Shown: positions 1 to 64,000 of the stretch, in pieces
How the letters are laid out: each line of letters starts with the position of its first letter
Position numbering within the stretch: the stretch's first letter is position 1
Virus record (IMG/VR): IMGVR_UViG_3300021963_000021
Coordinates: 124,001-188,000 of that record
Length of the DNA stretch: 64,000 bases
DNA from: a virus
Reading direction: 5' to 3' (one strand)
Program-made: the position numbers and the translations under genes
Notes under the pieces: generated by a model
Database searches by the model: none
What the model was told of the DNA's origin: nothing
Seen by the model: the letters and a program-made list of their open reading frames with translations, nothing else

Positions 1-3000
1 CTAGAAACGATTAAATCGTCAGTGGTTGACGGGTATACACCTGTTGGCCTATTCAGTTATGTTTTAGATTACATTAGATCTAATGCTGTTAACACAGAAT
101 CATTATATGATTTCTTTAGTAACTATAATGTTAAGTTGTCTAGTCGCATTGGCGGGTTTGTTGATAAATCACAACAGAAATATCTATTAGACAGCAAGAG
201 TCCGCAGAGTAAAACATCTGGAGTGTTTATTCCTCAAGAAGATTACGAGATATTTTTTAATGTAAGTTCACCATCTTCCGTGGTAACATATTCTGGTGTT
301 ATCATAGAAAAAGTTCCTACAGGATTTAAACTATCAGGGTATGATAAGCTAGATGCTAGTTTTGTATATTATGATTATTTTGCCAGATTAGATGACCCTG
401 CGATATCCGTTGGAGGCGTCAGCGAAAACTACTCTGATTGGACTACTGAAAAATTTTATAGCAAAGGGGCACTTGTAAAATACAATTCTAAATTTTACAG
501 AGTCTCTCAAACACATACTAGTGGTCAAACATTTGACAGTAATCAATTTGTTGAAATTTCTACACTTCCACTTGTAGGCGCTGTTACAGCAGTTAAGAGA
601 ACTTCTTTTGACAAGCAGACTGTGTTAACAACGCCCTATGGAACTGTTATTGAAAATATACAAGGGGTAGTCGATTTCTTGTTAGGCTATCAAGCATACA
701 TGAAAGATCAAGGACTTGTATTTGATGATTATAATACAGATCTACAAGTTTCAAACGATTGGGAAACCAGTTGTAAAGAATTCATGTTCTGGACAACCCA
801 TAACTGGGCCACTGGTGCTATCATATCGTTGAGCCCTGCTGCTCTAAAGATAAAAATAACAGCAGTTGGTAGCGTAGCAGATAACATATTAGATACATTC
901 TACGACTACTCCATATTCAAAGCCGACGGAACAAAGTTATCTCCAGATGAAGTTGATGTATATAGAACCTATAATGAAATTATACTAGCACCTAGTAGTG
1001 TGACTACTGGTATCTATTATGCTAAGATTAGTTTTGTCTTAAAAGAACATGTGGTACTATTCAACGACAGAACTATATTCAATGATGTTATCTATGACAA
1101 AGGTCCTGGTTATAGACAGGAAAGAATTAAAGTTCTAGGTTTTAGAACCAGCGACTGGGACGGTGATTATACAAGTCCGGGATTTATCTATGATGTTGCT
1201 GATATTAATCCTTGGGAAAAATATACTGATTACAGACTAGGCGACATTGTACAATTTAAACAATTTAATTACGTCAGCAAGTATTTCCAGAAAGGTACTG
1301 CTGAGTTTGATAGGGCTGGATGGGAAAAACTTGATTCAGAACCGACGTCTGGTTTAGTAGCAAACTTTGATTATAAAATTAATCAAATTGAAGATTTCTA
1401 CGAAGTTGATTATCAAGGTATCAATAACGAGCAAAAAGTAATGGCTCGACATTCTATTGGTTATCAGAAACGAGAATTTTTACAAGACATGGCAGAAGAT
1501 GAAGTCAGTCAGTTTAGACTTTATCAAGGCTACATCAAAGAAAAAGGCACATACAACGCCATAACTAAGGTGTTTGATAAACTTAGTAGAATCCCCGAAG
1601 ACTCTGTAGAGCTTAAAGAAGAGTGGGCATTCTTGTTAGGAAGCATGGGCGGCACAGAGCAGTATAATGAAATAGAATTTTCTTTGAAACAAAATGCTCT
1701 TAAATTAAATCCTCAACCAGTGCTTTTAAATGAAAGAAACACATCAAAATCTGAATATCAAAATTATATTATTGTAAAGCAGAACGATTATACTGTAGGC
1801 AATAACTCTTATAAATTCCCAGTCAAGGATTATCCTGTAGGCAATTGGACTGCTGGATATGTTTACGCAGATGATGTTGATTATGTAGTTTCTTCATTCG
1901 CAGACATTTATCTACAAGATGTGACCACCTATAAAAACGGTCAAACAACTTGGGTGACATTTACAGATACTGGGTGGAATGTTTTAAGATATAGAATCAG
2001 TAATGTAATAGTGGGAGCCGTTGCGGTTGTTGATACAACAACAGTTGTATTAGAAACTAACAGAGTACATGGAATTGAAGTTGGCACAGTTATTGGTCTA
2101 ACAAATATAAAAAATCTAACAGGATTTTATTATGTTAAAGCAGTGTCGCCGACAAAAATAATTATAGCCATTGATGGATACAAAGAAGAACCAGAAATCG
2201 ATGAAAGCTCTTTCTGCTACGTGGGATATTTTATTCCTGCTAGAGTACCAAATTCTAATCCATTAATCAGCGACGAATACGCTTCGTTGCCATTGGGCAC
2301 ACGCCTATGGTTGGATTCAGACGAAAACAATCGTTGGAATGTTATAGAAAGACAGAAGCAGTATAAGGTAACAGAAATTTCCGAATACGGTGTTTCGTTC
2401 CCAACAGGAACTGGTGCTGCGGTAGAGTATCTAGAAAAACGAAATGTAACTATTGTTTCAAACCCAGGTAGTTCAGTAACATCTGGAGATGCTACTAGAG
2501 AAGCTGCGGTGATTGTTTATTCACAGGGATCTGCTGGATTAACACCGTTACAGATATTAAATCCTCAAAGTGGATTACAAGACACATTCCTAGGAACATA
2601 TGGTGATATTCTAAAATCCAGTAAAGATGGCCGCTGGCTGTTGATTGGTTCACCAAATGTATCTTATGTTCCTTCTAACTTTAGAGAGTCCTATGATCCT
2701 CAGGCAAATTACAATCAAGGCGATACAGTAATATATGCTGGAAAACTTTGGACAGCAAAACGTCCTATATACAGTGACGGAAGTACTGCGGTATTTGATT
2801 ATGATGATTGGGAATTAGCAACAATACATGAAGCAAATCCTTTAGGAAAGAATATCTATGATATAAATCAAGGATATAGACAACAAGGATCAGTTGACGT
2901 ATACGAGTACGATCAGGGGCAATATGTATTTAGAAATAGTTTGATTAGTCCACGTCCGGGTCGAGGTGAACAGTTTGGTTCGTCAATTGCCATCGGTAAG

Positions 3001-6000
3001 AGAGAAGGAATCGAAGGCACCAGTGGTGACCTAGTGCTAACAGTCAACAGTATAGATAGTCTAGGCGGTATTGCTGAAGTTTCAGTAGAAGGCACCAGCG
3101 GTCTAGCAGATGCTGTATTCAGCAATATCAGCGGTATTGATGTTAGTTCTCCGGGCGAAAATGCTTCCTTTGACGTTTTTAGATTTGGTAACAATTATAC
3201 AGTTACAGTTCGTAATGGTGGTACAAGATATACAGTAGGCGACAGAATAAAAATTATCGGCAGCAGAGTAGGAGGAGTTACACCTTTTAATGATCTCTTA
3301 GTGGATGTTATTGCTGTAAATTCTCAGGGAGAAATTTTAGGTTCTGAAACATATACTAACCTATCTGGTATTAATTCAGTATTGCCGACAGTGGCAGCAG
3401 TGTTTAATATCAGCAAGGTAAGAAACGTCTATTCTGTAGAAGCAATAAACAACGGCCTCGGTTACATTCCGAGAAGTGTAGTAAGATATGCTTCAAAATT
3501 ATATGCCTGTATCAAAGACACAGGAATCGACAGAGGAGTCTACGCTGTCGAAAGTACATACACTCCTGGAGACATTGTCAAGTATCCAGCTAATTCCAGT
3601 GCTTATTATAAGTGTATTCGTTATCTAGTTGATAGTGAAGATCCAGAACTACGTGTAGGCATTACTGGAATTCAAACATCTGATACCTATTACTGGGAAC
3701 CAGCAGCAACTATATTCCCAACAAACACAGAATATTGGGAATTGGTTTCAGGCGGCGCATTTCCGCTTATAGCAACTAACTGGCAAGACAAAGACAATAG
3801 AGGTAATTTAATACACTATGTTGCTGGATCAACTATATTTGTTTCGGGAGATCAGCTAGGCGGTGTGTCACCTGACAATGACTTGATCATAAGAGTTAAC
3901 CAAATAGAAAATGGGGCAATAGCTGATTTTTCTTTCAAGGGAACAGCGTCAACTGGTATTATATGGACAGGAAGCGCAGCTTCGGGTGAAGCTACCTACA
4001 ACGACCTAGTTGGTGAAGACGTCAGTGCGCCTGGATCGGGAGCTATCTTTAACATAGCAAGAACTAACGGGATTTATTCTGCTATAGTTAATGTCAGTGG
4101 CACAAGATATACAGTAGGCGATCAGATAAAAATTCTAGGAACTTCGTTGGGTGGAGTTAAAGAAGCCTATTACATGATTATTGGAGCTCCAGGTTCTAGA
4201 GACGATCAAGGTAGAGCATACCTTTACATCTATGAAGGGTTTAAGTGGAAACATTTAGAAGACCTAACATTCCAGGGAGTCTTTAACCCGGCTAACAATT
4301 ACAATGAAAGTGACACTGTTTGGTATGATACTTCATACTGGAAAGCTACATCGGCCTGGGCCGGTGACGGATCAACTGTTCCTACAGCACCGGCATGGGA
4401 ACAAATAGTTTCGTTGAATACAGGAATACTGCCAAAAGCAGCAGCATTTACTGATGATGGCTCTACAATACAGTCTGGACTTGTTGCCGACGGCATAGAG
4501 TTTTTAAACATCGGTGATAGATATGCTCAAAGCATGGACACCAATCAAACAGCAACTGTGCTAGTAGTTGGTGCTCCACAGGCAGACGCTTCGGAGTTTG
4601 AAGACTATGCCGGTGTATGGAAATCATATCAAACCTATTACACAGGGCAGACAGTTAGAAGAAATACTTCTTATTACACCTGTTTAGTTGACGGTTCGAT
4701 CAGTGATATACCAGAATCCGAACCAGCTATCTGGGAACTAGAAACCGGAGTAAACCAGTCTAGGACTGGAGAAGTTTTTGTATACCAGAAAGATGATCAA
4801 GATGTATACCATCTATTACAAACGCTTTCTTCTAGCACAGTGTCTCAGATATCAGCAAATGAATCTGGCGATCAGTTTGGCCATAAAGTCCTATTGTCAA
4901 CAGACGGTACTACATTATACGTATCTGCTCCAAATGTTGATATGCTTGGTGCTGACCAAGGCGCAGTTTATGTGTTTAAATTTGATAACAATCAGTTTGT
5001 ATTTGATCAAAAAATACAAAGCGTTGTACAAGATGCCGGCGAACGTTTTGGTTCGACACTATCTGTATCACCAGATGGCTCAACATTGGCCATTGGTGCT
5101 GAAGGTGCTGAAACTTTCTCTAATACTACATTTGATGCTGGTAGTACAGCATTTGATAGATTCGTTACTAGATTTAAAGATCCTGAAGGAAAAACAGGAA
5201 AAGTATATGTTTACAATCAATATATAGGAAAATATATACTGGCTGAAATTTTTGAAGACGGTCTAACAACTAACGAAGACTTTGGTCGATCTATATCAGT
5301 ATCAAATAATTCGATCATTGTTGGTTCTCCAAATTATCTTTCAGATGATCCAGCGTTTGATCAAATTAGAATTGGTCGTATACAAAAATTCACCAAGGCT
5401 GAGGGCGTAAAATCTTGGGCAGTGATAAGAGAACAATCATCTGGCGTTGATGTTTCTAAGATAAAAAATCTGTCATTCTACAATGGTTTGACAAATATAA
5501 AAATAGCAGATGTAGATGTAGTTGATCCGTTCAACGGAAAAATATTATCTATAGTTGAGCAAGACATTGATTACAAAACATCTTATGATCCGGCAGTTTA
5601 TTCTGTAGGCACAGATACTGATACTGTGGACGAGAAACAACCTTGGTTGTCTAATATGGTAGGTGCTATATGGTGGGATACTTCAACAACTAAATGGACT
5701 GTGTATAATCAAAATGATACATCGTTTAGATTAGGCAATTGGTCTAAACTAGCGTATGGAAGCTCTGTTGATGTCTACGAGTGGGTAGAGTCTGAATATT
5801 CGCCTAGTGAATGGGCCGACCTAACAGGAACAGCAGAAGCGTTTAATGTTGGAATATCAGGAACACCTTTAGAAAATGCTCCTTATTCTAAGAAAGACTT
5901 TGTAGATACAATAACAGGAGTGGTCAATAAGACTTATTATTACTACTGGGTTAAAGACAAATCTACATTGCCGACAAACAGTAAGAAAACTAATCCAGCT

Positions 6001-9000
6001 TCTGTAATTGCTGATTATATTGAAAATCCTACGCTGTCTGGATTGCCTTTTGCTGCGTTATTAGAGAACGATAAGATGGCATTGTATAATGCTTCTTACG
6101 TAGTTGATTCGGACGATTTCTTAGTCAATATTCAGTTTTTCAATAATGACAAACAGCAAAATCTAATCCATAACGAATATCAACTATTGGCAGAAGGATC
6201 AATAGAAGGTCCAAATCAAGAGTTAGAAAACAAATGGATTGACAGTTTAGTTGGTCAGGATATATTAGGTAACGAAGTACCTGATAGAAAACTAACAGAA
6301 AAATCAAAATATGGAATCGCAGCAAGACCTGTTCAAACTATGTTTGTTAATAAAAATGCTGCGGTAAAAATTACCATCGATTATATTAATGATGTATTGT
6401 TGACATATCCGTTGGCTGACAATATTTCATACGATAATTTAAACAGCATAAGTCAACCTCCGTCTAAGAATAAGAATCTATATGATCTTGTCTATGACAC
6501 CTATGAAGAAATTGCTCTGTTAAATGTTATTAAAATAAAAACAGCAACATTGAAAGCAAATATTATTAATGGACACATTAATACTGTCGATGTTGTTGAT
6601 GCTGGCTACGGATATAAAGTTCCTCCGACAGTGAAAATAATGGGCACAGGAGAAGGCGCAGTTCTTGAAACAGTAATAGATACATTTGGTAGAATTACCA
6701 AGGTCAATGTTTTACGTGCTGGCAAAAAATACACAGAGGCTAGAATTCAAGTTCGACCATTCAGTATCCTTGTAAATTCAGATTCTACAGTTAACGGGTT
6801 CTGGAGTATATGGAGTATCAATGATAGAAACAAAGAGTTCTATAGATCTGCTACGCAGACACACGATACTACCAAGTTCTGGGACAAGGTCGATTGGTGG
6901 GCAGCAGGATTCAACGAAAAATCTAGAATAAAATACAACCTTCCTGGATTGTATGCTGAGCCTGAAGTTGACCTCAACGTTGGTGAACTATTGCGTTTAG
7001 AAGACTACGGTTCGGGCGGCTGGGCAGTTATTGAACGAACAAACACAAATCCAACACTGTTAGGAAAATATAGATTAGTTGGTAGAGAGCTAGGAACAAT
7101 TCAGATATCTGAAAAGTTTTATAACAAAACAGCATCATCTTATGGTTATGATTTAACTCAGAGCTTTGACAGTGATAAGTTTGATACTTCATCTGCTATT
7201 GAATTTAGAAATATATTGAAAGCAGTAAAAGAAGATATCTTTATTAATGAGCTAGACACTGAGTGGAACAAATTGTTCTTTGCGAACATACATTATGTGT
7301 TTTCAGAACAGCTATATGTAAGCTGGGCTTTTAAAACTAGCTTTATGAATGCTGTACACAATGTTGGATACCTTGAAGAAAAATTAAATTATAAGAGCGA
7401 TAATTTATCTAGCTTCCAACAATACATCAATGAAGTTAAGCCTTATAGAACTAAGATTAGAAAATACACAAGTAGATATCTAGGGCTCGACAGGTCAGGT
7501 CTATTAACATCTGACTTTGATTTACCGCCAGCATATGATATTGACACAAATACAATTAATCCTGTAAAACTAGGAGATAGTTTAGTTGATCAGTATCCTT
7601 GGAAAAATTGGTTTGAAAATTACAAATATACCATAGTAGAAATAAAGATATTAGACAACGGTTCTACTTATAGAACTGTACCTCAAGTAATATTTGAGGG
7701 TGGCGGCGGCAGTGGTGCTAAAGCCAAGGCTTTTATCTCTAACGGCAAAGTTACTAATATTAAATTAATATCCGGAGGCTACGGTTATACAACAGCACCT
7801 AAAGTAAAAATAGTAGGTGGTGTAGGTAGCAATGAAGAAAATTCTGCTAAAGCTATCGCTGTGATTGGTAATTCAAAAGCAAGAACTTTCGATATGACTG
7901 TGAAGTTTGATCGTTACTCTAAACAAGGAAAATTCACAGCCTCTAGTAAGAATGAAAAATTTATAGAAACAGAAACCTTCCTAGAAGGTAAGAGCACTTA
8001 CGATTTAAAATACCCACCGACTACAGATAAGTCAAAAATATCTGTTACAGTTAATGGTAAGAAACTTTTAAGAAACGATTATGTAATAACATTGTTTACA
8101 AAAGAAGTTGACGGGTATACACAATTGAAAGGTCGACTAATACTGCCTGCTGTCGCAGTTGGAGCGGTGTTGGTAACGTATGAAAAGAACGATCAGATAT
8201 TAGATGCTCTAAACAGATTAGACAAATACTACAAGCCTTCTTCGGGTATGCTTGGATTCGAAAAGACCGAAATAACTGATGATAATGGAAATGTAATATC
8301 AGTTAAGAGTGATTACTCTCAACTAATGACAGGTATTGACTTTGGCGGAGTCATAGTACAAGGTGCTACATTTGATGTGGGCGCAGGTTGGGATGCTCTT
8401 CCATGGTTTACAGAAGGTTGGGACAGCTCGGAAACATTAGACTCTGATTTTTATATTGCTGCTGACGACAGCACACATTCATTTAATCTTCCAGAGATAT
8501 TAAAAGAAGGTACAGAGTTAAATGTCTACCAGAAGAAAAAATCTACAGGAAAAACAACAAGATTAGATCCTGACCAAATGCCAACATATGTTGCTGACGG
8601 ATCAACGTCTACAGTTATTATTCCTGACGAGATATTAGTTGAGAACGGAGATATATTCATATTCCGTAAGCCTTCAAGTGACGGCAGTTTAGTAATTGGT
8701 GGAAGAAATCTTCTTGATGCTAATGTGTCTGGTGGCAGTTTGTCTGGCATGACTCCTTATGCTACTGCGTTAGGAACAACAGCATCTGAAATAGTTATCG
8801 ATGGCGATAAGTTTGTCAGCCCAGATCAAGTTCCTGCTCCCGAGGAACAAGTTCCTGGTCAAGTTTTAGAAGCAGTGAGTATCAAGGTATTCCATACAAA
8901 CAGAACAGGCTCTCCTGCGGTACTGTCAAATGTTTATATCGCTGACGGAACAACAAATCTATTTGATATTGGTCAAACTGTCATTGAACAAAACTCTGTG

Positions 9001-10875
9001 TTAGTAACAGTTGATAAGACTCCTAAAACATTAAGCATGGACTATGTTATCGATACTGTATTGAATAAAGTTAGATTTATTGGAACAGCACCAGTGCCTG
9101 GCGCAGTTGTTGAAATATTCTCTATATCAGTAGGCGGTGTTGATATTCTTGATGTTAAAGAATTTGTAGGAGACGGCAACACACGATACTTCTTAACTGG
9201 TGCTGCCTATGCTGAAACAGGATCGATATTCGCAAGTATAAACGGATCTGCGGTTGAAGCGGGATGGGTTAACAGTAATGGTAGAGTCAATGAAATTGAC
9301 AAAACATTGATCGAATTTGGTGCTCCGCCTGCGGTTGGTAGAAAAGTTATTGTTATAGTATTATCATCAGATATTGCTTCAACACAGCCTCTAGTAAGAC
9401 TAAGACAAGAAACATTTACATTAGACGGATCTACAAGATCTTATCCTATACAATCTTTCATTAGTTATGAAGCTACCGCTACTGGATCGGTTCTAGTAGA
9501 TATAAACAATACTGCGTTAACATCAGTTGACACAGTGTATGTTGTCTATAATGCTGTAAATGAAATAGCAATAGGTTTAGATCCATTTAGAGATTATGGT
9601 TCTATTGTTGAATCTGACATTCGAATATACTTTAATAACGTGTTAAAAACTTTTGGTCTTGACTATGTCTTTAGTGGCGACATCAACGTGGTGACTATTA
9701 TTCCTGAACCGTCAGGTATAACACATGGTGACATAATAAGAATTGAAGATTATTCTAGTCCTAAGTTTACTATACAGGGAACAAACATAGTTCTTGATCC
9801 TGCTGTAACAATCGCCGACGGCGATGTTATGACAGTATCTTGGGCAGAACAATATCCTCAGTCTGATATACTAAAAGATATCTATACAGGCGGACGTGTA
9901 AGCTACGCTTTACAACGAACCGCTACTGCTTTATCTTACGTAAGAGTTTACAAAAATGGTGTTAGATTAACTCCGGATTTTGAATACTATCTTGGTAATG
10001 CCAACACTTCTGTGTATTTGAAAGACGCAACTAGCGAAACTGATGTAATAGAAATATTCACATATTCTAACACTGTGTGGAAACCGCCTGTGTCTTGGGA
10101 AATTTTCAAAGATGTGCTAAATCAAAATCATTATTCAAGATTTGTGATTGGTAATTCTTACTTGACTAAAGTACTGAACTATTATGACACTGAAATTGAA
10201 CTAACTGATGCTAGCCAATTTGCTACACCAGAATTTGACAAGCCGGGAATAGTTACTATAAACAACGAAAAGATTCAATACTTTGAAAAAGATGGCAACA
10301 TCCTAAAACAAATCAAACGAGGAGTTTTTGGAACAAGTATAGGTGCTTCCTACGCAGCGGGAACCGCTGTTGTAAACACAGGATTTACTGAAACTGTGCC
10401 GTACAAGGAAACACAAGAAAAAGAAGATTTCGTCAGCGATGGTATTTCGGATGATTCTACAATCGGAACTGCTAAAACTATTGGACCATTAAATTTTGTT
10501 CCAGTAAAATCTAGTGATACTGATTGGTATAGAGATACGATTCCTGTTACACACGGGCCCTGCGATCAAATAGAGGTATTTGTTGCTGGACGTAGACTAC
10601 GTAAAAACCCAACTTATTTGTATAATTCTGCGGTGGGATCGGACAGTCCTCAAGGAGATGTACAAGTTGAAGCTGAATTTAGCGTTGACGGTGCTACTGG
10701 ATATGTAAGATTAACAGAAACTCCGCCGGCTGGACAACGTGTTACAGTTATACGCAGAGTTGGCAGCATCTGGTATAGTCCAGGGCCAGAAACTGCTACA
10801 AACGGTAAAGGATTGACACAGAGCACATCGCCGGTGGCTAAATTCCTACAACAGAGCACAACAAATTTACCATAA
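1..10875 (+). CDS. Giant modular virion protein (5' end outside window)
   Basis: The frame is open to the window edge, so this is the 3' portion (3,624 codons plus stop) of a larger gene. Seen: six carbohydrate-binding-like modules of the pattern aromatic-x-x-G-D-x-V-x-Y...Y-x-A (about nt 430-555, 1207-1340, 2692-2815, 3550-3620, 4282-4405, 4618-4740). FG-GAP-type beta-propeller repeats (FG-x-S-x-A...DG...I-G-A-P...G-x-V-Y-V-Y) lie at about 2596-5390. Two glycine/tyrosine-rich repeat units lie at about 6560-6765 and 7640-7850, and several ~90-residue beta repeats starting with DG-x-T at about 8450-10090. Near 10180-10380 is an IxINxExIxY...RGxxGT segment common in phage tail proteins. There are no catalytic motifs. 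By position before fibre genes it is probably a tail/baseplate or fibre-attachment protein that binds surface glycans; that role is inference. Confidence 0.85.
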   Translation, partial: LETIKSSVVDGYTPVGLFSYVLDYIRSNAVNTESLYDFFSNYNVKLSSRIGGFVDKSQQKYLLDSKSPQSKTSGVFIPQEDYEIFFNVSSPSSVVTYSGVIIEKVPTGFKLSGYDKLDASFVYYDYFARLDDPAISVGGVSENYSDWTTEKFYSKGALVKYNSKFYRVSQTHTSGQTFDSNQFVEISTLPLVGAVTAVKRTSFDKQTVLTTPYGTVIENIQGVVDFLLGYQAYMKDQGLVFDDYNTDLQVSNDWETSCKEFMFWTTHNWATGAIISLSPAALKIKITAVGSVADNILDTFYDYSIFKADGTKLSPDEVDVYRTYNEIILAPSSVTTGIYYAKISFVLKEHVVLFNDRTIFNDVIYDKGPGYRQERIKVLGFRTSDWDGDYTSPGFIYDVADINPWEKYTDYRLGDIVQFKQFNYVSKYFQKGTAEFDRAGWEKLDSEPTSGLVANFDYKINQIEDFYEVDYQGINNEQKVMARHSIGYQKREFLQDMAEDEVSQFRLYQGYIKEKGTYNAITKVFDKLSRIPEDSVELKEEWAFLLGSMGGTEQYNEIEFSLKQNALKLNPQPVLLNERNTSKSEYQNYIIVKQNDYTVGNNSYKFPVKDYPVGNWTAGYVYADDVDYVVSSFADIYLQDVTTYKNGQTTWVTFTDTGWNVLRYRISNVIVGAVAVVDTTTVVLETNRVHGIEVGTVIGLTNIKNLTGFYYVKAVSPTKIIIAIDGYKEEPEIDESSFCYVGYFIPARVPNSNPLISDEYASLPLGTRLWLDSDENNRWNVIERQKQYKVTEISEYGVSFPTGTGAAVEYLEKRNVTIVSNPGSSVTSGDATREAAVIVYSQGSAGLTPLQILNPQSGLQDTFLGTYGDILKSSKDGRWLLIGSPNVSYVPSNFRESYDPQANYNQGDTVIYAGKLWTAKRPIYSDGSTAVFDYDDWELATIHEANPLGKNIYDINQGYRQQGSVDVYEYDQGQYVFRNSLISPRPGRGEQFGSSIAIGKREGIEGTSGDLVLTVNSIDSLGGIAEVSVEGTSGLADAVFSNISGIDVSSPGENASFDVFRFGNNYTVTVRNGGTRYTVGDRIKIIGSRVGGVTPFNDLLVDVIAVNSQGEILGSETYTNLSGINSVLPTVAAVFNISKVRNVYSVEAINNGLGYIPRSVVRYASKLYACIKDTGIDRGVYAVESTYTPGDIVKYPANSSAYYKCIRYLVDSEDPELRVGITGIQTSDTYYWEPAATIFPTNTEYWELVSGGAFPLIATNWQDKDNRGNLIHYVAGSTIFVSGDQLGGVSPDNDLIIRVNQIENGAIADFSFKGTASTGIIWTGSAASGEATYNDLVGEDVSAPGSGAIFNIARTNGIYSAIVNVSGTRYTVGDQIKILGTSLGGVKEAYYMIIGAPGSRDDQGRAYLYIYEGFKWKHLEDLTFQGVFNPANNYNESDTVWYDTSYWKATSAWAGDGSTVPTAPAWEQIVSLNTGILPKAAAFTDDGSTIQSGLVADGIEFLNIGDRYAQSMDTNQTATVLVVGAPQADASEFEDYAGVWKSYQTYYTGQTVRRNTSYYTCLVDGSISDIPESEPAIWELETGVNQSRTGEVFVYQKDDQDVYHLLQTLSSSTVSQISANESGDQFGHKVLLSTDGTTLYVSAPNVDMLGADQGAVYVFKFDNNQFVFDQKIQSVVQDAGERFGSTLSVSPDGSTLAIGAEGAETFSNTTFDAGSTAFDRFVTRFKDPEGKTGKVYVYNQYIGKYILAEIFEDGLTTNEDFGRSISVSNNSIIVGSPNYLSDDPAFDQIRIGRIQKFTKAEGVKSWAVIREQSSGVDVSKIKNLSFYNGLTNIKIADVDVVDPFNGKILSIVEQDIDYKTSYDPAVYSVGTDTDTVDEKQPWLSNMVGAIWWDTSTTKWTVYNQNDTSFRLGNWSKLAYGSSVDVYEWVESEYSPSEWADLTGTAEAFNVGISGTPLENAPYSKKDFVDTITGVVNKTYYYYWVKDKSTLPTNSKKTNPASVIADYIENPTLSGLPFAALLENDKMALYNASYVVDSDDFLVNIQFFNNDKQQNLIHNEYQLLAEGSIEGPNQELENKWIDSLVGQDILGNEVPDRKLTEKSKYGIAARPVQTMFVNKNAAVKITIDYINDVLLTYPLADNISYDNLNSISQPPSKNKNLYDLVYDTYEEIALLNVIKIKTATLKANIINGHINTVDVVDAGYGYKVPPTVKIMGTGEGAVLETVIDTFGRITKVNVLRAGKKYTEARIQVRPFSILVNSDSTVNGFWSIWSINDRNKEFYRSATQTHDTTKFWDKVDWWAAGFNEKSRIKYNLPGLYAEPEVDLNVGELLRLEDYGSGGWAVIERTNTNPTLLGKYRLVGRELGTIQISEKFYNKTASSYGYDLTQSFDSDKFDTSSAIEFRNILKAVKEDIFINELDTEWNKLFFANIHYVFSEQLYVSWAFKTSFMNAVHNVGYLEEKLNYKSDNLSSFQQYINEVKPYRTKIRKYTSRYLGLDRSGLLTSDFDLPPAYDIDTNTINPVKLGDSLVDQYPWKNWFENYKYTIVEIKILDNGSTYRTVPQVIFEGGGGSGAKAKAFISNGKVTNIKLISGGYGYTTAPKVKIVGGVGSNEENSAKAIAVIGNSKARTFDMTVKFDRYSKQGKFTASSKNEKFIETETFLEGKSTYDLKYPPTTDKSKISVTVNGKKLLRNDYVITLFTKEVDGYTQLKGRLILPAVAVGAVLVTYEKNDQILDALNRLDKYYKPSSGMLGFEKTEITDDNGNVISVKSDYSQLMTGIDFGGVIVQGATFDVGAGWDALPWFTEGWDSSETLDSDFYIAADDSTHSFNLPEILKEGTELNVYQKKKSTGKTTRLDPDQMPTYVADGSTSTVIIPDEILVENGDIFIFRKPSSDGSLVIGGRNLLDANVSGGSLSGMTPYATALGTTASEIVIDGDKFVSPDQVPAPEEQVPGQVLEAVSIKVFHTNRTGSPAVLSNVYIADGTTNLFDIGQTVIEQNSVLVTVDKTPKTLSMDYVIDTVLNKVRFIGTAPVPGAVVEIFSISVGGVDILDVKEFVGDGNTRYFLTGAAYAETGSIFASINGSAVEAGWVNSNGRVNEIDKTLIEFGAPPAVGRKVIVIVLSSDIASTQPLVRLRQETFTLDGSTRSYPIQSFISYEATATGSVLVDINNTALTSVDTVYVVYNAVNEIAIGLDPFRDYGSIVESDIRIYFNNVLKTFGLDYVFSGDINVVTIIPEPSGITHGDIIRIEDYSSPKFTIQGTNIVLDPAVTIADGDVMTVSWAEQYPQSDILKDIYTGGRVSYALQRTATALSYVRVYKNGVRLTPDFEYYLGNANTSVYLKDATSETDVIEIFTYSNTVWKPPVSWEIFKDVLNQNHYSRFVIGNSYLTKVLNYYDTEIELTDASQFATPEFDKPGIVTINNEKIQYFEKDGNILKQIKRGVFGTSIGASYAAGTAVVNTGFTETVPYKETQEKEDFVSDGISDDSTIGTAKTIGPLNFVPVKSSDTDWYRDTIPVTHGPCDQIEVFVAGRRLRKNPTYLYNSAVGSDSPQGDVQVEAEFSVDGATGYVRLTETPPAGQRVTVIRRVGSIWYSPGPETATNGKGLTQSTSPVAKFLQQSTTNLP
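3118..4158 (+). repeat. Duplicated ~55-residue module inside the giant virion gene
   Basis: A module ending in the residues RYTVGD(R/Q)IKI(I/L)G...GGV occurs at about nt 3118-3281 and again at about 3990-4158. A partial copy (NLSGIN...FNISKVRNVYSVE) at about 3357-3460 is cut off by a carbohydrate-binding-like module. The DNA of the two full copies is still nearly identical over their core (3222-3255 and 4101-4134), which suggests recent duplication or gene conversion. Confidence 0.6.
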
Positions 10876-10881
10876 TAAATA
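10874..10881 (+). promoter_or_regulatory. T4-type late promoter octamer AATAAATA
   Basis: AATAAATA lies in the gap between the giant gene and the next gene. It matches the T4-type late -10 element TATAAATA at 7 of 8 positions. With T4 spacing (about 6 nt) transcription would begin near 10887, almost on the ATG at 10888. Confidence 0.55.
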
Positions 10882-10887
10882 CATGAT

Positions 10888-11547
10888 ATGAGACAAGAAG
10901 AGCCAAACACTATGCTAGAAAATAACCAAGTAAATCAACAGTCACCGCAAAAGCCTAATGAGCAAGGTGGCTTCCACGTCGAAGGACACATCAAGATTTT
11001 TGATCCTGAAACCAACGAAATTTACATCGATAAACGTAATGCTATACATTATGAAAATATGAGCGTGGCCATGGCGCAGGCCCTGTCAAATCAAGGATCA
11101 GGATGGATATCATCTATGGTATTTGGTAACGGGGGAACAGTGGTAGATCCAACAGGATTAATTACCTACCTAACACCAAATACAAATGGTATTAATTCTA
11201 GTCTTTATAATCAAACATTTTCTAAGGTAGTAGATCAAAATTCAGCTACCAACGCAGATCCTGTAAGAAACAAGATGGAAGTACGTCACGTTACAGGCGC
11301 AACTTACAGCGATATTGTAGTTTCTTGCTTACTAGATTATGGTGAGCCGAGCGGCCAAGAGGCGTTTGATAATTCTGTAGATATGAACGGCGACTATGTG
11401 TTTGACGAATTAGGGCTTAAATCATCGGGCACAGACAAATTACTAACACACGTAGTTTTCCACCCTGTACAAAAGTCATTAAACAGACTTATACAGATTG
11501 ATTACACAATTAGAATACAAAGCCTAACTGGTTTCACTGAGGTATAA
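10888..11547 (+). CDS. Putative virion structural protein
   Basis: 219 aa, with a low-complexity Gln/Asn/Pro-rich start and then a predominantly beta-type body. No recognised domain or catalytic motif. It lies between the giant tail protein and the fibre array and is 2 bases from the next gene, so it is probably a small tail or baseplate component. Two starts are possible. The ATG at 10888 lies 6 nt after a late-promoter octamer and would be nearly leaderless. The in-frame ATG at 10912 has a purine stretch (AAGAAGAG) 9 nt upstream. The sequence alone does not settle which is used. Function unknown. Confidence 0.7.
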   Translation: MRQEEPNTMLENNQVNQQSPQKPNEQGGFHVEGHIKIFDPETNEIYIDKRNAIHYENMSVAMAQALSNQGSGWISSMVFGNGGTVVDPTGLITYLTPNTNGINSSLYNQTFSKVVDQNSATNADPVRNKMEVRHVTGATYSDIVVSCLLDYGEPSGQEAFDNSVDMNGDYVFDELGLKSSGTDKLLTHVVFHPVQKSLNRLIQIDYTIRIQSLTGFTEV

Positions 11548-11549
11548 CA

Positions 11550-13733
11550 ATGCCATATAATGTATATTTTACAGATCCAACACTACATCCTGAACCGTTA
11601 GAAGTTCAAGATAATACCTCTAACGTTGATACTAATGTTACTATTCCTGGTAGAAACGTAACTGGTTATGGAAAAATTATAGCTGAGAATTTCTTACATT
11701 TATTAGAAAATTTTGCCAGTGACAATGCTCCTAATAGCTCTCAAGCTGTGATTGGTCAACTATGGTATGACACAGTAAACAACAGAGTACAGGTCTTTGA
11801 CGGAGTTGATTGGAAACCAACTAGCGGTATTACCACAGCAGTTAACGAACCATCTGGCGCAACAACAGGCGATCTCTGGGTTAACAACAGTACACAACAG
11901 TTGTACTTGAGAGCCAATGACACTTGGGTATTAGTTGGACCGCAATTTAGTGAAGGTACAAAATCGGGTCCTTTAGTTGAAAGTATTCTAGACATTGACA
12001 ACAGAAGTAGAACAGTTATTATATTCTACACTAGAGACATTCCTGTTGTTATTGTTAGCAAAGACACATTTATTCCTAAGGTAGTTATTCAAGGTTTTAC
12101 TAGTGTAGAATCTGGAATCAATATTACTACACGAACAGACATTTCTGATTTAACAGTAGTTCCTAAATTAATCGGTCGAGCAACAGCAGCAGAATCGTTG
12201 GTCGTTGGTACTACAGAAGTCCCAGCTACAACTTTTATTAGACGTGATCAAATAGAAACAATATCGGCTCAATTTAATGTTAGAGATGATTCTGGACTAT
12301 TCATAGGTACTAATGGTAATTTTAACCTTGGTGTTAGATCATCTAACGCATTGCTTTATAATTCAACACCAGGTGGCGCCATTGATATCCAATCAAGTAG
12401 AACAGGCAGCTTTGGTGTTCCGACTACAGTTATACGTGTTATTGAAGACAAGATTGGCGTAAACAACGCTACTCCAGAAGCAACATTGGACGTTATTGGT
12501 ACAGTTAGAGTTGCGGGTGTTGTTACATTAACTGACGAATCAAATTCTACAAATTTAAACAACGGTAGCTTTATTACAGCTGGCGGTATGGCTGTTAATA
12601 GAAATCTTAATGTCGGAGGAAACACTAGCATAAGCGGTACACTGACAACAAAATCAGTAGAGCCTGCTACAGCATCTGAAACTATTGGTACTGACACTAA
12701 TAGATATAAAGTTATCTACGCTGACCAATTGGTTGCTAATAAATTTACAGGTACGCTAACTGGTAATATTTCTGGAAACGCAGGGTCAGCTACTTCTTTA
12801 GCTAATTCTACAAACTTTAAATTAGAAGGTGACGTTTCAAGTAACGTGCTGTCCTTTAATGGTACAGGTAACCTTAACAAGACATTTACAACAACACTAA
12901 CTTCGGACATTATTTCCAACAAAGCATCATTAGGTAACATACAGAATAATGATGAAATGTTAGTTTACAGAGCTAACACTGGTCTAAGAAAAGTAACAAG
13001 ACAGACATTTATTGATGACGCTGGTGTACCTATTGGGTCTGTGTTTGCTTGGTCAGGCACTGAGGCACCAACCGGCTATGTGTTGTGTGACGGTTCAGAA
13101 TACGAACTTTACCGTTATAGAGAATTGGGTACAGTCCTAGGAACAACATACAATGGTTCTACTCCTTTACTAGGATCTCCAAAAGGCGTTACTTTCCGTG
13201 TTCCGGATCTACGTGGTAGATTTGTACTTGGTAAGCAAGACATGGATGCCGGTGTTAGAGTTCCTTATCCAGGTGGAGCAACTGCGCCCGACGCTGGCGG
13301 CGGACTAGTAGTCCCTGCTCGTGTAAGTGATACACAGGCAAACGTGTTAGGCGGTATCAGCGGTAAAGACCAATACGTTATTGAACAATACAATATTCCA
13401 GACCACGATCACGATTTGGCAGGAAGAAGAACTGATAATTCACCAAGTGGAACACAGTTTTATGTTATTAATGATTTATCATCAACGCAGCCTACAGATG
13501 TGTCACCGTATACATTAATTGGCGGTGCTGGTAGATTAAATGAAAGAACAAAAGCAGGCACAGTTATTGGTGGTGCTCAAAAAATGTCTTCAACAGGTTT
13601 GGTAAGAATTAACATTGAAGATAAACGTGTACCAGGAAATTCTGATTCGCTTATTGGCCGTCCATTTAACGTTATGAATCCGTTTATAACATTAAATTAC
13701 ATCATACGAAGCGGAAAGCCAACTAACGATTAA
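11550..13733 (+). CDS. Fibre protein with tail-collar domain (paralogue 1 of 5)
   Basis: 727 aa. Residues ~1-135 form the head shared by five genes in this window: an NxxGYGxxxxENFLxLLENF core followed by two W-(Y/F)-(D/N)...DG-x-W type hairpin repeats (GQLWYD...VFDG and GDLWVN...YLRAND). The middle is Thr/Asn/Gly-rich and likely a trimeric beta shaft. From about residue 495 there is a phage tail-collar domain (AWSGTEAPTGYVLCDG, then FRVPDLRGRFVLG), the domain of T4 gp12 short tail fibres, followed by a glycine-rich tip. Start supported by GAGGT upstream. Probably a receptor-binding or short tail fibre. Confidence 0.85.
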   Translation: MPYNVYFTDPTLHPEPLEVQDNTSNVDTNVTIPGRNVTGYGKIIAENFLHLLENFASDNAPNSSQAVIGQLWYDTVNNRVQVFDGVDWKPTSGITTAVNEPSGATTGDLWVNNSTQQLYLRANDTWVLVGPQFSEGTKSGPLVESILDIDNRSRTVIIFYTRDIPVVIVSKDTFIPKVVIQGFTSVESGINITTRTDISDLTVVPKLIGRATAAESLVVGTTEVPATTFIRRDQIETISAQFNVRDDSGLFIGTNGNFNLGVRSSNALLYNSTPGGAIDIQSSRTGSFGVPTTVIRVIEDKIGVNNATPEATLDVIGTVRVAGVVTLTDESNSTNLNNGSFITAGGMAVNRNLNVGGNTSISGTLTTKSVEPATASETIGTDTNRYKVIYADQLVANKFTGTLTGNISGNAGSATSLANSTNFKLEGDVSSNVLSFNGTGNLNKTFTTTLTSDIISNKASLGNIQNNDEMLVYRANTGLRKVTRQTFIDDAGVPIGSVFAWSGTEAPTGYVLCDGSEYELYRYRELGTVLGTTYNGSTPLLGSPKGVTFRVPDLRGRFVLGKQDMDAGVRVPYPGGATAPDAGGGLVVPARVSDTQANVLGGISGKDQYVIEQYNIPDHDHDLAGRRTDNSPSGTQFYVINDLSSTQPTDVSPYTLIGGAGRLNERTKAGTVIGGAQKMSSTGLVRINIEDKRVPGNSDSLIGRPFNVMNPFITLNYIIRSGKPTND

Positions 13734-13744
13734 TGGAGCGATGA

Positions 13745-15805
13745 ATGGCATATACAATTAATAAAACCGACGGTACCGCAATAGCAACAGTAGCTGATGG
13801 ACAGATAGACTCGGCATCTACTTCTATTACGCTGATTGGTAAAAACTTTAGCGGATTCGGTGAGTATCTTAATGAAAACTTAGTTAAGCTACTGGAAAAT
13901 TTTGCCAGCAACGGAGTTGAACCAACACCTGCCCTAACAGGGCAACTTTGGTATGATACTGAAGAAAATCGTGTAAAGGTTTATTCGGGAACAGAATGGA
14001 AAGCAGTGGGCACGAGTGCGTTAGCGACAACAAGACCGCTCGATATTAGCACAGGTGATTTTTGGTTTAACACTACAGATAACCAACTGTATTTTTATGA
14101 TGGCAGTAGAGATTATCTAATAGGCCCTGACTACTCAGTATCCCAAGGTCAAACTGGTTTTAAAGTTGAAACCATAGAAGATTCGGCAAGAAGAAATAGA
14201 ACTGTAGCAACATTATATCTAGCAGGCGGCGCATTTGGATTTTACAGTGCTATTGAATTTACACCACGATTTCCTATTCCTAATTATTCTAGCAACGTTA
14301 TTAAGATTGGTTTTAATCCTATCAACGATACATTTAAATATCAAGGAACTTCAGCGAACTCGGATAAGCTAGGAAATGTTGAAGCTATCTTTTATGCTAG
14401 AAAAAATCAAACTAACATATTTTCTGAGCAGCTTACAGTATCTAATGATCAAGGTATCCGTTGGGGAACAGGTCCTCAAGGACAAGCTGGCGTCGAAAGT
14501 GGCGGTGACGTTTATATAAGAAACAGTGCCAACAATTTTAAACTAGCACTCAAAGTAACAAAAAATAATAACTCTCTAACTGCTATGACTATTGAGCCAG
14601 CATCAACTGGCGACGATATAATAAACATATTTCCTTCAAATCCTAACAGTCTAGTAAATGTTGGCGGCGATATGGTTATTGCCGGAGACCTAACAGTACA
14701 GGGCGCAACAATTATAGTCCAAGCAGAAACAGTTACACTTAAAGACAAACTGTTAGAAATAGGTGTTCCGTCGAGCGGATCTGCCACAGATACTGGCGCA
14801 GACGGTGGTGGTATAAAATTAAAAGGTGATACAGATCATTCTATGATCTGGGACAACGCTACAGACACTTGGGTGTTCAGCGAGTCTATAGATGTTCCAG
14901 CTGGCGCTGGTTATAAAATTGACGGTGTGCCTGTTTTAACTGATATTGGCACAGGCATTGAATTATCTGCAGCAGTTACAAGCGCACCAGGATTGACTGC
15001 GTTTGGTACATTAAACAGTTTTAACGTTGATAATATTACGTTCAACGACAATCTGATATCTAACAATGGTAACTCATCCCCATACCCAGATGGGGGCAAT
15101 GCGGGAGGAGTTAATCAATATGATTTACATATTGAACCTCGCGGAGACTTATATCTTGACGGAACAACACATCCAAAGATTATAGGCATACAAACTACTA
15201 ATGAATTAGCAATAGATCAAACAGTTGAATCACCTAATGTCTTAACTGGTACTGAATTATCTGAAGCAACTTCAAAACAGTATGTAACACAATTAGTTAG
15301 AACACGAAGCATTGCGTTGACATTAGATGTCACAGGTAAAGAACTAGTTAACTATGATTCTGACCTAGGCGATCCTTTAACAGATCAAGAAATAGTAGAT
15401 ATCTTAACAAATATTGCTCCTGTGGACGAATATGAACCAGGAACAAAAGCACGTATAGCTACTTGGAGATATTTCTTAGAAAATATTCCTGCTGTATCAA
15501 CGACTGGATCTCAGTGGACCGGTGGAAACATGATATCTACAGAAACATTGTACGATGTAACCGGAGCGTTAACTCCGAGTGGACCGACTGGGCCATACGG
15601 TGTTGTTAAAGAAGTAGCAGTTGATTCTCAAATACCAACTCAAAAACCTCCAAGATTTTATATCGTTAGAGGTTTAGTTGTATGTACTTTAACACAGACT
15701 TCTCCTTCGGTAGTTGAGTGGGTGCTTGATACTAGAGTAGAAGACCAAGATCCACCTGGACCATCCGGAGCAGCGTTGACATCATTCGAGAGACCAGCAT
15801 GGTAA
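13745..15805 (+). CDS. Fibre protein (paralogue 2 of 5)
   Basis: 686 aa. It carries the shared N-terminal head (LIGKNFSGFGEYLNENLVKL and two WYD/WFN...DG repeats, residues ~1-130) but no collar domain. The middle includes a segment resembling fibre shafts (MVIAGDLTVQGATIIVQAET) and the C-terminus is Pro/Gly-rich. GGAG lies 6 nt before the ATG. The common head implies attachment to the same virion site as the other four, with a different distal part. Receptor or role not identifiable. Confidence 0.8.
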   Translation: MAYTINKTDGTAIATVADGQIDSASTSITLIGKNFSGFGEYLNENLVKLLENFASNGVEPTPALTGQLWYDTEENRVKVYSGTEWKAVGTSALATTRPLDISTGDFWFNTTDNQLYFYDGSRDYLIGPDYSVSQGQTGFKVETIEDSARRNRTVATLYLAGGAFGFYSAIEFTPRFPIPNYSSNVIKIGFNPINDTFKYQGTSANSDKLGNVEAIFYARKNQTNIFSEQLTVSNDQGIRWGTGPQGQAGVESGGDVYIRNSANNFKLALKVTKNNNSLTAMTIEPASTGDDIINIFPSNPNSLVNVGGDMVIAGDLTVQGATIIVQAETVTLKDKLLEIGVPSSGSATDTGADGGGIKLKGDTDHSMIWDNATDTWVFSESIDVPAGAGYKIDGVPVLTDIGTGIELSAAVTSAPGLTAFGTLNSFNVDNITFNDNLISNNGNSSPYPDGGNAGGVNQYDLHIEPRGDLYLDGTTHPKIIGIQTTNELAIDQTVESPNVLTGTELSEATSKQYVTQLVRTRSIALTLDVTGKELVNYDSDLGDPLTDQEIVDILTNIAPVDEYEPGTKARIATWRYFLENIPAVSTTGSQWTGGNMISTETLYDVTGALTPSGPTGPYGVVKEVAVDSQIPTQKPPRFYIVRGLVVCTLTQTSPSVVEWVLDTRVEDQDPPGPSGAALTSFERPAW

Positions 15806-15832
15806 AATTAAATAAACTGACGGAAGAAGCAG

Positions 15833-17710
15833 ATGCCATATCAAATTAACAAATATAACGGTGATAGACTAGTAGTACTAGAAGATGGTGTGTTAGACAC
15901 AACCACTAGTGTTGGTCTTGTAGGTAAAAACTTCGCTGGGTATGGCGAAATACAAAATGAAAACTTCCTATGGTTGTTGGAAAATTTTGCTGGAAGAAAT
16001 GCTCCAACAAAAGCCATACAAGGACAACTATGGTATGATTCTGAAACACAGCGTATTAGAGTTTACGATGGAATTGCTTGGAACATAGTCGGCAACACTG
16101 TTGTTTCAAGTACAGAGCCTGTTGACAATGCTCCAGGTGATGGATGGTTTAATACTACTTCCAAACAGCTCTATGTCTATGACGGTACACAATTTAGATT
16201 TGTTGGACCAGAAGCTGTCACTGATTTTGGCACAACACGTCTAGTATCTACAAAGATTAGAGATGTAACTTCTAATTATAGAGCAGTAATTAAAGTAACT
16301 TTAAATGATACGGTGATTGGCATCATAGCTGAAAGAGACTTTGACATAAGTCCGTCGGATGCTGTTCCTGGATTTACGTCACTTAAGAAAGGCATAACAC
16401 TTTCTACTACTTCTTTCTTAAAAGGTGACGTAGTAGGAAATGCTTCTACAGCAACAGCGTTGGATACAGCAAGAAATATTAATGGCGTTGCCTTTGACGG
16501 ATCGGCAGATATAACAATAAAATCTAGTACTACAAATTATCTAGTAAGTGGAAATTATATTACTGGTGATGACTTTGACGGATCTACACCTATAACATGG
16601 GGAGTTGATGCTACATCGAGCAATACCCACGGTAAAGTAGTGGCCAGAGACTTGTTGGGAAATTTTTCAGCATCGACTATCACAGCAGATTTAACCGGCA
16701 ATACAACCGGAACACATTATGGAAATGTTCAAGGAAATCTATCAGGCAATACTGTAGGTACACATACAGGACCTTTAGTAGGAAATGTGACAGGAAATGT
16801 GACAGGAAATGTAACTGGTTCATTAAACGGTATTGTCGGCAACACATCACCAACATCGGGCACATTTACAGTTTTAACAGTCAGCGGCGATTTTGTAGTT
16901 GACGGGTCAGCAGGGACTGTAGGACAGATATTAAAATCAAGAGGTGCCAGCCAACCACCAGTATGGGGATCACCTGTTGTGGATCTTGACACACAGGTAA
17001 CAAATATACTAGCCGGAAATCACGGCGGCACAGGAAGATCGTCACTTACATTGAACAGTCTTGTAGTTGGCAATGGAACTGGCCCGGTTAACTTAATTGC
17101 GCCAGGGCAAGCGGGCAATGTTTTACAATCAGACGGCGGCCAATGGGCTAGCCAACCTTTAGGCATTGTTGGGCAAGTTTGTTATTTTGCCATGGCAACC
17201 CCTCCAGCTGGTTGGTTAATATGTGATGGGAGAGCAATATCTAGAACTGCTTACCCTGCTCTTTATGCGGCAATTGGTATTCAATGGGGAGATGGCGATG
17301 GCGGTTCTACATTTAATCTACCAGACCTACGTGGAGAATTTATTAGAGGTTGGGACGGCGGTCGTGGTGTAGATTCTGGAAGATCATTTGCTTCTCCTCA
17401 ATCAACAAGTGTTGGACAGCACACACATGATTTCTATGACATCTATGGAATATGGGGTGATCACGTTGGTAACTATCGAATCACAGGCGGGGTTCCTGTA
17501 CTAAATGGACCAGAGCCTCCTGTAGCTGTTGGATCTGGATTTAGAGATGTTGATGGAAATTATCATACACAGTACTTCTATTATAGTGATGCGTATGATG
17601 GAGATAACGACGGCGGAGCTTGGGCAATTAAGAATAGAACACTAACAGCCGGACAAGCAGGCGAAACAAGACCAAGAAACGTAGCAATGCTACCTTGTAT
17701 TAAATATTAA
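15833..17710 (+). CDS. Fibre protein with tail-collar domain (paralogue 3 of 5)
   Basis: 625 aa. Shared N-terminal head at residues ~1-130 (VGLVGKNFAGYGE, ENFLWLLENFAG, GQLWYD). The middle is a Gly-Asn-Thr-rich repetitive shaft, including three tandem GNVT units. A tail-collar domain starts near residue 447 (MATPPAGWLICDGRAISRTAYPAL split by a short loop, then FNLPDLRGEFIRGWDGG). The terminal RPRNVAMLPCIKY is typical of collar fibres that end in a conserved C-terminal strand. GGAAG precedes the start. Likely a short tail or side fibre. Confidence 0.85.
   Translation: MPYQINKYNGDRLVVLEDGVLDTTTSVGLVGKNFAGYGEIQNENFLWLLENFAGRNAPTKAIQGQLWYDSETQRIRVYDGIAWNIVGNTVVSSTEPVDNAPGDGWFNTTSKQLYVYDGTQFRFVGPEAVTDFGTTRLVSTKIRDVTSNYRAVIKVTLNDTVIGIIAERDFDISPSDAVPGFTSLKKGITLSTTSFLKGDVVGNASTATALDTARNINGVAFDGSADITIKSSTTNYLVSGNYITGDDFDGSTPITWGVDATSSNTHGKVVARDLLGNFSASTITADLTGNTTGTHYGNVQGNLSGNTVGTHTGPLVGNVTGNVTGNVTGSLNGIVGNTSPTSGTFTVLTVSGDFVVDGSAGTVGQILKSRGASQPPVWGSPVVDLDTQVTNILAGNHGGTGRSSLTLNSLVVGNGTGPVNLIAPGQAGNVLQSDGGQWASQPLGIVGQVCYFAMATPPAGWLICDGRAISRTAYPALYAAIGIQWGDGDGGSTFNLPDLRGEFIRGWDGGRGVDSGRSFASPQSTSVGQHTHDFYDIYGIWGDHVGNYRITGGVPVLNGPEPPVAVGSGFRDVDGNYHTQYFYYSDAYDGDNDGGAWAIKNRTLTAGQAGETRPRNVAMLPCIKY
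16781..16816 (+). repeat. 12-bp tandem repeat in fibre shaft
   Basis: Three consecutive 12-base units: ggaaatgtgaca at 16781-16792 and 16793-16804, then the variant ggaaatgtaact at 16805-16816. They encode GNVT three times. In-frame units like this can expand or contract without frameshift and so change shaft length. Confidence 0.75.
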
Positions 17711-17722
17711 TTGGAGCGATAA

Positions 17723-19504
17723 ATGCCATATCAGGTAGACAGATACAACGGAACAACACTAGTTACAGTCCCAGATCAAACTGTGGACTCGTCTAGCTGC
17801 GACATTAAATTAATAGGTAAAAATTACGCAGGGTATGGCGAATTACAAAACGAAAATTTCTTACACATGTTGGAACATTTTCGCGGTGAATATGCCCCAA
17901 GACGCCCTATAGTTGGTCAAATATGGTATGACGAACTTAATAATAAAATAAAGTTTAGAGATAAGAATAACAGTTGGCGAACTACTGCTATCCTTGATGT
18001 ATCGCCGACGGCTCCTACAGGATTAGCAGCCGCAGACAAGGGCAATTTTTGGTATGATGATACCTTAAAGCAAATAAACGTGTGGGACGGTTCTGATCAT
18101 ATAGTTGTAGGACCAGAAGTTGCTGTAAATTTTGGTAAAACTAGACTTAGCTCTGGGACTATACGTGATAATGGTAACACTGAACACGCTATCATTAGAG
18201 TATGGGCCGATGACACTGTTGTTGCTACTATCAGCAATGACGAATACAGTATTGGCGATATTGAAGAAATCGACGGTTTTACAGATATAAAGAAAGGTAT
18301 CACTCTAGTTGATACTCCAGCAACAGGTGTTACTAGCACACCTTATAGATTTTGGGGCACAGCTAGCAACACACTAAAGTTTGTTGGAAGACCAATATCA
18401 GACTTTGTTTTAAGATCCGGCGCAGGATCTACTTTTGATGATACCGGATTTTCTATAGGCAATGATAACGATCTAAAAATATTTGTTGAATCTACAGATA
18501 GACCAGTTATTTCTAATCAATTAGGTAACAGCATTCGTATTAGAATCAAAACTGGTACAATTAATAATGACGTTGGAGTGTTTGATGTTACTGGAATGGT
18601 TCCAGGCACAACCGAAAGTTATAATTTAGGTTCAACATTGCGTAAATGGAAAGAAATACATGCTAGTGATGTATTTGGTAATGTAGTTGGTTCTGTAACT
18701 GGCAACGTCTATGCCAACGATGATTCAGTAATGGTTAATGGTTTGACTAAAGAATTAGTTGGATCGCTAACAGGATCAGTCTCGGGAAATCTAAAAGCAC
18801 TTGATAGTACTATCGCCTATGATGGTTCTACTAAAACATTTACTAGTACTAACGCAAATTTTGTCAATTCTTCTATCGACACATTAACAATTATTAATCT
18901 AATAGATGGTGATTTAAAGGGTGACTTATACGCTTCAGACTCTACCATTGCCTACAACGCAGGAACTAAACAATTTACAGGGTCGTTAGTCGGTAATGCT
19001 GCTACAGCTAGCAAATTCTTAGACCCTAAATATATTAACGGTGTAGCATTCGATGGCTCAGTAAACATAACTATCGAAGACGATACTAAGGTAGCTAAAG
19101 CTGGCAGTGCTATGACTGGCTATCTAACATTATCTGGAGCGCCGACACAGCCAAATCACGCTGCTACTAAGCAGTATGTCGATGATAAAGTTTCATCTAA
19201 GACACTATTCTTTAGTTTAGATACTAGAGGATTATCTACAACAGGTAGTACCGCAGGTTCTGTTGTGTCTATATTGAATGAACTAGCACCTGCTTCTAAT
19301 TTCTTACCAGGAACAATGGCACACATTGCCAGTACTGTACAAAATGTACAGGCCACAGCAAACGTCGGATACAGCAGTAGAATTTCTATGACTTATGTGT
19401 CTAGTGTTTCTGTGACTACCACAGTACAAAATCCTACTAGAAACAATCTTTTGATATATCAAATCAATTACAGCGGAACAAGTTGGGAATATGTATCAGG
19501 TTAA
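17723..19504 (+). CDS. Fibre protein (paralogue 4 of 5)
   Basis: 593 aa. Shared head at residues ~1-130 (LIGKNYAGYGELQNENFLHML, GQIWYD, NFWYDD...WDGSD). The middle contains short repeated shaft elements (GSVTGNV, GSLTGSVSGNL, DSTIAYD/N repeated twice) and an HAATKQYVDDKV sequence that is frequent in phage fibres. No collar domain. GGAG lies 8 nt before the ATG. Its 3' end overlaps the start of the 2OG-oxygenase gene by 14 bases, which suggests translational coupling. Confidence 0.8.
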   Translation: MPYQVDRYNGTTLVTVPDQTVDSSSCDIKLIGKNYAGYGELQNENFLHMLEHFRGEYAPRRPIVGQIWYDELNNKIKFRDKNNSWRTTAILDVSPTAPTGLAAADKGNFWYDDTLKQINVWDGSDHIVVGPEVAVNFGKTRLSSGTIRDNGNTEHAIIRVWADDTVVATISNDEYSIGDIEEIDGFTDIKKGITLVDTPATGVTSTPYRFWGTASNTLKFVGRPISDFVLRSGAGSTFDDTGFSIGNDNDLKIFVESTDRPVISNQLGNSIRIRIKTGTINNDVGVFDVTGMVPGTTESYNLGSTLRKWKEIHASDVFGNVVGSVTGNVYANDDSVMVNGLTKELVGSLTGSVSGNLKALDSTIAYDGSTKTFTSTNANFVNSSIDTLTIINLIDGDLKGDLYASDSTIAYNAGTKQFTGSLVGNAATASKFLDPKYINGVAFDGSVNITIEDDTKVAKAGSAMTGYLTLSGAPTQPNHAATKQYVDDKVSSKTLFFSLDTRGLSTTGSTAGSVVSILNELAPASNFLPGTMAHIASTVQNVQATANVGYSSRISMTYVSSVSVTTTVQNPTRNNLLIYQINYSGTSWEYVSG

Positions 19505-19985
19505 TCTTGTTAAAAACTATCTAACCAACTCCGATGAAATTATCGAGTTAGCTGAGAAGCATCTTGATAAATTTTCGGATAGATCTGCTGGCAGTAAACA
19601 CAGTTTCAGTACACAATATGGTACTAGTAAACTAAAAAGCATGTTCTATTTTGACATGCCAGAAGAATTAAAAGCAGCGGTATTTAAAACTATACCGGAT
19701 GATCGACGATTTGTTAGTAGCTTCACTATAAACAGATATGATCCGGGTGATTATTTGATACGCCATAGAGACAGCAGCGCAGGATATTGGAAATTCAAGC
19801 TGATATTTTTACGCAGCGATAAATCTCATTTTAAGTATTATGACGAAGATGGCACAGATTATCTAGTTGATGAAGAGCCTGGTGCTTTATTAGACATGCC
19901 TGTTCATTTAGAGCATGAAGTAACAGAAATAGGACCAGATGAAAGGCCAAAATATAGTTTGGTTTTAACATGGGGAAGAATGTAA
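19491..19985 (+). CDS. 2-oxoglutarate/Fe(II)-dependent oxygenase
   Basis: 164 aa, the size of a stand-alone prolyl-4-hydroxylase-type double-stranded beta-helix. Visible iron ligands are H92-x-D94 (IRHRDSS) and H142 (HLEHEV), followed by a basic 2OG-binding segment (ERPKYSLVLTWG, R152/K154). Such enzymes couple decarboxylation of 2-oxoglutarate to hydroxylation of a substrate; the substrate cannot be read from sequence. The gene lies inside the fibre array, overlaps the upstream fibre gene, and is followed directly by a small unknown gene, so a fibre protein is a plausible substrate (inference). Confidence 0.8.
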   Translation: MYQVNLVKNYLTNSDEIIELAEKHLDKFSDRSAGSKHSFSTQYGTSKLKSMFYFDMPEELKAAVFKTIPDDRRFVSSFTINRYDPGDYLIRHRDSSAGYWKFKLIFLRSDKSHFKYYDEDGTDYLVDEEPGALLDMPVHLEHEVTEIGPDERPKYSLVLTWGRM

Positions 19986-20456
19986 ATGGCAAAAGTAAAA
20001 AGAGACTTATTATTTTTAAAGAATACAGGTGTGTTAATTGGCGAAATCCATGACGAAACTGACCGTGAGTCTTTGAATCTAGAAAAATTTGTAGTCAAAT
20101 CTGTAGAGTTTGATACTGAACTTGGCGAATATTGGTATGGTGATCATGATACAGGCGAGATCCGCTCTAGAGTCGAAAAGCCAGTGGTCACTGAGTCATA
20201 CGTGAAGTACGATACTAATCTAACAATAGTTGGTGAATATCCTGTACACAAACAACTCAACATCATAATTGACATGTTAAACAAGAGTTCTGTAGAAAAG
20301 ACCCCAGAGTTTCTAGCTATGAAAGAGTTCATTGATACTGTTAGATCAAACTATCAAGAGCAGGTAGCTGCTTATGCTAATAATCCAGAGGGTTATACTT
20401 GGATTTCTGAAGAAGAAGAACTAGAAATGCTGGACAAAAAGCGTAGATTTGAGTAA
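19986..20456 (+). CDS. Conserved phage protein of unknown function
   Basis: 156 aa, acidic, with no membrane segment or known catalytic motif. It starts immediately after the oxygenase stop codon, so the two are probably co-translated. The C-terminal third is rich in Glu/Lys and likely helical. It could be a fibre-assembly chaperone because of its place between fibre genes, but no family is recognised. Confidence 0.65.
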   Translation: MAKVKRDLLFLKNTGVLIGEIHDETDRESLNLEKFVVKSVEFDTELGEYWYGDHDTGEIRSRVEKPVVTESYVKYDTNLTIVGEYPVHKQLNIIIDMLNKSSVEKTPEFLAMKEFIDTVRSNYQEQVAAYANNPEGYTWISEEEELEMLDKKRRFE

Positions 20457-20457
20457 G

Positions 20458-20465
20458 AATAAATA
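20458..20465 (+). promoter_or_regulatory. T4-type late promoter octamer AATAAATA
   Basis: AATAAATA follows the stop codon of the upstream gene and precedes the fifth fibre gene. The predicted start of transcription is near 20471, leaving a leader of about 13 nt that contains CTGGAAC. It is identical to the octamer at 10874. Confidence 0.55.
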
Positions 20466-20483
20466 CAAGAAACTGGAACAAAC

Positions 20484-22268
20484 ATGACTTATCGCGTAGA
20501 CAGATATAATGGAACTTTTTTAACAAATGTTGCTGATGGCACCATTGATAGCACTACGGATTTAAGGTTCGTAGGCAGAAATTACTCTGGCTACGGTGAA
20601 GTCCAGAATGAAAATTTCTTACACTTATTGGAAAATTTCTCTAATACAGTGGCCCCTAGTAGACCAATTAATGGTCAAATTTGGTATGATTCTGGTACAA
20701 AGAAACTAAAATTCTATGACGGAATAAAATTTAAAGTAGCTAGTGGAGCAGAAGTTGCTTCTACAGCACCTTCAGGACTAGCAGCAGGTGACCTATGGTT
20801 CGATTCTGGCACTAATCAGTTGTCGGCATGGAACGGTTCAAGCTTCGTTCTTATTGGTCCACAAAGCGCACCCGGTTTTGGTACTTCACAGATCGTTACA
20901 CAGGTAGTAAAAGATACTAACAACACTAGCCACGTGATACTACGAGCAGTAGTAGGTGGCGTAACTACGGCGGTATTCAGCAATGATCCAGACTTTACAC
21001 TTTCTACATCCAACAACATTTCGGGTTTTTCGGAAACCGGTCGTCAAATTAAAAAGGGTATTACACTAAACTCGGTTTTATCGTCAGGGGTCAGTGACAG
21101 CGCAGGCTATAGATTCTGGGGCACAGCAAGTAACTCGGAAAGACTGGGCGGACAAACAATTGATAAATTTATTCGTAGTGATGCCGAGGGCGGCTTCACT
21201 GCTGAGATTAATTTTAAAGCTGGCCTTACTATTAATTCTGGAAACAGAAAAGACCTGAGAATTTGGGTCAATACTAATCAGCAGCCTACTATTGAAAATC
21301 AAGTTAACGGCCCGATAGTAATGAGAATTTCAAACAGCGGATCTCAGACTGACAAAGACGATATGCTGATCATGACTAGAGATCAGTTTGATAACAGTGA
21401 TGCTACATCGGCAAATGCTATATTTCCAGGTACTACAGGTAAACTTAATTTTGGTTCATCTAATAAGAGATGGAAAAGCATCTTTGCTAACACTGTAATA
21501 TCTAATCTAGTAGGAAATGTTACTGGAAACACAACCGGTGTACACAAAGGAAACATATTATCAGCAAACGATACTGTGGCATTTAATGCTACAACAAGAG
21601 CGTTTGTTGGCGACAGCTTTACAGGATCATTTACTGGCCCATTAACTGGCCAATCAACCTCATCTATTACATCATCTAAATTAAACAACTTAGATCCTAG
21701 TGAATTGGCTACTCCTGGATTAGCAACCATTCCTATTAGAACATCGTCTGGTATTATTCGAGCTGCGAGATTTGAAGGTCAAGCAACAGATTCTATAACA
21801 GTTAACGGTAGAGCACTATCTGTAACCAAAGATCCAAACACAATCGTCCTGCGAAACGCTGGTGGCGACGTTGAAGCACGTTATTTTAACGGCACGGCCA
21901 CTTCAGCTCAATATGCTGACTTAGCAGAGATATATAAAACTGACAAAGAATACGAAGTTGGAACTGTAGTAGCAGTTGGCGGTGATGCTGAAGTAACTGA
22001 AAGTATTTTAGGTGATAGAGCCATTGGTGTTATATCTGAGCATCCTGCGTATCTAATGAACAAAGATGCCGAAGGACAAGCGGTAGCACTAAAAGGTCGT
22101 GTGCCTGTTAAAGTTTCTGGAAGAGTTAAAAAAGGTCAGAGACTAGTAGCAGGCGCCAACGGCAGAGCAGTAGCCGCCACACATCATACATTAATGGATG
22201 TTTTTGCGATAGCATTAGAAACGCACACAGAACCGACAGACGGCGTGATTGAAGCGATAATAATATAA
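20484..22268 (+). CDS. Fibre protein with conserved C-terminal domain (paralogue 5 of 5)
   Basis: 594 aa. Shared head at residues ~1-130 (FVGRNYSGYGEVQNENFLHLL, GQIWYD, GDLWFD...WNGSS). The shaft has GNVTGNTTG elements. The last ~115 residues (from YADLAEIYKTDKEYEVGTVV) form a compact domain with VISEHPAYLMN and VPVKVSGRVKKGQRLV, seen at the C-termini of many phage fibres and resembling autoproteolytic fibre-chaperone domains; cleavage is not demonstrable here. It has its own late-promoter octamer. Confidence 0.8.
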   Translation: MTYRVDRYNGTFLTNVADGTIDSTTDLRFVGRNYSGYGEVQNENFLHLLENFSNTVAPSRPINGQIWYDSGTKKLKFYDGIKFKVASGAEVASTAPSGLAAGDLWFDSGTNQLSAWNGSSFVLIGPQSAPGFGTSQIVTQVVKDTNNTSHVILRAVVGGVTTAVFSNDPDFTLSTSNNISGFSETGRQIKKGITLNSVLSSGVSDSAGYRFWGTASNSERLGGQTIDKFIRSDAEGGFTAEINFKAGLTINSGNRKDLRIWVNTNQQPTIENQVNGPIVMRISNSGSQTDKDDMLIMTRDQFDNSDATSANAIFPGTTGKLNFGSSNKRWKSIFANTVISNLVGNVTGNTTGVHKGNILSANDTVAFNATTRAFVGDSFTGSFTGPLTGQSTSSITSSKLNNLDPSELATPGLATIPIRTSSGIIRAARFEGQATDSITVNGRALSVTKDPNTIVLRNAGGDVEARYFNGTATSAQYADLAEIYKTDKEYEVGTVVAVGGDAEVTESILGDRAIGVISEHPAYLMNKDAEGQAVALKGRVPVKVSGRVKKGQRLVAGANGRAVAATHHTLMDVFAIALETHTEPTDGVIEAIII

Positions 22269-22277
22269 GGATTAGAG

Positions 22278-23495
22278 ATGGCATTACCAGCAACCCCAGC
22301 GGCACAGTACGATCCAGTTAGATATAGCGATTATAACAATCTCTATAATTATGTTGCGGATACGTTAGGCCCAATACCAGTAGACGGCGGCAATGTCTTT
22401 GGGTACAGACTTGGTCGCGGTTATGGCCAATTGACATCGACTTTTAATTCTTTATTGTATCCTTTTACTAGAACTATTACAAATATCAGTAATGCTAATC
22501 CTGCGGTAGTTACGACATCATTAGCACACAACCTTGTTGCTGACGAAGTGGTGTTTTTAGGAAACTTTACACAGAGCGGATGGAATACTTCTCCTCTAGA
22601 AGGAAACTATCAGATAGTTGACCAGGTGTTGACATCTAACACCTTTACACTTAGAAACATAGATACACGATTAACTAATGGTTATGTTGCTTGGGGGTCT
22701 GGACAAACAGGCCAATGCAGCCAGCCTATTATTAGTGCCAACCAATTCAACAATCTAAAAACAGATGTAAACAAAATCGTTAAACATACTACAGGAGTTA
22801 ACGCAACAGTAGCGCAGTTACCTATAGTTGCTCGAGGAACTGCTATTAACCATAGCGTGTATCTTCCATATTACAATACAGTAGACAGTGTTTATAACGC
22901 TAACTTAAAATTAGGTGAAAGTATTGAGTATCTAACACCAACTAGACCTACAAGGACTGCTAGTTGGAACTCTAGTATCACTACAGAACTTACAGTACAG
23001 TGGCCAACTGAATATGATTTTGTACAATATTTTAACACCGGCGGCCTTTTAAAATTTAACATTTTAGTTACATCTATTTCAAGTGGCTCGAGCACAGCAA
23101 AAAACCAATCATACTTCGATTTGGCTAACAATAATTTTCCATTATATTATGGTGCTTATACCAAAGCAGTAATGGGATACGTTGACACCACCAAGTGGGC
23201 CAACGCAGGTGCGTATGGAGCATCGCTAGCTGGCTATACTGAAATCTATAGAGTGGCGCCATCGGGCACCTATGCTGCTAACTATTATAGACTCCAGCAT
23301 CGTTTGATCAATGCTCGAACATTGTCATTTATTCTAACTGCTCAAGACGATGTTGCCAACGCATTTGCTCAAGATGTCACTGCTGACTTTGAATTTAATA
23401 TATCACTGATATATTCCACAGGATCAGTTGTACTGAATTCCAATCCGTTGACTCAGGTTTCTATCGTTTATCAGCAGACCTGGAACGGTTCATAA
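22278..23495 (+). CDS. Putative virion structural protein
   Basis: 405 aa, Asn/Thr/Tyr-rich, mostly beta in character. It lacks the shared fibre head and has no recognised catalytic motif. It starts 9 nt after the fifth fibre gene with AAGGA upstream and ends just before a strong hairpin terminator, so it is the last gene of the late virion operon. Probably a minor tail or fibre-tip protein; no family identified. Confidence 0.7.
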   Translation: MALPATPAAQYDPVRYSDYNNLYNYVADTLGPIPVDGGNVFGYRLGRGYGQLTSTFNSLLYPFTRTITNISNANPAVVTTSLAHNLVADEVVFLGNFTQSGWNTSPLEGNYQIVDQVLTSNTFTLRNIDTRLTNGYVAWGSGQTGQCSQPIISANQFNNLKTDVNKIVKHTTGVNATVAQLPIVARGTAINHSVYLPYYNTVDSVYNANLKLGESIEYLTPTRPTRTASWNSSITTELTVQWPTEYDFVQYFNTGGLLKFNILVTSISSGSSTAKNQSYFDLANNNFPLYYGAYTKAVMGYVDTTKWANAGAYGASLAGYTEIYRVAPSGTYAANYYRLQHRLINARTLSFILTAQDDVANAFAQDVTADFEFNISLIYSTGSVVLNSNPLTQVSIVYQQTWNGS

Positions 23496-23510
23496 TTAAG
23501 TATATCCTAC

Positions 23511-23546
23511 AATATCCTAGCATAAGTATCATGCTAGGATATTTTT
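23511..23546 (+). terminator. Intrinsic terminator hairpin
   Basis: A perfect 13-bp inverted repeat (23511-23523 with 23531-23543) with a 7-nt loop (23524-23530) runs into a T tract at 23542-23546. The following gene's ATG is at 23547, so the hairpin occupies the place where a ribosome-binding site would be expected. Confidence 0.85.
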
Positions 23547-23903
23547 ATGGATAAAAATCTGGAAAACATAATAGAGTTGTCGGATAAGATGTTGTCTTTT
23601 AGGACACAGCAGCTCTACGTCAAAGAAAAATTTGAAGCAGAAACTGTAGTAGGGTATTCCGGCGGAATCTTTAAAATTGATCAATCTTTGATATCCTATA
23701 TCAAAACTATAATTGATCTAGGAAAAAAAGACAATGTTGTAGTATTGGACATGAATCAACAGCCGATTCTAATACAAGATCTAACAGTGTTTCTAAGTGA
23801 TATAGTTGATAAACATCTTTCTGCCCTAGGAAGATACTATTTCCAAATACAAGAACTTAAAAAATCAAAACCGGGTTCTTGGAGAATAACACGCAAGGCA
23901 TGA
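23547..23903 (+). CDS. Small conserved phage protein, unknown function
   Basis: 118 aa, soluble, mixed helix and strand, with a basic C-terminus (SKPGSWRITRKA). No recognised motif. Its ATG follows the T tract of a terminator hairpin with no visible Shine-Dalgarno sequence. Its TGA overlaps the ATG of the first glycosyltransferase (ATGA), so it is the first gene of the accessory cassette. The start could lie further in, but the next Met (codon 15) has no better ribosome-binding site. Confidence 0.6.
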   Translation: MDKNLENIIELSDKMLSFRTQQLYVKEKFEAETVVGYSGGIFKIDQSLISYIKTIIDLGKKDNVVVLDMNQQPILIQDLTVFLSDIVDKHLSALGRYYFQIQELKKSKPGSWRITRKA

Positions 23904-24730
23904 AACAAGGTGCCCTAATATTTGCCCATAATTCAGAGACTCTTAATTACTTAAAGATGTCTTTAGTGTCGGCAAGGCTAGTTAAAAAAAATCTTAATGT
24001 TCCTGTTTGTATAGTCACTGATCAATACAGTCTTGATCAAACACAAATAGACCTTTCTCAGCATGTTGATCATGTAGTATTAATTCCCAAACCCGCAGTA
24101 GATAATTATCGTAACTTAAACAACACAAGACATGCTTTTATAAATGGCAGTAGACACTCTGCTTGGAGTCTTACACCGTTTGATCGAACGCTGCTGATAG
24201 ATTCAGATCTGTTGATTATGTCTGATGCTTATTCTCAGTACTGGGACTCAGAAGATTTTTTAATGTGCGGCAGTATGACAGATTTAATTGGCAATAAATT
24301 AAGCCAAGAAGAGATGCGAGTATCGGATCATACAATTAGACTTCGATGGGCTACTGCTGTAATGTTTACAAAGAATGAATATACTAAGAAGATTTTTGAT
24401 ACAGTTGAATTTGTAAAAAGAGAATACAGGTATTTTTCGGATCTTTACGAATTTGATTCTAGAAATTTTAGAAATGACATTGCTTTTTCGATAGCAGCAC
24501 ACATAACAAACGGCTTTAAAGAAGCAGACATATTTTTACCATCACCGTTGTTTTTTACAGACGTTGATAACATCATTGATGTAGTTGACGACCAACTTTT
24601 GATATTAGCTACTAACGGATCAAAAAATATAATACTTCCGTTAAATGGAATCGACATACATTTCCTTAATAAGAAAAATATTTTAGAAAATTATGATAAG
24701 TTAATGGAGTTAGTATGTTTGGATACTTGA
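23900..24730 (+). CDS. Glycosyltransferase-like protein (GT-A fold)
   Basis: 276 aa from the ATG that overlaps the previous stop (ATGA). The N-terminal Rossmann-like half runs from GALIFAHNS and contains a D-x-D nucleotide-sugar/metal motif in the context RTLLIDSDLLIMSD, as in GT8/GT2-type transferases. It resembles its downstream neighbour in layout (both have 'LLIDSDL/CLDADMI' after ~85 residues and a conserved RND/TDEAFALAA-type region). No membrane segments. Donor and acceptor unknown; possible acceptors are virion proteins or host surface glycans. Confidence 0.65.
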   Translation: MKQGALIFAHNSETLNYLKMSLVSARLVKKNLNVPVCIVTDQYSLDQTQIDLSQHVDHVVLIPKPAVDNYRNLNNTRHAFINGSRHSAWSLTPFDRTLLIDSDLLIMSDAYSQYWDSEDFLMCGSMTDLIGNKLSQEEMRVSDHTIRLRWATAVMFTKNEYTKKIFDTVEFVKREYRYFSDLYEFDSRNFRNDIAFSIAAHITNGFKEADIFLPSPLFFTDVDNIIDVVDDQLLILATNGSKNIILPLNGIDIHFLNKKNILENYDKLMELVCLDT

Positions 24731-25572
24731 TCATAATATCTAATGACAGTAAAAGAAACTATGCTGCTATGGCCACGCTGTTGGCGTTGTCTATCAAACA
24801 TACACAGCCTAGTGGCTACGACAATGTAGCAATAGTTACAGATGATCAAGAACAGGTAAAACTTTTTAAAGCATTGCCATACTTTGATAGAGTAATATTT
24901 TGGAACGAAAAAACACATTGGGATGGTAGAAGTTTCATGGATAAATTGACTCCGTGGGAACAGACTATTTGTCTCGATGCTGATATGATTTTTACTAGAG
25001 ATTACAGTCATTGGGTAGATCACTTCTTAAAAAATTGTGAGTTGTATATTCCTTCTACGGCCTATACATTTAGAGGTGACATAGTTACTTCTAATTATTA
25101 TAGAGAAACTTTTGTAAAAAATTCTCTGCCTAATCTTTATTCTGCTTATACCTACTTTACAAAAACCAGCGAGCTGGCTAGAGACTTTTTCAATTTACAA
25201 AGAGCTATAATAGAAAATCCGATTGAGTTTAAAAATCTCTATCTAGAAAAATTAATTCCTGAAGTGGTAGGAACAGATGAAGCTTTTGCTCTTGCTGCTA
25301 AAATTTTAGGAATAGAATCTCAAATATCTTACAAGATGAATTTTCCTAGATTTGTCCACATGAAGCCAATGGTCCAAGATTTTAAAAATCCTATTACAAC
25401 AACAGGCGTTGATCTTGGGTATTATTTTAATAATGATAATAAAATAAAGATAGGACAATACTATCAGACTGATATATTACACTACGCAGATAAAGATCTT
25501 GATATTGAAAGCATGATTAAGAATTATGAAAAGATGATGTTTAAAGGATTAAAAAACTATGAACATCTATAA
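24715..25572 (+). CDS. Glycosyltransferase-like protein (GT8-like)
   Basis: 285 aa. D-x-D motif in QTICLDADMIFTRD (near residue 85), and a later GTDEAFALAAKILG helix plus PRFVHMKP, a layout typical of GT8-like enzymes that use UDP-sugars. It overlaps the upstream transferase by 16 bases and the next gene by 14, consistent with co-translation. No secretion signal. Acceptor unknown. Confidence 0.65.
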   Translation: MFGYLIIISNDSKRNYAAMATLLALSIKHTQPSGYDNVAIVTDDQEQVKLFKALPYFDRVIFWNEKTHWDGRSFMDKLTPWEQTICLDADMIFTRDYSHWVDHFLKNCELYIPSTAYTFRGDIVTSNYYRETFVKNSLPNLYSAYTYFTKTSELARDFFNLQRAIIENPIEFKNLYLEKLIPEVVGTDEAFALAAKILGIESQISYKMNFPRFVHMKPMVQDFKNPITTTGVDLGYYFNNDNKIKIGQYYQTDILHYADKDLDIESMIKNYEKMMFKGLKNYEHL

Positions 25573-26143
25573 GATCTATGTTGATAAAAATTTGGGGACA
25601 GTTATAATGTTCTCAAACAGCGATCTGCCAGAAATGGATCATCCTGATTTTTTACCATTTACTGTTCCTGAGCAATATAGTGAACTATTTGATAGAATAA
25701 AAGAGGGTAAAGATTCTTTGAGCAGAATACGTGTAAACGTAAGCAGTAAAGAATTTAAAATTTATTCTTTAAATGATTTTAAAGACACTGACTATGAGTA
25801 TGGTAAATGGTTTAAATTACCTTGTTATAGAAGGAATCCTCCCGTCGAGGCAGATTTGATATTAACGATTATCAGTAAAAATTTTAAACCTTATCTATCT
25901 TTAAAGTTTGTCGGGGACCCTAAGATTTTAAAAGATCCCAAACGTCATTCTTTAAATTTCTATTTCACTAAACAAAATGATTTAAATTGTTTGTATGAAT
26001 CTTTCCATACAGACTTCGACAAACTAGACAAGAACAACGAAATCGTTTTTCCTATAGAGCGTATAGATCCTGATAAATTATTTCAAAATAATTTCAGTGT
26101 TTATTATAGAAAAATTTTTAAAACGGTATATTACGTATTATGA
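25559..26143 (+). CDS. Unknown protein of the glycosyltransferase/radical SAM cassette
   Basis: 194 aa, Lys/Phe/Asp-rich, with no recognised domain and no membrane segment. It overlaps the upstream glycosyltransferase by 14 bases and shares an ATGA overlap with the next gene, so it belongs to the same translation unit. No homology can be claimed from reading. Confidence 0.6.
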   Translation: MNIYKIYVDKNLGTVIMFSNSDLPEMDHPDFLPFTVPEQYSELFDRIKEGKDSLSRIRVNVSSKEFKIYSLNDFKDTDYEYGKWFKLPCYRRNPPVEADLILTIISKNFKPYLSLKFVGDPKILKDPKRHSLNFYFTKQNDLNCLYESFHTDFDKLDKNNEIVFPIERIDPDKLFQNNFSVYYRKIFKTVYYVL

Positions 26144-27042
26144 AACCATCAGATTTAGAAGTGATTTTTATCAGTTATGACGAGCCTAACGCAGATTTAA
26201 ATTATTCAGACTTATTAACTAAAGCACCATGGGCTAAAAGAATACACGGTGTTAAAGGCAGCGACAATGCGCATAAAGCTGCCGCAGCTGAATCATCTAC
26301 TGATTGGTTTGTTACAGTAGATGGTGACAACAAAGTAGATCCGAAGTTTTTTAACATTGAAATAGAAGAATTGCCAAATGTTAATGTATACGGATGGTGT
26401 GGTAAAAACAACATAAATGGTCTACGCTATGGCAATGGTGGTTTGAAAATCTGGAACAAACAATTTGTATTAGATATGAAGACACACGAGTCTGCTGAAG
26501 ATCCAAGAGCACAGGTTGATTTTTGCTGGGAAGCCGGATACATGAACTTTCCTACAGTGTTCAGTGAAACAATCATTAACTCAACTCCCTTCCAAGCATG
26601 GCGAGCAGGATTCCGTGAAGGTGTTAAGATGCTGTTGAAAGACGGACTTAAGATTGATAAAGCACGTCTTAAACAAGAAGTATATTGGCATAACATACAT
26701 AGACTTCGTATGTGGAGTTGCGTCGGGTCACATGTACCTAATGGAAATTATGCCATACTCGGTGCTAGGATGGGCAGCTGGATGGCATATTGTACTGATT
26801 GGGATCACATAAATGTTAGAGATTTTGATGTGTTAAAAGATCTCTATGAAAAGAATGTCACGCACGATGATATTGAGAATGACATAAAAGATCTAGGAAA
26901 AGAGTTACGAATTAACCTGGGGTTGAATTGGTCTTATTTTATACCCGAACAAAGTGAGTATGTTGTAGAGATGTATGAAGAATCTATAGCATTGGGACAG
27001 ACATATTTTAACAAGGCTCCGATATGGAAAAGTTCTTCTTAG
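26140..27042 (+). CDS. Putative glycosyltransferase, paralogue of the next gene
   Basis: 300 aa. A GT-A-like core with a D-x-D motif in WFVTVDGDNKVD (residues ~57-68), then YGNGGLKIWNKQF and FQAWRAGFREGVKML. The last two blocks recur in the following gene as YGHGGVKIFQKKY and FHAWRTAFRECVKL, so the two arose by duplication. Resembles GT2-type nucleotide-sugar transferases, but the family call is tentative. Coupled to both neighbours by start/stop overlaps. Confidence 0.6.
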   Translation: MKPSDLEVIFISYDEPNADLNYSDLLTKAPWAKRIHGVKGSDNAHKAAAAESSTDWFVTVDGDNKVDPKFFNIEIEELPNVNVYGWCGKNNINGLRYGNGGLKIWNKQFVLDMKTHESAEDPRAQVDFCWEAGYMNFPTVFSETIINSTPFQAWRAGFREGVKMLLKDGLKIDKARLKQEVYWHNIHRLRMWSCVGSHVPNGNYAILGARMGSWMAYCTDWDHINVRDFDVLKDLYEKNVTHDDIENDIKDLGKELRINLGLNWSYFIPEQSEYVVEMYEESIALGQTYFNKAPIWKSSS

Positions 27043-27704
27043 CATTTGACGATCCAAATTCAAAAGAAAACTTTGATCGTGCTAGATCGATGATCCCTGA
27101 TCTACAGGAAGTTAACACAAAAATGTCTATAGTTGAATCACATAAACTGTGCGGGTCAATGTCGTTGACTAATCAATTTATGGTATTAGATGCTGATTCG
27201 TACTTGTTAGATGAATTCAATATGGCAGAACTTTATAACATCTGTAAAGACTCAGATTGGATTTACATATTTTCTGCTAGAAATCCCGTAAACGATTTAG
27301 AGTATGGTCACGGTGGTGTAAAGATATTTCAAAAAAAATATTTTAATAACAATGAAGTTATAGATTTTTCTACTAGCTTTTTAGGAAAGATCCGCACTGT
27401 TAAAAAAACACTAAACATACATAGATTTAATTCTAGCGCATTTCACGCATGGCGTACAGCATTTAGAGAATGTGTTAAGCTAAGTTCTTCCACTATTGTT
27501 AACAGAAATAAAATAGACGACGAATATAGATTGACAGTGTGGTGTGAAAAATTCAACGATGTTGAATACGCAGAATTTGTCAAACTAGGAGCGATACAGG
27601 GCAGAGACTTTGGTAATTCAAATAAAAATAATCCTGCTGAGCTTAAAAAGATAAATGATTTTATATGGTTAAACAGATCCTATGAACAAGTGGTACAACG
27701 ATAG
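27024..27704 (+). CDS. Putative glycosyltransferase, shorter paralogue
   Basis: 226 aa. Shares with the upstream 300-aa protein the Y-G-x-G-G-x-K-I block and the F-x-A-W-R-x-x-F-R-E-x-V-K block, and has a D-x-D in MVLDADSYLLD. It lacks about 70 residues, mainly at the C-terminus, so it may have a different acceptor or be a partner subunit. It overlaps the upstream gene by 19 bases and the radical SAM gene by 23. Confidence 0.55.
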   Translation: MEKFFLAFDDPNSKENFDRARSMIPDLQEVNTKMSIVESHKLCGSMSLTNQFMVLDADSYLLDEFNMAELYNICKDSDWIYIFSARNPVNDLEYGHGGVKIFQKKYFNNNEVIDFSTSFLGKIRTVKKTLNIHRFNSSAFHAWRTAFRECVKLSSSTIVNRNKIDDEYRLTVWCEKFNDVEYAEFVKLGAIQGRDFGNSNKNNPAELKKINDFIWLNRSYEQVVQR

Positions 27705-29085
27705 ACTTGAATACAAAAAAGAATTAGACACCATTGGTCACGGATTTTGTTCGGCTAAATGGAGTCAAGTTACCATACACTTAGGTACGGGGCATAATCA
27801 CAGTTGTCATCATCCTAGGACACATTTTATTCCTATTGAAGAAATAGTCGAAGATCCAACAGCATTACACAATACAAAATTTAAAAAAGAAATACGTAGG
27901 CAGATGCTCAACGGTGAACGTCCAACGGAATGCGATTACTGTTGGAAAGTCGAAGATGCTGGCGAGCCTCTTAGCGACAGAGTATTAAAAAGTTATGAAC
28001 CGTGGAGCAGAGATTATTTTGACAAAATAATAAAAGCAGGATCGGAAGGTAATGTAGATCCTAGCTACTTAGAAGTTAGTTTTTCAAATGTTTGTAATTT
28101 TAAATGTTCTTATTGCTCTCCTGATGTTAGCAGTCAGTGGATGGAAGAAATTAAACAGCACGGACCTTACCCTACGTCTATACGATACAATAATATTGAT
28201 TGGATACAGAAGCAGGATAAGATGCCAATTCCTGAGCGTGAATACAATCCATATGTAGAAGCATTTTGGAAGTGGTGGCCGGACCTTTATAAAAATTTAC
28301 ATACATTCCGCATTACAGGCGGTGAACCATTATTAACTAAACACACATTTCGTGTATTAGATTATATAATTGAAAATCCTAACAAGAATCTAGAACTTAG
28401 CATTAACAGTAATTTCTGTGTACCTGATGATGTATTTGAAAAGTTTCTTTCGAAATTAGAAATAATACAATCAAAAAAATCAGTGAAGCATTTAGTTGTG
28501 TTTACTAGCTGTGAAGCAGCAGGGCCAAAAGCTGAATATATTAGACACGGATTGAATTATGCCAAATGGTATTCTAATTGTAATTTGTTTTTACAAAGAA
28601 TACCAAATGCTAAACTAGGTATTATGAGCACCTATAATGCGCTGTCAGTTACTAGCTATACTGATTTCTTAAAAGACATGTGGTTGTTAAATTATACGCA
28701 CAGCAAAAAGAAATGGTATCAATCAATCGCTAGCTTAGTGTCGACTGGTGATTTAGGTAAGCATCCATTGATATTAGATATTCCGTATCTTAATAACCCA
28801 CCGCATCAGACTGTGGGAATACTTACGCCCGACTACATACCTCGTATACAAGAATCTATTGATTACATGAACTCTAATAAAGAGTTCTATAAATCAGAAA
28901 CTCAAAAATTAGAAAGACTATTAAAAGTTTTTGAACCAAAAATTCTTGATGACAATCCTGGTAAAGCGCAGCACAGAAAAGATTTTGTTTCTTTTGTTGA
29001 CGAGCACGATAAGAGACGAGGAACGAACTTTTTAAGTACGTTCCCCGAAATGACAGAGTTTTATAACTTTTGTAAAACTTACTGA
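27682..29085 (+). CDS. Radical SAM enzyme with N-terminal cysteine domain
   Basis: 467 aa. The radical SAM cluster motif is C138-x3-C142-x2-C145 (SNVCNFKCSYC), followed by RITGGEPLL, the SAM-binding GGE motif. Before it, residues ~23-90 hold a His/Cys-rich segment (GHNHSCHHPR and ECDYCW; C42, C84, C87) that looks like an extra iron-sulfur ('twitch'/SPASM-like) domain, placed N-terminally rather than C-terminally. Such enzymes often modify peptides. It is the last gene of the glycosyltransferase cassette, overlapping the preceding gene by 23 bases; the start ATG at 27682 is fixed by that coupling. Substrate unknown. Confidence 0.8.
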   Translation: MNKWYNDRLEYKKELDTIGHGFCSAKWSQVTIHLGTGHNHSCHHPRTHFIPIEEIVEDPTALHNTKFKKEIRRQMLNGERPTECDYCWKVEDAGEPLSDRVLKSYEPWSRDYFDKIIKAGSEGNVDPSYLEVSFSNVCNFKCSYCSPDVSSQWMEEIKQHGPYPTSIRYNNIDWIQKQDKMPIPEREYNPYVEAFWKWWPDLYKNLHTFRITGGEPLLTKHTFRVLDYIIENPNKNLELSINSNFCVPDDVFEKFLSKLEIIQSKKSVKHLVVFTSCEAAGPKAEYIRHGLNYAKWYSNCNLFLQRIPNAKLGIMSTYNALSVTSYTDFLKDMWLLNYTHSKKKWYQSIASLVSTGDLGKHPLILDIPYLNNPPHQTVGILTPDYIPRIQESIDYMNSNKEFYKSETQKLERLLKVFEPKILDDNPGKAQHRKDFVSFVDEHDKRRGTNFLSTFPEMTEFYNFCKTY

Positions 29086-29747
29086 CTTACAAAATCGCCG
29101 GTCATTGGAAATACTGCGGCGATGACACAGGCACATTCTTTTGCTATTTGTTGATGTTCTAACTGTGTACCATTAGCTGAACGCAATTCGATAAAGTGAA
29201 TCCAACTACGCAATGTGCCATTCATGTATAACCGGCTTTCTGTTAGACCTTCTGGTAACACAGCACGAGCTTGTTCTTTAGCAATGCCACGCTCTATTGC
29301 TTCGGAGTAAGCTACGCTAGCCTGTTCAATGATCCATTTTTGCTTGGCATCCCACCATGCTTGTAACTCTGTATCATTTGTGATGATGCTGTTCTGACGA
29401 TTCTTGTTGTCTTGAAGTCTGGCTTCTCTTGTAACGAACGCCAAATCTTTAGTTGGGTCAGCATAGCGTTGACTGAACTCTTGGAAACTAAAACTTCTGT
29501 GTCGCAAGATTTGTCTAGCGATATCTCTTGTGGTTGTAATTTCACAACAGGCTGAGACCATTTCGAGTGGGCTCCAGTGTTTGTGTTTGACCAAGTATCG
29601 GATGAGTTTTTCTGATGTTTCGGTGTTAAGTTGGTTGGCTGGATTGCTGACACGGGCGCAATACGCAATGAGTTCTTGCGCATCTGAGATGCCCATATCT
29701 GCAAATTCCTGTGTTGGCTGTGAATAGGAAATAAGTCGTACATTCAT
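29079..29747 (-). CDS. thyX: Flavin-dependent thymidylate synthase ThyX
   Basis: 222 aa, usual length for ThyX. It has the signature R82-H-R-x-x-S-x-x-x-x-S-x-R-Y95 (RHRSFSFQEFSQRY) and the downstream SRLYMNGTLRSWIHFIELR region that binds dUMP. It makes dTMP from dUMP with FAD and methylene-tetrahydrofolate, supplying thymidine for phage DNA. It is the 3'-most gene of the long - strand array; its stop overlaps the stop of the + strand radical SAM gene by 7 bases. Its ATG region overlaps the stop of the next gene upstream. Confidence 0.95.
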   Translation of the reverse strand: MNVRLISYSQPTQEFADMGISDAQELIAYCARVSNPANQLNTETSEKLIRYLVKHKHWSPLEMVSACCEITTTRDIARQILRHRSFSFQEFSQRYADPTKDLAFVTREARLQDNKNRQNSIITNDTELQAWWDAKQKWIIEQASVAYSEAIERGIAKEQARAVLPEGLTESRLYMNGTLRSWIHFIELRSANGTQLEHQQIAKECACVIAAVFPMTGDFVSQ

Positions 29748-30058
29748 GAATCGCCTAGTAAACCTTTCGTTGAGTTAATAACGTCTTCTTTGAGTCTTGC
29801 TACATCCACTTGGAAATTTATAGTTTGAATTTCTTCGTGGTAGTCTTTTAGCGCACCCATAAGTTTTTCTATAATTTCATCTTCGCTGTCGAATTCCAAA
29901 CGTTCGTTAAGATCGATACCCCACACTCTTCCGTTGTCGAAAAGAATTTCTACGCCATGGATGTATTTTATTGGCATAGAACTCATGTAGATGTCCTCAA
30001 AAATTTCTGGCCATTCCCTAATTACATCCTTAGGTGGCTTTACGTATTTTTTAGGCAC
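29744..30058 (-). CDS. Conserved phage protein of unknown function
   Basis: 104 aa, soluble. Starts with a basic stretch (MPKKYVKPPKDVIREW) and continues with a beta/acidic region (VEILFDNGRVWGIDLNERLEF) and a C-terminal helix. Overlaps both neighbours by 4-8 bases, so it is in a translationally coupled run ending with thyX. No family recognised. Confidence 0.65.
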   Translation of the reverse strand: MPKKYVKPPKDVIREWPEIFEDIYMSSMPIKYIHGVEILFDNGRVWGIDLNERLEFDSEDEIIEKLMGALKDYHEEIQTINFQVDVARLKEDVINSTKGLLGDS

Positions 30059-30668
30059 CTACTTCTTCTTCTTTATTCTTAGTTGCTTTCTTCTGAGGAG
30101 GATCTAGTTCGTCTGCTTGTTTACGCAACTTTGCTGCTTCTTTATACATAGCGTCAGCTTGGCTACGATAAGACTTAGCTATGTCTTTATCAGATAAAGG
30201 GTCATTGCTTGCTTTAGGAGGAGTTGCTGGAGTTTCTTTTACTTCCTTCGCAGCTTCCTTGGCCTTTTCTTCTTCACCTGGCGCTTTAAGCGATAAATCA
30301 TCAACAGCTAAACCACGTTGTTCTGCGATTAGAGCATTAAGTTCATCGAGCGGAATAGAAGTATTCGGGCTCGGAGTCATTTCTACATCGTTGGTAGGAA
30401 CCTTTACTAATTTTCCATCTTGATGTAATGCTGATAGCATCGGACGTCCATCTGGAAAAAATCTTGATGAAAGAATCTCACCAAATTCGTATACATCCTG
30501 CGCCTGTGGGCTTTCTACTAGATTAATGATAGCGTTATGCTGATCATCTGATAGATTTGCTGTTCCTATGACTAACGCATTGAAAGCATCTCCGGGTAGC
30601 GTACGAAATGCTACTAGAACCTTAGCTCTGTTTGCTTTCATACGTCCTATGTGTTTTAAGTTTGCCAT
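30051..30668 (-). CDS. Conserved phage protein, Lys/Ala/Glu-rich C-terminus
   Basis: 205 aa from the ATG preceded by AAGGATAAT; an upstream in-frame start would run into the neighbouring gene and is less likely. Residues 1-110 form a compact domain (HIGRMKANRAKVLVAFRTL, FPDGRPMLSALH); residues ~130-205 are a low-complexity Lys/Glu/Ala/Pro tail with a likely helix. Function unknown; its pairing with the next small gene suggests they act together. Confidence 0.7.
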   Translation of the reverse strand: MANLKHIGRMKANRAKVLVAFRTLPGDAFNALVIGTANLSDDQHNAIINLVESPQAQDVYEFGEILSSRFFPDGRPMLSALHQDGKLVKVPTNDVEMTPSPNTSIPLDELNALIAEQRGLAVDDLSLKAPGEEEKAKEAAKEVKETPATPPKASNDPLSDKDIAKSYRSQADAMYKEAAKLRKQADELDPPQKKATKNKEEEVGA

Positions 30669-30672
30669 GATA

Positions 30673-30909
30673 TTATCCTTGTTTAGGTGGCTGAGCAGGC
30701 TGCTGTGGAGGAGCAACTCCATCCAAGAATGTGTTCAACCGATTGTAAACCTTACCAATGGATTCCATTTCGCTCGCCTTGAAAGCACCTCTTGTGGTAG
30801 CTACATCAATAATGGTTCTCAATGCGTTGAGATCATTGATAGTTAATTCTGGTGCTGCGGTGCCTTGTTCAGTTGCTGGCGCCTCAGGCTTTTTTGCTTC
30901 TTCTGTCAT
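30673..30909 (-). CDS. Small conserved phage protein
   Basis: 78 aa from an ATG with a strong Shine-Dalgarno sequence (AAGGAGT, 5 nt away). Ala/Pro/Glu-rich N-terminus, a helical middle (INDLNALRTIIDVATTRGAF), and a Pro/Gln-rich tail. The ATG overlaps the TGA of the upstream gene (ATGA). Function unknown. Confidence 0.7.
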   Translation of the reverse strand: MTEEAKKPEAPATEQGTAAPELTINDLNALRTIIDVATTRGAFKASEMESIGKVYNRLNTFLDGVAPPQQPAQPPKQG

Positions 30910-31166
30910 TTTTGACTCCTTAAGTGTGTACAAGCTAGCATAAAGTATGTAAGTTCTTTTTCTTCTTCAAAACCTACATAGGTAAACACTCCTGTATCTT
31001 CGGCAGTGTTTACTAAACAATATCTGCCCTTCAATTTATATTTTATCCAGTCTTCAATCTCGGGACTTAAGAATTGGTCCTTAGTTCCGATTCTAGCCTT
31101 AGAAAAATGCGGAGGCATCCATTTTAATGCCCGCTTGTTTAAAATATCTAAAGGGTTGATATCCAT
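30906..31166 (-). CDS. Small conserved phage protein
   Basis: 86 aa, basic, with Trp/Pro in the N-terminal half (ALKWMPPHFSK) and a beta-rich middle (GRYCLVNTAEDTGVFTYVGF). No recognised motif. The promoter-like AGTAAATA ends 8 nt before its ATG and no Shine-Dalgarno sequence is visible. Shares an ATGA overlap with the next gene. Confidence 0.6.
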   Translation of the reverse strand: MDINPLDILNKRALKWMPPHFSKARIGTKDQFLSPEIEDWIKYKLKGRYCLVNTAEDTGVFTYVGFEEEKELTYFMLACTHLRSQK

Positions 31167-31173
31167 TGCGATG

Positions 31174-31181
31174 TATTTACT
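31174..31181 (-). promoter_or_regulatory. Late-promoter-like octamer AGTAAATA
   Basis: On the - strand AGTAAATA differs from the window's common octamer AATAAATA at one position. It ends 8 nt before the ATG at 31166, so transcription with T4 spacing would begin about 2 nt before the start codon. Confidence 0.3.
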
Positions 31182-31187
31182 ACGTAG

Positions 31188-31592
31188 TTAATCTTGATCA
31201 GAGGATTCTTGGCTTAAACGTTTTGAAAGAGCTTTGTTGTATCCCATTTTTTGAACATCGCCTGAAAATAGGTATAGTTCAAAGGCTGTTCTTTCGGAAG
31301 TGACTGTTATGTCTTTCTTAGTAATATAATAAGGGGAATCAATGAATTTGTCAAGCCACACTAAAATTTGTGGTGTTATTGTAAACTGGCCTGGGAATTT
31401 AATATTGTAAGTTTTGAGCTTTGCTTCGTTTTGTACAAATTCAAAACCTTGTTCTGTAAGACGTAGCCCGCCGTTGTCTTTTCTTCTAACATTATACCAC
31501 CATTCGCTGCGTTTGGCATCTATAATTTGGTCGGTTGTTTCAAGACCTGCGGCGTTTAAAAATTTCTTTGTGTACTCGTTTTTGCTATCCAT
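31188..31592 (-). CDS. Conserved phage protein of unknown function
   Basis: 134 aa, basic overall with an acidic C-terminal end. Contains RRKDNGGLRLTEQGFEF followed by a helical stretch, compatible with a winged-helix-like fold, but no family can be named with confidence. Its start overlaps the stop of the upstream gene by one base. Confidence 0.6.
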   Translation of the reverse strand: MDSKNEYTKKFLNAAGLETTDQIIDAKRSEWWYNVRRKDNGGLRLTEQGFEFVQNEAKLKTYNIKFPGQFTITPQILVWLDKFIDSPYYITKKDITVTSERTAFELYLFSGDVQKMGYNKALSKRLSQESSDQD

Positions 31593-31879
31593 TACTTACC
31601 AATTACTTCACCTTGTGTCAATTTGACAACTTGGAAGTCTGAAGTCTTAAACATCCTGTTTAGTTTCTTCGAAAGGTTATGAGCATGTCCTGGGTTAGAA
31701 AAACTTACCTTCTTATATTTTGGTCCCGGGTAACTTAAAATCATACTACCGCTTTTAAGATTAAATGGAGCGCCTTTATAAAAAACAGCCCAAATGGCAT
31801 CGCTCTCTAACACCTGCTCAACCTTATGGTTTTCTTTGTTAGCGTATTCAAGTAATACTTTAGGTTTTGGTCTACTCAT
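31592..31879 (-). CDS. Small basic conserved phage protein
   Basis: 95 aa, Lys-rich (pI clearly basic), with no membrane segment or catalytic motif. It lies downstream of a late-type promoter octamer (31909-31916) with a 24-nt leader and is coupled to the next gene by overlapping stop and start. Function unknown. Confidence 0.6.
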   Translation of the reverse strand: MSRPKPKVLLEYANKENHKVEQVLESDAIWAVFYKGAPFNLKSGSMILSYPGPKYKKVSFSNPGHAHNLSKKLNRMFKTSDFQVVKLTQGEVIGK

Positions 31880-31908
31880 TAAAAAATCTCAATAATAATA
31901 CACGCATA

Positions 31909-31916
31909 TATTTATC
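31909..31916 (-). promoter_or_regulatory. T4-type late promoter octamer GATAAATA
   Basis: GATAAATA on the - strand in the 40-base gap before the gene starting at 31879. Predicted transcription start is about 31903, which leaves a normal-length leader containing TTGAGAT. Confidence 0.5.
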
Positions 31917-31919
31917 TTC

Positions 31920-32168
31920 TTAAAATGTACCACCATCCATTTGTACGCTTATTTCCTGCGTGGTAGTATTCAATTTGTCCAATTTAGCATGTATTTCATC
32001 AATGGTTTTACCCAAGCGGCCAGTTATTAAAGCCAAATCGGCAATAAGATCTTTTCCTTCTTGTAGTGTAAGCCTTATTTCTCTTTGATTGCTTTTTTCA
32101 GCAGTAGCTACTCGTTGTATAATACGCTCAACACTACCTAGACGTTCTGGTAAATTATTTTGAGACAT
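31920..32168 (-). CDS. Small helical protein, likely coiled coil
   Basis: 82 aa, almost entirely helical by composition, with heptad-like Leu/Ile spacing (LGSVERIIQRV, LALITGRLGKTIDEIHAKLDKL). No catalytic motif. Its start overlaps the end of the upstream gene by 14 bases. Possibly a small oligomeric regulator or structural protein; not identified. Confidence 0.6.
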   Translation of the reverse strand: MSQNNLPERLGSVERIIQRVATAEKSNQREIRLTLQEGKDLIADLALITGRLGKTIDEIHAKLDKLNTTTQEISVQMDGGTF

Positions 32169-32631
32169 TTGACAGCCTTTGACGCATTTCTATTTCTGTT
32201 CTAAAAGGGCCTTCGTATTGATATCGCTGTAATGTAATTAGTTTAGGGCAAAAACTCTTAACCCAACCTTTATCAAAACGGATAACATAGTAACCTGCGC
32301 AGTAAAGACTTTTACTGTCACCGCTTTTTGTAAAAAGTGGAAGTTTTCTTTTGATGTCAAACATAGCATTGTGTGGTTCGACGCTTGTAGGAAAACCGTG
32401 AACTTCTAGTTCTTCGGCATCATAACTTTCTTTTACAATCTTGGCTATAAAGAAATCTTTACCGAACTGTTTTGTTAGACTTTCTTTATTAGGATAAATC
32501 TTGACGCCTAACTCGTTACTTAAGACAAAACGATCGTCTTCGTTCTTTCTTAAGGTAGCAAATCGACTTCCGTCTTTTTCTACAATCCAAAACTTATCTT
32601 TTATGATTGGCTTGGCATGTAACTCTGTCAT
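32155..32631 (-). CDS. Conserved phage protein of unknown function
   Basis: 158 aa, beta-rich N-terminal half (FWIVEKDGSRFATLRKNEDD) and a Cys/Tyr/Lys-rich C-terminal half (SLYCAGYYVIRFDKGWVKSFCPK). It shares an ATGA overlap with the downstream end of the RNase H gene. No family recognised. Confidence 0.6.
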   Translation of the reverse strand: MTELHAKPIIKDKFWIVEKDGSRFATLRKNEDDRFVLSNELGVKIYPNKESLTKQFGKDFFIAKIVKESYDAEELEVHGFPTSVEPHNAMFDIKRKLPLFTKSGDSKSLYCAGYYVIRFDKGWVKSFCPKLITLQRYQYEGPFRTEIEMRQRLSNVSK

Positions 32632-33614
32632 TGTGTGTACCTCGCATTAAGTGGTTCGGCATATGATTGTGCTTGGTCTGTAATTTTCTTAAGATCAAAA
32701 AGATTACAGAACTTCATTAATCTTATACCAACTTGGCTAATATTTTTATTAGCTGAAGTTGCTGTTTCAATTGTTTCTTTGATAATAGTTTTAATTTCTT
32801 CTGGTTGATGTGATAGATCGATGAGTCTACGATTACGTTCATAGTCATCTAATACACGATGTTCGACACCGTTGTGGTCTGTCCAACGTTGTAGCATTAG
32901 ATTGTTCCAAGAATATCCTTTGGCGTTTTTGTCGCTAAACGCTTCCAAGAGACCAACTTTAGATTTGGTCCCCTTTGTACGCACACCCGGGTAAGCACTA
33001 AAGACGTTGTCGCTAGTGTCACCTCGCATACACTTTTCGAAAAGTAACCATTGCGGATCAGGAGCGGCCTTTTCTTCGCCTGTCTTTTTATCTTTGACCT
33101 TATTACCTTTCGCATCAAAGTATCCCTCATGTGTTATAGTGACTTCGCTTACACCGTTATATTGTTTTACGTTAGGTGCGATCAGTTGCTCAAAATCTGA
33201 GTCAGTGGAAATAATAACATGTTTGCTGTCTGGATGGGATTGTATCCAGCCGGCGATTAAGTCGTCTGCTTCTAGTTGTGGGTGTTGAATTACTGTACAG
33301 TTAGTTTTTTCTGCTACAAATTCTTTAAACGTATCAAATGCTTCCCAGAATAGTTTATCTTCTTCTTGTTCAGAAGCAGTTAACGCAGCACGAGTTTCAG
33401 CTCTATTACGCTTATACGGCTCGTAATAGTCTTTTCGCCAGCTACGACCTTCTAGGCAGAACACTACATGACTGCCGTCAAAATCTTGCCACGCTTTGCG
33501 TATAGAATTTAAAGTAATGTGAAAAGCCATGCCGATTTTAATATCAGCATCACCGCGGATTACGTGTCTAGCACGAAAGAACGTGTTAGCAGTATCTACT
33601 AAAATATAGCTCAT
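32628..33614 (-). CDS. rnh: T4 RNase H-like 5'-3' exonuclease (FEN/PIN family)
   Basis: 328 aa, near the 305 aa of T4 RNase H. Metal-binding acidic motifs of the 5' nuclease family are visible: VDTANTF near the N-terminus, QLEADDLIAGW, IISTDSDFEQL and MRGDTSDNV. These enzymes remove RNA primers and 5' flaps during lagging-strand synthesis. A Lys-rich loop (KVKDKKTGEEK) sits where the family has its flexible arch region. Coupled to both neighbours by 4-base overlaps. Confidence 0.85.
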   Translation of the reverse strand: MSYILVDTANTFFRARHVIRGDADIKIGMAFHITLNSIRKAWQDFDGSHVVFCLEGRSWRKDYYEPYKRNRAETRAALTASEQEEDKLFWEAFDTFKEFVAEKTNCTVIQHPQLEADDLIAGWIQSHPDSKHVIISTDSDFEQLIAPNVKQYNGVSEVTITHEGYFDAKGNKVKDKKTGEEKAAPDPQWLLFEKCMRGDTSDNVFSAYPGVRTKGTKSKVGLLEAFSDKNAKGYSWNNLMLQRWTDHNGVEHRVLDDYERNRRLIDLSHQPEEIKTIIKETIETATSANKNISQVGIRLMKFCNLFDLKKITDQAQSYAEPLNARYTQ

Positions 33615-34045
33615 GAAACCTCAGACTTTCCTTTACTCAACGGAGTGACATTAATGAACCCTGCGTTTACACGCTCGGGCTCTGCTACTCCGTCATCGGC
33701 GAGCATGTTTCTAACAATATCACGGAACCAACGATCGACAATTTCTTCGTCAGCGTCGCCATCGAATCCGTAACCTTCTTGTTTTAATTGTAACACAAAT
33801 AATTCGTTCCAGTCAAGCTCAAAAAAACCGTTGCGTATATTATCCTTGTTAACATGAGTATCTAAAACGGATACCCAAGGTTCACCTTTTCTAGTAGCAC
33901 GTTCTTTTGGAGTCAGTTTAGCGAGTTCTTCTGCTTCTTTGGCTTTAAGTGCTTCTCCTTCGGCAACTTTCTTTTCTTGTTCTAATCTTGCTTTGTCTGC
34001 CTCTAATTTAGCAATACCTGTAATTTTTTTAAACCAATCTTTCAT
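33611..34045 (-). CDS. Conserved phage protein with N-terminal coiled coil
   Basis: 144 aa from the ATG that overlaps the queE stop codon (TAATG). Residues ~10-50 are a charged, Ala/Glu/Lys-rich helix (coiled coil), followed by a domain with NGFFELDWNELFVLQLKQ and an acidic EEIVDRWFRDIVRNML. No known family. The tight coupling to queE is positional only; no role in deazaguanine synthesis is implied by the sequence. Confidence 0.65.
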   Translation of the reverse strand: MKDWFKKITGIAKLEADKARLEQEKKVAEGEALKAKEAEELAKLTPKERATRKGEPWVSVLDTHVNKDNIRNGFFELDWNELFVLQLKQEGYGFDGDADEEIVDRWFRDIVRNMLADDGVAEPERVNAGFINVTPLSKGKSEVS

Positions 34046-34905
34046 TATGTACCCCACTCATTTTTAAATAACGGCACCTGTAAGCGGTCACTATAACGTA
34101 AACCATGTTTCATTGCCATAATAGCTACCGCTTTATTGTTTAATGCGTAAACACTTTCAACACCACCGACTGGCATTAGATAAACGTGTCCTTTAAATCC
34201 AGCGGCACGATATTCGCTTGCGGCTTTAAGCGCATAGTCGCGATCTTCTTCTGTGGCAATAACAAATTTCAAGTATGCTGTACCAACTTCTTCATACTCA
34301 CAAACAACCTCTGGAAGAATTGCTTCTTCCCACTTCTCACCACTACAAGGAAGTTTAGCACTGACACTGAATGTAACTTCTCTAGTGAAGTCTAAGTTAG
34401 GCATCTGCCACTGTAATAGATAGTCTTTAAATTCTGGACTTAGTTTTTGAGTACCATTTGTTTCAAAAGTAATTTCTTTCAATCCAGACATCTTAGGATT
34501 ATCTAGCAAGTCTGGATAAGCACGTTGCCAACCTAGCAATGGCTCGCCACCTGTAATTACGAGATGTTCGTCTAACCATTCATTATGTGGAAGGATTTCC
34601 ATAATTCGATCTGCTATAGCATCGCTTGTGAGCATTGGACTAAGGTCTTTGAATCTTGGATCCCAACTTGCGTAACTGTCACAGCCTGTACTAACAAGTG
34701 GAAGTTCTTCATATTTTGTAAATGGTTTTAAAGTATGTGCTAACGCAATGGTGTCAACTTCGTCACTTAGTTCACCACGTGGCATTCCGAAACCAGCACA
34801 TTTAAAGTTACAACCAAATGTACGTAAGAAAACAGAAGGCACACCCATATAGCGTCCTTCACCTTGTATGCTGTAAAACAGCTCTGCGATTTTGATTTTG
34901 CTCAT
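34045..34905 (-). CDS. queE: 7-carboxy-7-deazaguanine synthase (QueE-like radical SAM)
   Basis: 286 aa from ATG; a GTG at 34920 is an alternative start. Characteristic QueE opening (LFYSIQGEGRYMGVPSVFLR) and SAM motif VITGGEPLL. The iron-sulfur cysteines are unusual: GCNFKC gives the first two (C32 and C36), but the third is in VSTGCDSYASW (C75), where normal QueE proteins have it two residues after the second. A ~36-residue insert thus splits the motif. QueE converts carboxy-tetrahydropterin to CDG, on the way to preQ0. Works with folE and the QueD-like gene in this window. Confidence 0.88.
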   Translation of the reverse strand: MSKIKIAELFYSIQGEGRYMGVPSVFLRTFGCNFKCAGFGMPRGELSDEVDTIALAHTLKPFTKYEELPLVSTGCDSYASWDPRFKDLSPMLTSDAIADRIMEILPHNEWLDEHLVITGGEPLLGWQRAYPDLLDNPKMSGLKEITFETNGTQKLSPEFKDYLLQWQMPNLDFTREVTFSVSAKLPCSGEKWEEAILPEVVCEYEEVGTAYLKFVIATEEDRDYALKAASEYRAAGFKGHVYLMPVGGVESVYALNNKAVAIMAMKHGLRYSDRLQVPLFKNEWGT

Positions 34906-34912
34906 GTTTATA

Positions 34913-35509
34913 TTATACACTCATTTCTTTAATTTTGTCAACTATACTTTTGAAAATAAATTCATTACCTTCTTTGGTATAATGATTAACATCACCACGG
35001 TTACTTGGCCAATACTCTGAAAAATCTAAATGATTCAATTCGTGACCAAAATGACTGCTGGCACTAGTATGGTCTAATGCTAGATATAGTGTTTGAACAT
35101 TTCTATCTATTTCACTGCGCATCAATCTATAGATATCTTCTTGATACTGTTCATCATAATGATGTTTAAACCAATTTAATGCTGTTACTAAACTTTCGTT
35201 TGATTTGTCTTGATTGTTTTCTAAATCATTAAAGATTAGATCACAGTTTTCGTGTAGCCCTTTTCTTTTTATAGGATGAGTGGGCGTGTGTACACGAAAG
35301 GGACTGGTATGACTAACAATCACTAGATTAAATTCTTTTGTGTTATTATTTTCTATTTGTTTTAAGATCTTATATTCACCAACACCTGCCTGCGCTACGT
35401 TTTTAACTGAATATTCTTTAGACAATAGATCTGCCCAACCAGGATACTCGCCGTTCCATTTGGCAGCAAAACTATCTCCGGCTAGCAGTATTTTTATTTT
35501 TTTAGCCAT
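34913..35509 (-). CDS. SGNH/GDSL-family hydrolase-like protein (second copy)
   Basis: 198 aa. Block I G11-D12-S13 near the N-terminus (ILLAGDSFAAKW) and block V D173-x-x-H176 (GDVNHYTKEG) give the Ser and Asp-His of an SGNH catalytic triad, spaced as in the family. It has no signal peptide. SGNH enzymes are esterases, often acting on acylated sugars. It overlaps the upstream SGNH gene by 16 bases, so the two are made together. Substrate unknown. Confidence 0.7.
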   Translation of the reverse strand: MAKKIKILLAGDSFAAKWNGEYPGWADLLSKEYSVKNVAQAGVGEYKILKQIENNNTKEFNLVIVSHTSPFRVHTPTHPIKRKGLHENCDLIFNDLENNQDKSNESLVTALNWFKHHYDEQYQEDIYRLMRSEIDRNVQTLYLALDHTSASSHFGHELNHLDFSEYWPSNRGDVNHYTKEGNEFIFKSIVDKIKEMSV

Positions 35510-36309
35510 GGGATGAAACTTTCAGCTATCATGCGATGATAATCTTCGTTGTAATGTTCGTTGTCTGGAAGAAAGAATTTAGTATGATCGATAAACTTTT
35601 TACGAAAATAAGTTTCAACTGTTTGTTCGGAAATTTTAGTAGATTTTAATTTTGCGTAGTAATCTAATTTTTCCGGAAACTTAACACGATCAGTCATGTT
35701 AAACAGATACAGTTTACAGCCGTGTTCGTGGCACATAGTATCCATAACAAGTATATCTTTAAAAAAGTCTCTCTGTTCAAGATGTGTATTCAACTCAAAG
35801 AATAGTTTAACATCCATGTACGAATCTTTTCTAAGATCTGGTTTTATAAGACCGCTGGCATAATTAAAATTAATGTCTGCCATTCTTCCAAAATCTTCGT
35901 AAGTGGGTTTATTTAGAAGTTGGAATCTGTCATCTTTAAAAATCGTATCTTGGTATATGTCTACTAATCCGTGCTTGTTTTTATAAAATTCAGTAAAGTA
36001 ATCTGAACCAATAACATCAGCAGATAGTGTTTCATTGAATGCTAAGATAAAACGATTCCAGCTGGCTAGCAGTACAAACACTTCGTCGGTATCTGGATGT
36101 TTATCTAACATTGTTCTAAGCCAGTCTGTATATACTTTGTTTGCTGCTCCGGGAATAGCATACACTGACACTTGTTTGTTATTTTCTTTTGCGTAGAATT
36201 CTGCGTAGTTGTTGTCATTCCATAGGGAGTAACTACCAGGTCCCATCTTGCCTGGTTCTGTTATATAACCGCAGGTGTGACTATCGCCGAGAAATATTGC
36301 TCTACTCAT
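35494..36309 (-). CDS. SGNH/GDSL-family hydrolase-like protein (first copy)
   Basis: 271 aa. GDSH at residues 8-11 (IFLGDSHTCGY) with nucleophile S10, a block III-like SWN, and D248-x-x-H251 (LPDNEHYNED). It is longer than the neighbouring copy and diverged from it, with an added Phe/Asp/Lys-rich middle. No secretion signal, so a cytoplasmic esterase or deacylase acting on a nucleotide-sugar or modified biomolecule is more likely than a lysis role (inference). Confidence 0.7.
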   Translation of the reverse strand: MSRAIFLGDSHTCGYITEPGKMGPGSYSLWNDNNYAEFYAKENNKQVSVYAIPGAANKVYTDWLRTMLDKHPDTDEVFVLLASWNRFILAFNETLSADVIGSDYFTEFYKNKHGLVDIYQDTIFKDDRFQLLNKPTYEDFGRMADINFNYASGLIKPDLRKDSYMDVKLFFELNTHLEQRDFFKDILVMDTMCHEHGCKLYLFNMTDRVKFPEKLDYYAKLKSTKISEQTVETYFRKKFIDHTKFFLPDNEHYNEDYHRMIAESFIPWLKK

Positions 36310-36503
36310 TGAATACCTTCGCTTAACAGCAATCTACACATTAGCGCATCTTGTTCTGTTTTAAAATGAAACTTCATACATTCTGTGCTGACTTCTGTTG
36401 TATACCGTGTACCTGGTAAACCAAAGTGTTCCATAACGCTAGCACAGGTTTCATTCCACCAAATGTCTTTTTGATTTTGCCAGGGCACGTTTATTGTAAT
36501 CAT
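36306..36503 (-). CDS. Small phage protein, unknown
   Basis: 65 aa with many Trp/Cys/His residues (WQNQKDIWWNETC, TECMKFHF, LMCRLLL) but no clear metal-binding pattern. ATGA-type overlaps at both ends. Not recognised. Confidence 0.55.
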   Translation of the reverse strand: MITINVPWQNQKDIWWNETCASVMEHFGLPGTRYTTEVSTECMKFHFKTEQDALMCRLLLSEGIQ

Positions 36504-36703
36504 TCTGGTACTTGTCTAAATCTAGTAATGAAGCTTTCTAAATAACAGCTATATTCTTTGTTGTTATCTGGATCTTCAGGATCAATAACTACATTTTCTT
36601 TTCTGTAATGTACCCAGGTGTGATCATGTATATCAATTACGTGTATCACACGAAACTTTTGACTAGTTGAACCTTCCCACAATGTACCTTCTTTAACGAT
36701 CAT
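36500..36703 (-). CDS. Small phage protein, unknown
   Basis: 67 aa, beta-rich and His/Tyr-containing (KFRVIHVIDIHDHTWVHYRK), with an acidic central loop. Overlaps both neighbours by 4 bases. Resembles small SH3-like barrels in composition only; no family call. Confidence 0.55.
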   Translation of the reverse strand: MIVKEGTLWEGSTSQKFRVIHVIDIHDHTWVHYRKENVVIDPEDPDNNKEYSCYLESFITRFRQVPE

Positions 36704-37092
36704 TTTTCGCCCTTTCGATAGTTACCTTTTCCTGGGATAGTGTTTCGAACACCGCCCACAGGATCTTCTACATCACCTTTGCGTCTTGGAATGAGATGTA
36801 CATGCGGATACATTACAGTCTGACCAGCAGCTTCACCCCAATTAAGACCAATATTAAATCCGTCCCATTCGCCAATGGCTACCATTTCTTTTCCGTGCTT
36901 GAAAGCATCGGCAAAGCAATCTTCAATAACTCCGTCGGCAGAGTATTGAGGAACGAAAAGAAGATGCCCGGGTGTACAAGGATATTTGTCCTCGAAAACC
37001 ACAACATGGAAGTCCTCCCGGATCTTTTCTGTCCATGGCGCTACGCCATTGGCCGCGGCATCTTCTAAAGTGTAATATTGTATCTTACTCAT
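36700..37092 (-). CDS. HIT-family nucleotide hydrolase
   Basis: 130 aa. The histidine triad H97-V-H99-L-I-P (YPHVHLIPRRKGD) is intact and preceded by the family's GHLLFVP and FNIGLNWGEAAGQTV segments. HIT proteins hydrolyse or transfer nucleotidyl groups on Ap4A-like molecules, adenylated substrates or GDP-sugars. It is in a run of nucleotide-related genes with a phosphoribosyltransferase two genes away. Substrate unknown. Confidence 0.85.
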   Translation of the reverse strand: MSKIQYYTLEDAAANGVAPWTEKIREDFHVVVFEDKYPCTPGHLLFVPQYSADGVIEDCFADAFKHGKEMVAIGEWDGFNIGLNWGEAAGQTVMYPHVHLIPRRKGDVEDPVGGVRNTIPGKGNYRKGEK

Positions 37093-37316
37093 CTTGAAAA
37101 GTCCTTGCGCTCTTGCGGTAGCGCATCTTCTTTAACAACAAACTCTCGTCCTAGCATACTGCCGACGTAGACTTTGGTGTTTTCTTTATATACCATTCGT
37201 ATCTTAACAGTTTGTAACGCTACTTCTAGGAAAGCCTTTGGCTTGTGTCCTAGTATATGAGCATCGAGGTCTTTGCCGTTATCAGTACAACGTATTTTTA
37301 TTTTCGAATCAATCAT
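37089..37316 (-). CDS. Small phage protein, unknown
   Basis: 75 aa, basic, mostly beta by pattern (KIKIRCTDNGKDLDAHILG, VKIRMVYKENTKVYVGSMLG). Coupled by 4-base overlaps to the HIT gene and the phosphoribosyltransferase gene. No family recognised. Confidence 0.55.
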   Translation of the reverse strand: MIDSKIKIRCTDNGKDLDAHILGHKPKAFLEVALQTVKIRMVYKENTKVYVGSMLGREFVVKEDALPQERKDFSR

Positions 37317-37810
37317 TTAGTCCACCAATCTTCGTATGGAAAATCAATCCATATATTACGTTCTGCTTTATTAATTTCTTCCCCGGTGAAATCCATTTTA
37401 ACTTTACAGCTCGATGCTAGGTTATCAAACATCACAGCAAATTTCACATTGTTATTCCACACTTCGTTCCAGCGTGTGTGATCGGGCAAACAATTCGCTT
37501 GCCAGTCGTCCATGATCCAATTAAGTGTAGCACCTGTATCGTTGATATCGTCGGCAATTAAGATATTCTTTTCTTCGAACGCATCTTCTGCCATCCAGAG
37601 ATTGCTTTCGCAATCGTCACCATCTCTTAACTGTACTTTAATTGTTTGGCAAGGAATATTAAAATAGTGGCTAATCATTACAGCTGGCAGCAGCCCGCCT
37701 CGGGTTATTCCAACCACATAGTCGGGTTTCCAATCAGATAAACTAATATCTCTACAGATCTTATTGATCAACGCTTGGTACTGTAACCAGCTTACGTTAT
37801 ATTTTTCCAC
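37313..37810 (-). CDS. Purine phosphoribosyltransferase-like protein
   Basis: 165 aa, type I PRTase size. PRPP-binding motif near residues 82-99 (NILIADDINDTGATLNWI) and an upstream GITRGGLLPAVMISHYF resembling xanthine-guanine phosphoribosyltransferases. It would transfer ribose-5-phosphate from PRPP to a base; guanine or xanthine salvage is the nearest resemblance. Inference: in a phage that makes deazaguanines it could also act on a modified base, but nothing in the sequence proves this. Confidence 0.8.
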   Translation of the reverse strand: MEKYNVSWLQYQALINKICRDISLSDWKPDYVVGITRGGLLPAVMISHYFNIPCQTIKVQLRDGDDCESNLWMAEDAFEEKNILIADDINDTGATLNWIMDDWQANCLPDHTRWNEVWNNNVKFAVMFDNLASSCKVKMDFTGEEINKAERNIWIDFPYEDWWTK

Positions 37811-38270
37811 TCTCTAATTTCCTTACGGCAATATATTCCTCATGTTGAATCCATTTGTTATTGACTAGGAAACCCCAATCACGTTTATGTGGACCGGGCA
37901 TAAACAATGTCCAGGCTGTTACACCTTCTTTTAATTCAATGCGATGATAGCTTGTTGGCTTACAAATACGAAAATGCCCAGGGCCTCTCCAGTGGCGTAT
38001 CTCGCCAATCTTTTGGCCAATACTATTAAACTGTGGAACCCATTCATAGTACCCGCCTTTCAAAATTAGTGTAGCATATGGCCAAGGATGATCATGTACA
38101 TCGTCGGGATCGCCTTTTAAAAACTTGTGTAGAAACACATTAAAAGGAAACCAAGAACGATCTTTTAGAAAAAGGTAATACCTTTCTAAGTAAGGCTCAT
38201 TACTTTGCCTATCCATAATAATACGCTTGCGGCCAATGCTATCAAGCCAATTTAGAAAACGGTAAAACAT
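37797..38270 (-). CDS. Cupin-fold protein
   Basis: 157 aa. A metal-binding cupin pattern is visible: DDVHDHPWPYATLILKGGYYEW (H-x-H with a following Gly) and later CKPTSYHRIEL (third His). It could be a metal-dependent dioxygenase, isomerase or binding protein. The first ~30 residues are basic and helical. The gene overlaps the phosphoribosyltransferase gene by 14 bases. Reaction unknown. Confidence 0.65.
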   Translation of the reverse strand: MFYRFLNWLDSIGRKRIIMDRQSNEPYLERYYLFLKDRSWFPFNVFLHKFLKGDPDDVHDHPWPYATLILKGGYYEWVPQFNSIGQKIGEIRHWRGPGHFRICKPTSYHRIELKEGVTAWTLFMPGPHKRDWGFLVNNKWIQHEEYIAVRKLESGKI

Positions 38271-38277
38271 TATATCC

Positions 38278-38511
38278 TCATTTTTTAGGTTTTGTTGCTT
38301 CTGGTGGTGTGTCAGCGGTTAATGGTCTTCCTTGATCATCATAATGAATATATGTGTCAATGTATCGTACCATACGAACCGGAACCCAATATGCCCTTAG
38401 TAATTTGTTAATACCAATAGCTGTAACGACAATTAATAGGACAGTTAGACAGCCAACAAATGTACCGCCAAACATTGACAGACCTGTAAGTATTGCTGAG
38501 CATTCATTCAT
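38278..38511 (-). CDS. Small membrane protein
   Basis: 77 aa. One or two membrane segments at residues ~5-35 (a hydrophobic stretch with LSMFGGTFVGCLTVLLIVV), then a soluble, Pro/Lys-rich tail. No lysis or transport motif. Separated from its neighbours by 7 and 13 bases. Function unknown. Confidence 0.6.
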   Translation of the reverse strand: MNECSAILTGLSMFGGTFVGCLTVLLIVVTAIGINKLLRAYWVPVRMVRYIDTYIHYDDQGRPLTADTPPEATKPKK

Positions 38512-38524
38512 ATATTTCCTTTAG

Positions 38525-39349
38525 TTAGCGTGGAGCAAATTCTTGTTGAAGTTTAATATTATCCATGAACTCTTTTTTAGTTCCTGGATCATCTTTAAAC
38601 GCACCTTTTAATACTGTAGTCTGCGTTAAAGAACTGTGTGCCATAATACCGCGATTCTCACAGCAACCATGTGTTGCCTGTACATAGACTGCTACATTTT
38701 CTGAGTCAGTGGCTTTGCTAATCTCGCGGGCAATGTCGTTACAAAGTTCCTCCTGGAGAGTACCACGTCTTGCACACCACTGTGCGATGCGTGTGTACTT
38801 TGAGAGTCCAATGAGTTTTTGTGCGGCAATAATACCAATATAAGCAACGCCAGTAACGGGTTGATGATGATGGCTACACATACTGCGAAGCTCACTGCGA
38901 ACCACAAGCATACCTTCGTAGCGGTCCTCCGAGTCATTTGGGAAAGCGGTTGCGTCTGGTGCTGGGTCATACCTACCTGCCATTATTTCATTAAAGTACA
39001 TCTTAGCAAGCCTGCGGGCTGTGCCTTGACTGTTAGGATCATTTTCACGGTCAATTAGTAGCGTATCTAACACACGTTCAAACGCTTCTGTTGCTTCGTC
39101 GATAAGTTTTGCTTTATCTTCTTCAGTGACATAGTCACTGATATTGTCACCGGCCCAGAAGCGTTTTTTATCACGCTTCAATTTCGCACGAATAGCATCA
39201 CCTAAATAGCCTTCTGAATATCCTTTGTCGGACATCATTTCACCTGCTTTAACGTACACTTGCTTTTCTAATGGTACGTATTTTTCTTCAACGAACTTTT
39301 TGTCTAACGGTTCGTTGAGAACAGGATCTGGTGTAAATTCTTTTGTCAA
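38525..39349 (-). CDS. folE: GTP cyclohydrolase I (FolE)
   Basis: 274 aa, with a ~50-residue N-terminal extension relative to E. coli FolE. Zinc and active-site residues are present: C158-S-H160-H161 (SMCSHHHQPVTG, matching CEHH) and H227-x-C229 (ATHGCCENRGI), plus LIGLSKYTRIAQW. Converts GTP to dihydroneopterin triphosphate, the first step to folate and to 7-deazaguanines; its company with QueD-like, QueE and DpdA-like genes points to the latter. The start is an unusual TTG with CGGAGAAC upstream; no in-frame ATG lies nearby upstream. Confidence 0.92.
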   Translation of the reverse strand: MTKEFTPDPVLNEPLDKKFVEEKYVPLEKQVYVKAGEMMSDKGYSEGYLGDAIRAKLKRDKKRFWAGDNISDYVTEEDKAKLIDEATEAFERVLDTLLIDRENDPNSQGTARRLAKMYFNEIMAGRYDPAPDATAFPNDSEDRYEGMLVVRSELRSMCSHHHQPVTGVAYIGIIAAQKLIGLSKYTRIAQWCARRGTLQEELCNDIAREISKATDSENVAVYVQATHGCCENRGIMAHSSLTQTTVLKGAFKDDPGTKKEFMDNIKLQQEFAPR

Positions 39350-39389
39350 TTTATTGTTCTCCGAGTTAATGTCGTGGATGACATATATG

Positions 39390-40454
39390 TTATTTTAAAT
39401 TCTTTAGAAGATTTTCGCAACTGAAGAAGTTGTTTTTTAATTCTTCTACCTGTTTATTTAGGCTAGGTAAGAATTTTTCATAATTTTCCATGTACTGGAT
39501 TATCTTATGACACACTTCTTTTCTATGAACTTCATAGGATTCGAATGATTCTGTCCATTCGCTAGGATATTTGAATGGATCAAATGCCATTTCACTGTAG
39601 CTGAGTCTATCAGGAACCATAGGAATAGCATCTACAACTGCCCCTTCGTACCAACTGATACCTAGGGTTTCTTGTAGATTAGCACTGAATACTAGTTTAG
39701 CTTCACCTAGCATATTATGATATTCGTTCTTGGTCAACGGATATTCTTGGCATACTTTAAATTCGTATTGTGGAAGATGCTTTTTTAAATCAAGAAATAT
39801 ATCTAGCTGCTTTTCTGGAGCAATACGATGTGGGAATAGAATTAAGTTTTTCTTTTCCATTCCTTTATACATCATAAGAGCATTAGTCATATACTCCATT
39901 GGCCAGCCTGTGCGTATAACCTTACCGTCAAAGTCTGCGCCTGAAATAACTTTAGTTCCAAATAGATTTTCAAAGAACATCTTAATATGGAAGTTTGTGG
40001 CAAAGTAGTTGTGGTCAAACGCTTCGTAAAAACTTTTCTCAGCGTGTCTAACCCAAGGCTTGTTGCCAACAAGACGTCCTAGGAAGTCTTGAGGATCATA
40101 ACTGCCAGCATGCCACAGGCCATGAGTGACTACAGGAATATCCAGCAATTCACTCATGTACTTTAAGTTTATGATACCAGGGTGCCAAGCATCAGTAAAA
40201 ATAAAATGATCCCCAGGCTTAATTGCTCCGGCGCAAAATAAACGACCAATCTGCTCAACCTGACTAGACTTGTATATATTAGTCCCGCCAAAATTAAGAA
40301 AGGCCCCAGGAGTAGTGGCACTAGGAATATCCGTAGGGCCAGAGATAACTTGAACATTGTGTCCTGCCTTTCGTAGAAGTTCAGGTACATGAGTCTTCCA
40401 TTGACCCGTGTACCTGGTTTCAACCGCTTCTAGATCAACGAGAAAAACGGTCAT
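39390..40454 (-). CDS. Glycosyltransferase (GT-B/GT4-like)
   Basis: 354 aa from the ATG at 40454, which fits a 20-base overlap with the upstream gene; an earlier in-frame start would give 368 aa. The C-terminal half has the GT4-type layout: NLILFPHRIAPEKQLDIFLDL, then the nucleotide-sugar-binding region SANLQETLGISWYEGAVVDAIPMVP. The N-terminal half (GQWKTHVPELLRKAGHNVQV, FTDAWHPGIINLKYM) is the acceptor domain. It lies between folE and the QueD-like gene, so glycosylation of a modified DNA base is possible (inference). Acceptor unknown. Confidence 0.75.
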   Translation of the reverse strand: MTVFLVDLEAVETRYTGQWKTHVPELLRKAGHNVQVISGPTDIPSATTPGAFLNFGGTNIYKSSQVEQIGRLFCAGAIKPGDHFIFTDAWHPGIINLKYMSELLDIPVVTHGLWHAGSYDPQDFLGRLVGNKPWVRHAEKSFYEAFDHNYFATNFHIKMFFENLFGTKVISGADFDGKVIRTGWPMEYMTNALMMYKGMEKKNLILFPHRIAPEKQLDIFLDLKKHLPQYEFKVCQEYPLTKNEYHNMLGEAKLVFSANLQETLGISWYEGAVVDAIPMVPDRLSYSEMAFDPFKYPSEWTESFESYEVHRKEVCHKIIQYMENYEKFLPSLNKQVEELKNNFFSCENLLKNLK

Positions 40455-40704
40455 TGTTATATCTCGGTTTATTACCTTGGTAAGGTTTGCGTTCACCGTT
40501 GTTTCGATCTACCCAAGGACGCTTTGGGCGTTTACTATACAGATAGTTCTGATAGTTTTTTGAATCCTTGCGGTACAAATCCGCAGGGTTGAAATCGCAG
40601 AGTTCAATTCTGCAGTAGTCCAAATACGCTTCAAGATCTTCAAAGATCTTGACAACGTCAGGACGGTTAGTGAAGTAGGAATAGTCCTTGTAGTTCTTAG
40701 ACAT
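40435..40704 (-). CDS. Conserved phage protein with basic Asn/Arg-rich tail
   Basis: 89 aa. An N-terminal helical part with Tyr/Asp (YSYFTNRPDVVKIFEDLEAY) is followed by a strongly basic tail rich in Arg, Asn, Lys and Pro, of the sort that binds nucleic acid. GAGG lies upstream of the ATG. Function unknown. Confidence 0.6.
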   Translation of the reverse strand: MSKNYKDYSYFTNRPDVVKIFEDLEAYLDYCRIELCDFNPADLYRKDSKNYQNYLYSKRPKRPWVDRNNGERKPYQGNKPRYNNDRFSR

Positions 40705-40713
40705 TTTAGCCTC

Positions 40714-41109
40714 TTAGTATTTGATAAACGAACCATTTTCTCCGTCTTCGGAGATCTCAATCCAAATCTCGCGATCTGGATACTTTAGCGAAATAATGTT
40801 GAACAAATCGTCCGACATCATTTCACAACTCTTGTAGTCAAGGCTTAGAATGGAACCTTGACCATTATACAGCGACTCGAGCCATCGTTTGAACTGGATG
40901 AACTCGATGTCCCTGTCATTATGGAGCACACTGATCCACACCCTGAAATGAAAGATGTGGCGATGAGGGTGACCCAAAAACGATACATCATATTCATCTC
41001 CTGTAGCTAAGTTGGGATCTGTAAGAGCCGCAGGATATTTATGAATACCTTCCTTTTGAAAGGTAACCCAGATCATTTTGTTAGGTCTAATATCTTGTTT
41101 AATGATCAT
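40714..41109 (-). CDS. QueD-like protein (6-pyruvoyl-tetrahydropterin synthase family)
   Basis: 131 aa, right for the family. Pattern matches: an N-terminal strand with H23 (FQKEGIHKYPAAL), H49-x-H51 followed by a strand (GHPHRHIFHFRVWISV, matching the HGH zinc motif), IEFIQFKRWLESLY (the D/E-F..LK helix), and a C-terminal strand with a Glu (IWIEISEDGENG). The cysteine that usually precedes the HGH motif is missing, so activity needs testing. QueD makes 6-carboxy-tetrahydropterin, the QueE substrate. Coupled to the next gene by an ATGA overlap. Confidence 0.65.
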   Translation of the reverse strand: MIIKQDIRPNKMIWVTFQKEGIHKYPAALTDPNLATGDEYDVSFLGHPHRHIFHFRVWISVLHNDRDIEFIQFKRWLESLYNGQGSILSLDYKSCEMMSDDLFNIISLKYPDREIWIEISEDGENGSFIKY

Positions 41110-41408
41110 GCCTTTAGTCCTTCCATAGTAATGATCTTACCGATCTCGTCACCTAGATCTTTATCGTCTGTGATAATATAAAGACCATTATTGCTGGTGT
41201 CACGCTTCATGTCGTATTTGCGTGTTTCGATGATAGTTCCGCCGTTTGCTCGGAATACCTTAAGGGTAAATCCGTTTGCGTCAATGGACCTTTCACCGGT
41301 AGAAAGCACTGCGGCTGTTCCCATTTTTATTCCTTCATCTTGGTATTTGTGGCTGTTATCCCACATATCGCGGGTCTTTTTATACAGCCATTTATCAAAC
41401 CATTTCAT
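41106..41408 (-). CDS. Conserved phage protein, unknown
   Basis: 100 aa, mixed charge, beta-rich centre (GFTLKVFRANGGTIIETRKYD and GLYIITDD). It is linked by ATGA overlaps to the QueD-like gene and to the 180-aa gene, so it belongs to the same unit. No motif recognised. Confidence 0.6.
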   Translation of the reverse strand: MKWFDKWLYKKTRDMWDNSHKYQDEGIKMGTAAVLSTGERSIDANGFTLKVFRANGGTIIETRKYDMKRDTSNNGLYIITDDKDLGDEIGKIITMEGLKA

Positions 41409-41947
41409 TTAATAATCTCATCGTTAGTGTAAGCACTCCACGGTGTGAACTTACTGCGGTCTTTTAAATCGTGTAGGCTATGACACCACACGCCGGGATT
41501 GGTTGCTTTAAAATCTTTGTCATCGATTTTAAGCATTGTATTGTAATTCCATAGTTTGATATATGGGATAGGTATACGGATTTGCGGAATAAACATCTCG
41601 TAGTCGTTTAAGCAGCCGTCATTGAACTCTTCTACTTGATTTAGTGGAATATCTAGACTACACCAATACCCTTGATCGAGAAAATGTGTAATCATATCTT
41701 CCCATGCCTTGTGCTCATCATATCCTGTAGGATTGAAACTATGATTAGCACCAAAGAAGATATGTTTAATATGTTTGCTAGTGTCGAGCAAACAATTCAT
41801 ATCACCAAGAATGTGGTCAATGACTTGTTCATTTTGAACACCAGTTACAAACAATGTACGCATACCAAACGTGGGAGTATTCTCGACTTCGTTACCGATG
41901 AAAAAATTCACATCTTCTAATGTGCCAGTGGAATAATCACGCTTCAT
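41405..41947 (-). CDS. Conserved phage protein in the deazaguanine region, unknown
   Basis: 180 aa. Repeated blocks of aromatic and acidic residues (TPTFGMRTLFVTGVQ, HIFFGANHSFNP, LKDRSKFTPWSAYTND), soluble, no membrane segments. It does not show the ATP-binding SGGxDS or zinc cysteines of QueC, so it is not a disguised QueC. Its position between the QueD-like and DpdA-like genes suggests a role in the same pathway, but this is only context. Confidence 0.65.
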   Translation of the reverse strand: MKRDYSTGTLEDVNFFIGNEVENTPTFGMRTLFVTGVQNEQVIDHILGDMNCLLDTSKHIKHIFFGANHSFNPTGYDEHKAWEDMITHFLDQGYWCSLDIPLNQVEEFNDGCLNDYEMFIPQIRIPIPYIKLWNYNTMLKIDDKDFKATNPGVWCHSLHDLKDRSKFTPWSAYTNDEIIK

Positions 41948-42114
41948 TGTTTAAACCAGTTTCTAATTGACTTCATTAAATTATAGTATCTTGCTTTGTA
42001 GTTGTCAACCAGGATATCATCAATCATTGGGCGACGATGTGGGCAGCGACCTTGTCTCCAGTCGCAACCTGCGTGAATTTCTTCACCGCAAGTTTCGCAT
42101 TTTCTAGCTACCAT
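41944..42114 (-). CDS. Small cysteine-rich (zinc-ribbon-like) protein
   Basis: 56 aa, below usual gene-finding length. Cysteines and histidine are spaced as in small zinc-binding proteins: C6-x2-C9-x7-C17-x6-C24-x-H26 (KCETCGEEIHAGC, GRCPHRR). The ATG overlaps the end of the upstream gene and its TGA overlaps the ATG of the 180-aa gene (ATGA), exactly as in the surrounding genes. It fills what would otherwise be a 160-base hole in a gapless run. Role unknown; nucleic-acid binding is possible. Confidence 0.7.
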   Translation of the reverse strand: MVARKCETCGEEIHAGCDWRQGRCPHRRPMIDDILVDNYKARYYNLMKSIRNWFKQ

Positions 42115-42338
42115 GTGTTTACGTCAGTGATATCAACGGTGGTGTCGATGTCCTTGTCGGCATCGTTGAATAGGTTGAACTTAACAACAACGGCAGGACC
42201 AATTCCGCTGGTGTGACTTTCTTCGAGAGTGAACCACTCTACTTCTTTGAAGTGAGCAGATATTTTAGCAAGTTTTTCAATTTGTCCTTTGTTAAGAGCA
42301 AACTGTGTTGGTACGTAGTCTTTATCTTTCTTCGTCAT
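42108..42338 (-). CDS. Small phage protein, unknown
   Basis: 76 aa. Helical N-terminus (FALNKGQIEKLAKISAHFKEV), then an acidic C-terminus ending DKDIDTTVDITDVNTW. Overlaps the upstream gene by 17 bases and the small cysteine-rich gene by 7. Not identified. Confidence 0.55.
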   Translation of the reverse strand: MTKKDKDYVPTQFALNKGQIEKLAKISAHFKEVEWFTLEESHTSGIGPAVVVKFNLFNDADKDIDTTVDITDVNTW

Positions 42339-42531
42339 AATCTATGCTTTCGTGATCATGTTCCCACTGTAGTCTAGTAAGTCTAGCAAGTTCGTCCTTA
42401 TAAAGCAACTTCTTTTTCTTTAATTCGGACAAATTCTCATCGGTAAATTTACCATTTCTTTCTAACGCAGAAATCTGTTCGTCAATTAATCTGTGTGTTT
42501 CGGTTAACGTTTTGATTCGAGATTCGTACAT
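42322..42531 (-). CDS. DUF465/YdcH-like small helical protein
   Basis: 69 aa. Matches the pattern of the DUF465 family: an N-terminal helix with H13-R-L-I-D-x-x-I (ETHRLIDEQISALE) and a second helix LKKKKLLYKDELARL. Two helices form a hairpin in that family, whose function is not known. Confidence 0.65.
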   Translation of the reverse strand: MYESRIKTLTETHRLIDEQISALERNGKFTDENLSELKKKKLLYKDELARLTRLQWEHDHESIDYDEER

Positions 42532-42546
42532 TTTGGCCTCCGATAA

Positions 42547-44079
42547 TCAATTGGCTGTTTGCTCTAGAAATTCGTGTTCTAATTCTTCGAGCATATCTTC
42601 GTCTAACACAGGCATTGCTGACACTTGTGACACAGACTTGTCTAATACTACTTCATCTGATTCAAAGTGTTTGTTAAACGTGTTGTTGGCGTTTCCACCA
42701 CGTAGACGCATACCCATCATTTTGTTCAGCATAGGTCTAGCATCTTCAATCATCTGCATTGGAGTTTCGCTGGTAAACAATTCTTCAACGAAGTTATTGA
42801 AGTACAGGATGTTACGAGGTACCCATTCAGAGTATTCATCGCTCTTATCCATGTCTTTGAGATTCTTCCATTGACGCCAGTTAGGACTTACTTTGGCAGT
42901 TTCAATATCCATTAAATTGTTAGCACGTTGTACAGCAACGATGTGACAATATGTATTATGTGCCATCATTAGCGCATAACCAAAGCTGTCCCAAGAAGTT
43001 TTTCCTTCTTTGCCGATTTTGTTTAACATTCCCGGCTTGTACCAGCAGATGTCTCCGATGTTAAGGCGCCTGCCAATTTCTGATTCAAACGGGAAGGGGA
43101 TGTTAAAAGCCTGGCTAATTGCTTTGTTGTCTGGGGCCTTGTCCATGATGACTGACCAGCGTTTGTTGGTGTGCTGGGCATTTGTGTAGACAAGCCCGTG
43201 GGCTGTAGCAATGAAGGGTGATGCGCAATCAAAAGATATGGTAAAGTTTTCATTCACGTGCTTCCTTACTTGGCGTTGGATTAAAGTTAAGTAACAAGAC
43301 CAATCTAACTGTGCTGTACCCAAGAAGTGCATCCAGTTACGATCGTCTAACAGTTTCTCATCACGCAGGATAATGAGACGTTTTAGTGCGACTTCCATAT
43401 CACACATATTCTTACCGCCCATTGCCCACCCTTCTGTAGGCAAGTGTTTAACTGCTTCGTACCAAGCCTGTGCTGTTTCCCAGTCACTGCCTTGTAGAAC
43501 GTTAAGGAATTTAGTTTGACCTAAGCGATTACGTATAAAGTAATCATTGTTGTGAAGTGTTTTATCTAAACAGTCTTGAAAACTCTTTAATCCTGTCTTT
43601 GGACTATGGATATGATCGCTAGCCCATGTCGGGACGTCTAATAACATTGACCAATCAGCAGTTAATTCTAGCCAGTTAAGGATGCTGTCACGAGTTTTAT
43701 TGGCAGCAGCACCTTCAAAGTTCATCCAATCAAACTTAAGAACACCTTTACCGATCTGATAGCCGCCGGAGTCGCCTACAATAAGTGTGTTGTTACGATC
43801 TCTACTTTGAATCATAGCATCTTGAATCATTGTCTTTTCAAGATCTAATTGTGCGTGGCCTGCTGAGTAAAGACCATATTTGTAAGTAAAGTATCCTTGC
43901 TCAGGATTAAGGAAGTTCATTCCTTCAATGCCGCGATCAAACCCTTGCGGAATACGATCGTTAGGAACAAACTCGCTGAATCTTTGTTTGCTTACATATG
44001 TTGAATAAAAACAACTAATCGCAGGCAAATAGACTGCGTAGTCTTTCTGTAGGGGTGTTAAATTAACTGGTGGTCTCAT
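42547..44079 (-). CDS. dpdA: DpdA-like tRNA/DNA-guanine transglycosylase
   Basis: 510 aa, TIM-barrel TGT family. Motifs in order: D103 in VGDSGGYQIG (base-pocket Asp), WSMLLDVP, FLNVLQGSD (residues 191-199), WAMGGK (~218-223), MHFLGTAQL, and the nucleophile D284 in FTISFDCASPF; H374 in MMAHNTYCH matches the TGT zinc His. The usual C-x-C-x2-C before it is missing (only C345). It is longer than tRNA-TGTs and fits the phage DpdA group that exchanges guanine for a deazaguanine in DNA. It overlaps the gene next to the sliding clamp. The DNA role is inference from family and context. Confidence 0.8.
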   Translation of the reverse strand: MRPPVNLTPLQKDYAVYLPAISCFYSTYVSKQRFSEFVPNDRIPQGFDRGIEGMNFLNPEQGYFTYKYGLYSAGHAQLDLEKTMIQDAMIQSRDRNNTLIVGDSGGYQIGKGVLKFDWMNFEGAAANKTRDSILNWLELTADWSMLLDVPTWASDHIHSPKTGLKSFQDCLDKTLHNNDYFIRNRLGQTKFLNVLQGSDWETAQAWYEAVKHLPTEGWAMGGKNMCDMEVALKRLIILRDEKLLDDRNWMHFLGTAQLDWSCYLTLIQRQVRKHVNENFTISFDCASPFIATAHGLVYTNAQHTNKRWSVIMDKAPDNKAISQAFNIPFPFESEIGRRLNIGDICWYKPGMLNKIGKEGKTSWDSFGYALMMAHNTYCHIVAVQRANNLMDIETAKVSPNWRQWKNLKDMDKSDEYSEWVPRNILYFNNFVEELFTSETPMQMIEDARPMLNKMMGMRLRGGNANNTFNKHFESDEVVLDKSVSQVSAMPVLDEDMLEELEHEFLEQTAN

Positions 44080-44428
44080 AATCTCTCGCTAGTTTTGCTG
44101 TAATGTTTAAATGTTGTCTTGCCTGTTCTAGGTTGTCTAATGCTATTTTAACAGCCTTATTCTCATTTGCCAAGCTCTGCCACATCTTTTCTTCGTCACG
44201 TTTCTTACGTGCCCATTGTACTATATCTAGTACATCTTGATCTAGGCCTACAGTGGCATAGCTGGTACTCATACTAATCCAACTACTACCATCGAACACC
44301 TGAATGTCACTGCCCCAAACACGCATCATGCCTGTTACGGGGTTATTGGTATTTTGATTAACATAAGGTACGCTAGTGTTACCACCAGATACTGTTACGC
44401 CGCTAACGCCTTGTAGACCTTTGATCAT
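44063..44428 (-). CDS. Conserved phage protein with fibre-like hairpin motif
   Basis: 121 aa. The N-terminal half has PVTGMMRVWGSDIQVFDGSSW, close to the GQLWYD...VFDG-x-W hairpin in the fibre heads of this phage. The C-terminal half is a long charged helix. It lies between dpdA (17-base overlap) and the clamp gene (1-base gap). It may be a small structural protein; its place in a replication operon is unexplained. Confidence 0.6.
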   Translation of the reverse strand: MIKGLQGVSGVTVSGGNTSVPYVNQNTNNPVTGMMRVWGSDIQVFDGSSWISMSTSYATVGLDQDVLDIVQWARKKRDEEKMWQSLANENKAVKIALDNLEQARQHLNITAKLARDYETTS

Positions 44429-44429
44429 A

Positions 44430-45164
44430 TTACGCCTGTGCTGGAATAATGTACTTGTAAACTGCTACACCGCTGTCAAGAGTGATTTGAATAGCACCTT
44501 CGTTTGACAAAGACATCTTTGTGTTGTTTACATCAGCAATCTTTAAAATGCTTAAGATTGGCATCACTGGCCAAGTCCAGCCACGATCTAGTTTACCTGC
44601 TACATTTTGTGCGAATACAAATTCGCCACCGTGTGTTGACAAGTCACCAAATGTAAACTTTAGATTTCCACCTTCTGTCTTAGCAAGGAATGTTGGATGT
44701 TCGTTGTGAGCACCTGCTTGGAAGTTAAAACGTGTAACAGAAGCAACGCTTGGCTCTAGTTCAACGTCCCACTTAACACCACGGAATTTCACAGACTTCA
44801 TCTTTTCGTTGATGACTTCTTGATTCATAAAACGATAGTCGTTTTTAAAGTCGCCGTCTTTGTTTTCAAAGTGAATGCCAACTGGAATAGTTTCTCCGTT
44901 GCGTTCTGCTGTAGTGATACTGATTTTAGCATCATCTTTGTATTCGTTGCCATCGAGCAAATACTTTAGTTTATTAAGCTGAGGCATACCAAATGTACCA
45001 ATCATGTCTGGATATGGCTGGTATGTAGTAGCTTCCATAATAACAGAACGGTCTTCAGCCATTGAAAAGAATGTAGTTGACTCTTCTGTTCCTGTAATTT
45101 TAACTGTAGTCAAGAACCCTAGGTTCTGTGTATGACTAACGATGTCTTGTAAAATATCTTTCAT
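44430..45164 (-). CDS. 45: DNA polymerase sliding clamp (gp45-like)
   Basis: 244 aa, close to the 228 aa of T4 gp45. It follows the two-domain clamp layout with conserved strands (FLTTVKITGTEESTTFFSM, MIGTFGMPQLNKLKYLLDG and VAVYKYIIPAQA) and lies directly downstream of DNA polymerase. The trimeric ring holds gp43 on DNA and, in T4, also activates late transcription through gp33/gp55; neither is in this window. Preceded by CCGGAGAAT and a TCTAAATA promoter-like octamer. Confidence 0.85.
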   Translation of the reverse strand: MKDILQDIVSHTQNLGFLTTVKITGTEESTTFFSMAEDRSVIMEATTYQPYPDMIGTFGMPQLNKLKYLLDGNEYKDDAKISITTAERNGETIPVGIHFENKDGDFKNDYRFMNQEVINEKMKSVKFRGVKWDVELEPSVASVTRFNFQAGAHNEHPTFLAKTEGGNLKFTFGDLSTHGGEFVFAQNVAGKLDRGWTWPVMPILSILKIADVNNTKMSLSNEGAIQITLDSGVAVYKYIIPAQA

Positions 45165-45191
45165 TAAGATTCTCCGGTTATATTAAGATTA

Positions 45192-45199
45192 TATTTAGA
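45192..45199 (-). promoter_or_regulatory. Promoter-like octamer TCTAAATA
   Basis: TCTAAATA on the - strand, in the 60-base gap between polymerase and clamp, differs at two positions from TATAAATA. Predicted start is about 45186, leaving a 22-nt leader with CCGGAGAAT. A weaker match than the other octamers. Confidence 0.3.
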
Positions 45200-45224
45200 T
45201 TTATGTGAAAAAGCAAGAGCTAAA

Positions 45225-47897
45225 TCACTCAAAATCAAACAATTTACTGAATGTGTTATCACTGCGTGTTGAACTAATGTCCCATTCCAACACTCCGATT
45301 AGGTTTTCTAACTTTTCATCGATAACTGTGGTTTCCATTTCGGCATCATCGAACGGTAGTTCTTTGAACCATTGCGGCAAACGTAGTTCGTCTACCGGAT
45401 ACGCTACTGAAGTATAGCCCATTGGGTTATCTCTGACTTTACAAACAATCACTTTAGCACCGTCAGTGATGCCCATTGAGTACTTGTCATCCATCATGCG
45501 TTTGAGAGTATTCCAATTAAGACTTGCTCTAACATGACCAGGCATGTTAGTCTTACCAGCCTTCTTCTCTTTTGCGGCGTATTCTGTAATGTTGTTGGCA
45601 CGTTTGGGAGAGCCTTTCTCCCAACCTGGGCGAGTTTTAAATTCTGTACGGAAATTAGTGATGTGTTCTAGTACTTCTTCTTTTGAAGCACCGGTTAGCA
45701 CTTTTTCTAATACATCACTTAAGAAGTTTTGAATGACTACTGGAGTATCACTGCGTTTAAGGTCTAGACCCATGGCCTTGATCTTACCAGGTTTACCATC
45801 TACATCACTGCGCTTGCCTTCTTTGTCATAGTAAAGCACAGCATAACGCTTCTTAGTAATGAACAGACCTTTTGACGCAACAATTTCACGACCTGCTTTA
45901 ATAACTTCGCCACGAGTCTTTGGACAATGGAACTGTTCTGTCATCATTTTAGGAAAACTCTGATTGACTTCGTCGGCTATTTGATCATACAACTGTACTA
46001 CAGTTTCTTTACTCCAAGGCAAGTGCCCAGATTCAATTTCTTTTCTCAGTACAGGGTATGCTGAAAAGTAGCAGGAGTCAGTATCACCATAGATAACAGC
46101 CTTGCCTTTGTAATCATATTCGCCACAAATGATTTCATTTATCTTTGAGGCCATGTGTTTGACAATAGTCCTGCCTGTGAGTGTAGTGGATTGACCGATT
46201 CTATTATCAAAGAAGCGGCAACCAGGATTAAGAATAGCGCCATAAAGACTATTGAGGTTAATTTTCTTAACAAGCTGTCGTTTGTCCCAGTATTCTTCTT
46301 CAATTTTATTTCCACTTGCTATACATTCCTTTAGTTTAGCTTGCATTTCTTTACGTTCAGCATACCAACGCTTTAGCAGTCCTGGAATAATACCATCTTT
46401 TTCATAGGTAAAGATAGTTCCGTTAGAACTGATCATCCAGGGCTGACCAGAATCAAATATGAGATCATTGATCTGTGCGCCAGTTAATGTATCACTGCCG
46501 CCATTTTCCCAGTCAATGACGATTTCTTTAGCAATGTTTCGTTCCATTACATACTCATACTCCAAGCTACCGAACATTCCTTCCCATGCTGCCGCAAAAG
46601 ATTTACCATGCCGCACCATTTGATCGTCAATATAGTTCTTTGTGTAGTCTGGACGAAGTTGACCGACAATGGTTTCCGGTCCCATGTTTAGCGCACGAAT
46701 CGCAGACGGATACAGTGAGTTCAAGTCAACTGATCCGATCCATTCGTGAATGCCTTTCTTGGGATAAGCAACATAAGCACCTGCTGCCTGTGTGGATTCT
46801 GTGTCGTCACGTCTCTTACGATTCGGTACAACAAAGCCTCTACGATGTGCTTCGTTGATAATTGCCTGCTCAGTAACAGCAACCGCACCCATCGCAGTCT
46901 GTAGTAACACAGTATTTTCGTGGGCAATCTTGTTAGCTAGATCCAAAAACTGTAGTTTCTTATCTAACTTGTCTAGCAGTGCTGTGTCTTGTCTGTTGTA
47001 TTCGATGAATTTTTTAAAGTCGTTGTTGTAAAGTTGATCCAGTGTACCTTCGTAGACTGTTTTGTTTTCACCGATCTCCATTTCACCAATAGCATCTAGT
47101 CGATATGTGTGTCGTTCTTCATATGTGTACTTTCTATAAAGTTCGAGACTATCAAGATGTACACGCCCTACTAGATCATATGTGACAGCCTGGCGACCAA
47201 ACTTTTCAAACTCACGTTTTTTAGGAAACTGATTCCATAAACAGAATCGACGTGTATCTTCTTTTGACAACGCTTTTGTTACACGGTTAACGGTGTATGG
47301 AATATCGAAACCTTCTGAATTCCAACCACTTAACACATCAGCATCTTCAATGAGTGTTAAGAAGTTGTCAAGAAGATCTGCTTCGTTGTCAAAAAGATAT
47401 GTGTTTGGAAATTCTGCTACTGCCTTTTCTGCTTCTGCCATTGACATAGTCTTTGGAGGTACAGCAAGACAGATTAATGTGTTAAGCCATTGTAAGTGAA
47501 CAGCAATCGCAGTGATCGGCATAAACGCATCATCTGGTGAAGCATACCCACGTTCGGGATCAAAGTCTACTTCAATGTCAAAGAATGCTACGTTTAGTTT
47601 TGGGGAATCTTGATTAAGATAGTTTTCTTCAAGACAACGGAATATAGGATTAATATCAGATTCATAAAGTTTCTGACTTCCGTGTATTTTTTGTTCTTTG
47701 TGGAATTCTTTTAGATTTTTACAAGTAACACGACTCAGCGGAATGCCGTGAGTACTAACATACTTGCCTTTAGGATCTTGATAATAAAAAAGATATTTGG
47801 CAGCATATTCTTTAAACTGTCTGCGACCATCTTTATCTCTTTCGACAACAGAGATAAGATCACTGTCTCTGTCGTAGTAAGCATCTACGTAACTCAT
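45225..47897 (-). CDS. 43: DNA polymerase, family B (gp43-like)
   Basis: 890 aa from the ATG with AAGGAG upstream (T4 gp43 is 898). Exonuclease motifs: D107-I-E109 (AFFDIEVDFD), SGWNSEGFDIP, and YNRQDTALLD. Polymerase motifs: DLNSLYPSAIRAL (motif A), KKINLNSLYGAI (motif B), IYGDTDSCYFS (motif C), and a late KKRYAVLYYDKEG. So both proofreading and synthesis sites are intact. Replicates the phage genome with the clamp encoded next to it. Confidence 0.97.
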   Translation of the reverse strand: MSYVDAYYDRDSDLISVVERDKDGRRQFKEYAAKYLFYYQDPKGKYVSTHGIPLSRVTCKNLKEFHKEQKIHGSQKLYESDINPIFRCLEENYLNQDSPKLNVAFFDIEVDFDPERGYASPDDAFMPITAIAVHLQWLNTLICLAVPPKTMSMAEAEKAVAEFPNTYLFDNEADLLDNFLTLIEDADVLSGWNSEGFDIPYTVNRVTKALSKEDTRRFCLWNQFPKKREFEKFGRQAVTYDLVGRVHLDSLELYRKYTYEERHTYRLDAIGEMEIGENKTVYEGTLDQLYNNDFKKFIEYNRQDTALLDKLDKKLQFLDLANKIAHENTVLLQTAMGAVAVTEQAIINEAHRRGFVVPNRKRRDDTESTQAAGAYVAYPKKGIHEWIGSVDLNSLYPSAIRALNMGPETIVGQLRPDYTKNYIDDQMVRHGKSFAAAWEGMFGSLEYEYVMERNIAKEIVIDWENGGSDTLTGAQINDLIFDSGQPWMISSNGTIFTYEKDGIIPGLLKRWYAERKEMQAKLKECIASGNKIEEEYWDKRQLVKKINLNSLYGAILNPGCRFFDNRIGQSTTLTGRTIVKHMASKINEIICGEYDYKGKAVIYGDTDSCYFSAYPVLRKEIESGHLPWSKETVVQLYDQIADEVNQSFPKMMTEQFHCPKTRGEVIKAGREIVASKGLFITKKRYAVLYYDKEGKRSDVDGKPGKIKAMGLDLKRSDTPVVIQNFLSDVLEKVLTGASKEEVLEHITNFRTEFKTRPGWEKGSPKRANNITEYAAKEKKAGKTNMPGHVRASLNWNTLKRMMDDKYSMGITDGAKVIVCKVRDNPMGYTSVAYPVDELRLPQWFKELPFDDAEMETTVIDEKLENLIGVLEWDISSTRSDNTFSKLFDFE

Positions 47898-47903
47898 TTT
47901 TTT

Positions 47904-47927
47904 CTCCTTGCGATTTTTGGCTCGCAA
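47904..47927 (-). promoter_or_regulatory. RNA hairpin at the gp43 ribosome-binding site (putative autoregulatory operator)
   Basis: In the mRNA sense, a 6-bp stem UUGCGA/UCGCAA (47927-47922 and 47913-47908) closes an 8-nt loop GCCAAAAA. The 3' arm runs straight into the Shine-Dalgarno GGAG (47907-47904), 6 nt before the AUG. T4 gp43 represses its own translation by binding a stem with an 8-nt loop in the same position; the loop sequence here differs. Confidence 0.6.
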
Positions 47928-47969
47928 ATACCAAACTAGTCATTTATGGCTGACGAGACCGTACTCATA

Positions 47970-48260
47970 TTAATTAATTAGCATTCTAACTAGGCCGAAT
48001 GTGTCAATTGCGGTTAGCAAGATGTAGTTAGCCAACATGCCAAACGATTTCCTAGTATAAGCAGCCCAAGCATACATAGCACAGCCGCTGATCCAAATAG
48101 GATATAACGCAAGTAACGGGGGATTCGGGACGGTGATTGCCATAGTAATACTACACCCAATACTAACAGCCCAGGCAAGCAGCTCAATAATAAAACGGAA
48201 AGGATGACTATTCCAATCATCACGGATCCAATCAAATGTTGGTTTGAATAGATCTATCAT
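47970..48260 (-). CDS. Small multi-spanning membrane protein
   Basis: 96 aa with about three membrane segments: FIIELLAWAVSIGCSITMAI, LLALYPIWISGCAMYAW and GMLANYILLTAIDTFGLVRM. Soluble, acidic N-terminus (DWIRDDW). ATGA overlap with the DsbA-like gene. Resembles the small PnuC-like or carrier-like membrane proteins in layout, but no transporter signature is visible. Confidence 0.6.
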   Translation of the reverse strand: MIDLFKPTFDWIRDDWNSHPFRFIIELLAWAVSIGCSITMAITVPNPPLLALYPIWISGCAMYAWAAYTRKSFGMLANYILLTAIDTFGLVRMLIN

Positions 48261-48523
48261 TCAGAATCGGGCAAACGCTTAGTTACACCAAGAATCATTT
48301 CAATCTCGTCCCATTCTTCTTCGTGAGATTTCCAATTATCTTTGTGAGCAATCTTAATTGCTTTATTAATAATACTTGGTTTGATTTGTAGCTCTTCTGC
48401 TACTGCTTTGACAGTCTCTTTGAGACCTTCTTGTAGATCTTCTACTTCACGTAATACATTGCCGCCTTCGTTAATAAGGCGTTCTAATTTTGCTTTTTCT
48501 TCAGGACCATACATCTTTGCCAT
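48257..48523 (-). CDS. dsbA: DsbA-like double-stranded DNA-binding protein
   Basis: 88 aa, against 89 for T4 DsbA. The C-terminal half is similar in pattern: VAEELQIKPSIINKAIKIAHKDNW against AKDELGVDGKMFNRLLALYHKDN in T4, split here by one residue or two. T4 DsbA binds near late promoters and enhances late transcription. Well-spaced AAGGAG before the ATG. Function by resemblance only. Confidence 0.6.
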   Translation of the reverse strand: MAKMYGPEEKAKLERLINEGGNVLREVEDLQEGLKETVKAVAEELQIKPSIINKAIKIAHKDNWKSHEEEWDEIEMILGVTKRLPDSE

Positions 48524-48580
48524 ATAATAAACTCCTTGTTACAGTCTATTATATATGACCTAGGCCCTGAAGAGCAAATA

Positions 48581-49198
48581 TTATCCTACCAAAATGTGTA
48601 GTGCGTGTTCGTAGTGTTTTTTACGATCTTCTAAACCAATAGTGCCACCGTTAATACGTTTGGTCATTGTTAGAATATCGCCAGAGTCGGCGAATTGATT
48701 TAAATTATTTGCTGCCCAAAACCAACCTGCTGAAAGAACTGCTCCCGGAGATGTCTCTAGTAATTCTGGTTCTTCAAGTAAGTCTGCTCCGAGTGCTTCA
48801 CCGCAGGCACGATAGTTATTTTTACCAGTGACTTGGATTAGCCCGCGACCGCGATATTTAAAACCTTCACCGCTGGCTTCGTCACCGTTGCCCATACGAT
48901 TAGCATACACTCTATTAGCAATCATTTGTGGCTTGCGTTCGTAGTGTGCTGCTGTGGCATCATCTGGGAAATATTTTGGGAATGTGCCTCTTAGTCCCTT
49001 TGCTCCATAGTTGAGATTCTCAACCATGAAATTAAAATTACCACTTTCATGAGCACACTGAGCAAGGAAAGCAGCTTGCCTTGCTGGTGTCATGATATCG
49101 AACAATTCAAATGTTTCTACAAAACCTTCATACAGTTCTGCTACTCTTTGCTTTTTAGCCTCAGGAAAGGCTTCTTGAATTTGTTCTAAAAGAATCAT
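48581..49198 (-). CDS. Endolysin, glycoside hydrolase family 19 type
   Basis: 205 aa. GH19 pattern: the catalytic Glu in QCAHESGNFNF (near residue 51), then YRGRGLIQVTGKNNY, and GGTIGLEDRKKHYE near the C-terminus. GH19 endolysins cut the glycan chains of peptidoglycan. No signal peptide, so release depends on the holin, which lies 12 kb away on the same strand. AAGGACAAGAG precedes the start. Confidence 0.9.
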   Translation of the reverse strand: MILLEQIQEAFPEAKKQRVAELYEGFVETFELFDIMTPARQAAFLAQCAHESGNFNFMVENLNYGAKGLRGTFPKYFPDDATAAHYERKPQMIANRVYANRMGNGDEASGEGFKYRGRGLIQVTGKNNYRACGEALGADLLEEPELLETSPGAVLSAGWFWAANNLNQFADSGDILTMTKRINGGTIGLEDRKKHYEHALHILVG

Positions 49199-49208
49199 CT
49201 CTTGTCCT

Positions 49209-50021
49209 TTATTCTGCTAGAGTCTTGTGGAGATCCCACTCACCGCCCATTTTTTCGTAAGTAACAGCAGCAAATGCCTGAGCCTTAGCAGACTCGTTGA
49301 ATTTGCTAGTACCTACTCTGTTTGCCCACTGCCATAGATTCTTGTCAAGTGGATCAATCTGCATTGTGCCTTGACTTTCGCTAACAATCTGTAAGCAACG
49401 CTTGAATGTTAGTCTGTCTGCGCTTTCTTTAACAGCAACTTTCTTTTTATCTTTGACCGCTTTCTTCATCGGCTCTTTCTTGTCGCCGTCTTTGTCCATG
49501 TCTAAGAAGTCTGGTTTAGATCCTTCAGCAACCTTCTTATCTTTCTTTTTCTTAGCAATAGCTATAGCGGCCTGCTGTTTAGCATTAGCAGCTTCTTTGA
49601 CTTTTTTCTTTGTTGTTTCTGGCTTGTCATCGTCATCAACTTCTGGCTTGTTATCATCAGAACCGCCGTAGTTGCCTGGACCAGCTTTGTGAACGATACC
49701 TGTTTTAGTCTTAGTAACAGTACCACCTTTAGCAGTTTTCTTGCTGTCGCCGACTTTCATTTCTTCTTTGACTGCGCCTTTCTTCTTGTCAGCAACAGCT
49801 TTTTTCATTGGCTCTTTTTTGTTGCCGTCTTTGTCCATGTCTAAGAAGTCTGGTTTAGCTTTTTTAGCTTCTGCCAATACTGTTGATAGTCCAGCTAGCA
49901 CACGGATTTCAGCATCTTCTGATAGCTGAATCTTTGGCGCTGCCGCTTCAGTTATCGTTACTGCTTTTTTAGCAGGTGTTTCGAAACTTGCGATTTTAGA
50001 TACTAGTGCTTTGAAATCCAT
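49209..50021 (-). CDS. Lys/Ala-rich phage protein with EF-hand-like repeats
   Basis: 270 aa from the ATG after AAGGATAATATC; an upstream in-frame start would overlap the preceding gene and is less likely. The sequence KPDFLDMDKDG(N/D)KKEPMKKAV occurs twice, about 105 residues apart; it has the D-x-D-x-D-G spacing of a calcium-binding loop. Otherwise Lys/Ala/Glu-rich and probably disordered, with a folded C-terminus (FKRCLQIVSE...NLWQWANRV). Such proteins are common near head genes of marine T4-like phages; an internal head or scaffold role is inference. Confidence 0.65.
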   Translation of the reverse strand: MDFKALVSKIASFETPAKKAVTITEAAAPKIQLSEDAEIRVLAGLSTVLAEAKKAKPDFLDMDKDGNKKEPMKKAVADKKKGAVKEEMKVGDSKKTAKGGTVTKTKTGIVHKAGPGNYGGSDDNKPEVDDDDKPETTKKKVKEAANAKQQAAIAIAKKKKDKKVAEGSKPDFLDMDKDGDKKEPMKKAVKDKKKVAVKESADRLTFKRCLQIVSESQGTMQIDPLDKNLWQWANRVGTSKFNESAKAQAFAAVTYEKMGGEWDLHKTLAE

Positions 50022-50025
50022 GATA

Positions 50026-50373
50026 TTATCCTTGGGTTTTGTAATTTTTCCATTGTTCAAGAAGCTGACTTTCAACTTCCTGCTTTGCTGATTCGTCGAG
50101 ATCTAGATCACCTTCGTCGGCATTATCTTGATCTGCGGGTTCAAATTTCTTTTGATATTCTAAATGATGAGAAACAGTGTCTAGATAATCAGAAGCTAGA
50201 GTTATTTTCTTTGAAACCCAACCTTCTAAATTATCGCCTGGCTGAATCATATGAAACAGCTTGATAGCATATTCTGCTGCTTTGTAAAGCTCAGCTTTAG
50301 CCATAGAAGCTTCGTGATCGTGATGATCTGCTTCATACGGAATAGTCTGGTTTTCTTTGAATACCTTTTTCAT
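50026..50373 (-). CDS. Conserved phage protein, probable head-associated
   Basis: 115 aa, helical, His/Asp-rich start (YEADHHDHEASMAKAELYK) and acidic C-terminal part. No Shine-Dalgarno sequence; the ATG lies 6 nt after a late-promoter octamer, so the message may be leaderless. Met24 is an alternative start. Function unknown. Confidence 0.65.
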   Translation of the reverse strand: MKKVFKENQTIPYEADHHDHEASMAKAELYKAAEYAIKLFHMIQPGDNLEGWVSKKITLASDYLDTVSHHLEYQKKFEPADQDNADEGDLDLDESAKQEVESQLLEQWKNYKTQG

Positions 50374-50378
50374 AGTTG

Positions 50379-50386
50379 TATTTATC
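50379..50386 (-). promoter_or_regulatory. T4-type late promoter octamer GATAAATA
   Basis: GATAAATA on the - strand overlaps the stop codon of the upstream gene. Six nt after it lies the ATG of the next gene (50373), so with T4 spacing transcription would start on the start codon. Confidence 0.5.
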
Positions 50387-50642
50387 TTTTGATAGCAGAG
50401 CCGCTGCCAAACAAACTAGTGCCTTGATCTAGGGCATTTTTAGCTGTGCCGTCTGCATTTTTACGTTGTGAAACTTTTGGCTGTGGTGGCGCTTTTGTAC
50501 CGGATTTTCCAGGACTTCCTGTGTAGCTTTTCTTACCACGTGCTGGACCTGGGCTAATATGAGGGTTAGGAACGCTAGCAATATTACCAGCGGATGTTGC
50601 TCCGGCAGTTGCTGTTTCCCTTAATATGTCTGATATTTTCAT
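50382..50642 (-). CDS. Small Gly/Pro/Lys-rich phage protein
   Basis: 86 aa, Ser/Gly/Pro/Lys-rich (ISPGPARGKKSYTGSPGKSG), probably disordered and basic. Linked by ATGA overlap to the upstream gene. Similar low-complexity proteins occur among internal head proteins of T4-like phages; no direct evidence here. Confidence 0.65.
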   Translation of the reverse strand: MKISDILRETATAGATSAGNIASVPNPHISPGPARGKKSYTGSPGKSGTKAPPQPKVSQRKNADGTAKNALDQGTSLFGSGSAIKR

Positions 50643-50824
50643 TTTATTTCTCTAATATTATTTACTAATGCGTCTTTACCGTACTGGGCTCTAAGTAGCC
50701 TTCTAGCCATTTCTTTATTTTTAGCAGTTACTGTAGTGTCGATCATTTGGCTATAGCCAGGCTGTTTTACTTTAACACGAGCACTCCAAAATTTAAAAGG
50801 AAATGTAACTTCTTCGGCTCTCAT
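50639..50824 (-). CDS. Small basic phage protein
   Basis: 61 aa, basic, beta-alpha-like (FPFKFWSARVKVKQPGYSQM, then MARRLLRAQYGKDALVNNIREIK). ATGA overlaps at both ends. A late-promoter octamer (50844-50851) lies 20 nt upstream inside the previous gene. Function unknown. Confidence 0.6.
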   Translation of the reverse strand: MRAEEVTFPFKFWSARVKVKQPGYSQMIDTTVTAKNKEMARRLLRAQYGKDALVNNIREIK

Positions 50825-52665
50825 TTCTTTTTACCCTGTCTCATATTTATTTGCCAATGTGCCAATTGTTTTTTACGAGGGCTAGCTGAATCGCTGCTGC
50901 GAATCTTTTTTAACTGAGCAATAGTCATGCCCTTTCTAATACCGTGACGTTTACTATCGCCTTTGTCTTGCGGGTTTTTACCATCAGCAAAATTTTCGTC
51001 TACATTATATGTTGGATCAGTCTTCTGCCGTTTCATTTTTTTAGGCTGCTTAGGATCTTTAGGGTCGATGTCTGTTGTAGTAAGTCCTGATTTTTCTAGA
51101 CCTTTGATATATTTGTGTTCTTCTTCTTCGCTGCCAAAGGAAAAAATTGTACTAGGAGGTCCCTTACCGAAGTCGTGTTTACCTAGACCTTTCATATTGC
51201 TTATGTGCTGTCCTAGTTTATACCAATCGTATACATCACTTACATCGACCCTAACTGTACCGGCTGGCATAGTAGGTTTAACTTCCGGGCCGCGCGGCTG
51301 TTCGTTTGGATGTTGGTCTTCATCTTGCTTGTTTATATCAAAGTCTGGCTCATCATCTTGGCCAAATATTTTTTCTAAGAATTCACCTACATACCAAAAC
51401 CAGTTTTTAAAATGCCCAGGATTAGTATCGTAATCCATGTGTGCTGAGTGCGATGCGGCATTATAAAGATTTTTTAGTTGAGGTTTAACACTGAACTCAC
51501 TCGCTACTCTAGTTAACTCTTTGCTAATCCTATTAGCACCTTCTTCGTCTTCATGTTGTTCTACACCGAAGCTGGCTTCTCTATAAGCACCTAATAACGC
51601 TCTACCAGCTTTAGGATCCATGCTTTGCCATGATGTTGATGCTTCTTGTATACTTTCGATAGCTGGTTTATCAAACAGGTTCGGGTATTTCTTATTGAAG
51701 TGTCTCATGATCACACCGCCTATAGCGTGTGCTTCATTCTCGTCACTGCTGCCGGTTTCGCCGCTGTTTTTGTTTAGTTGATGATGAGTTAGCTGTTTCC
51801 AATGTACTAGTTCATGGGCCAGGGTTCTCATAATATCTAATGGATGTCTGTTTTTAACTCCTACGTAGATAACTTTTTCATCATTTTCTAATTTGCCAAA
51901 TGTAGGTTGATCGGAGTTATCTATTTTTTTCAGTAGCACTATCTTAGGTAACTTCTTTATTCCTAACTGTTTCATAGCAATAGGAAAGAACTTTCTTAAA
52001 ACACTTTTTAGATCAGTATCGATATTTTCTTTAACTTCTTCGTCTTTGTCACCGCTAGAATGAACAGCAATCATCTTACCTCTATCTAAGCTCTGTAACT
52101 TTTGCGGTTCATGTTTTTCATCGCCTTGACCTACACGCCTGGCACGTTTAAAGCCGTCTAGAATTTTTTGTAGGCTGTCTTCGTCTGCTTGGTACTTGAT
52201 ACCAATACCGCCCGCAGCTTCCCAAGCAGTAATGTTGCTGCCTCTATCATCAATTAGTACGTTAGGCATGCCGTTGGCATTTTTAGCATACTTGGCTTTG
52301 TTAGAAACAATATAGATATTCTTTGGAGGTATGTTTAAATGTTTGTTGATCCAGACTTTTTTGTAGTGTGCGGATCCTTCATGATCACCACGCAACGGAC
52401 TAGAGCAGATGTTGTAACTGTCTGCGGCCTGTACTACCATTTGTAATAGTTTATCTGCTGTGGGGAACTTAGGCAATCGAGCAAAGAAATCTGTACCTAC
52501 CATTTTATTTAAAGTAGGGTCTGTTTTTGCTGGAGGAATATCTCTGTAGTTGCCGCTTTCAATACCGGCAAGTTTTGCGTACTCAGTAAAAAAGTCAGCG
52601 AGAACACCGTCCATGTCAACATAGACTTCCATTCCTTCTGGTAATTTTAAATCGTTAGCTTTCAT
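50821..52665 (-). CDS. HAD phosphatase-metallopeptidase fusion protein
   Basis: 614 aa from the ATG that overlaps the stop of a 24-codon upstream gene (TAATG). Residues ~12-175 are a HAD domain: D17-x-D19 (VYVDMDGVLADFF) and VLIDDRGSNITAWEAAGG, as in 5'-nucleotidase-like HADs. Residues ~220-330 hold a zinc-metallopeptidase motif H284-E-x-x-H288 (LAHELVHWKQ) and a likely third ligand E311 (NEAHAIGG). The rest is charged and partly repetitive, ending in a basic tail (RKKQLAHWQINMRQGKKK). Possible internal head protein or polyfunctional enzyme. Substrates unknown. Confidence 0.75.
   Translation of the reverse strand: MKANDLKLPEGMEVYVDMDGVLADFFTEYAKLAGIESGNYRDIPPAKTDPTLNKMVGTDFFARLPKFPTADKLLQMVVQAADSYNICSSPLRGDHEGSAHYKKVWINKHLNIPPKNIYIVSNKAKYAKNANGMPNVLIDDRGSNITAWEAAGGIGIKYQADEDSLQKILDGFKRARRVGQGDEKHEPQKLQSLDRGKMIAVHSSGDKDEEVKENIDTDLKSVLRKFFPIAMKQLGIKKLPKIVLLKKIDNSDQPTFGKLENDEKVIYVGVKNRHPLDIMRTLAHELVHWKQLTHHQLNKNSGETGSSDENEAHAIGGVIMRHFNKKYPNLFDKPAIESIQEASTSWQSMDPKAGRALLGAYREASFGVEQHEDEEGANRISKELTRVASEFSVKPQLKNLYNAASHSAHMDYDTNPGHFKNWFWYVGEFLEKIFGQDDEPDFDINKQDEDQHPNEQPRGPEVKPTMPAGTVRVDVSDVYDWYKLGQHISNMKGLGKHDFGKGPPSTIFSFGSEEEEHKYIKGLEKSGLTTTDIDPKDPKQPKKMKRQKTDPTYNVDENFADGKNPQDKGDSKRHGIRKGMTIAQLKKIRSSDSASPRKKQLAHWQINMRQGKKK
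50844..50851 (-). promoter_or_regulatory. T4-type late promoter octamer AATAAATA
   Basis: AATAAATA on the - strand inside the 3' end of the HAD-metallopeptidase gene. Predicted transcription start is about 50838, giving a 14-nt leader (with GGGTAAAAAG) for the gene at 50824. Confidence 0.45.
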
Positions 52666-52739
52666 TAATGTTGCCCGTATGGATTTAAAGGGCGATCTTC
52701 TTCGCCTTGTTGTTCTGGATAAACAGGATATTGGTTCAT
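52665..52739 (-). CDS. 24-codon small protein, coupled on both sides
   Basis: An ATG-TAA frame of 24 codons (M-N-Q-Y-P-V-Y-P..., ending G-Q-H). Its ATG overlaps the TGA of the upstream A-type carrier gene (ATGA) and its TAA overlaps the ATG of the HAD fusion gene (TAATG). This double coupling is the pattern of real genes throughout this region. The peptide is Pro/Tyr/Glu-rich; function unknown. Confidence 0.55.
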
Positions 52740-53062
52740 ACTGAAAAACTACTCCCACAACCACATGTAGATTGAGCGTTAGGATTTTTAATCACAAACT
52801 GACTGCCTTGTAATTCTTCTTTGTAATCTATTTCGGCTTCGTTCATATAGGTCATGCTCATTGAATCAATCAACACAACATGCTTTTCATCTAACGGTAT
52901 TTCCCAATCATCTTCATTCTTTACTTCGTCAAATGTAAAACCATATTGGAAACCAGAACAGCCGCCACCTTGAACAAAGGTGCGTAGCATTAAGTTAGGA
53001 TTGTTTTCTTCTAATAGAAGATCAAGTATTTTTGCTTTTGCTGATGCTGTTATCTCAACCAT
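52736..53062 (-). CDS. A-type iron-sulfur carrier (IscA/ErpA/HesB family)
   Basis: 108 aa, normal length. The three conserved cysteines are present: C35 ([11 protein letters not shown]) and C100-G-C102 ([11 protein letters not shown]). These carriers hand Fe-S clusters to target enzymes; the phage has at least two predicted radical SAM enzymes that need clusters. Overlaps the next gene upstream by 13 bases. Confidence 0.9.
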
Positions 53063-53283
53063 TTATCATCCCCAATAGGTTTTTCTCCGGTCAGGTAAGG
53101 CTTACTGAACCATAATTTAAACCATTCTGGTGTGCCTGGTTTGATATTATGTTTCTTCATTAGCTCGCCTTTTTCGTTTCCAGTTATGCTGATGTTGCTA
53201 CCTTGTTCAATGGCATATGGTGTATATCCTTTGAACTCGTTAGTAATACCTGCTAACTTTTTTAGTTCACTTATCGGATCCAT
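53050..53283 (-). CDS. Small phage protein, probable head-associated
   Basis: 77 aa. N-terminal [13 protein letters not shown] resembles the starts of several small head-region proteins in marine T4-like phages; the C-terminus is Pro/Trp/Lys-rich ([15 protein letters not shown]). Overlaps both neighbours. Function unknown. Confidence 0.6.
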
Positions 53284-53992
53284 CTGCTTTCTTATGGCTC
53301 TTGTAGCCTTTGTTTTTCATTGACCATGCTAGGGCAAAAGGATTGTCTATGTCTTTATGTTTCTTCATAGCTTTAACTGTGCCTTTAAAACCTGGAGGTG
53401 CTTTTTCACCTAATGCGCCTTTGATATCACCTTTAGCTAATTTCTTCAGCGGCCCGCCAATATCTTTGGCAATCTTCTGACCTATTGTCTTAGGTTCAGC
53501 AGCTTTTTTTGCTAACTTTTGCTCAGCACGATCAGCACGGTAGTTAATTTCTGCTTCACGAGATTTTGCCATGGCGTCTTTATATTCCTGACTTGTTTCA
53601 GCAATGCTTTCTGTTGCTGGCTCACCGGTAACATGAACAGTCCACTTCTTACCAGTAGCAGCAGATTTTTTATCAGCCCATGCTTTTAATTGTTGATAGT
53701 GGGCTTTTTCACGATAGTCGTCGGCATACGTTCCACGTCCTGCAAATACTTTCCATTTTTTACCGTTGATGTAGACAGCAAAGTTATTTGGCGGTTCTGT
53801 ATTGCCTTCGTCCCAATCTTCTGGATCTCTGGCCTCTGCTACTTCTTTATTCTTATGCTTAACATCGCCTTGCTTGGCAGCTTTCTTTTTATCTTTGTGT
53901 GCGCCAGCACCGCTTTTGACAGCGTTCTTAGCTACAAAGTTACGTGGCTTTGGAGGTTCTTTCTTTTCAAAAATAAGATCTTTAATTTTCAT
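53267..53992 (-). CDS. Lys/Ala-rich phage protein, probable head-associated
   Basis: 241 aa, very rich in Lys and Ala. N-terminal KPRNFVAKNAVKSGAGAHKD and KKKAAKQGDVKHKNKE are a known basic pattern near capsid genes of marine myoviruses. A folded section with NFAVYINGKKWKVFAGRGTY follows, then a charged helix. No catalytic motif. Probably a structural or DNA-associated protein (inference). Confidence 0.65.
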   Translation of the reverse strand: MKIKDLIFEKKEPPKPRNFVAKNAVKSGAGAHKDKKKAAKQGDVKHKNKEVAEARDPEDWDEGNTEPPNNFAVYINGKKWKVFAGRGTYADDYREKAHYQQLKAWADKKSAATGKKWTVHVTGEPATESIAETSQEYKDAMAKSREAEINYRADRAEQKLAKKAAEPKTIGQKIAKDIGGPLKKLAKGDIKGALGEKAPPGFKGTVKAMKKHKDIDNPFALAWSMKNKGYKSHKKADGSDK

Positions 53993-53993
53993 A

Positions 53994-54878
53994 TTAATAT
54001 TTTCCTATATCTATTTCACGGCCTCTGCCTATAGGACGCTTACCTTGTTTTTCTTTAAACCGGTTATACTGAGCTAATGCTCGTATTTTTGCTTCCATAG
54101 CTCCTGCCTTGTACAAGACGTACTCAATGTTTTCATAGTTTCCATATTTAAGAAATTCTAATATGGACTCGAACTGTTTATTTAAACTCGATACTAGGGC
54201 CTGCTCGTTCCAAGTCCCCATGCCACCGTCAGGTCTAATCTCTACACCTTTTTCTGGATTGTTAACTAACACAGCTTCATCGGCCATGTCTTCTTTAATT
54301 TTTAATCCCATTCTTACTGCCTTATAGAGTTCGTCTGACAAATTACCAGCGCCTGTTACTTGAGCAAACGTTTCAGGATCATTGCTTCTTGCTGCGTTAC
54401 GAGCTGCGCTGGCACTAATGCCTGTTAGCCCTTCGCCGTCTGGATCTCTGTCACCACTAGATACTAGGTTGATGCTGTCAAATTGATAAACACCGTGAGC
54501 TGATTCGACGCCGTTATATTTTTCTAACAGCTCTCTAAAACTCTCAAGTCTATCAGAACCTGCGACAACTGTTACATTTCTATAACCTTCGTTATACAAC
54601 ATAACAGAAATTTTCATTATGGTATTGATGCTAGCATCGTCTGATATGTGTGATGCGTGTTGCGGAAACATTGACTTTAGAAATTTCACTTTGGTAGCAA
54701 AATCTAAAGGATTATCTTTCTTTGGTGTTTGAGCAGGGCTAACAAATATTCTATAATTTTTATTAGTCTGTGCTAGAGTGTCAAACACTGCTCCGTGACC
54801 AATCGTAGGAGGATTCATTCTGCCAAAGCAGAAAGCAATAGAATCATCCTTGGCTTCGAACAGGTGTCTTAATCTCAT
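53994..54878 (-). CDS. Nucleotidylyltransferase (HxGH/TxGH type)
   Basis: 294 aa. The motif T25-I-G-H28 (GRMNPPTIGHGAVFDTL) and a later GISASAARNAA (matching ISxTxxR) define the nucleotidylyltransferase fold of NMN adenylyltransferases and cytidylyltransferases. Residues ~200-294 are a charged helical extension. It would transfer NMP to a phosphate, releasing PPi; NAD synthesis or lipid/sugar activation cannot be told apart. Overlaps the upstream gene by 4 bases. Confidence 0.75.
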   Translation of the reverse strand: MRLRHLFEAKDDSIAFCFGRMNPPTIGHGAVFDTLAQTNKNYRIFVSPAQTPKKDNPLDFATKVKFLKSMFPQHASHISDDASINTIMKISVMLYNEGYRNVTVVAGSDRLESFRELLEKYNGVESAHGVYQFDSINLVSSGDRDPDGEGLTGISASAARNAARSNDPETFAQVTGAGNLSDELYKAVRMGLKIKEDMADEAVLVNNPEKGVEIRPDGGMGTWNEQALVSSLNKQFESILEFLKYGNYENIEYVLYKAGAMEAKIRALAQYNRFKEKQGKRPIGRGREIDIGKY

Positions 54879-55231
54879 CGATCATATGCTCCAGAGTCAA
54901 TATGATTTTTTTGTTCATCGGCAAATCGTTGAGCAACACTCTTTAATAGATCATCTGTAAAAATTTTATCTTTAATGTCATTTAGATCAAATTTCTTAAC
55001 ATAGATGTCTAGACATTTCTTTACAGGCTCCATGTAATACTTTGATGCTGGATCTTCTGAGTGTAGATCTTCTTGATGCTTTTTAATAGCAGGGAAGAAG
55101 TGTGTAGACAACAGGTCGTTGTCGTTGTCGATGAAGAATTTTAAATCGCCTGCGTAATCGACGTCTTGATCAAGGCGTTTGTCTTTGGTCTCTGATGGTA
55201 CCTCAAATAATTCATTCAATAACATTACCAA
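54875..55231 (-). CDS. Conserved phage protein, unknown
   Basis: 118 aa, acidic and helical (DLKFFIDNDNDLLSTHFFPA, KCLDIYVKKFDLNDIKDKI). No motif. Coupled to the nucleotidylyltransferase by a 4-base overlap and to the upstream gene by 7 bases. Confidence 0.6.
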   Translation of the reverse strand: MVMLLNELFEVPSETKDKRLDQDVDYAGDLKFFIDNDNDLLSTHFFPAIKKHQEDLHSEDPASKYYMEPVKKCLDIYVKKFDLNDIKDKIFTDDLLKSVAQRFADEQKNHIDSGAYDR

Positions 55232-56001
55232 CTCCTACAAGACCAATAACGTGCTTTCCAACGTGGGCCTGGATTTTTACAATTATGACGAGCTCTAAAA
55301 GACTTGCGTCTCTTAGGATTAGATTTTTTAATACGCATGTTCTTATCGCCAAAGTTTACTTTGACAATATTACCGTTAGGCTTGCGTACATATACTTTTG
55401 ATTTCTTTACATCGCCTGGAAGTTTTTTACCTAGCGGAACATTCTTTCCGTGATATTCTGCTTCTTCCATGCTACATTCTTTCAGACCGTGTACTGGGCA
55501 ACTTTCTCCCAACGGTGTGTGATTACATTCTGCTTCTTCATTTGTAGGTACACAATTAGGAACAGTTTTTCCACCCTTCTTCTTAGTACCGACTGGCTTG
55601 TAGCCTTTCCAGCAAGGATTTTCTGTTCTAAGGCTTTCTGTTAGACCGCCATCTAGAAAACGCACACCTTCTGATTCTAAATATTGAATTGCTTGATCAT
55701 CTAATTCAACAACTATACCATCTTCTGTAAAGCCAACTATTTCTGTACCGATCTCGAAATCTTCAGAAAAGCTAAATCCTATGCTGTCGCCTAGTGCTAG
55801 TCCTTTGGACTTGGCTTCTCTATCTAGGTCAGCTTTACGTTGTAAAATTGCTTGGGAAATTTCAGGGTCTTCAGCAGCAACAGGATCCGTCTGTAGATCT
55901 TGTAGTGCTTTCTTTTTTGCTTCGTAATCGCCCTTAGGGTCTTTGGGATTTAGAGCAGTTTCTTTTATAATGCTGTCTAGTTTATCCAGAATGTCACGCA
56001 T
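55225..56001 (-). CDS. Phage protein with Cys-rich middle and basic C-terminal domain
   Basis: 258 aa. Helical N-terminus, a beta domain (DSIGFSFSEDFEIGTEIVGF), a Cys-rich stretch (NPCWKGYKPVGTKKKGGK, ECNHTPLGESCPVHGLKEC), then a strongly basic domain (RKPNGNIVKVNFGDKNMRI, SFRARHNCKNPGPRWKARY) of the DUF5872 kind. Probably DNA- or capsid-associated. CGAGGAAC lies upstream of the ATG. Confidence 0.65.
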   Translation of the reverse strand: MRDILDKLDSIIKETALNPKDPKGDYEAKKKALQDLQTDPVAAEDPEISQAILQRKADLDREAKSKGLALGDSIGFSFSEDFEIGTEIVGFTEDGIVVELDDQAIQYLESEGVRFLDGGLTESLRTENPCWKGYKPVGTKKKGGKTVPNCVPTNEEAECNHTPLGESCPVHGLKECSMEEAEYHGKNVPLGKKLPGDVKKSKVYVRKPNGNIVKVNFGDKNMRIKKSNPKRRKSFRARHNCKNPGPRWKARYWSCRSW

Positions 56002-56025
56002 AGTATGTTCCTCGAGATCATACTA

Positions 56026-56033
56026 TATTTAGC
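56026..56033 (-). promoter_or_regulatory. Promoter-like octamer GCTAAATA
   Basis: GCTAAATA on the - strand, in the 44-base gap upstream of the gene starting at 56001. The predicted 20-nt leader contains CTCGAGGAAC, a good ribosome-binding site. Two mismatches from TATAAATA. Confidence 0.35.
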
Positions 56034-56045
56034 TAGATTTTATGC

Positions 56046-56381
56046 TTAGTGATTATAACGGATTTCGCGGATAGTACCTTCTTCTAAGGTCCCTGTAGTG
56101 CGTAACCACACGAAATTTCCGTTGATGTTTTGATAGTATGATGAATTATCAAATACTGTGCTGTCCCCGCCTAGTTCGTAGACTGTAAACCAATCGGTTT
56201 CTGTTGGATCTAGTGCTAGAGTAGCCTGTATTTTAATAGTGCCTTTAAAGGCATCCACAAGAAAAACGACAGTATGTAGACCGTCGCCTAGGTTATAGTA
56301 GCCGTCACCTTTTTGCTTTTCGCTGGTGAAATCGCCTACTGTGCTGGTTTGTGCTAATAATTGAACGCTGTTTGCTGGCAT
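56046..56381 (-). CDS. Putative small beta-rich structural protein
   Basis: 111 aa, all-beta in character (GDGYYNLGDGLHTVVFLVDAF, then ITIKIQ-like strands and NFVWLRTTG). There is only one Met, so the start at 56381 is fixed. No Shine-Dalgarno sequence; a late-promoter octamer lies 6 nt upstream. Probably a small virion protein. Confidence 0.65.
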   Translation of the reverse strand: MPANSVQLLAQTSTVGDFTSEKQKGDGYYNLGDGLHTVVFLVDAFKGTIKIQATLALDPTETDWFTVYELGGDSTVFDNSSYYQNINGNFVWLRTTGTLEEGTIREIRYNH

Positions 56382-56385
56382 ACTA

Positions 56386-57054
56386 CTATTTATCTACAAC
56401 TTTATAATCATAGACAGCACCTACTATGTCTCCACACCGTAGTTTTAACATCAGCAATGATTTTTCATCCTCGGCCATGATGTATCTGCGATCCCAATTC
56501 CATCCGGTTACAATAAACCATTGCGCAGTAGTATCAGTTATGTGTAAATTGCTTTGACTTTTAATCCATTTAACGGTTTCTGCTTTTTGCTGCGAGTCTT
56601 TGATCTTATGAGGTGCTAAAAACACCTTGTGTTTAAAGCGTCCTTCTGGATATTTGTTAACTATTATCACATTTCTGCTTTTTAATAGATCTTCTGTGCC
56701 TTCTGCTGGGCTAAACACCGAAGTTATATGGTCTGGATGTGTAGTCAGTAGTTTCTGTAATAGTTCTTTTTTGTCAGTATACACATCGAGCATGGCCGAT
56801 TCTAGTCTTATTTGAAAGTCTTCTTTAGGAAGACTATCTAAAAAATAAGCCATGTCTATGATAACTTCGGAGTTAAGGCGGATATCTGTGTGGAAAGACC
56901 CCTTCCACCTAAGCATTCTGTCTGGAGGATCAGTAATATATGCCTGTAATTTATCTAGTGTGCGTTCTCTTAGCACACTAACACCAGGAATACGGTAAGT
57001 GACCTTGTAGGGCCACTTACGATAAAACAATTTTTTAGTTTGTTTGTGTTTCAT
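56386..57054 (-). CDS. Conserved phage protein of unknown function
   Basis: 222 aa from the ATG at 57054 (230 aa if the Met-Met at 57078 is used). Basic N-terminus (KHKQTKKLFYRKWPYKVTYR) and mixed alpha/beta body with ITSVFSPAEGTEDLLKSRNV. No known motif. Overlaps the 3' end of clpA by 20 bases, so it is coupled to it. Confidence 0.6.
   Translation of the reverse strand: MKHKQTKKLFYRKWPYKVTYRIPGVSVLRERTLDKLQAYITDPPDRMLRWKGSFHTDIRLNSEVIIDMAYFLDSLPKEDFQIRLESAMLDVYTDKKELLQKLLTTHPDHITSVFSPAEGTEDLLKSRNVIIVNKYPEGRFKHKVFLAPHKIKDSQQKAETVKWIKSQSNLHITDTTAQWFIVTGWNWDRRYIMAEDEKSLLMLKLRCGDIVGAVYDYKVVDK
56387..56394 (-). promoter_or_regulatory. T4-type late promoter octamer GATAAATA
   Basis: GATAAATA on the - strand overlaps the stop codon of the upstream gene. 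Six nt after it lies the ATG at 56381, the same arrangement as at 50379. Confidence 0.5.
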
Positions 57055-59377
57055 TGGTAAGCAGATTTGCTCCATCATTGATTCTACGTTGATGCTTTAA
57101 TGCTCGTTTTTCATACTTGCTTAATTCATCACCGAGATTTTTAATTTCAAATGAAAGTTTATCATCAATGACTGTGACAAATACACGGCCGCCTTCTTTT
57201 AGCTCACCAAACAGCATTTTACGACTTAACGGACTTTTGAGTTCGTTGTCAATTAAACGTGACAGCGGTCTTGCGCCCATCTTGCTGTTGTAACCATTCT
57301 TAGCTAACCAGTCTCTTGATTCTTCATTTAACACAATCTCAACATACTTGTCTTTGATCTGTGTGTTAAGCTCACGAATAAACTTGTCAACAATGATTCT
57401 AACGGTGTCTACAGACAGTTTGCCGAACTTGACAATGGCATCTAAACGATTGCGGAATTCAGGAGCAAAATATTTCTTAACTGCCTTAACGTCCTCGCCT
57501 TCTTTGTCTAATTCGCCAAAGCCGATTGTATTCTTTTCGTTGTCAGCGGCACCTAAGTTTGAAGTCATAATTAGAATACAGTTACGACCGTCTGCTTGTT
57601 TGCCATTTGACCCTGTTACAAATCCATTATCCATGAACTGTAATAGGATGTTTGAAACATCGGGATGAGCCTTTTCGATCTCATCTAACAACAGAATAGC
57701 GTTTGGCGTTTCTTGTAACTTGGTAATCAGTTGTCCAGCGTTATCTTCAAAGCCGACGTAGCCCGGGGGAGCACCGATTAGACGTGCTACACTGTGTTTC
57801 TCTTGATATTCACTCATATCAAAACGCAGTAACGGCATTGCCATTTTTTCCGATAGCTGTTTAGCAGTTTCTGTTTTGCCTGTACCAGTTGGCCCAACGA
57901 ATAAGAAGCAACCGATTGGTTTGTTAGGATTTTTCATTCCTGCTTGTGCTACAAAGATCTTGTCTAGTAGATTTGAAATAGCATCGTCTTGACCAAACAC
58001 TGAGTTTTTAAGATTAGATTCTAAGTCAACGAGATTCTTGCTTTCTTTTTCAGACACAGTTTCAAACGGCATCTTAGTCATTTTGCTGACTTCGAACATT
58101 ATCTGTTCAATGTCTACAAAATTAATTCCTTCGCCCTGTGTTTCATCGTCTTTGATTTTGTATCTAGCACAGGCACAGTCGATAATGTCAATGGCCTTGT
58201 CTGGCAATTTCTTATCTGGCATATACTTGACACTCATCTTAACAGCGTTCTCGACAGCAGCATCGGTAATGCGTACTTTGTGATGTTGCTCGTAATAGCG
58301 TTTAATTCCTTTGAGAATCTTAACAGCTAGCTCTGGAGTAGGCTCGTCAACAGTAACACGCTGGAATCTGCGCATTAGGGCACGATCCTTTTCAAAGTGC
58401 TTGCGATATTCTTCCCAAGTAGTTGACGCAATGACTTTCATAGTTCCTTTGGTCAACATGGGCTTGAGCATATTTGCCAAGTCGTTAGCTGAACCATTGG
58501 CAGCACCTGCTCCGTTCATCATATGTGCTTCGTCAATGAACAGCACGACCTTACCTTTGCGTTCAAGGGCAGCGATAACTGCTTTAAGTCGTTCTTCGAA
58601 ATCACCGCGGTACTTGCTGCCGGCTAGCAGTGCTGAGATGTCTAATGTGTATACAATATGATCTTGTATAAATTTAGGAACCTTTCTTTCGAAGATCTTG
58701 CGAGCAAGTCCTTCTGCGATAGCAGTCTTACCGACACCTGGTTCACCGATCAACAGTACATTGCTCTTCGATCGCCTTGCTAGAATTAATTGTATATCTT
58801 CTAGTTCTTGTTCACGGCCAATTACAGGGTCAATCTTCTTTTGTTTTGCCATTAAACTAAGGTTAGTACAATAGGCATTTAGGATTTTATCAAGTTGGTT
58901 TGGGTTCAATGTTTTAACAGCGTTTTCTGGTTCTTCGGAATTTTCAAATTTTTCTTGGTAATACTCGATAAACTTTTCTTTGACAACGCCTGCCTTAGTT
59001 AGATAGTAATAGGAAAAACTTTTCTTTTCAGATAGGATAGAAATTAAGACATCTTGTACTTCAATTTTTTGACGCCCACTAAACAACACCTGTGTAAAGC
59101 TACGATTAAGCACACGTTCTACAGATGCTGTACGTTTAGGTTTTACGCCAGGTTGTGAAGTTTTAATTTCGCTGAGATTAGTTTTTAAAAACTGTTCTAG
59201 ATTTGCTTTAATAAAATCACAGTTGGCACCGTAATCTAGAAGTTCTTTAAAAGTTTCTTCGTCACACATCACAGCAAATACTAGATGCTCGAGTGTTACG
59301 TATTCGTGCTCTAGCTTTTGCGCAATGTCAATAGCTCTTTCAAAAATGGCTTGTAATTTATCGCTTGGTTCTAGCAT
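57035..59377 (-). CDS. clpA: ClpA-like AAA+ unfoldase
   Basis: 780 aa (E. coli ClpA 758). N-domain (residues ~1-145), first AAA+ module with Walker A GEPGVGKT (211-218) and Walker B VLFIDEAHM (~278-286), second module with GPTGTGKT (495-502) and LLLDEIEKAHPD. An I-G-F tripeptide (618-620, NTIGFGE) lies at the position of the loop with which ClpA (IGL) and ClpX (IGF) bind ClpP, so it should dock onto a host ClpP. No clpP is in the window. It unfolds and feeds substrates for degradation. Next to def and dnaJ, with 1- and 11-base junctions. Confidence 0.93.
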   Translation of the reverse strand: MLEPSDKLQAIFERAIDIAQKLEHEYVTLEHLVFAVMCDEETFKELLDYGANCDFIKANLEQFLKTNLSEIKTSQPGVKPKRTASVERVLNRSFTQVLFSGRQKIEVQDVLISILSEKKSFSYYYLTKAGVVKEKFIEYYQEKFENSEEPENAVKTLNPNQLDKILNAYCTNLSLMAKQKKIDPVIGREQELEDIQLILARRSKSNVLLIGEPGVGKTAIAEGLARKIFERKVPKFIQDHIVYTLDISALLAGSKYRGDFEERLKAVIAALERKGKVVLFIDEAHMMNGAGAANGSANDLANMLKPMLTKGTMKVIASTTWEEYRKHFEKDRALMRRFQRVTVDEPTPELAVKILKGIKRYYEQHHKVRITDAAVENAVKMSVKYMPDKKLPDKAIDIIDCACARYKIKDDETQGEGINFVDIEQIMFEVSKMTKMPFETVSEKESKNLVDLESNLKNSVFGQDDAISNLLDKIFVAQAGMKNPNKPIGCFLFVGPTGTGKTETAKQLSEKMAMPLLRFDMSEYQEKHSVARLIGAPPGYVGFEDNAGQLITKLQETPNAILLLDEIEKAHPDVSNILLQFMDNGFVTGSNGKQADGRNCILIMTSNLGAADNEKNTIGFGELDKEGEDVKAVKKYFAPEFRNRLDAIVKFGKLSVDTVRIIVDKFIRELNTQIKDKYVEIVLNEESRDWLAKNGYNSKMGARPLSRLIDNELKSPLSRKMLFGELKEGGRVFVTVIDDKLSFEIKNLGDELSKYEKRALKHQRRINDGANLLTNETQTN

Positions 59378-59378
59378 A

Positions 59379-59873
59379 TCACCTTCTCTTTTTAATTTTC
59401 TTCATTGCTAAGTCTAACTTCATCTTACTAACTCTGTCAACAAAACAGATGCCCTCTAAATGATCATACTCATGTTGAAAACATTTTGCTAGGTATCCGT
59501 CCATCTTGACTTCGTGTATGTTGCCTTTGCTGTCTTGATATTCTGCTCGAATCCAAGCAGGTCGTTTTACCATCAACCACATTCCGGGAAAACTCAAACA
59601 ACCTTCTTTGTCCATCTTTGTTTCTTCGCTGTGTTCTAGGATCACAGGATTAAACAACGCAAAAGGTTCTGGAAATCCTGTTATGTTTTTACTGCCCATA
59701 ACAAACACACGTTTAGCAAGTCCTATTTGATTTGCTGCTAGACCAATACCTCCGTTGGCTAACATAAAATCTACCATTTCTTTTTCTAGTTGCTCAGCAT
59801 CACCGTCTGTGCCGAACTCCCAAGGAGTGCTAGCTGAGGTTAAACTTTCGTGTATACCTAATTTATATTCCAT
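59379..59873 (-). CDS. def: Peptide deformylase
   Basis: 164 aa. All three motifs are present: G-I-G-L-A-A-N-Q (42-49), E-G-C92-L-S, and Q-H134-E135-Y-D-H138 (metal ligands C92, H134, H138). Removes formyl from N-terminal fMet of new proteins. The C-terminal basic tail is longer than in short phage deformylases. Overlaps dnaJ by 11 bases. Confidence 0.95.
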
Positions 59874-60684
59874 TTTTGGCTTGTTCTAATAGCTGTTTTT
59901 GATTTTCGTTTAGATTCTTGGGTATTTTAACTTTTACTCTTATTAAAAGATTACCCCTGACTCCACTTTTATGATGAGGAATGCCTTCTCCTCTACAACT
60001 TAATACAGTTTCCGGTTGTGTGCCCGGAGGAATACCTATAGTAAAAGTTTTATTATCTATAGATGTTATAGTCATTTCAGAACCTAATAATGCTTCCCAG
60101 ACAGATATCTCATGTTCACAGATTAAGTTAACGCCTTCTCTCTTAAATTTTGGATGGGGTCTAACTCTAACTGTTACTATTAAATCGCCTGGAGCAAATT
60201 TAGGTTGACTATGGTCGCCCATTCCTGGGTAACGTATCTGTACATTATCATCAATGCCTACTGGAATATTAATAGATACCAGTTTTCGTTGTCCGTTGCG
60301 GAAAGTAACTTCGGCATTAAGTTCTTTGCCGGTCATTACATCTTCTAGGCCAATTTCAACATGAGCACCTATGTTACTATTTCTTGGCTGTGCCTGTTGG
60401 AAACCAAATCCAAACTGTGGCCCGCCAAAGAACGTAGAAAATATTCCATCGTCACCAAATTGGCTGCTAAACCCTCCAGCACCGCCAAAGGGATTTGGGC
60501 TATCGTATTCTGCTCTTTTTTGATCATCGCTAAGAGTAGCATACGCTTCTTGTATTTCTTGAAACTTTGCGGGGTCTCCGCCGCGGTCAGGATGATGCTT
60601 CATCGCTAATTTGCGATAAGCTGATTTTATTTCATCTGATGTTGCTGAGGCAGAAACGCCTAATACTTTATAATAATCCATCAT
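59863..60684 (-). CDS. dnaJ: DnaJ-like co-chaperone (type II)
   Basis: 273 aa. J domain with HPD at 31-33 ([10 protein letters not shown]), a Gly/Phe-rich linker ([14 protein letters not shown]), and the two-barrel C-terminal domain ([14 protein letters not shown]...[19 protein letters not shown]); no zinc-finger cysteines, as in CbpA. Stimulates a DnaK ATPase; no dnaK is here, so it must work with the host's. Start could be Met1 or Met2 (60684 or 60681). Confidence 0.93.
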
Positions 60685-60689
60685 ATATT

Positions 60690-60718
60690 ATTTTAGTATC
60701 AGGCGTCAGGTTTGTCAA
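60690..60718 (-). promoter_or_regulatory. Sigma70-like promoter upstream of dnaJ
   Basis: On the - strand, TTGACA (60718-60713), a 17-nt spacer, then TAAAAT (60695-60690). This is a near-consensus host promoter in a 46-base gap, expected to read dnaJ, def and clpA. Predicted start falls at the dnaJ ATG. Confidence 0.5.
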
Positions 60719-60730
60719 TGAATATTGACT

Positions 60731-61267
60731 CTATTTTTTAGATAATGAGCTTCTTCCAGGCATTCCTACTGGTGCTGTGGATTCTCCGAATCCTTCGGCT
60801 TTTGGTGATCCGAAAGGTTCTGGAGCCGCTGCTGTAGGTGTGCTTCCAAAGCCGCTTCCGCTAAACCCTGTTGTAGCTGGAGTTGTGGCTCCGAAGCTTG
60901 GGGTTGTCGCTGGTGCTGCTGGAGGTACGCTAAATGCTGAAGGCTGGCTCGATGGTAAGTTTGCTCCGCCATTGTTTGCTCCTGCTAATTTTTCTTGTGT
61001 ACGACCTAGTGCGGCAATACCAAGTACAGCACCCATTGCGATGTGGAATAGACCAGCACCTTGTAATGTCAATGGTTGCCATTGTGTAATTTGTGCTACG
61101 TGCATTACTGCCTGTAATGCGCTCCACAAGATGGGAAACAATACGAAGTCAAAGGCGCATACGCCCATGTACAACCAGCCCATCATTGGACGCCATTTGC
61201 TGTTCATCCAATCTTCTTTTTTCTTTTCACTGTCACTCATAGCTTGATATTCTTCTGCTGTTGGCAT
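60731..61267 (-). CDS. Holin (3TM-type family) with Gly/Pro/Ser/Thr-rich tail
   Basis: 178 aa. Residues ~25-90 carry hydrophobic segments (WLYMGVCAFDFVLFPILWSA; FHIAMGAVLGIAALG) in the pattern WRPMMGW...PLTLQGAGLFH of phage 3TM holins. Residues ~105-178 are a low-complexity tail (many FGS/TP/AP repeats). The holin triggers lysis by releasing the endolysin. AAAGGAGCGA lies before the ATG, as it does for the next gene upstream. Confidence 0.75.
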   Translation of the reverse strand: MPTAEEYQAMSDSEKKKEDWMNSKWRPMMGWLYMGVCAFDFVLFPILWSALQAVMHVAQITQWQPLTLQGAGLFHIAMGAVLGIAALGRTQEKLAGANNGGANLPSSQPSAFSVPPAAPATTPSFGATTPATTGFSGSGFGSTPTAAAPEPFGSPKAEGFGESTAPVGMPGRSSLSKK

Positions 61268-61285
61268 AATTCGCTCCTTTATTTT

Positions 61286-61846
61286 TTACATCCAAAGCAA
61301 CAAGCCCTGGGCACTTAATAGTACGCCAGCACCTGCTACTACAAAACTACCCCAGAACAGAGGCATGCTTACAGCAAGAATACTTGCCGATAGTAAAACG
61401 ATTGCTAATTGATATGCTGTTGACGCATAACCAATCCACGGTGAACGTGTTTTTGCTTCATCACGTTCTTTTTCTAACTTTGTTGCCTTTTCAGCTATCT
61501 CTTTCTTTTCAGCATCCATACGTGCTTTTTCTTCTAAGAGATGCTTTTTATTTTCGCCTGTTGCCTGTAATGCTGATGTTTCGTAGATAACGCCACGAAC
61601 GTTCTTTGCTTGATACCATGACCATTGATTGTTAGCTGAGATAGTATTGTTTAATACTGTGCTAGATAACTTACCACCATACCATGCGTTTAATGCCAGT
61701 AACAACGCAAACACGTTAATTACTAATCCTGCTTTGTCTTTGATTTTAGCTTCACGTTCACTGCGTGAACCTGGCGCTGGTTTTGGTGCGTCTGGATCTT
61801 TCGGTTGTTTGTTAAAAATATTTAGAACTGAATCTATTAATGCCAT
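61286..61846 (-). CDS. DUF4337-like membrane protein
   Basis: 186 aa. A Pro/Lys-rich start, a first TM (GLVINVFALLLALNAW), the family's signature NNQWSWYQAKNVRG, a charged coiled coil (KKHLLEEKARMDAEKKEIAE), then two TMs at the C-terminus. Function of the family is not known. Between holin and spanins, so possibly linked to lysis (inference). AAAGGAGCGA precedes the start. Confidence 0.75.
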   Translation of the reverse strand: MALIDSVLNIFNKQPKDPDAPKPAPGSRSEREAKIKDKAGLVINVFALLLALNAWYGGKLSSTVLNNTISANNQWSWYQAKNVRGVIYETSALQATGENKKHLLEEKARMDAEKKEIAEKATKLEKERDEAKTRSPWIGYASTAYQLAIVLLSASILAVSMPLFWGSFVVAGAGVLLSAQGLLLWM

Positions 61847-61864
61847 ATTCGCTCCTTTATGCGA

Positions 61865-62131
61865 TTATTTTATTTCGTCGAAGATTTTTTTGTTTGATTT
61901 GTGCCATTCGATCCAAAGATCCATTTTGGCCCTACACTCGTGATATTGAGAATAATTTTCTACTACTGTATTTAATACGTCGGATAATTGAGCACCCTTC
62001 TTGACCTCTTTTAGGTCTGGACATTCTTTAAACATTTCTTCAGGTGCGTCTGGAAAAGACATCTTAACAGGTGCTGTAGTCATACAACCTGCTAAGAGTA
62101 ATACTGGTAATAAGATTAAAAGTCTTTTCAT
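61865..62131 (-). CDS. Outer-membrane lipoprotein (o-spanin/Rz1-like)
   Basis: 88 aa. Signal peptide with lipobox at residues 13-16 (LPVLLLAGCMTT; lipidated C16), then a short periplasmic helix with a Cys pair (ECPDLKEVKKG, YHECRAKMD). Directly coupled to the gene upstream by an ATGA overlap, as with Rz/Rz1. Together they would fuse inner and outer membranes at lysis. Confidence 0.75.
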   Translation of the reverse strand: MKRLLILLPVLLLAGCMTTAPVKMSFPDAPEEMFKECPDLKEVKKGAQLSDVLNTVVENYSQYHECRAKMDLWIEWHKSNKKIFDEIK

Positions 62132-62592
62132 TTTTTATCTTTTTTAATTGTTTTCGCTGAGTGATTTAAAATATTAACTGCGTCATCTGGTACTTTACAT
62201 TCGGCATTGATGATCACTTCTTTTTCTTTGATTTCTTCTTGTACAACTATTTTGGTATCAGTGATTACTTGGACTCGGTCCTTGTACTCGACAACAATTT
62301 TTTCGTTTACCTGTTGTGACTTTTCTTCAGCAGCCGCCACTTGTTTTTCTAGTTCAGCAACACGCTCTCTCCACATTATTTCGACACCATAGCCGCCTTT
62401 GAAATACACGCCGGCAGTTAGCAGTAACACACCGATGATCTGGATTGGAGTGCGATACTGATTAACAAATGGTATAAACTTAATGAAGAATCCTGCTAGA
62501 GTGCCTACAGCACCGATAAGCAGGACCGTGTTAATAATCCATAGCAAAACGGAATCTGGAATTAAACTGATCATCCAGCCTATCTGCCCCAT
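62128..62592 (-). CDS. Inner-membrane spanin-like protein (i-spanin/Rz-like)
   Basis: 154 aa. Two hydrophobic segments (residues ~14-42 and ~49-66) and a long periplasmic-type coiled coil (RERVAELEKQVAAAEEKSQQ and on to ~130). Pairs with the lipoprotein gene that overlaps its end. Two membrane segments rather than one is less usual for Rz proteins. Confidence 0.7.
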   Translation of the reverse strand: MGQIGWMISLIPDSVLLWIINTVLLIGAVGTLAGFFIKFIPFVNQYRTPIQIIGVLLLTAGVYFKGGYGVEIMWRERVAELEKQVAAAEEKSQQVNEKIVVEYKDRVQVITDTKIVVQEEIKEKEVIINAECKVPDDAVNILNHSAKTIKKDKK

Positions 62593-62593
62593 C

Positions 62594-63334
62594 TTAGACT
62601 CCTGATATTCTAATAGTCATAGCTCGGTTGCCGTTTTCTAATACAAAGGCTTCACCGTATTTGTTAATATTAAAGTCGCCTAATAATTTTGTTAACCATA
62701 AAGATTCAGCTGTGCTCTTGGTATCAATCTTAAGTGTTTCAGTTAGATCTTTTTGTATGTCGTCCTTGGCTCCGAACTTAACTATATCAAAACTAAACTT
62801 CATACCGAATGGTTTTGTTATAGTAATTTTGTTGCCTTCGACAACTATTGAATCCTTGTATGTCTTTCCAAAGAATCGTGTAATTCCATCAACACGTTTT
62901 GATTCCATCATAGTTTCATAGTCTAGCGCAGATGTTGGAACAATGCGGTTAATGTTTTCTTCGTTTAGATCATGTGAAGCAGTGCTTCTGTAATACTTGA
63001 ACTTCCACTCTTTGATATTAGTCAGTCTAGTAATACCATCGACTAGTTCGTGGATGTGTTCAGCTAGCTTAGGGCTTCTGGCTAATTCTACGAATACATG
63101 ATAGGTTCCTTCACGATCTTCGCCGGCGCTGACATCAGCGTCTAATACAAAGCCGTACCCTTTTTCTATAAATTCCATCATGTCTTTGGCAGGTGCTCTA
63201 TCTCTAGCTCTAAAAGACAATACGCAGACATCTCTGTCTTCGCCCATCTTGCTTTGGAATGCGTCAATTTCAAAAACATTGAACAGCATATCTTCTAAGT
63301 CATTAGGTCTTAGACCTTCTCTTAGTACTCTCAT
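62594..63334 (-). CDS. Conserved phage protein, possibly structural
   Basis: 246 aa. Alpha/beta N-terminal domain (AKDMMEFIEKGYGFVLDADV, YHVFVELARSPKLAEHIHEL) and a second domain with NKITITKPFGMKFSFDIVKF. No catalytic motif recognised. One-base overlap with the next upstream gene, so they are co-translated. Confidence 0.65.
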   Translation of the reverse strand: MRVLREGLRPNDLEDMLFNVFEIDAFQSKMGEDRDVCVLSFRARDRAPAKDMMEFIEKGYGFVLDADVSAGEDREGTYHVFVELARSPKLAEHIHELVDGITRLTNIKEWKFKYYRSTASHDLNEENINRIVPTSALDYETMMESKRVDGITRFFGKTYKDSIVVEGNKITITKPFGMKFSFDIVKFGAKDDIQKDLTETLKIDTKSTAESLWLTKLLGDFNINKYGEAFVLENGNRAMTIRISGV

Positions 63335-63849
63335 TATACTTCTCCCTCTACAGGTTCAGTTGTGCCTTGCTGTGCTTGGGTCATTGGCATATCTACCTTG
63401 GGGATATCTTTGTCTACTTGATTTGTCTTGAGATCTCTGTAACCCTTGTTGATATCGAACATTAGTTTCTTAGGCATATGGATTTCAACGATCCATATAG
63501 GTTCGCGGTCGATCTTACCTTTTTTAGTTCCTGGTCGAATATCGTCGGGAGTTTTAATCTTACGAACTTTAGAAAGTTCTTCTTGTTTGTACAGCACTTT
63601 ACAGCCGTAATCTAACAAACGCTTCCCGCCCTGCGGGTTTGGCATTTTTTTAAGTGGCCACATAAAGCTACAGGTGACCCAGTATCTTGAATCTTTTGGA
63701 CCCGCAACAAGCTCTCCGTCGATCCAGTTTTCGTAAACATACAGATCTAGCTCGTCTAACACACGCTCGAAATCCTTCAAAATACTCAAGCTGGTAGTAG
63801 AACCATATATGTTTTCGATGTTTTTTAGCACTTCTTTGATATCTTGCAT
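63334..63849 (-). CDS. Conserved phage protein, possibly structural
   Basis: 171 aa from the ATG preceded by GAGGACAAATCACCT; a longer in-frame start at 63885 would span the promoter and is rejected. N-terminal helix (DIKEVLKNIENIYGSTTSLS), then strands with YWVTCSFMWPLKKMPNPQGG and an acidic Gln/Pro/Glu tail. No known function. Behind a late-promoter octamer. Confidence 0.7.
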   Translation of the reverse strand: MQDIKEVLKNIENIYGSTTSLSILKDFERVLDELDLYVYENWIDGELVAGPKDSRYWVTCSFMWPLKKMPNPQGGKRLLDYGCKVLYKQEELSKVRKIKTPDDIRPGTKKGKIDREPIWIVEIHMPKKLMFDINKGYRDLKTNQVDKDIPKVDMPMTQAQQGTTEPVEGEV

Positions 63850-63869
63850 AGGTGATTTGTCCTCACAAG

Positions 63870-63877
63870 TATTTATT
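63870..63877 (-). promoter_or_regulatory. T4-type late promoter octamer AATAAATA
   Basis: AATAAATA on the - strand, in the gap before the gene starting at 63849. Predicted start is about 63864, with GTGAGGA just inside or at the 5' end of the ~15-nt leader. Confidence 0.55.
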
Positions 63878-63910
63878 TCGATCAAAAAGTTATCATAAGT
63901 TATTATATTT

Positions 63911-64000
63911 TTAAAATGGTTGTAAATATCTGTGTGTTCGGCAACGGCACAAACGGTTTGGGCCCGTGCCTAGCACATCAATAGGAGGCTTACCCTTTGA
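63911..64000 (-). CDS. Possible 3' end of an upstream gene (partial)
   Basis: On the - strand 29 codons are open from the window edge to a TAA at 63911-63913, reading ...KPPIDVLGTGP...HRYLQPF. The length is too short to prove coding. A 22-codon + strand frame (63916-63984) covers the same bases and AGGAGG follows it, so direction is uncertain. Confidence 0.3.
   Translation of the reverse strand, partial: SKGKPPIDVLGTGPNRLCRCRTHRYLQPF

Follow-up and report, generated by a model that had tools for sequence, protein, structure and literature searches.

The analysed window is a stretch of 64,000 nucleotides, positions 124001-188000 (G000:C1) of a 363,943-base virus record from a jumbo phage. Seven plus-strand open reading frames occupy positions 23547-29085, each overlapping its neighbour by 4-23 bases, as the preliminary description had stated. 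Specifically, the overlaps are 4, 16, 14, 4, 19 and 23 bases if ATG 23900 is taken as the start of gtA8. This ATG is used by the homologs and is most likely the true start; the listed TTG at 23879 merely gives the longest ORF. Upstream of the cassette there is a run of fibre/structural ORFs, and its 3' neighbour, on the opposite strand, is a thymidylate synthase (phrog_85). The earlier placement of the genes behind tail-fibre genes and a terminator also holds, with a hairpin and T5 between ORF 22278-23495 and p118. The features are:

20484..22268, plus strand: up594, tail-fibre protein with a C-terminal Peptidase_G2/IMC chaperone-like domain (Pfam, PHROG, PA5oct homolog); linkage anchor
22278..23495, plus strand: fibre/structural protein of the 'GYGQ' type and candidate substrate; in most loci its gene lies immediately 5' of the cassette
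23507..23546, plus strand: conserved terminator-like hairpin with late-promoter-like CATAAGTA 26 nt 5' of the start codon; AGGA of p118 in the 3' arm
23547..23903, plus strand: p118, small conserved protein; adaptor, chaperone or acceptor as candidate roles
23900..24730, plus strand: gtA8, GT8-like glycosyltransferase; DxD D108/D110, H261/K265 (283-aa numbering)
24715..25572, plus strand: gtB8, paralog of gtA8; D88/D90, H215xK217
25559..26143, plus strand: p194, fast-evolving, mainly beta; co-diverges with the fibre
26140..27042, plus strand: gtC, GT2-like GT-A glycosyltransferase; D61/D63
27024..27704, plus strand: gtD, paralog of gtC; D56/D58
27682..29085, plus strand: radical SAM enzyme (rSAM), NCBIfam N_Twi_rSAM; CX3CX2C C138/C142/C145 and four more invariant Cys

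No transmembrane-like stretch was found in any cassette protein of the window. The glycosyltransferases (GTs) form two paralogous pairs. gtA8 and gtB8 are related to each other (hhalign 99.4%, E 4.9e-21), the gtA8 profile matches the GT8 enzyme glycogenin-1 (E = 0.0016), and in both the DxD and the C-terminal H/K motif are invariant at the positions given above. We call them GT8-like only, because they fall short of the Pfam GT8 family itself: PF01501 (Glyco_transf_8) was reached by one of 25 gtA8 members at E = 0.0096, below the Pfam cutoff, and no gtB8 member reached any Pfam family at 0.01. gtC and gtD are likewise paralogs (E 4.4e-40). The structure model of gtC (pLDDT 90) finds its best fold matches in the GT-A enzymes SunS, RmlT and WrtF, with probabilities of about 0.9-1 and a low TM of about 0.3; the top match, at this low TM, is the peptide S-glycosyltransferase SunS. 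Single gtC members reach Pfam Glycos_transf_2 (E 8.8e-4). The glycogenin match, the gtC fold and the paralogy tests bear out the initial assignment of two GT8-like and two paralogous GT-A-like proteins. DxD is invariant across all four families, and the four enzymes are apparently soluble and active. None of them matches a phage GT family in PHROGs.

The two remaining proteins are small, and either may be a substrate, carrier or adaptor. p118 is conserved over most of its length with no obvious variable core, and no known relatives of it were found. It is the only small gene of the cassette, so a RiPP-style short precursor beside a maturase is not seen here. The model of p194 is mainly beta with high local confidence; a structure search of the PDB gave no match below 1e-3, and a search of a viral library matched only unnamed or uncharacterised proteins.

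The last gene product belongs to NCBIfam NF033640 (N_Twi_rSAM), scoring 345.8 bits (cutoff 170) over model positions 4-398 of 398. Its CX3CX2C cysteines C138/C142/C145 and also C23, C42, C84 and C87 are invariant in 24 radical SAM sequences. The latter four confirm the Cys-rich N-terminal region noticed earlier and could serve as ligands of a second cluster. Membership in a defence system was rejected, the viperin-like radical SAM match being weak compared to the N_Twi score. BtrN and NeoN illustrate that radical SAM enzymes with twitch/SPASM-type auxiliary clusters act on sugars as well as peptides, and a radical SAM gene therefore need not imply a peptide substrate. The preliminary description noted that radical SAM proteins with extra clusters commonly modify peptides; for N_Twi_rSAM we found no known peptide substrate, and in other contigs it lies among sugar-type genes (GTs, NDP-sugar-epimerase-like, UDP-glucose-dehydrogenase-like). 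At L007:2072-12148 and the related loci L005-L014 the seven-gene cassette is missing, and N_Twi_rSAM stands beside other GT-like genes and epimerase-like ones.

The gene set was searched for in other phages. In IMG/VR the gtC search returned 401 relatives, 80 of which were kept, and the gtB8 search returned at least 574 stretches; many of these contigs overlap one another or are closely related, so that the counts are not independent events. The order p118-gtA8-gtB8-p194-gtC-gtD-rSAM is found in 84 gtC loci (60 complete), where adjacent cassette genes overlap in 95-100% of cases. An order that recurs to this extent is not due to chance. When loci were anchored on gtB8, the expected gene was in place for p194 in 77/77, gtC in 74/74, gtD in 67/67, gtA8 in 68/69, p118 in 62/65 and rSAM in 48/52. 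The part from p118 to gtC is also largely intact in MAG-binned contigs at 41-48% gtC identity; these are probably phage contigs, several of them with marine titles. Seven tblastn queries with gtC, gtB8, p118 and p194 gave no match in 50,697 cultured-phage records, and the radical SAM search of phage records gave one weak match, a marine single-cell virus. Thus the same gene order exists in hundreds of uncultivated phage contigs. The objection that such genes might not occur together in related phages fails, since the cassette is conserved in many phages and tied to fibre genes.

This tie was seen from the fibre side as well. up594 has PHROG tail-fibre matches and an E value of 2.4e-5 against Pfam PF11962, just under the cutoff; its homolog in phage PA5oct, which has no cassette, is annotated 'virion structural protein, ESI-MS/MS'. 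In a fibre-anchored search that made no use of the cassette, the cassette was at most three genes away in 43 of the 50 loci with enough sequence. In six of the seven exceptions the match is confined to the C-terminal fibre region (residues 342-594, 409-593 or 453-594); L255 is a genuine exception. The synteny persists down to about 34-40% fibre identity. By eye, most of the 101 distinct sequences have a GYGQ-type structural protein directly 5' of p118, and no conserved acceptor motif is visible at the fibre C terminus, where the ends vary. The linkage can also stem from common ancestry within one phage lineage.

Divergence follows the same lines. Pairwise divergences of p118, gtA8, gtB8 and gtC are tightly correlated (0.82-0.91), whereas rSAM correlates with these only at 0.14-0.22. 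In group 2 loci the Spearman correlation with fibre divergence is 0.72-0.82 for p118, gtA8, gtB8 and p194 and 0.02 for rSAM; in group 1 loci p194 co-diverges best with the fibre (0.66), at a distance of three genes. In one clade (L209-L254) the radical SAM proteins encoded 3' of gtD belong to two other subfamilies. As the divergence of rSAM barely tracks the fibre and other subfamilies replace it in this clade, sequence comparison indicates that the core is the fibre, p118, the GTs and p194, and that the radical SAM gene sits at the end as an interchangeable part. A radical SAM enzyme is preferred at the 3' position; which subfamily is not fixed. What stands of the initial interpretation is a coherent, fibre-tied GT/radical SAM cassette in many phages. 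A system centred on the radical SAM enzyme is not supported, because this enzyme is the least linked member and is swapped for other subfamilies. Some loci carry extra 3' genes, named by sequence reading: a radical SAM tandem and NDP-sugar-epimerase-like, UDP-glucose-dehydrogenase-like and GT-like genes. Outside the window, this phage has nine more radical SAM genes in a 23-kb island (G000:C1:240801-263881; L267, L268) that also holds SDR/NDP-sugar-type genes. Some of these radical SAM genes resemble the subfamilies that replace N_Twi_rSAM in L209-L254.

The hairpin in front of p118 has 13 bp (-16.6 kcal/mol) and is followed by T5. Two-sided compensatory changes in 6 of 12 consensus pairs among relatives show that it is real. 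As it overlaps the start region of p118, it is probably a regulatory element as well as a terminator. The late-promoter-like element at -26 lies in the 5' arm and loop, and the AGGA of p118 in the 3' arm. If this element is a promoter, transcripts starting inside the hairpin would escape it, as happens at some T4 late genes. Neither strand of the window contains the exact T4 late consensus TATAAATA (0 vs 6.9 expected); AATAAATA is found at about -26 of the fibre gene at 20484. Among relatives, a T4-type late promoter motif precedes p118 in 49 of 87 distinct upstream regions, compared to 4.4 in shuffles. Such motifs precede the cassette in group 2 loci, and the window group has the strong hairpin instead. 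In the L209-L254 clade all 17 loci examined have a host-type TTGACT-17-TATAAT (spacer about 17) 5' of p118, unlike the adjoining fibre genes, which carry late motifs. Expression of the cassette in this clade is probably early, and an argument from late-only expression was dropped for this reason. Going by these motifs, the cassette is predicted to have its own promoter in most lineages, with the promoter class varying. Timing does not settle the substrate.

Two kinds of relatives lie outside the cassette set. The trio gtC-gtD-rSAM occurs in Bdellovibrionia contigs without the fibre, p118 or gtA8/gtB8, and one of these contigs, at 493 kb, is clearly chromosomal. As the trio stands alone there, some members of the set act on a different substrate. 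Trio loci are L112:7986-11150, L109 and L114; at L112 it adjoins a further pair of radical SAM genes. The fibre family of the window is also present in two cultured phages, Atu_ph07 and Phosso (phmmer 6e-48 and 3e-45), where it is followed 3' by a different cassette with a cupin-like protein and three (Atu_ph07) or four (Phosso) radical SAM genes. One radical SAM enzyme of these cassettes is over the SPASM-domain cutoff. Between the radical SAM genes lies a 296/306-aa protein (L259:16449-17339, Atu_ph07 gp170; L262:15679-16599, Phosso) whose conserved tail, CHxSCHASCHxSRSRR, makes it look like a probable structural protein to which a RiPP core is fused. The Atu_ph07 cassette proteins were compared with those of the window (hmmsearch --max), and homology was rejected save for weak radical SAM similarity.

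From gene order, coupling, kept catalytic motifs, GT folds and paralogy, the radical SAM family and the fibre linkage we infer a substrate, an order of steps, a chemistry and a purpose. With moderate confidence we propose that the products of the cassette work in the cytoplasm as a machine for glycosylating the neighbouring fibre, with tailoring by the radical SAM enzyme. gtA8 and gtB8 would start or build a glycan on the fibre protein encoded by the genes just upstream, gtC and gtD would extend it, and p118 and p194 may help to deliver or recognise the fibre. The radical SAM enzyme would tailor the sugar by epimerisation, dehydrogenation or deoxygenation; the acceptor residue is a less likely target. 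The receptor-binding tip would thereby be coated with glycan, changing adsorption or shielding the fibre. Fibre modification fits best because four soluble GTs, two accessory proteins and a tailoring enzyme are locked to one fibre family. It is favoured by the 43 fibre-anchored loci, the gtB8-anchored neighbours, the position of the GYGQ protein and the fibre-tracking divergence, and also by the invariant DxD, the SunS fold match, the lack of transmembrane stretches, the late motifs and the 3' sugar genes. It is weakened by the early-type promoter of L209-L254, the Bdellovibrionia trio, possible shared ancestry and the lack of a recognisable acceptor site. Since the same gene order recurs in hundreds of uncultivated phage contigs, this is probably a dedicated machine for decorating the phage's own fibre or, with lower probability, the host surface.

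GT8 enzymes include LPS core GTs, and the cassette could instead remodel the LPS core or O-chain of the infected host, which would keep competitors from adsorbing or spare progeny from being trapped; the link to the fibre would then reflect a host-recognition island only. We regard this as possible but less probable than fibre decoration. The GTs of the pelagimyophage host recognition cluster have been read in this way (PMC7029224), as have cyanophage GT clusters (PMC7824862). In view of the early-type promoter of L209-L254 and the trio in bacterial chromosomes, this alternative stays serious. An ADP-heptose-like gene set elsewhere in the phage points in the same direction. It lies outside the window at G000:C1:42000-47000 (L270), comprises an RfaE-like kinase and nucleotidyltransferase and an HldD-like epimerase, named by eye (the epimerase also by PF01370), and is a possible source of sugar donors. 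However, the cassette has no flippase, polymerase, lipid-phosphate sugar initiator or membrane GT, late promoter motifs lie 5' of it in group 2 loci, and its synteny with one fibre family persists to low fibre identity.

A bolder reading, of rather low probability, is that the fibre is a virion glycoprotein whose glycan (or acceptor residue) is tailored by the radical SAM enzyme and that the fibre locus docks interchangeable modification cassettes, for glycosylation in one lineage and with radical SAM enzymes and a RiPP-like tailed protein in Atu_ph07-like phages. The arrangement of fibre, radical SAM cassette and CHxS-tailed protein in Atu_ph07 and Phosso could mean that in the window p118, p194 or the fibre is modified by the radical SAM enzyme in a RiPP-like manner, with sugars then added to the product. 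This is unlikely, as the window cassette lacks a CHxS tail, its radical SAM enzyme is of another subfamily, and rSAM is the most freely exchanged gene, missing from its place in 4 of 52 gtB8-anchored loci. In T4-like phages, phage-encoded GTs glucosylate hydroxymethylcytosine, and those of the cassette might similarly act on hypermodified phage DNA. We consider this very improbable: the cassette sits among fibre genes with a late promoter motif in many loci, its GTs match no phage GT family in PHROGs, and the record, possibly a fragment, contains no PF00303 thymidylate synthase/dCMP-hydroxymethylase-type gene.

Present in hundreds of contigs from uncultivated phages, a module of such strict order, whose GT families lie outside Pfam and have no match in cultured-phage records (gtC and gtB8 queried), would form a layer of phage-host interaction that is widespread yet has gone unseen. 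Should the fibre prove to be the substrate, adsorption would be tuned by chemical decoration as well as by sequence, and N_Twi radical SAM enzymes would gain a biological context. Atu_ph07 and Phosso, cultured and with the same fibre and a parallel radical SAM cassette, make the question testable.

Mycobacteriophage GTs glycosylate capsid and tail virion proteins, which would be the same kind of outcome; to our knowledge no radical SAM or paired GT8/GT2 set takes part there. Gtr serotype-conversion systems have a membrane flippase and a membrane GT, and the window cassette has neither. The window enzyme is a member of NF033640 (twitch domain-containing radical SAM protein), a model whose name gives no reaction; its context in a GT cassette is new. 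The pelagimyophage host recognition cluster contains GT8 glycosyltransferases and radical SAM gene cassettes and, like the window, has them inserted among T4-like tail-fibre genes; its GTs are taken to modify the host O-chain, and the excerpted text describes no fixed seven-gene order, strict fibre linkage or p118/p194 (PMC7029224). Jumbo cyanophages have capsular polysaccharide modification gene clusters in which GTs also occur with sugar/tailoring enzymes, but these are sporadic and polymorphic, with radical SAM absent from the main text (PMC7824862), and the window set is strictly ordered. The Agrobacterium phage Atu_ph07 and the Sinorhizobium phage Phosso share with the window the fibre family upstream and radical SAM genes downstream. 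They differ in having no GT, p118 or p194 homologs and in carrying other radical SAM subfamilies with cupin-like and CHxS-tailed proteins; in Atu_ph07, CDS 170-215 are placed in a cluster of virion proteins identified by mass spectrometry (PMC6102473). Phage GTs themselves are thus a known idea, and what is new is the fixed module and its linkage to the fibre.

Follow-up and report, generated by a model that had tools for sequence, protein, structure and literature searches.

The question raised by this locus is which base the giant phage IMGVR_UViG_3300021963_000021 puts into its DNA, as a run of its genes resembles those of the known 7-deazaguanine DNA-modification systems. The record comprises 363,943 bp, and the window, the whole stretch of 64,000 nucleotides that was analysed, corresponds to record positions 124,001 to 188,000. 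Gene positions below refer to the window, where all the genes described lie on the minus strand, unless genome positions are specified. The preliminary description had placed FolE, QueE and a TGT/DpdA-like protein on one strand within 10 kb, and profile and motif matches bore this out. FolE (GTP cyclohydrolase I, 38525..39349) matched PF01227 with an E-value of 6e-40 and the PHROG family of GTP cyclohydrolase with 3e-46. QueE (7-carboxy-7-deazaguanine (CDG) synthase, 34045..34920) matched phrog_2076 'QueE-like' (5e-51) and TIGR03365 (3e-17), and was 50% identical to the QueE of cyanophage BUCT-ZZ01. The reading that we favor, with a probability of roughly 0.55, is a hypermodification of the phage DNA in which guanine would be replaced by a CDG-derived 7-deazaguanine that is subsequently glycosylated.

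The 510-aa protein (42547..44079) was assigned as a DpdA-like DNA guanine transglycosylase based on fold, profile and motifs. It showed no family match in Pfam, PHROG or NCBIfam, and the sequence search against the PDB gave nothing meaningful. The AF2 model was of moderate confidence (pTM 0.67; mean pLDDT 61, with low-confidence N-terminal and C-terminal parts), and its sole PDB fold match below 1e-3 was the DNA preQ0 insertase DpdA (7ui4, E=5e-5, with low TM-scores). Fold matches in the viral library included DpdA2 of nt-1 and TGT of Motura. The hhalign comparison with phage DpdA2 (91%, E=1e-6) aligned the catalytic motifs, while 9g-type DpdA gave no detectable match, and from these comparisons the protein was treated as a subfamily of its own. 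The two catalytic Asp residues claimed beforehand, D103 (DSGGYQ) and D284 (ISFDCASP), were indeed invariant across all aligned relatives down to approximately 26% identity. D148 and G197 were also invariant and Q196 was kept in 12 of 13 sequences, so that the protein has the DSGG[FY]Q and S[FY]D Asp pair, the substrate-pocket Asp and the Q-G of DpdA. This divergent subfamily, common to the analysed phage, PA5oct, Vibrio phage 2.275.O and Phosso, had 550 matching stretches in IMG/VR, was annotated as 'hypothetical' in the isolates looked at, and was invisible to the same three family collections. The search for related loci gave two loci with the Phosso protein and no matches with the PA5oct or 2.275.O proteins. 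The predicted fold and the motifs give good support to a place among DNA-type DpdA enzymes, and the predicted guanine exchange in DNA, with the protein presumably acting as the inserting enzyme, is likewise well supported.

As the enzyme superfamily includes tRNA-TGT, the transglycosylase might instead act on tRNA in a queuosine-like manner, but this is very improbable. PF01702 matched neither the 510-aa protein nor anything else in the phage, whereas Tgt was detected in all 14 control genomes, and the CxCxxC zinc motif, a signature of tRNA-TGT, was absent from the sequence by inspection. The best fold match was to a DNA enzyme, and the gene is located near the DNA polymerase in the analysed phage and PA5oct, as dpdA does in phages 9g and CAjan.

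The order dpdA, g180, g131, glycosyltransferase (GT) and cupin was kept in all 26 related viral contigs that extend far enough downstream, indicating that the cluster did not arise by chance. FolE was found within 8.5 kb in 25 and QueE in 19 of the same 26 contigs. The GT, g131 and g180 genes were carried by 35/35 related viral contigs that continue for at least 5.5 kb downstream. The product of g180 (180 aa, 41405..41947), to which no function is assigned, is thus a conserved part of the module, and in the phage collection its occurrence was confined to ACP17 and phages of the PA5oct group, which have this module as well.

The record encodes FolE, QueD and QueE of the canonical preQ0 pathway, with the true QueD located outside the window (genome 214526-215089, PF01242, E=6.5e-13). 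The protein of the run that had been described as QueD-like was most likely the 131-aa phrog_17812 protein (g131, 40714..41109), which does resemble QueD in a weak local profile match (E=1e-4) but lacks its catalytic residues. It has a Zn-type H..HxH and an SCE..SEDGE core, and H23, H49 and H51, the Zn-type His triad of the PTPS/QueD fold, were invariant in 12 aligned sequences. The QueD catalytic Cys before HGH/HGY and the Asp-His pair were missing across the aligned family, and comparison with the PDB gave chance matches only. The 157-aa cupin-like protein (37797..38270, kept in 26/26 long contigs) was ruled out as QueD, as it matched phrog_4786 'cysteine dioxygenase'. We also considered whether phrog_17812 forms a complementary pair with a QueD variant that is zinc-less (LHGY for LHGH); the idea was rejected, since the variant occurs in pf16 without phrog_17812, and phrog_17812 occurs alongside an HGH QueD in Bakedbeans and Ahp1.

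The gene queC had been noted as missing from the window, and the search of the rest of the genome extended this, as QueC (PF06508) had no match anywhere in the 364-kb record. Canonical QueF was also absent. A distant PP-loop protein (genome 252894-253742) bears SGGADS and SCEG..CGRCFWC motifs, the latter a QueC-like zinc motif, and stayed below QueC family level. It was present in two close relatives. The ordinary dPreQ0/dADG modification, in which the phage lifts the CDG supply, host QueC or the PP-loop protein makes preQ0/ADG and the GT acts elsewhere, would suit these motifs and has precedents: the DpdA of 9g inserts preQ0 of host origin in E. coli, and Hutinet et al. put the queC-less phage Bipper in the preQ0/ADG group, allowing for CDG (PMC6884629). 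The forms named by Hutinet et al. 2019, which were preQ0, ADG, preQ1 and G+, are all formed via QueC (PMC6884629). This explanation is nevertheless rather unlikely in view of the distribution of the genes. The PP-loop protein was absent from the isolates sharing the module (PA5oct, ACP17, BUCT-ZZ01, X1 and Phosso), and the module of DpdA, GT4, phrog_17812, FolE and QueE recurred in PA5oct/Paride, Phosso, ACP17, X1 and cyanophage BUCT-ZZ01, with no canonical QueC over the cut-off in PA5oct, ACP17, X1, BUCT-ZZ01 or Phosso. Conversely, GT and phrog_17812 were absent from the match lists of five QueC-bearing dpdA phages (2.275.O, VH7D, pf16, 9g and Moby), of which three (2.275.O, VH7D and pf16) carry QueF, GATase or amidoligase next to dpdA in their stead. 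With the analysed phage included, GT and phrog_17812 occurred together in six groups, in association counts that cover about ten phage lineages picked by similarity.

Three sources of the finished base had been proposed, namely a queC elsewhere, host queC and the use of CDG itself. These were narrowed, as canonical queC was found neither in the record nor in unrelated complete phages bearing the module. Since canonical queC is absent and GT4 and phrog_17812 stand in its place, the base is more likely to derive from CDG, and probably to carry a sugar, than to be preQ0. The module accompanied two DpdA subfamilies, suggesting that what ties its genes together is chemistry and not a single lineage. 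The recurrence of the queC-less module with GT4 and phrog_17812 is new here. The deazaguanine system of PA5oct itself was already known, having been named a 'deazaguanine synthesis/incorporation system' by Iyer et al. 2021, with no link to a GT in the main text (PMC7824862).

The 368-aa glycosyltransferase (39390..40496) was assigned to GT4 by its predicted fold. The sequence search of the GT family against the PDB gave nothing meaningful. The AF2 model (pTM 0.76) had the GT-B fold of GT4 type, with Foldseek matches to BshA and glycogen synthase structures at E-values down to 1e-8, and also to PglA and PimA. The GT was at one point taken by eye for a QTMAN/GTDC1 homologue on account of a motif; there was no such Pfam match and the best structures were BshA and glycogen synthase, leaving an analogy only. 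Phage GT4s act on other substrates as well. Homologues of the GT adjoin dpdA in PA5oct, ACP17, X1 and BUCT-ZZ01, and it is this gene company that suggests deazaguanine in DNA as the acceptor. Thymidylate-synthase-family enzymes, which could supply the GT with a hydroxymethyl-pyrimidine acceptor, were found neither in the analysed record nor in ACP17, X1 or BUCT-ZZ01, an observation in favor of the preferred reading.

In the favored reading, FolE, QueD and QueE would turn GTP into CDG, and the divergent DpdA would replace guanine in the DNA of the phage itself by CDG or by a CDG-derived base in whose formation the 131-aa T-fold-like protein takes part. GT4 would then attach a sugar to the inserted base via the C7 carboxylate or its derivative. 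7-Deazaguanine DNA modification serves phages as a shield against restriction, and the present modification would likewise protect the phage DNA from that of the host. The preliminary assignment of the run to a 7-deazaguanine DNA-modification system is well supported by the DpdA fold and motifs, the FolE/QueD/QueE set, the lack of tRNA-TGT signatures and the relatives in other phages with deazaguanine systems; a working QueD within the run was not confirmed.

A different role for phrog_17812, as a CDG decarboxylase with 7-deazaguanine (dDG) as the inserted base, would leave the GT to another substrate or to a C-glycoside. Its conserved His, Cys and Glu residues suit an enzyme, and it accompanies FolE in phages lacking queC, whether the GT is present or not. 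Weighing against the favored reading, no GT match came from five lineages with phrog_17812, and one of these, D479, has a QueC match. Cui et al. in 2023 reportedly described dDG and dCDG in phage DNA and predicted CDG decarboxylase activity for 'DpdL'. This role is unlikely, as dDG offers no C7 heteroatom to an ordinary glycosyltransferase, yet the two genes co-occur in six groups. Returning to glycosylated CDG, we consider a wider form of the proposal, at somewhat less than even odds, to be a widespread queC-independent branch ending in glycosylated CDG or a near derivative, with several DpdA subfamilies, a dedicated GT4 and, in phrog_17812, a new T-fold protein that handles deazaguanine.

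Glyco-queuosine in animal tRNA is made by queuosine mannosyl-/galactosyltransferases, which share with the present proposal, as an analogy only, the idea of a 7-deazaguanine nucleoside as the substrate of a GT. They differ in using tRNA and in placing the sugar on the cyclopentenediol of Q, and no such Pfam family was reported for the phage GT. The T4-type glucosylation of hmC is likewise a post-replicative, anti-restriction addition of sugar to a phage DNA base, but differs in the base and in its entry route, which is a modified dNTP there and transglycosylation here; unlike the T4 type, the analysed record has no candidate hydroxymethylase of the thymidylate-synthase family. The phage DpdA/DpdA2 systems (9g, CAjan, nt-1 and VH7D; PMC6884629) have the same FolE, QueD, QueE and DpdA fold with two catalytic Asp residues, and dpdA near replication genes. 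The analysed phage differs from them in a DpdA sequence beyond the reach of Pfam TGT and PHROGs, in lacking canonical QueC/QueF, and in having GT4, phrog_17812 and g180. PA5oct has a homologue of the 510-aa protein (43% identity), the GT, phrog_17812, phosphoribosyltransferase (PRT), QueE and an exonuclease in the same order, and the main text of the PA5oct paper does not link the GT or the small T-fold-like protein to the deazaguanine system. If true, the proposal would extend the chemistry of phage DNA by a guanine bearing a sugar, assign a role to two families that are orphans so far, phrog_17812 and that of the 180-aa protein, and explain genes of the cultured phages PA5oct, Paride and ACP17.

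Near phrog_17812 in Ahp1, D479 and MA9V-3, genes for 290-aa, 285-aa and 264-aa proteins resemble DpdA by eye. As another type of DpdA they obtained no support from hhalign.

The remaining genes of the run are accessory or of no assigned function. The 89-aa protein (40435..40704) belongs to the latter and kept its position in 54 of 83 loci by tblastn. The PRT (37313..37810; PF00156, 6e-14) is xanthine/guanine PRT-like and may recycle guanine set free by DpdA, a salvage that we regard as possible. Its phage homologues were in the PA5oct group, BUCT-ZZ01, the Cellulophaga phiST group, the Flavobacterium immuto group and one unannotated record. The gene for a HIT-domain protein (36700..37092; PF01230, 1e-9) accompanied the run in 25 of the 26 long contigs.

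The 510-aa protein (window 42547-44079, minus strand) gave no meaningful match in Pfam, PHROGs or NCBIfam, and a sequence search of the PDB was blank. The predicted structure (pTM 0.67, mean pLDDT 61, with the N-terminal 90 residues poorly modelled) had a single PDB fold match below 1e-3, namely 7ui4, 'DNA preQ0 insertase DpdA' (E=5e-5); the alignment spanned most of the chain, yet with low TM-scores. The viral predicted structures matched included DpdA2 of phage nt-1 (R9TGF0, 8e-6), a tRNA guanine transglycosylase from Achromobacter phage Motura (1e-9) and a queuine tRNA-ribosyltransferase from a phage. The protein was aligned with 20 relatives from viral contigs, and profile comparison linked the family to DpdA2 (91%, E=1e-6; DpdA2 profile built from VH7D, nt-1, D527, pf16, X1, ACP17, Moby and BUCT-ZZ01), with the DSGG, D..P, QG and second Asp motifs in register, while no match to the 9g-type DpdA was obtained. 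D103 and D284, which the preliminary description had named as catalytic residues of a TGT-family protein, were both invariant in 13 sequences, as were D148 and G197 (Q196 in 12 of 13). PF01702 had no match in this genome, and Tgt was detected in all 14 control genomes. The predicted fold, profile comparison, motifs and PF01702 search identify the 510-aa protein as a divergent DpdA-like enzyme, not a tRNA-TGT.

The deazaguanine genes were placed in a long minus-strand run together with an exonuclease-like gene and a family-B DNA polymerase (45225-47927; window positions count from base 124001, to 188000, of the 363,943-bp virus record). FolE (38525-39349) and QueE (34045-34920) were solid profile matches, as originally proposed. 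A 244-aa gene between the polymerase and dpdA gave no match in a Pfam search; the gene at the same position in PA5oct is a 'structural protein'. A survey of gene order at 83 loci that carry a homologue of the 510-aa protein detected the recurring order dpdA-g180-g131-g89-GT-FolE-cupin-PRT-HIT-QueE-g148-exo, in which g180, g131, g89 and g148 are named by protein length, GT is a GT4 glycosyltransferase (39390-40496) and PRT a phosphoribosyltransferase (37313-37810). Where a contig had 5.5 kb or more of downstream sequence, g180, g131 and GT were present in every case (35/35). Where it had 8.5 kb or more, g180, g131, GT and cupin occurred in 26/26, FolE, PRT and HIT in 25/26, QueE in 19/26 and QueC in 0/26. 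The predicted structure of GT (pTM 0.76) showed a GT-B fold closest to BshA and glycogen synthase. Between the HIT gene and QueE are two neighbouring candidates for SGNH/GDSL-like hydrolases (271 and 198 aa; 34913-36309, minus strand; weak Pfam matches), which are kept in part of the relatives.

The 131-aa ORF at 40714-41109 (g131) is most likely the 'QueD-like' gene earlier placed in this 10-kb run, as it was absent from the list of unknown genes made at that time. Its likeness to QueD is weak (E=1e-4), and the catalytic Cys and Asp-His of QueD are missing; the QueD of this genome is located outside the window, at 214526-215089. The ORF belongs to phrog_17812, a family annotated as of unknown function, and carries an invariant triad (H23/H49/H51) together with C95-E96 and E121. 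The QueD proteins in the phage collection were of two types, LHGH and LHGY, the latter with two Zn ligands replaced and also found in the QueC-bearing pf16.

Among 50,697 phage records, 21 contained phrog_17812, 20 contained the ACP17-type GT and 16 contained both, as counted across the two match lists. The records with both were the PA5oct/Paride/MIJ3 group, ACP17, X1, BUCT-ZZ01 and Phosso. GT immediately follows dpdA in PA5oct. In ACP17, X1 and BUCT-ZZ01, a DpdA2-type gene has both GT (E=3e-64, 2.5e-27 and 8e-16, respectively, to the window GT family) and phrog_17812 (E<1e-30) within roughly 2 kb; the pair thus accompanies two different DpdA types. GT of Phosso adjoins phrog_17812; clamp, FolE and QueE lie beside the two, and dpdA is located elsewhere. 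Five phrog_17812 lineages gave no GT match; one of the five, D479, matched QueC. TGT-like motifs were recognised by eye in genes near phrog_17812 of Ahp1 (L133:10417-11289), D479 (L135:8686-9543) and MA9V-3 (L136:10782-11576; L-numbers denote extracted DNA stretches), for which profile comparison gave no support.

Canonical QueC was not found in PA5oct, Phosso, BUCT-ZZ01 or ACP17, and X1 had a sub-threshold match only. QueC was found in 2.275.O, VH7D, pf16, 9g and Moby, none of which was among the GT or phrog_17812 matches in the 50,697 records. Fisher's exact test gave p=0.002 for GT versus QueC and p=0.001 for phrog_17812 versus QueC, for few lineages picked by similarity and not a random sample. 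The genes beside dpdA were QueF and QueC in VH7D, QueF, QueC and GATase in pf16, and an Amidoligase_2-like gene, QueF and QueC in Vibrio phage 2.275.O. The Amidoligase_2-like gene (L020:16726-17838), directly after dpdA in this phage with QueC and QueF, possibly ligates an amino acid onto preQ1 in DNA.

QueC had been reported missing from the window, and the search of the whole 363,943-bp record likewise found neither canonical QueC nor QueF. Two PP-loop proteins scored weakly with a custom QueC profile: a TilS-like protein (genome 349923-350555) and a distant one (252894-253742; L011:8894-9742) with SGGADS and a QueC-like SC..CGRC..C zinc motif, which scored below the Pfam QueC level. The latter was found in two close relatives, was not found in PA5oct, ACP17, BUCT-ZZ01, X1 or Phosso, and had zero matches in the phage collection. 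It is embedded in a series of radical-SAM genes that spans roughly 237-264 kb of the genome.

As FolE, QueD and QueE occur without canonical QueC or QueF, the pathway product would be 7-carboxy-7-deazaguanine (CDG), a carboxylate-bearing base. The gene content is consistent with a scheme in which DpdA replaces guanine with CDG and GT then adds a sugar. The phrog_17812 protein may modify or activate CDG, and PRT, whose phage homologues occur mostly in phages with deazaguanine genes known or seen in this analysis, could salvage the guanine set free by the exchange. We infer all four of insertion, base identity, sugar and protection. A hydroxymethyl-pyrimidine as the GT acceptor was unsupported because no thymidylate-synthase-family enzyme was found in this record, ACP17, X1 or BUCT-ZZ01; PA5oct and Phosso have one each. 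PF00303 was not found anywhere in the record. ThyX is encoded at window 29079-29747, minus strand (PF02511, E=6e-44).

Inference of a DNA base from gene content gains outside support from a Vibrio phage, in which dPreQ1 was predicted in this way and mass spectrometry detected modification of 15% of dG, with a mass of 295 Da (PMC12028318). A passage of Iyer et al. 2021 (PMC7824862) ascribes a deazaguanine synthesis/incorporation system to PA5oct, so that, on that statement, the kind was already known in a relative. A link between a glycosyltransferase and a deazaguanine system was not found in the literature searched, including the PA5oct, MIJ3 and Paride papers. The system described here is a probable variant of DpdA DNA modification. 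The same phage also encodes a carbamoyltransferase (genome 7470-8426; L001:7470-8426, minus strand; PF02543, E=5e-32), and a second candidate was recognised by eye at genome 56995-58821.
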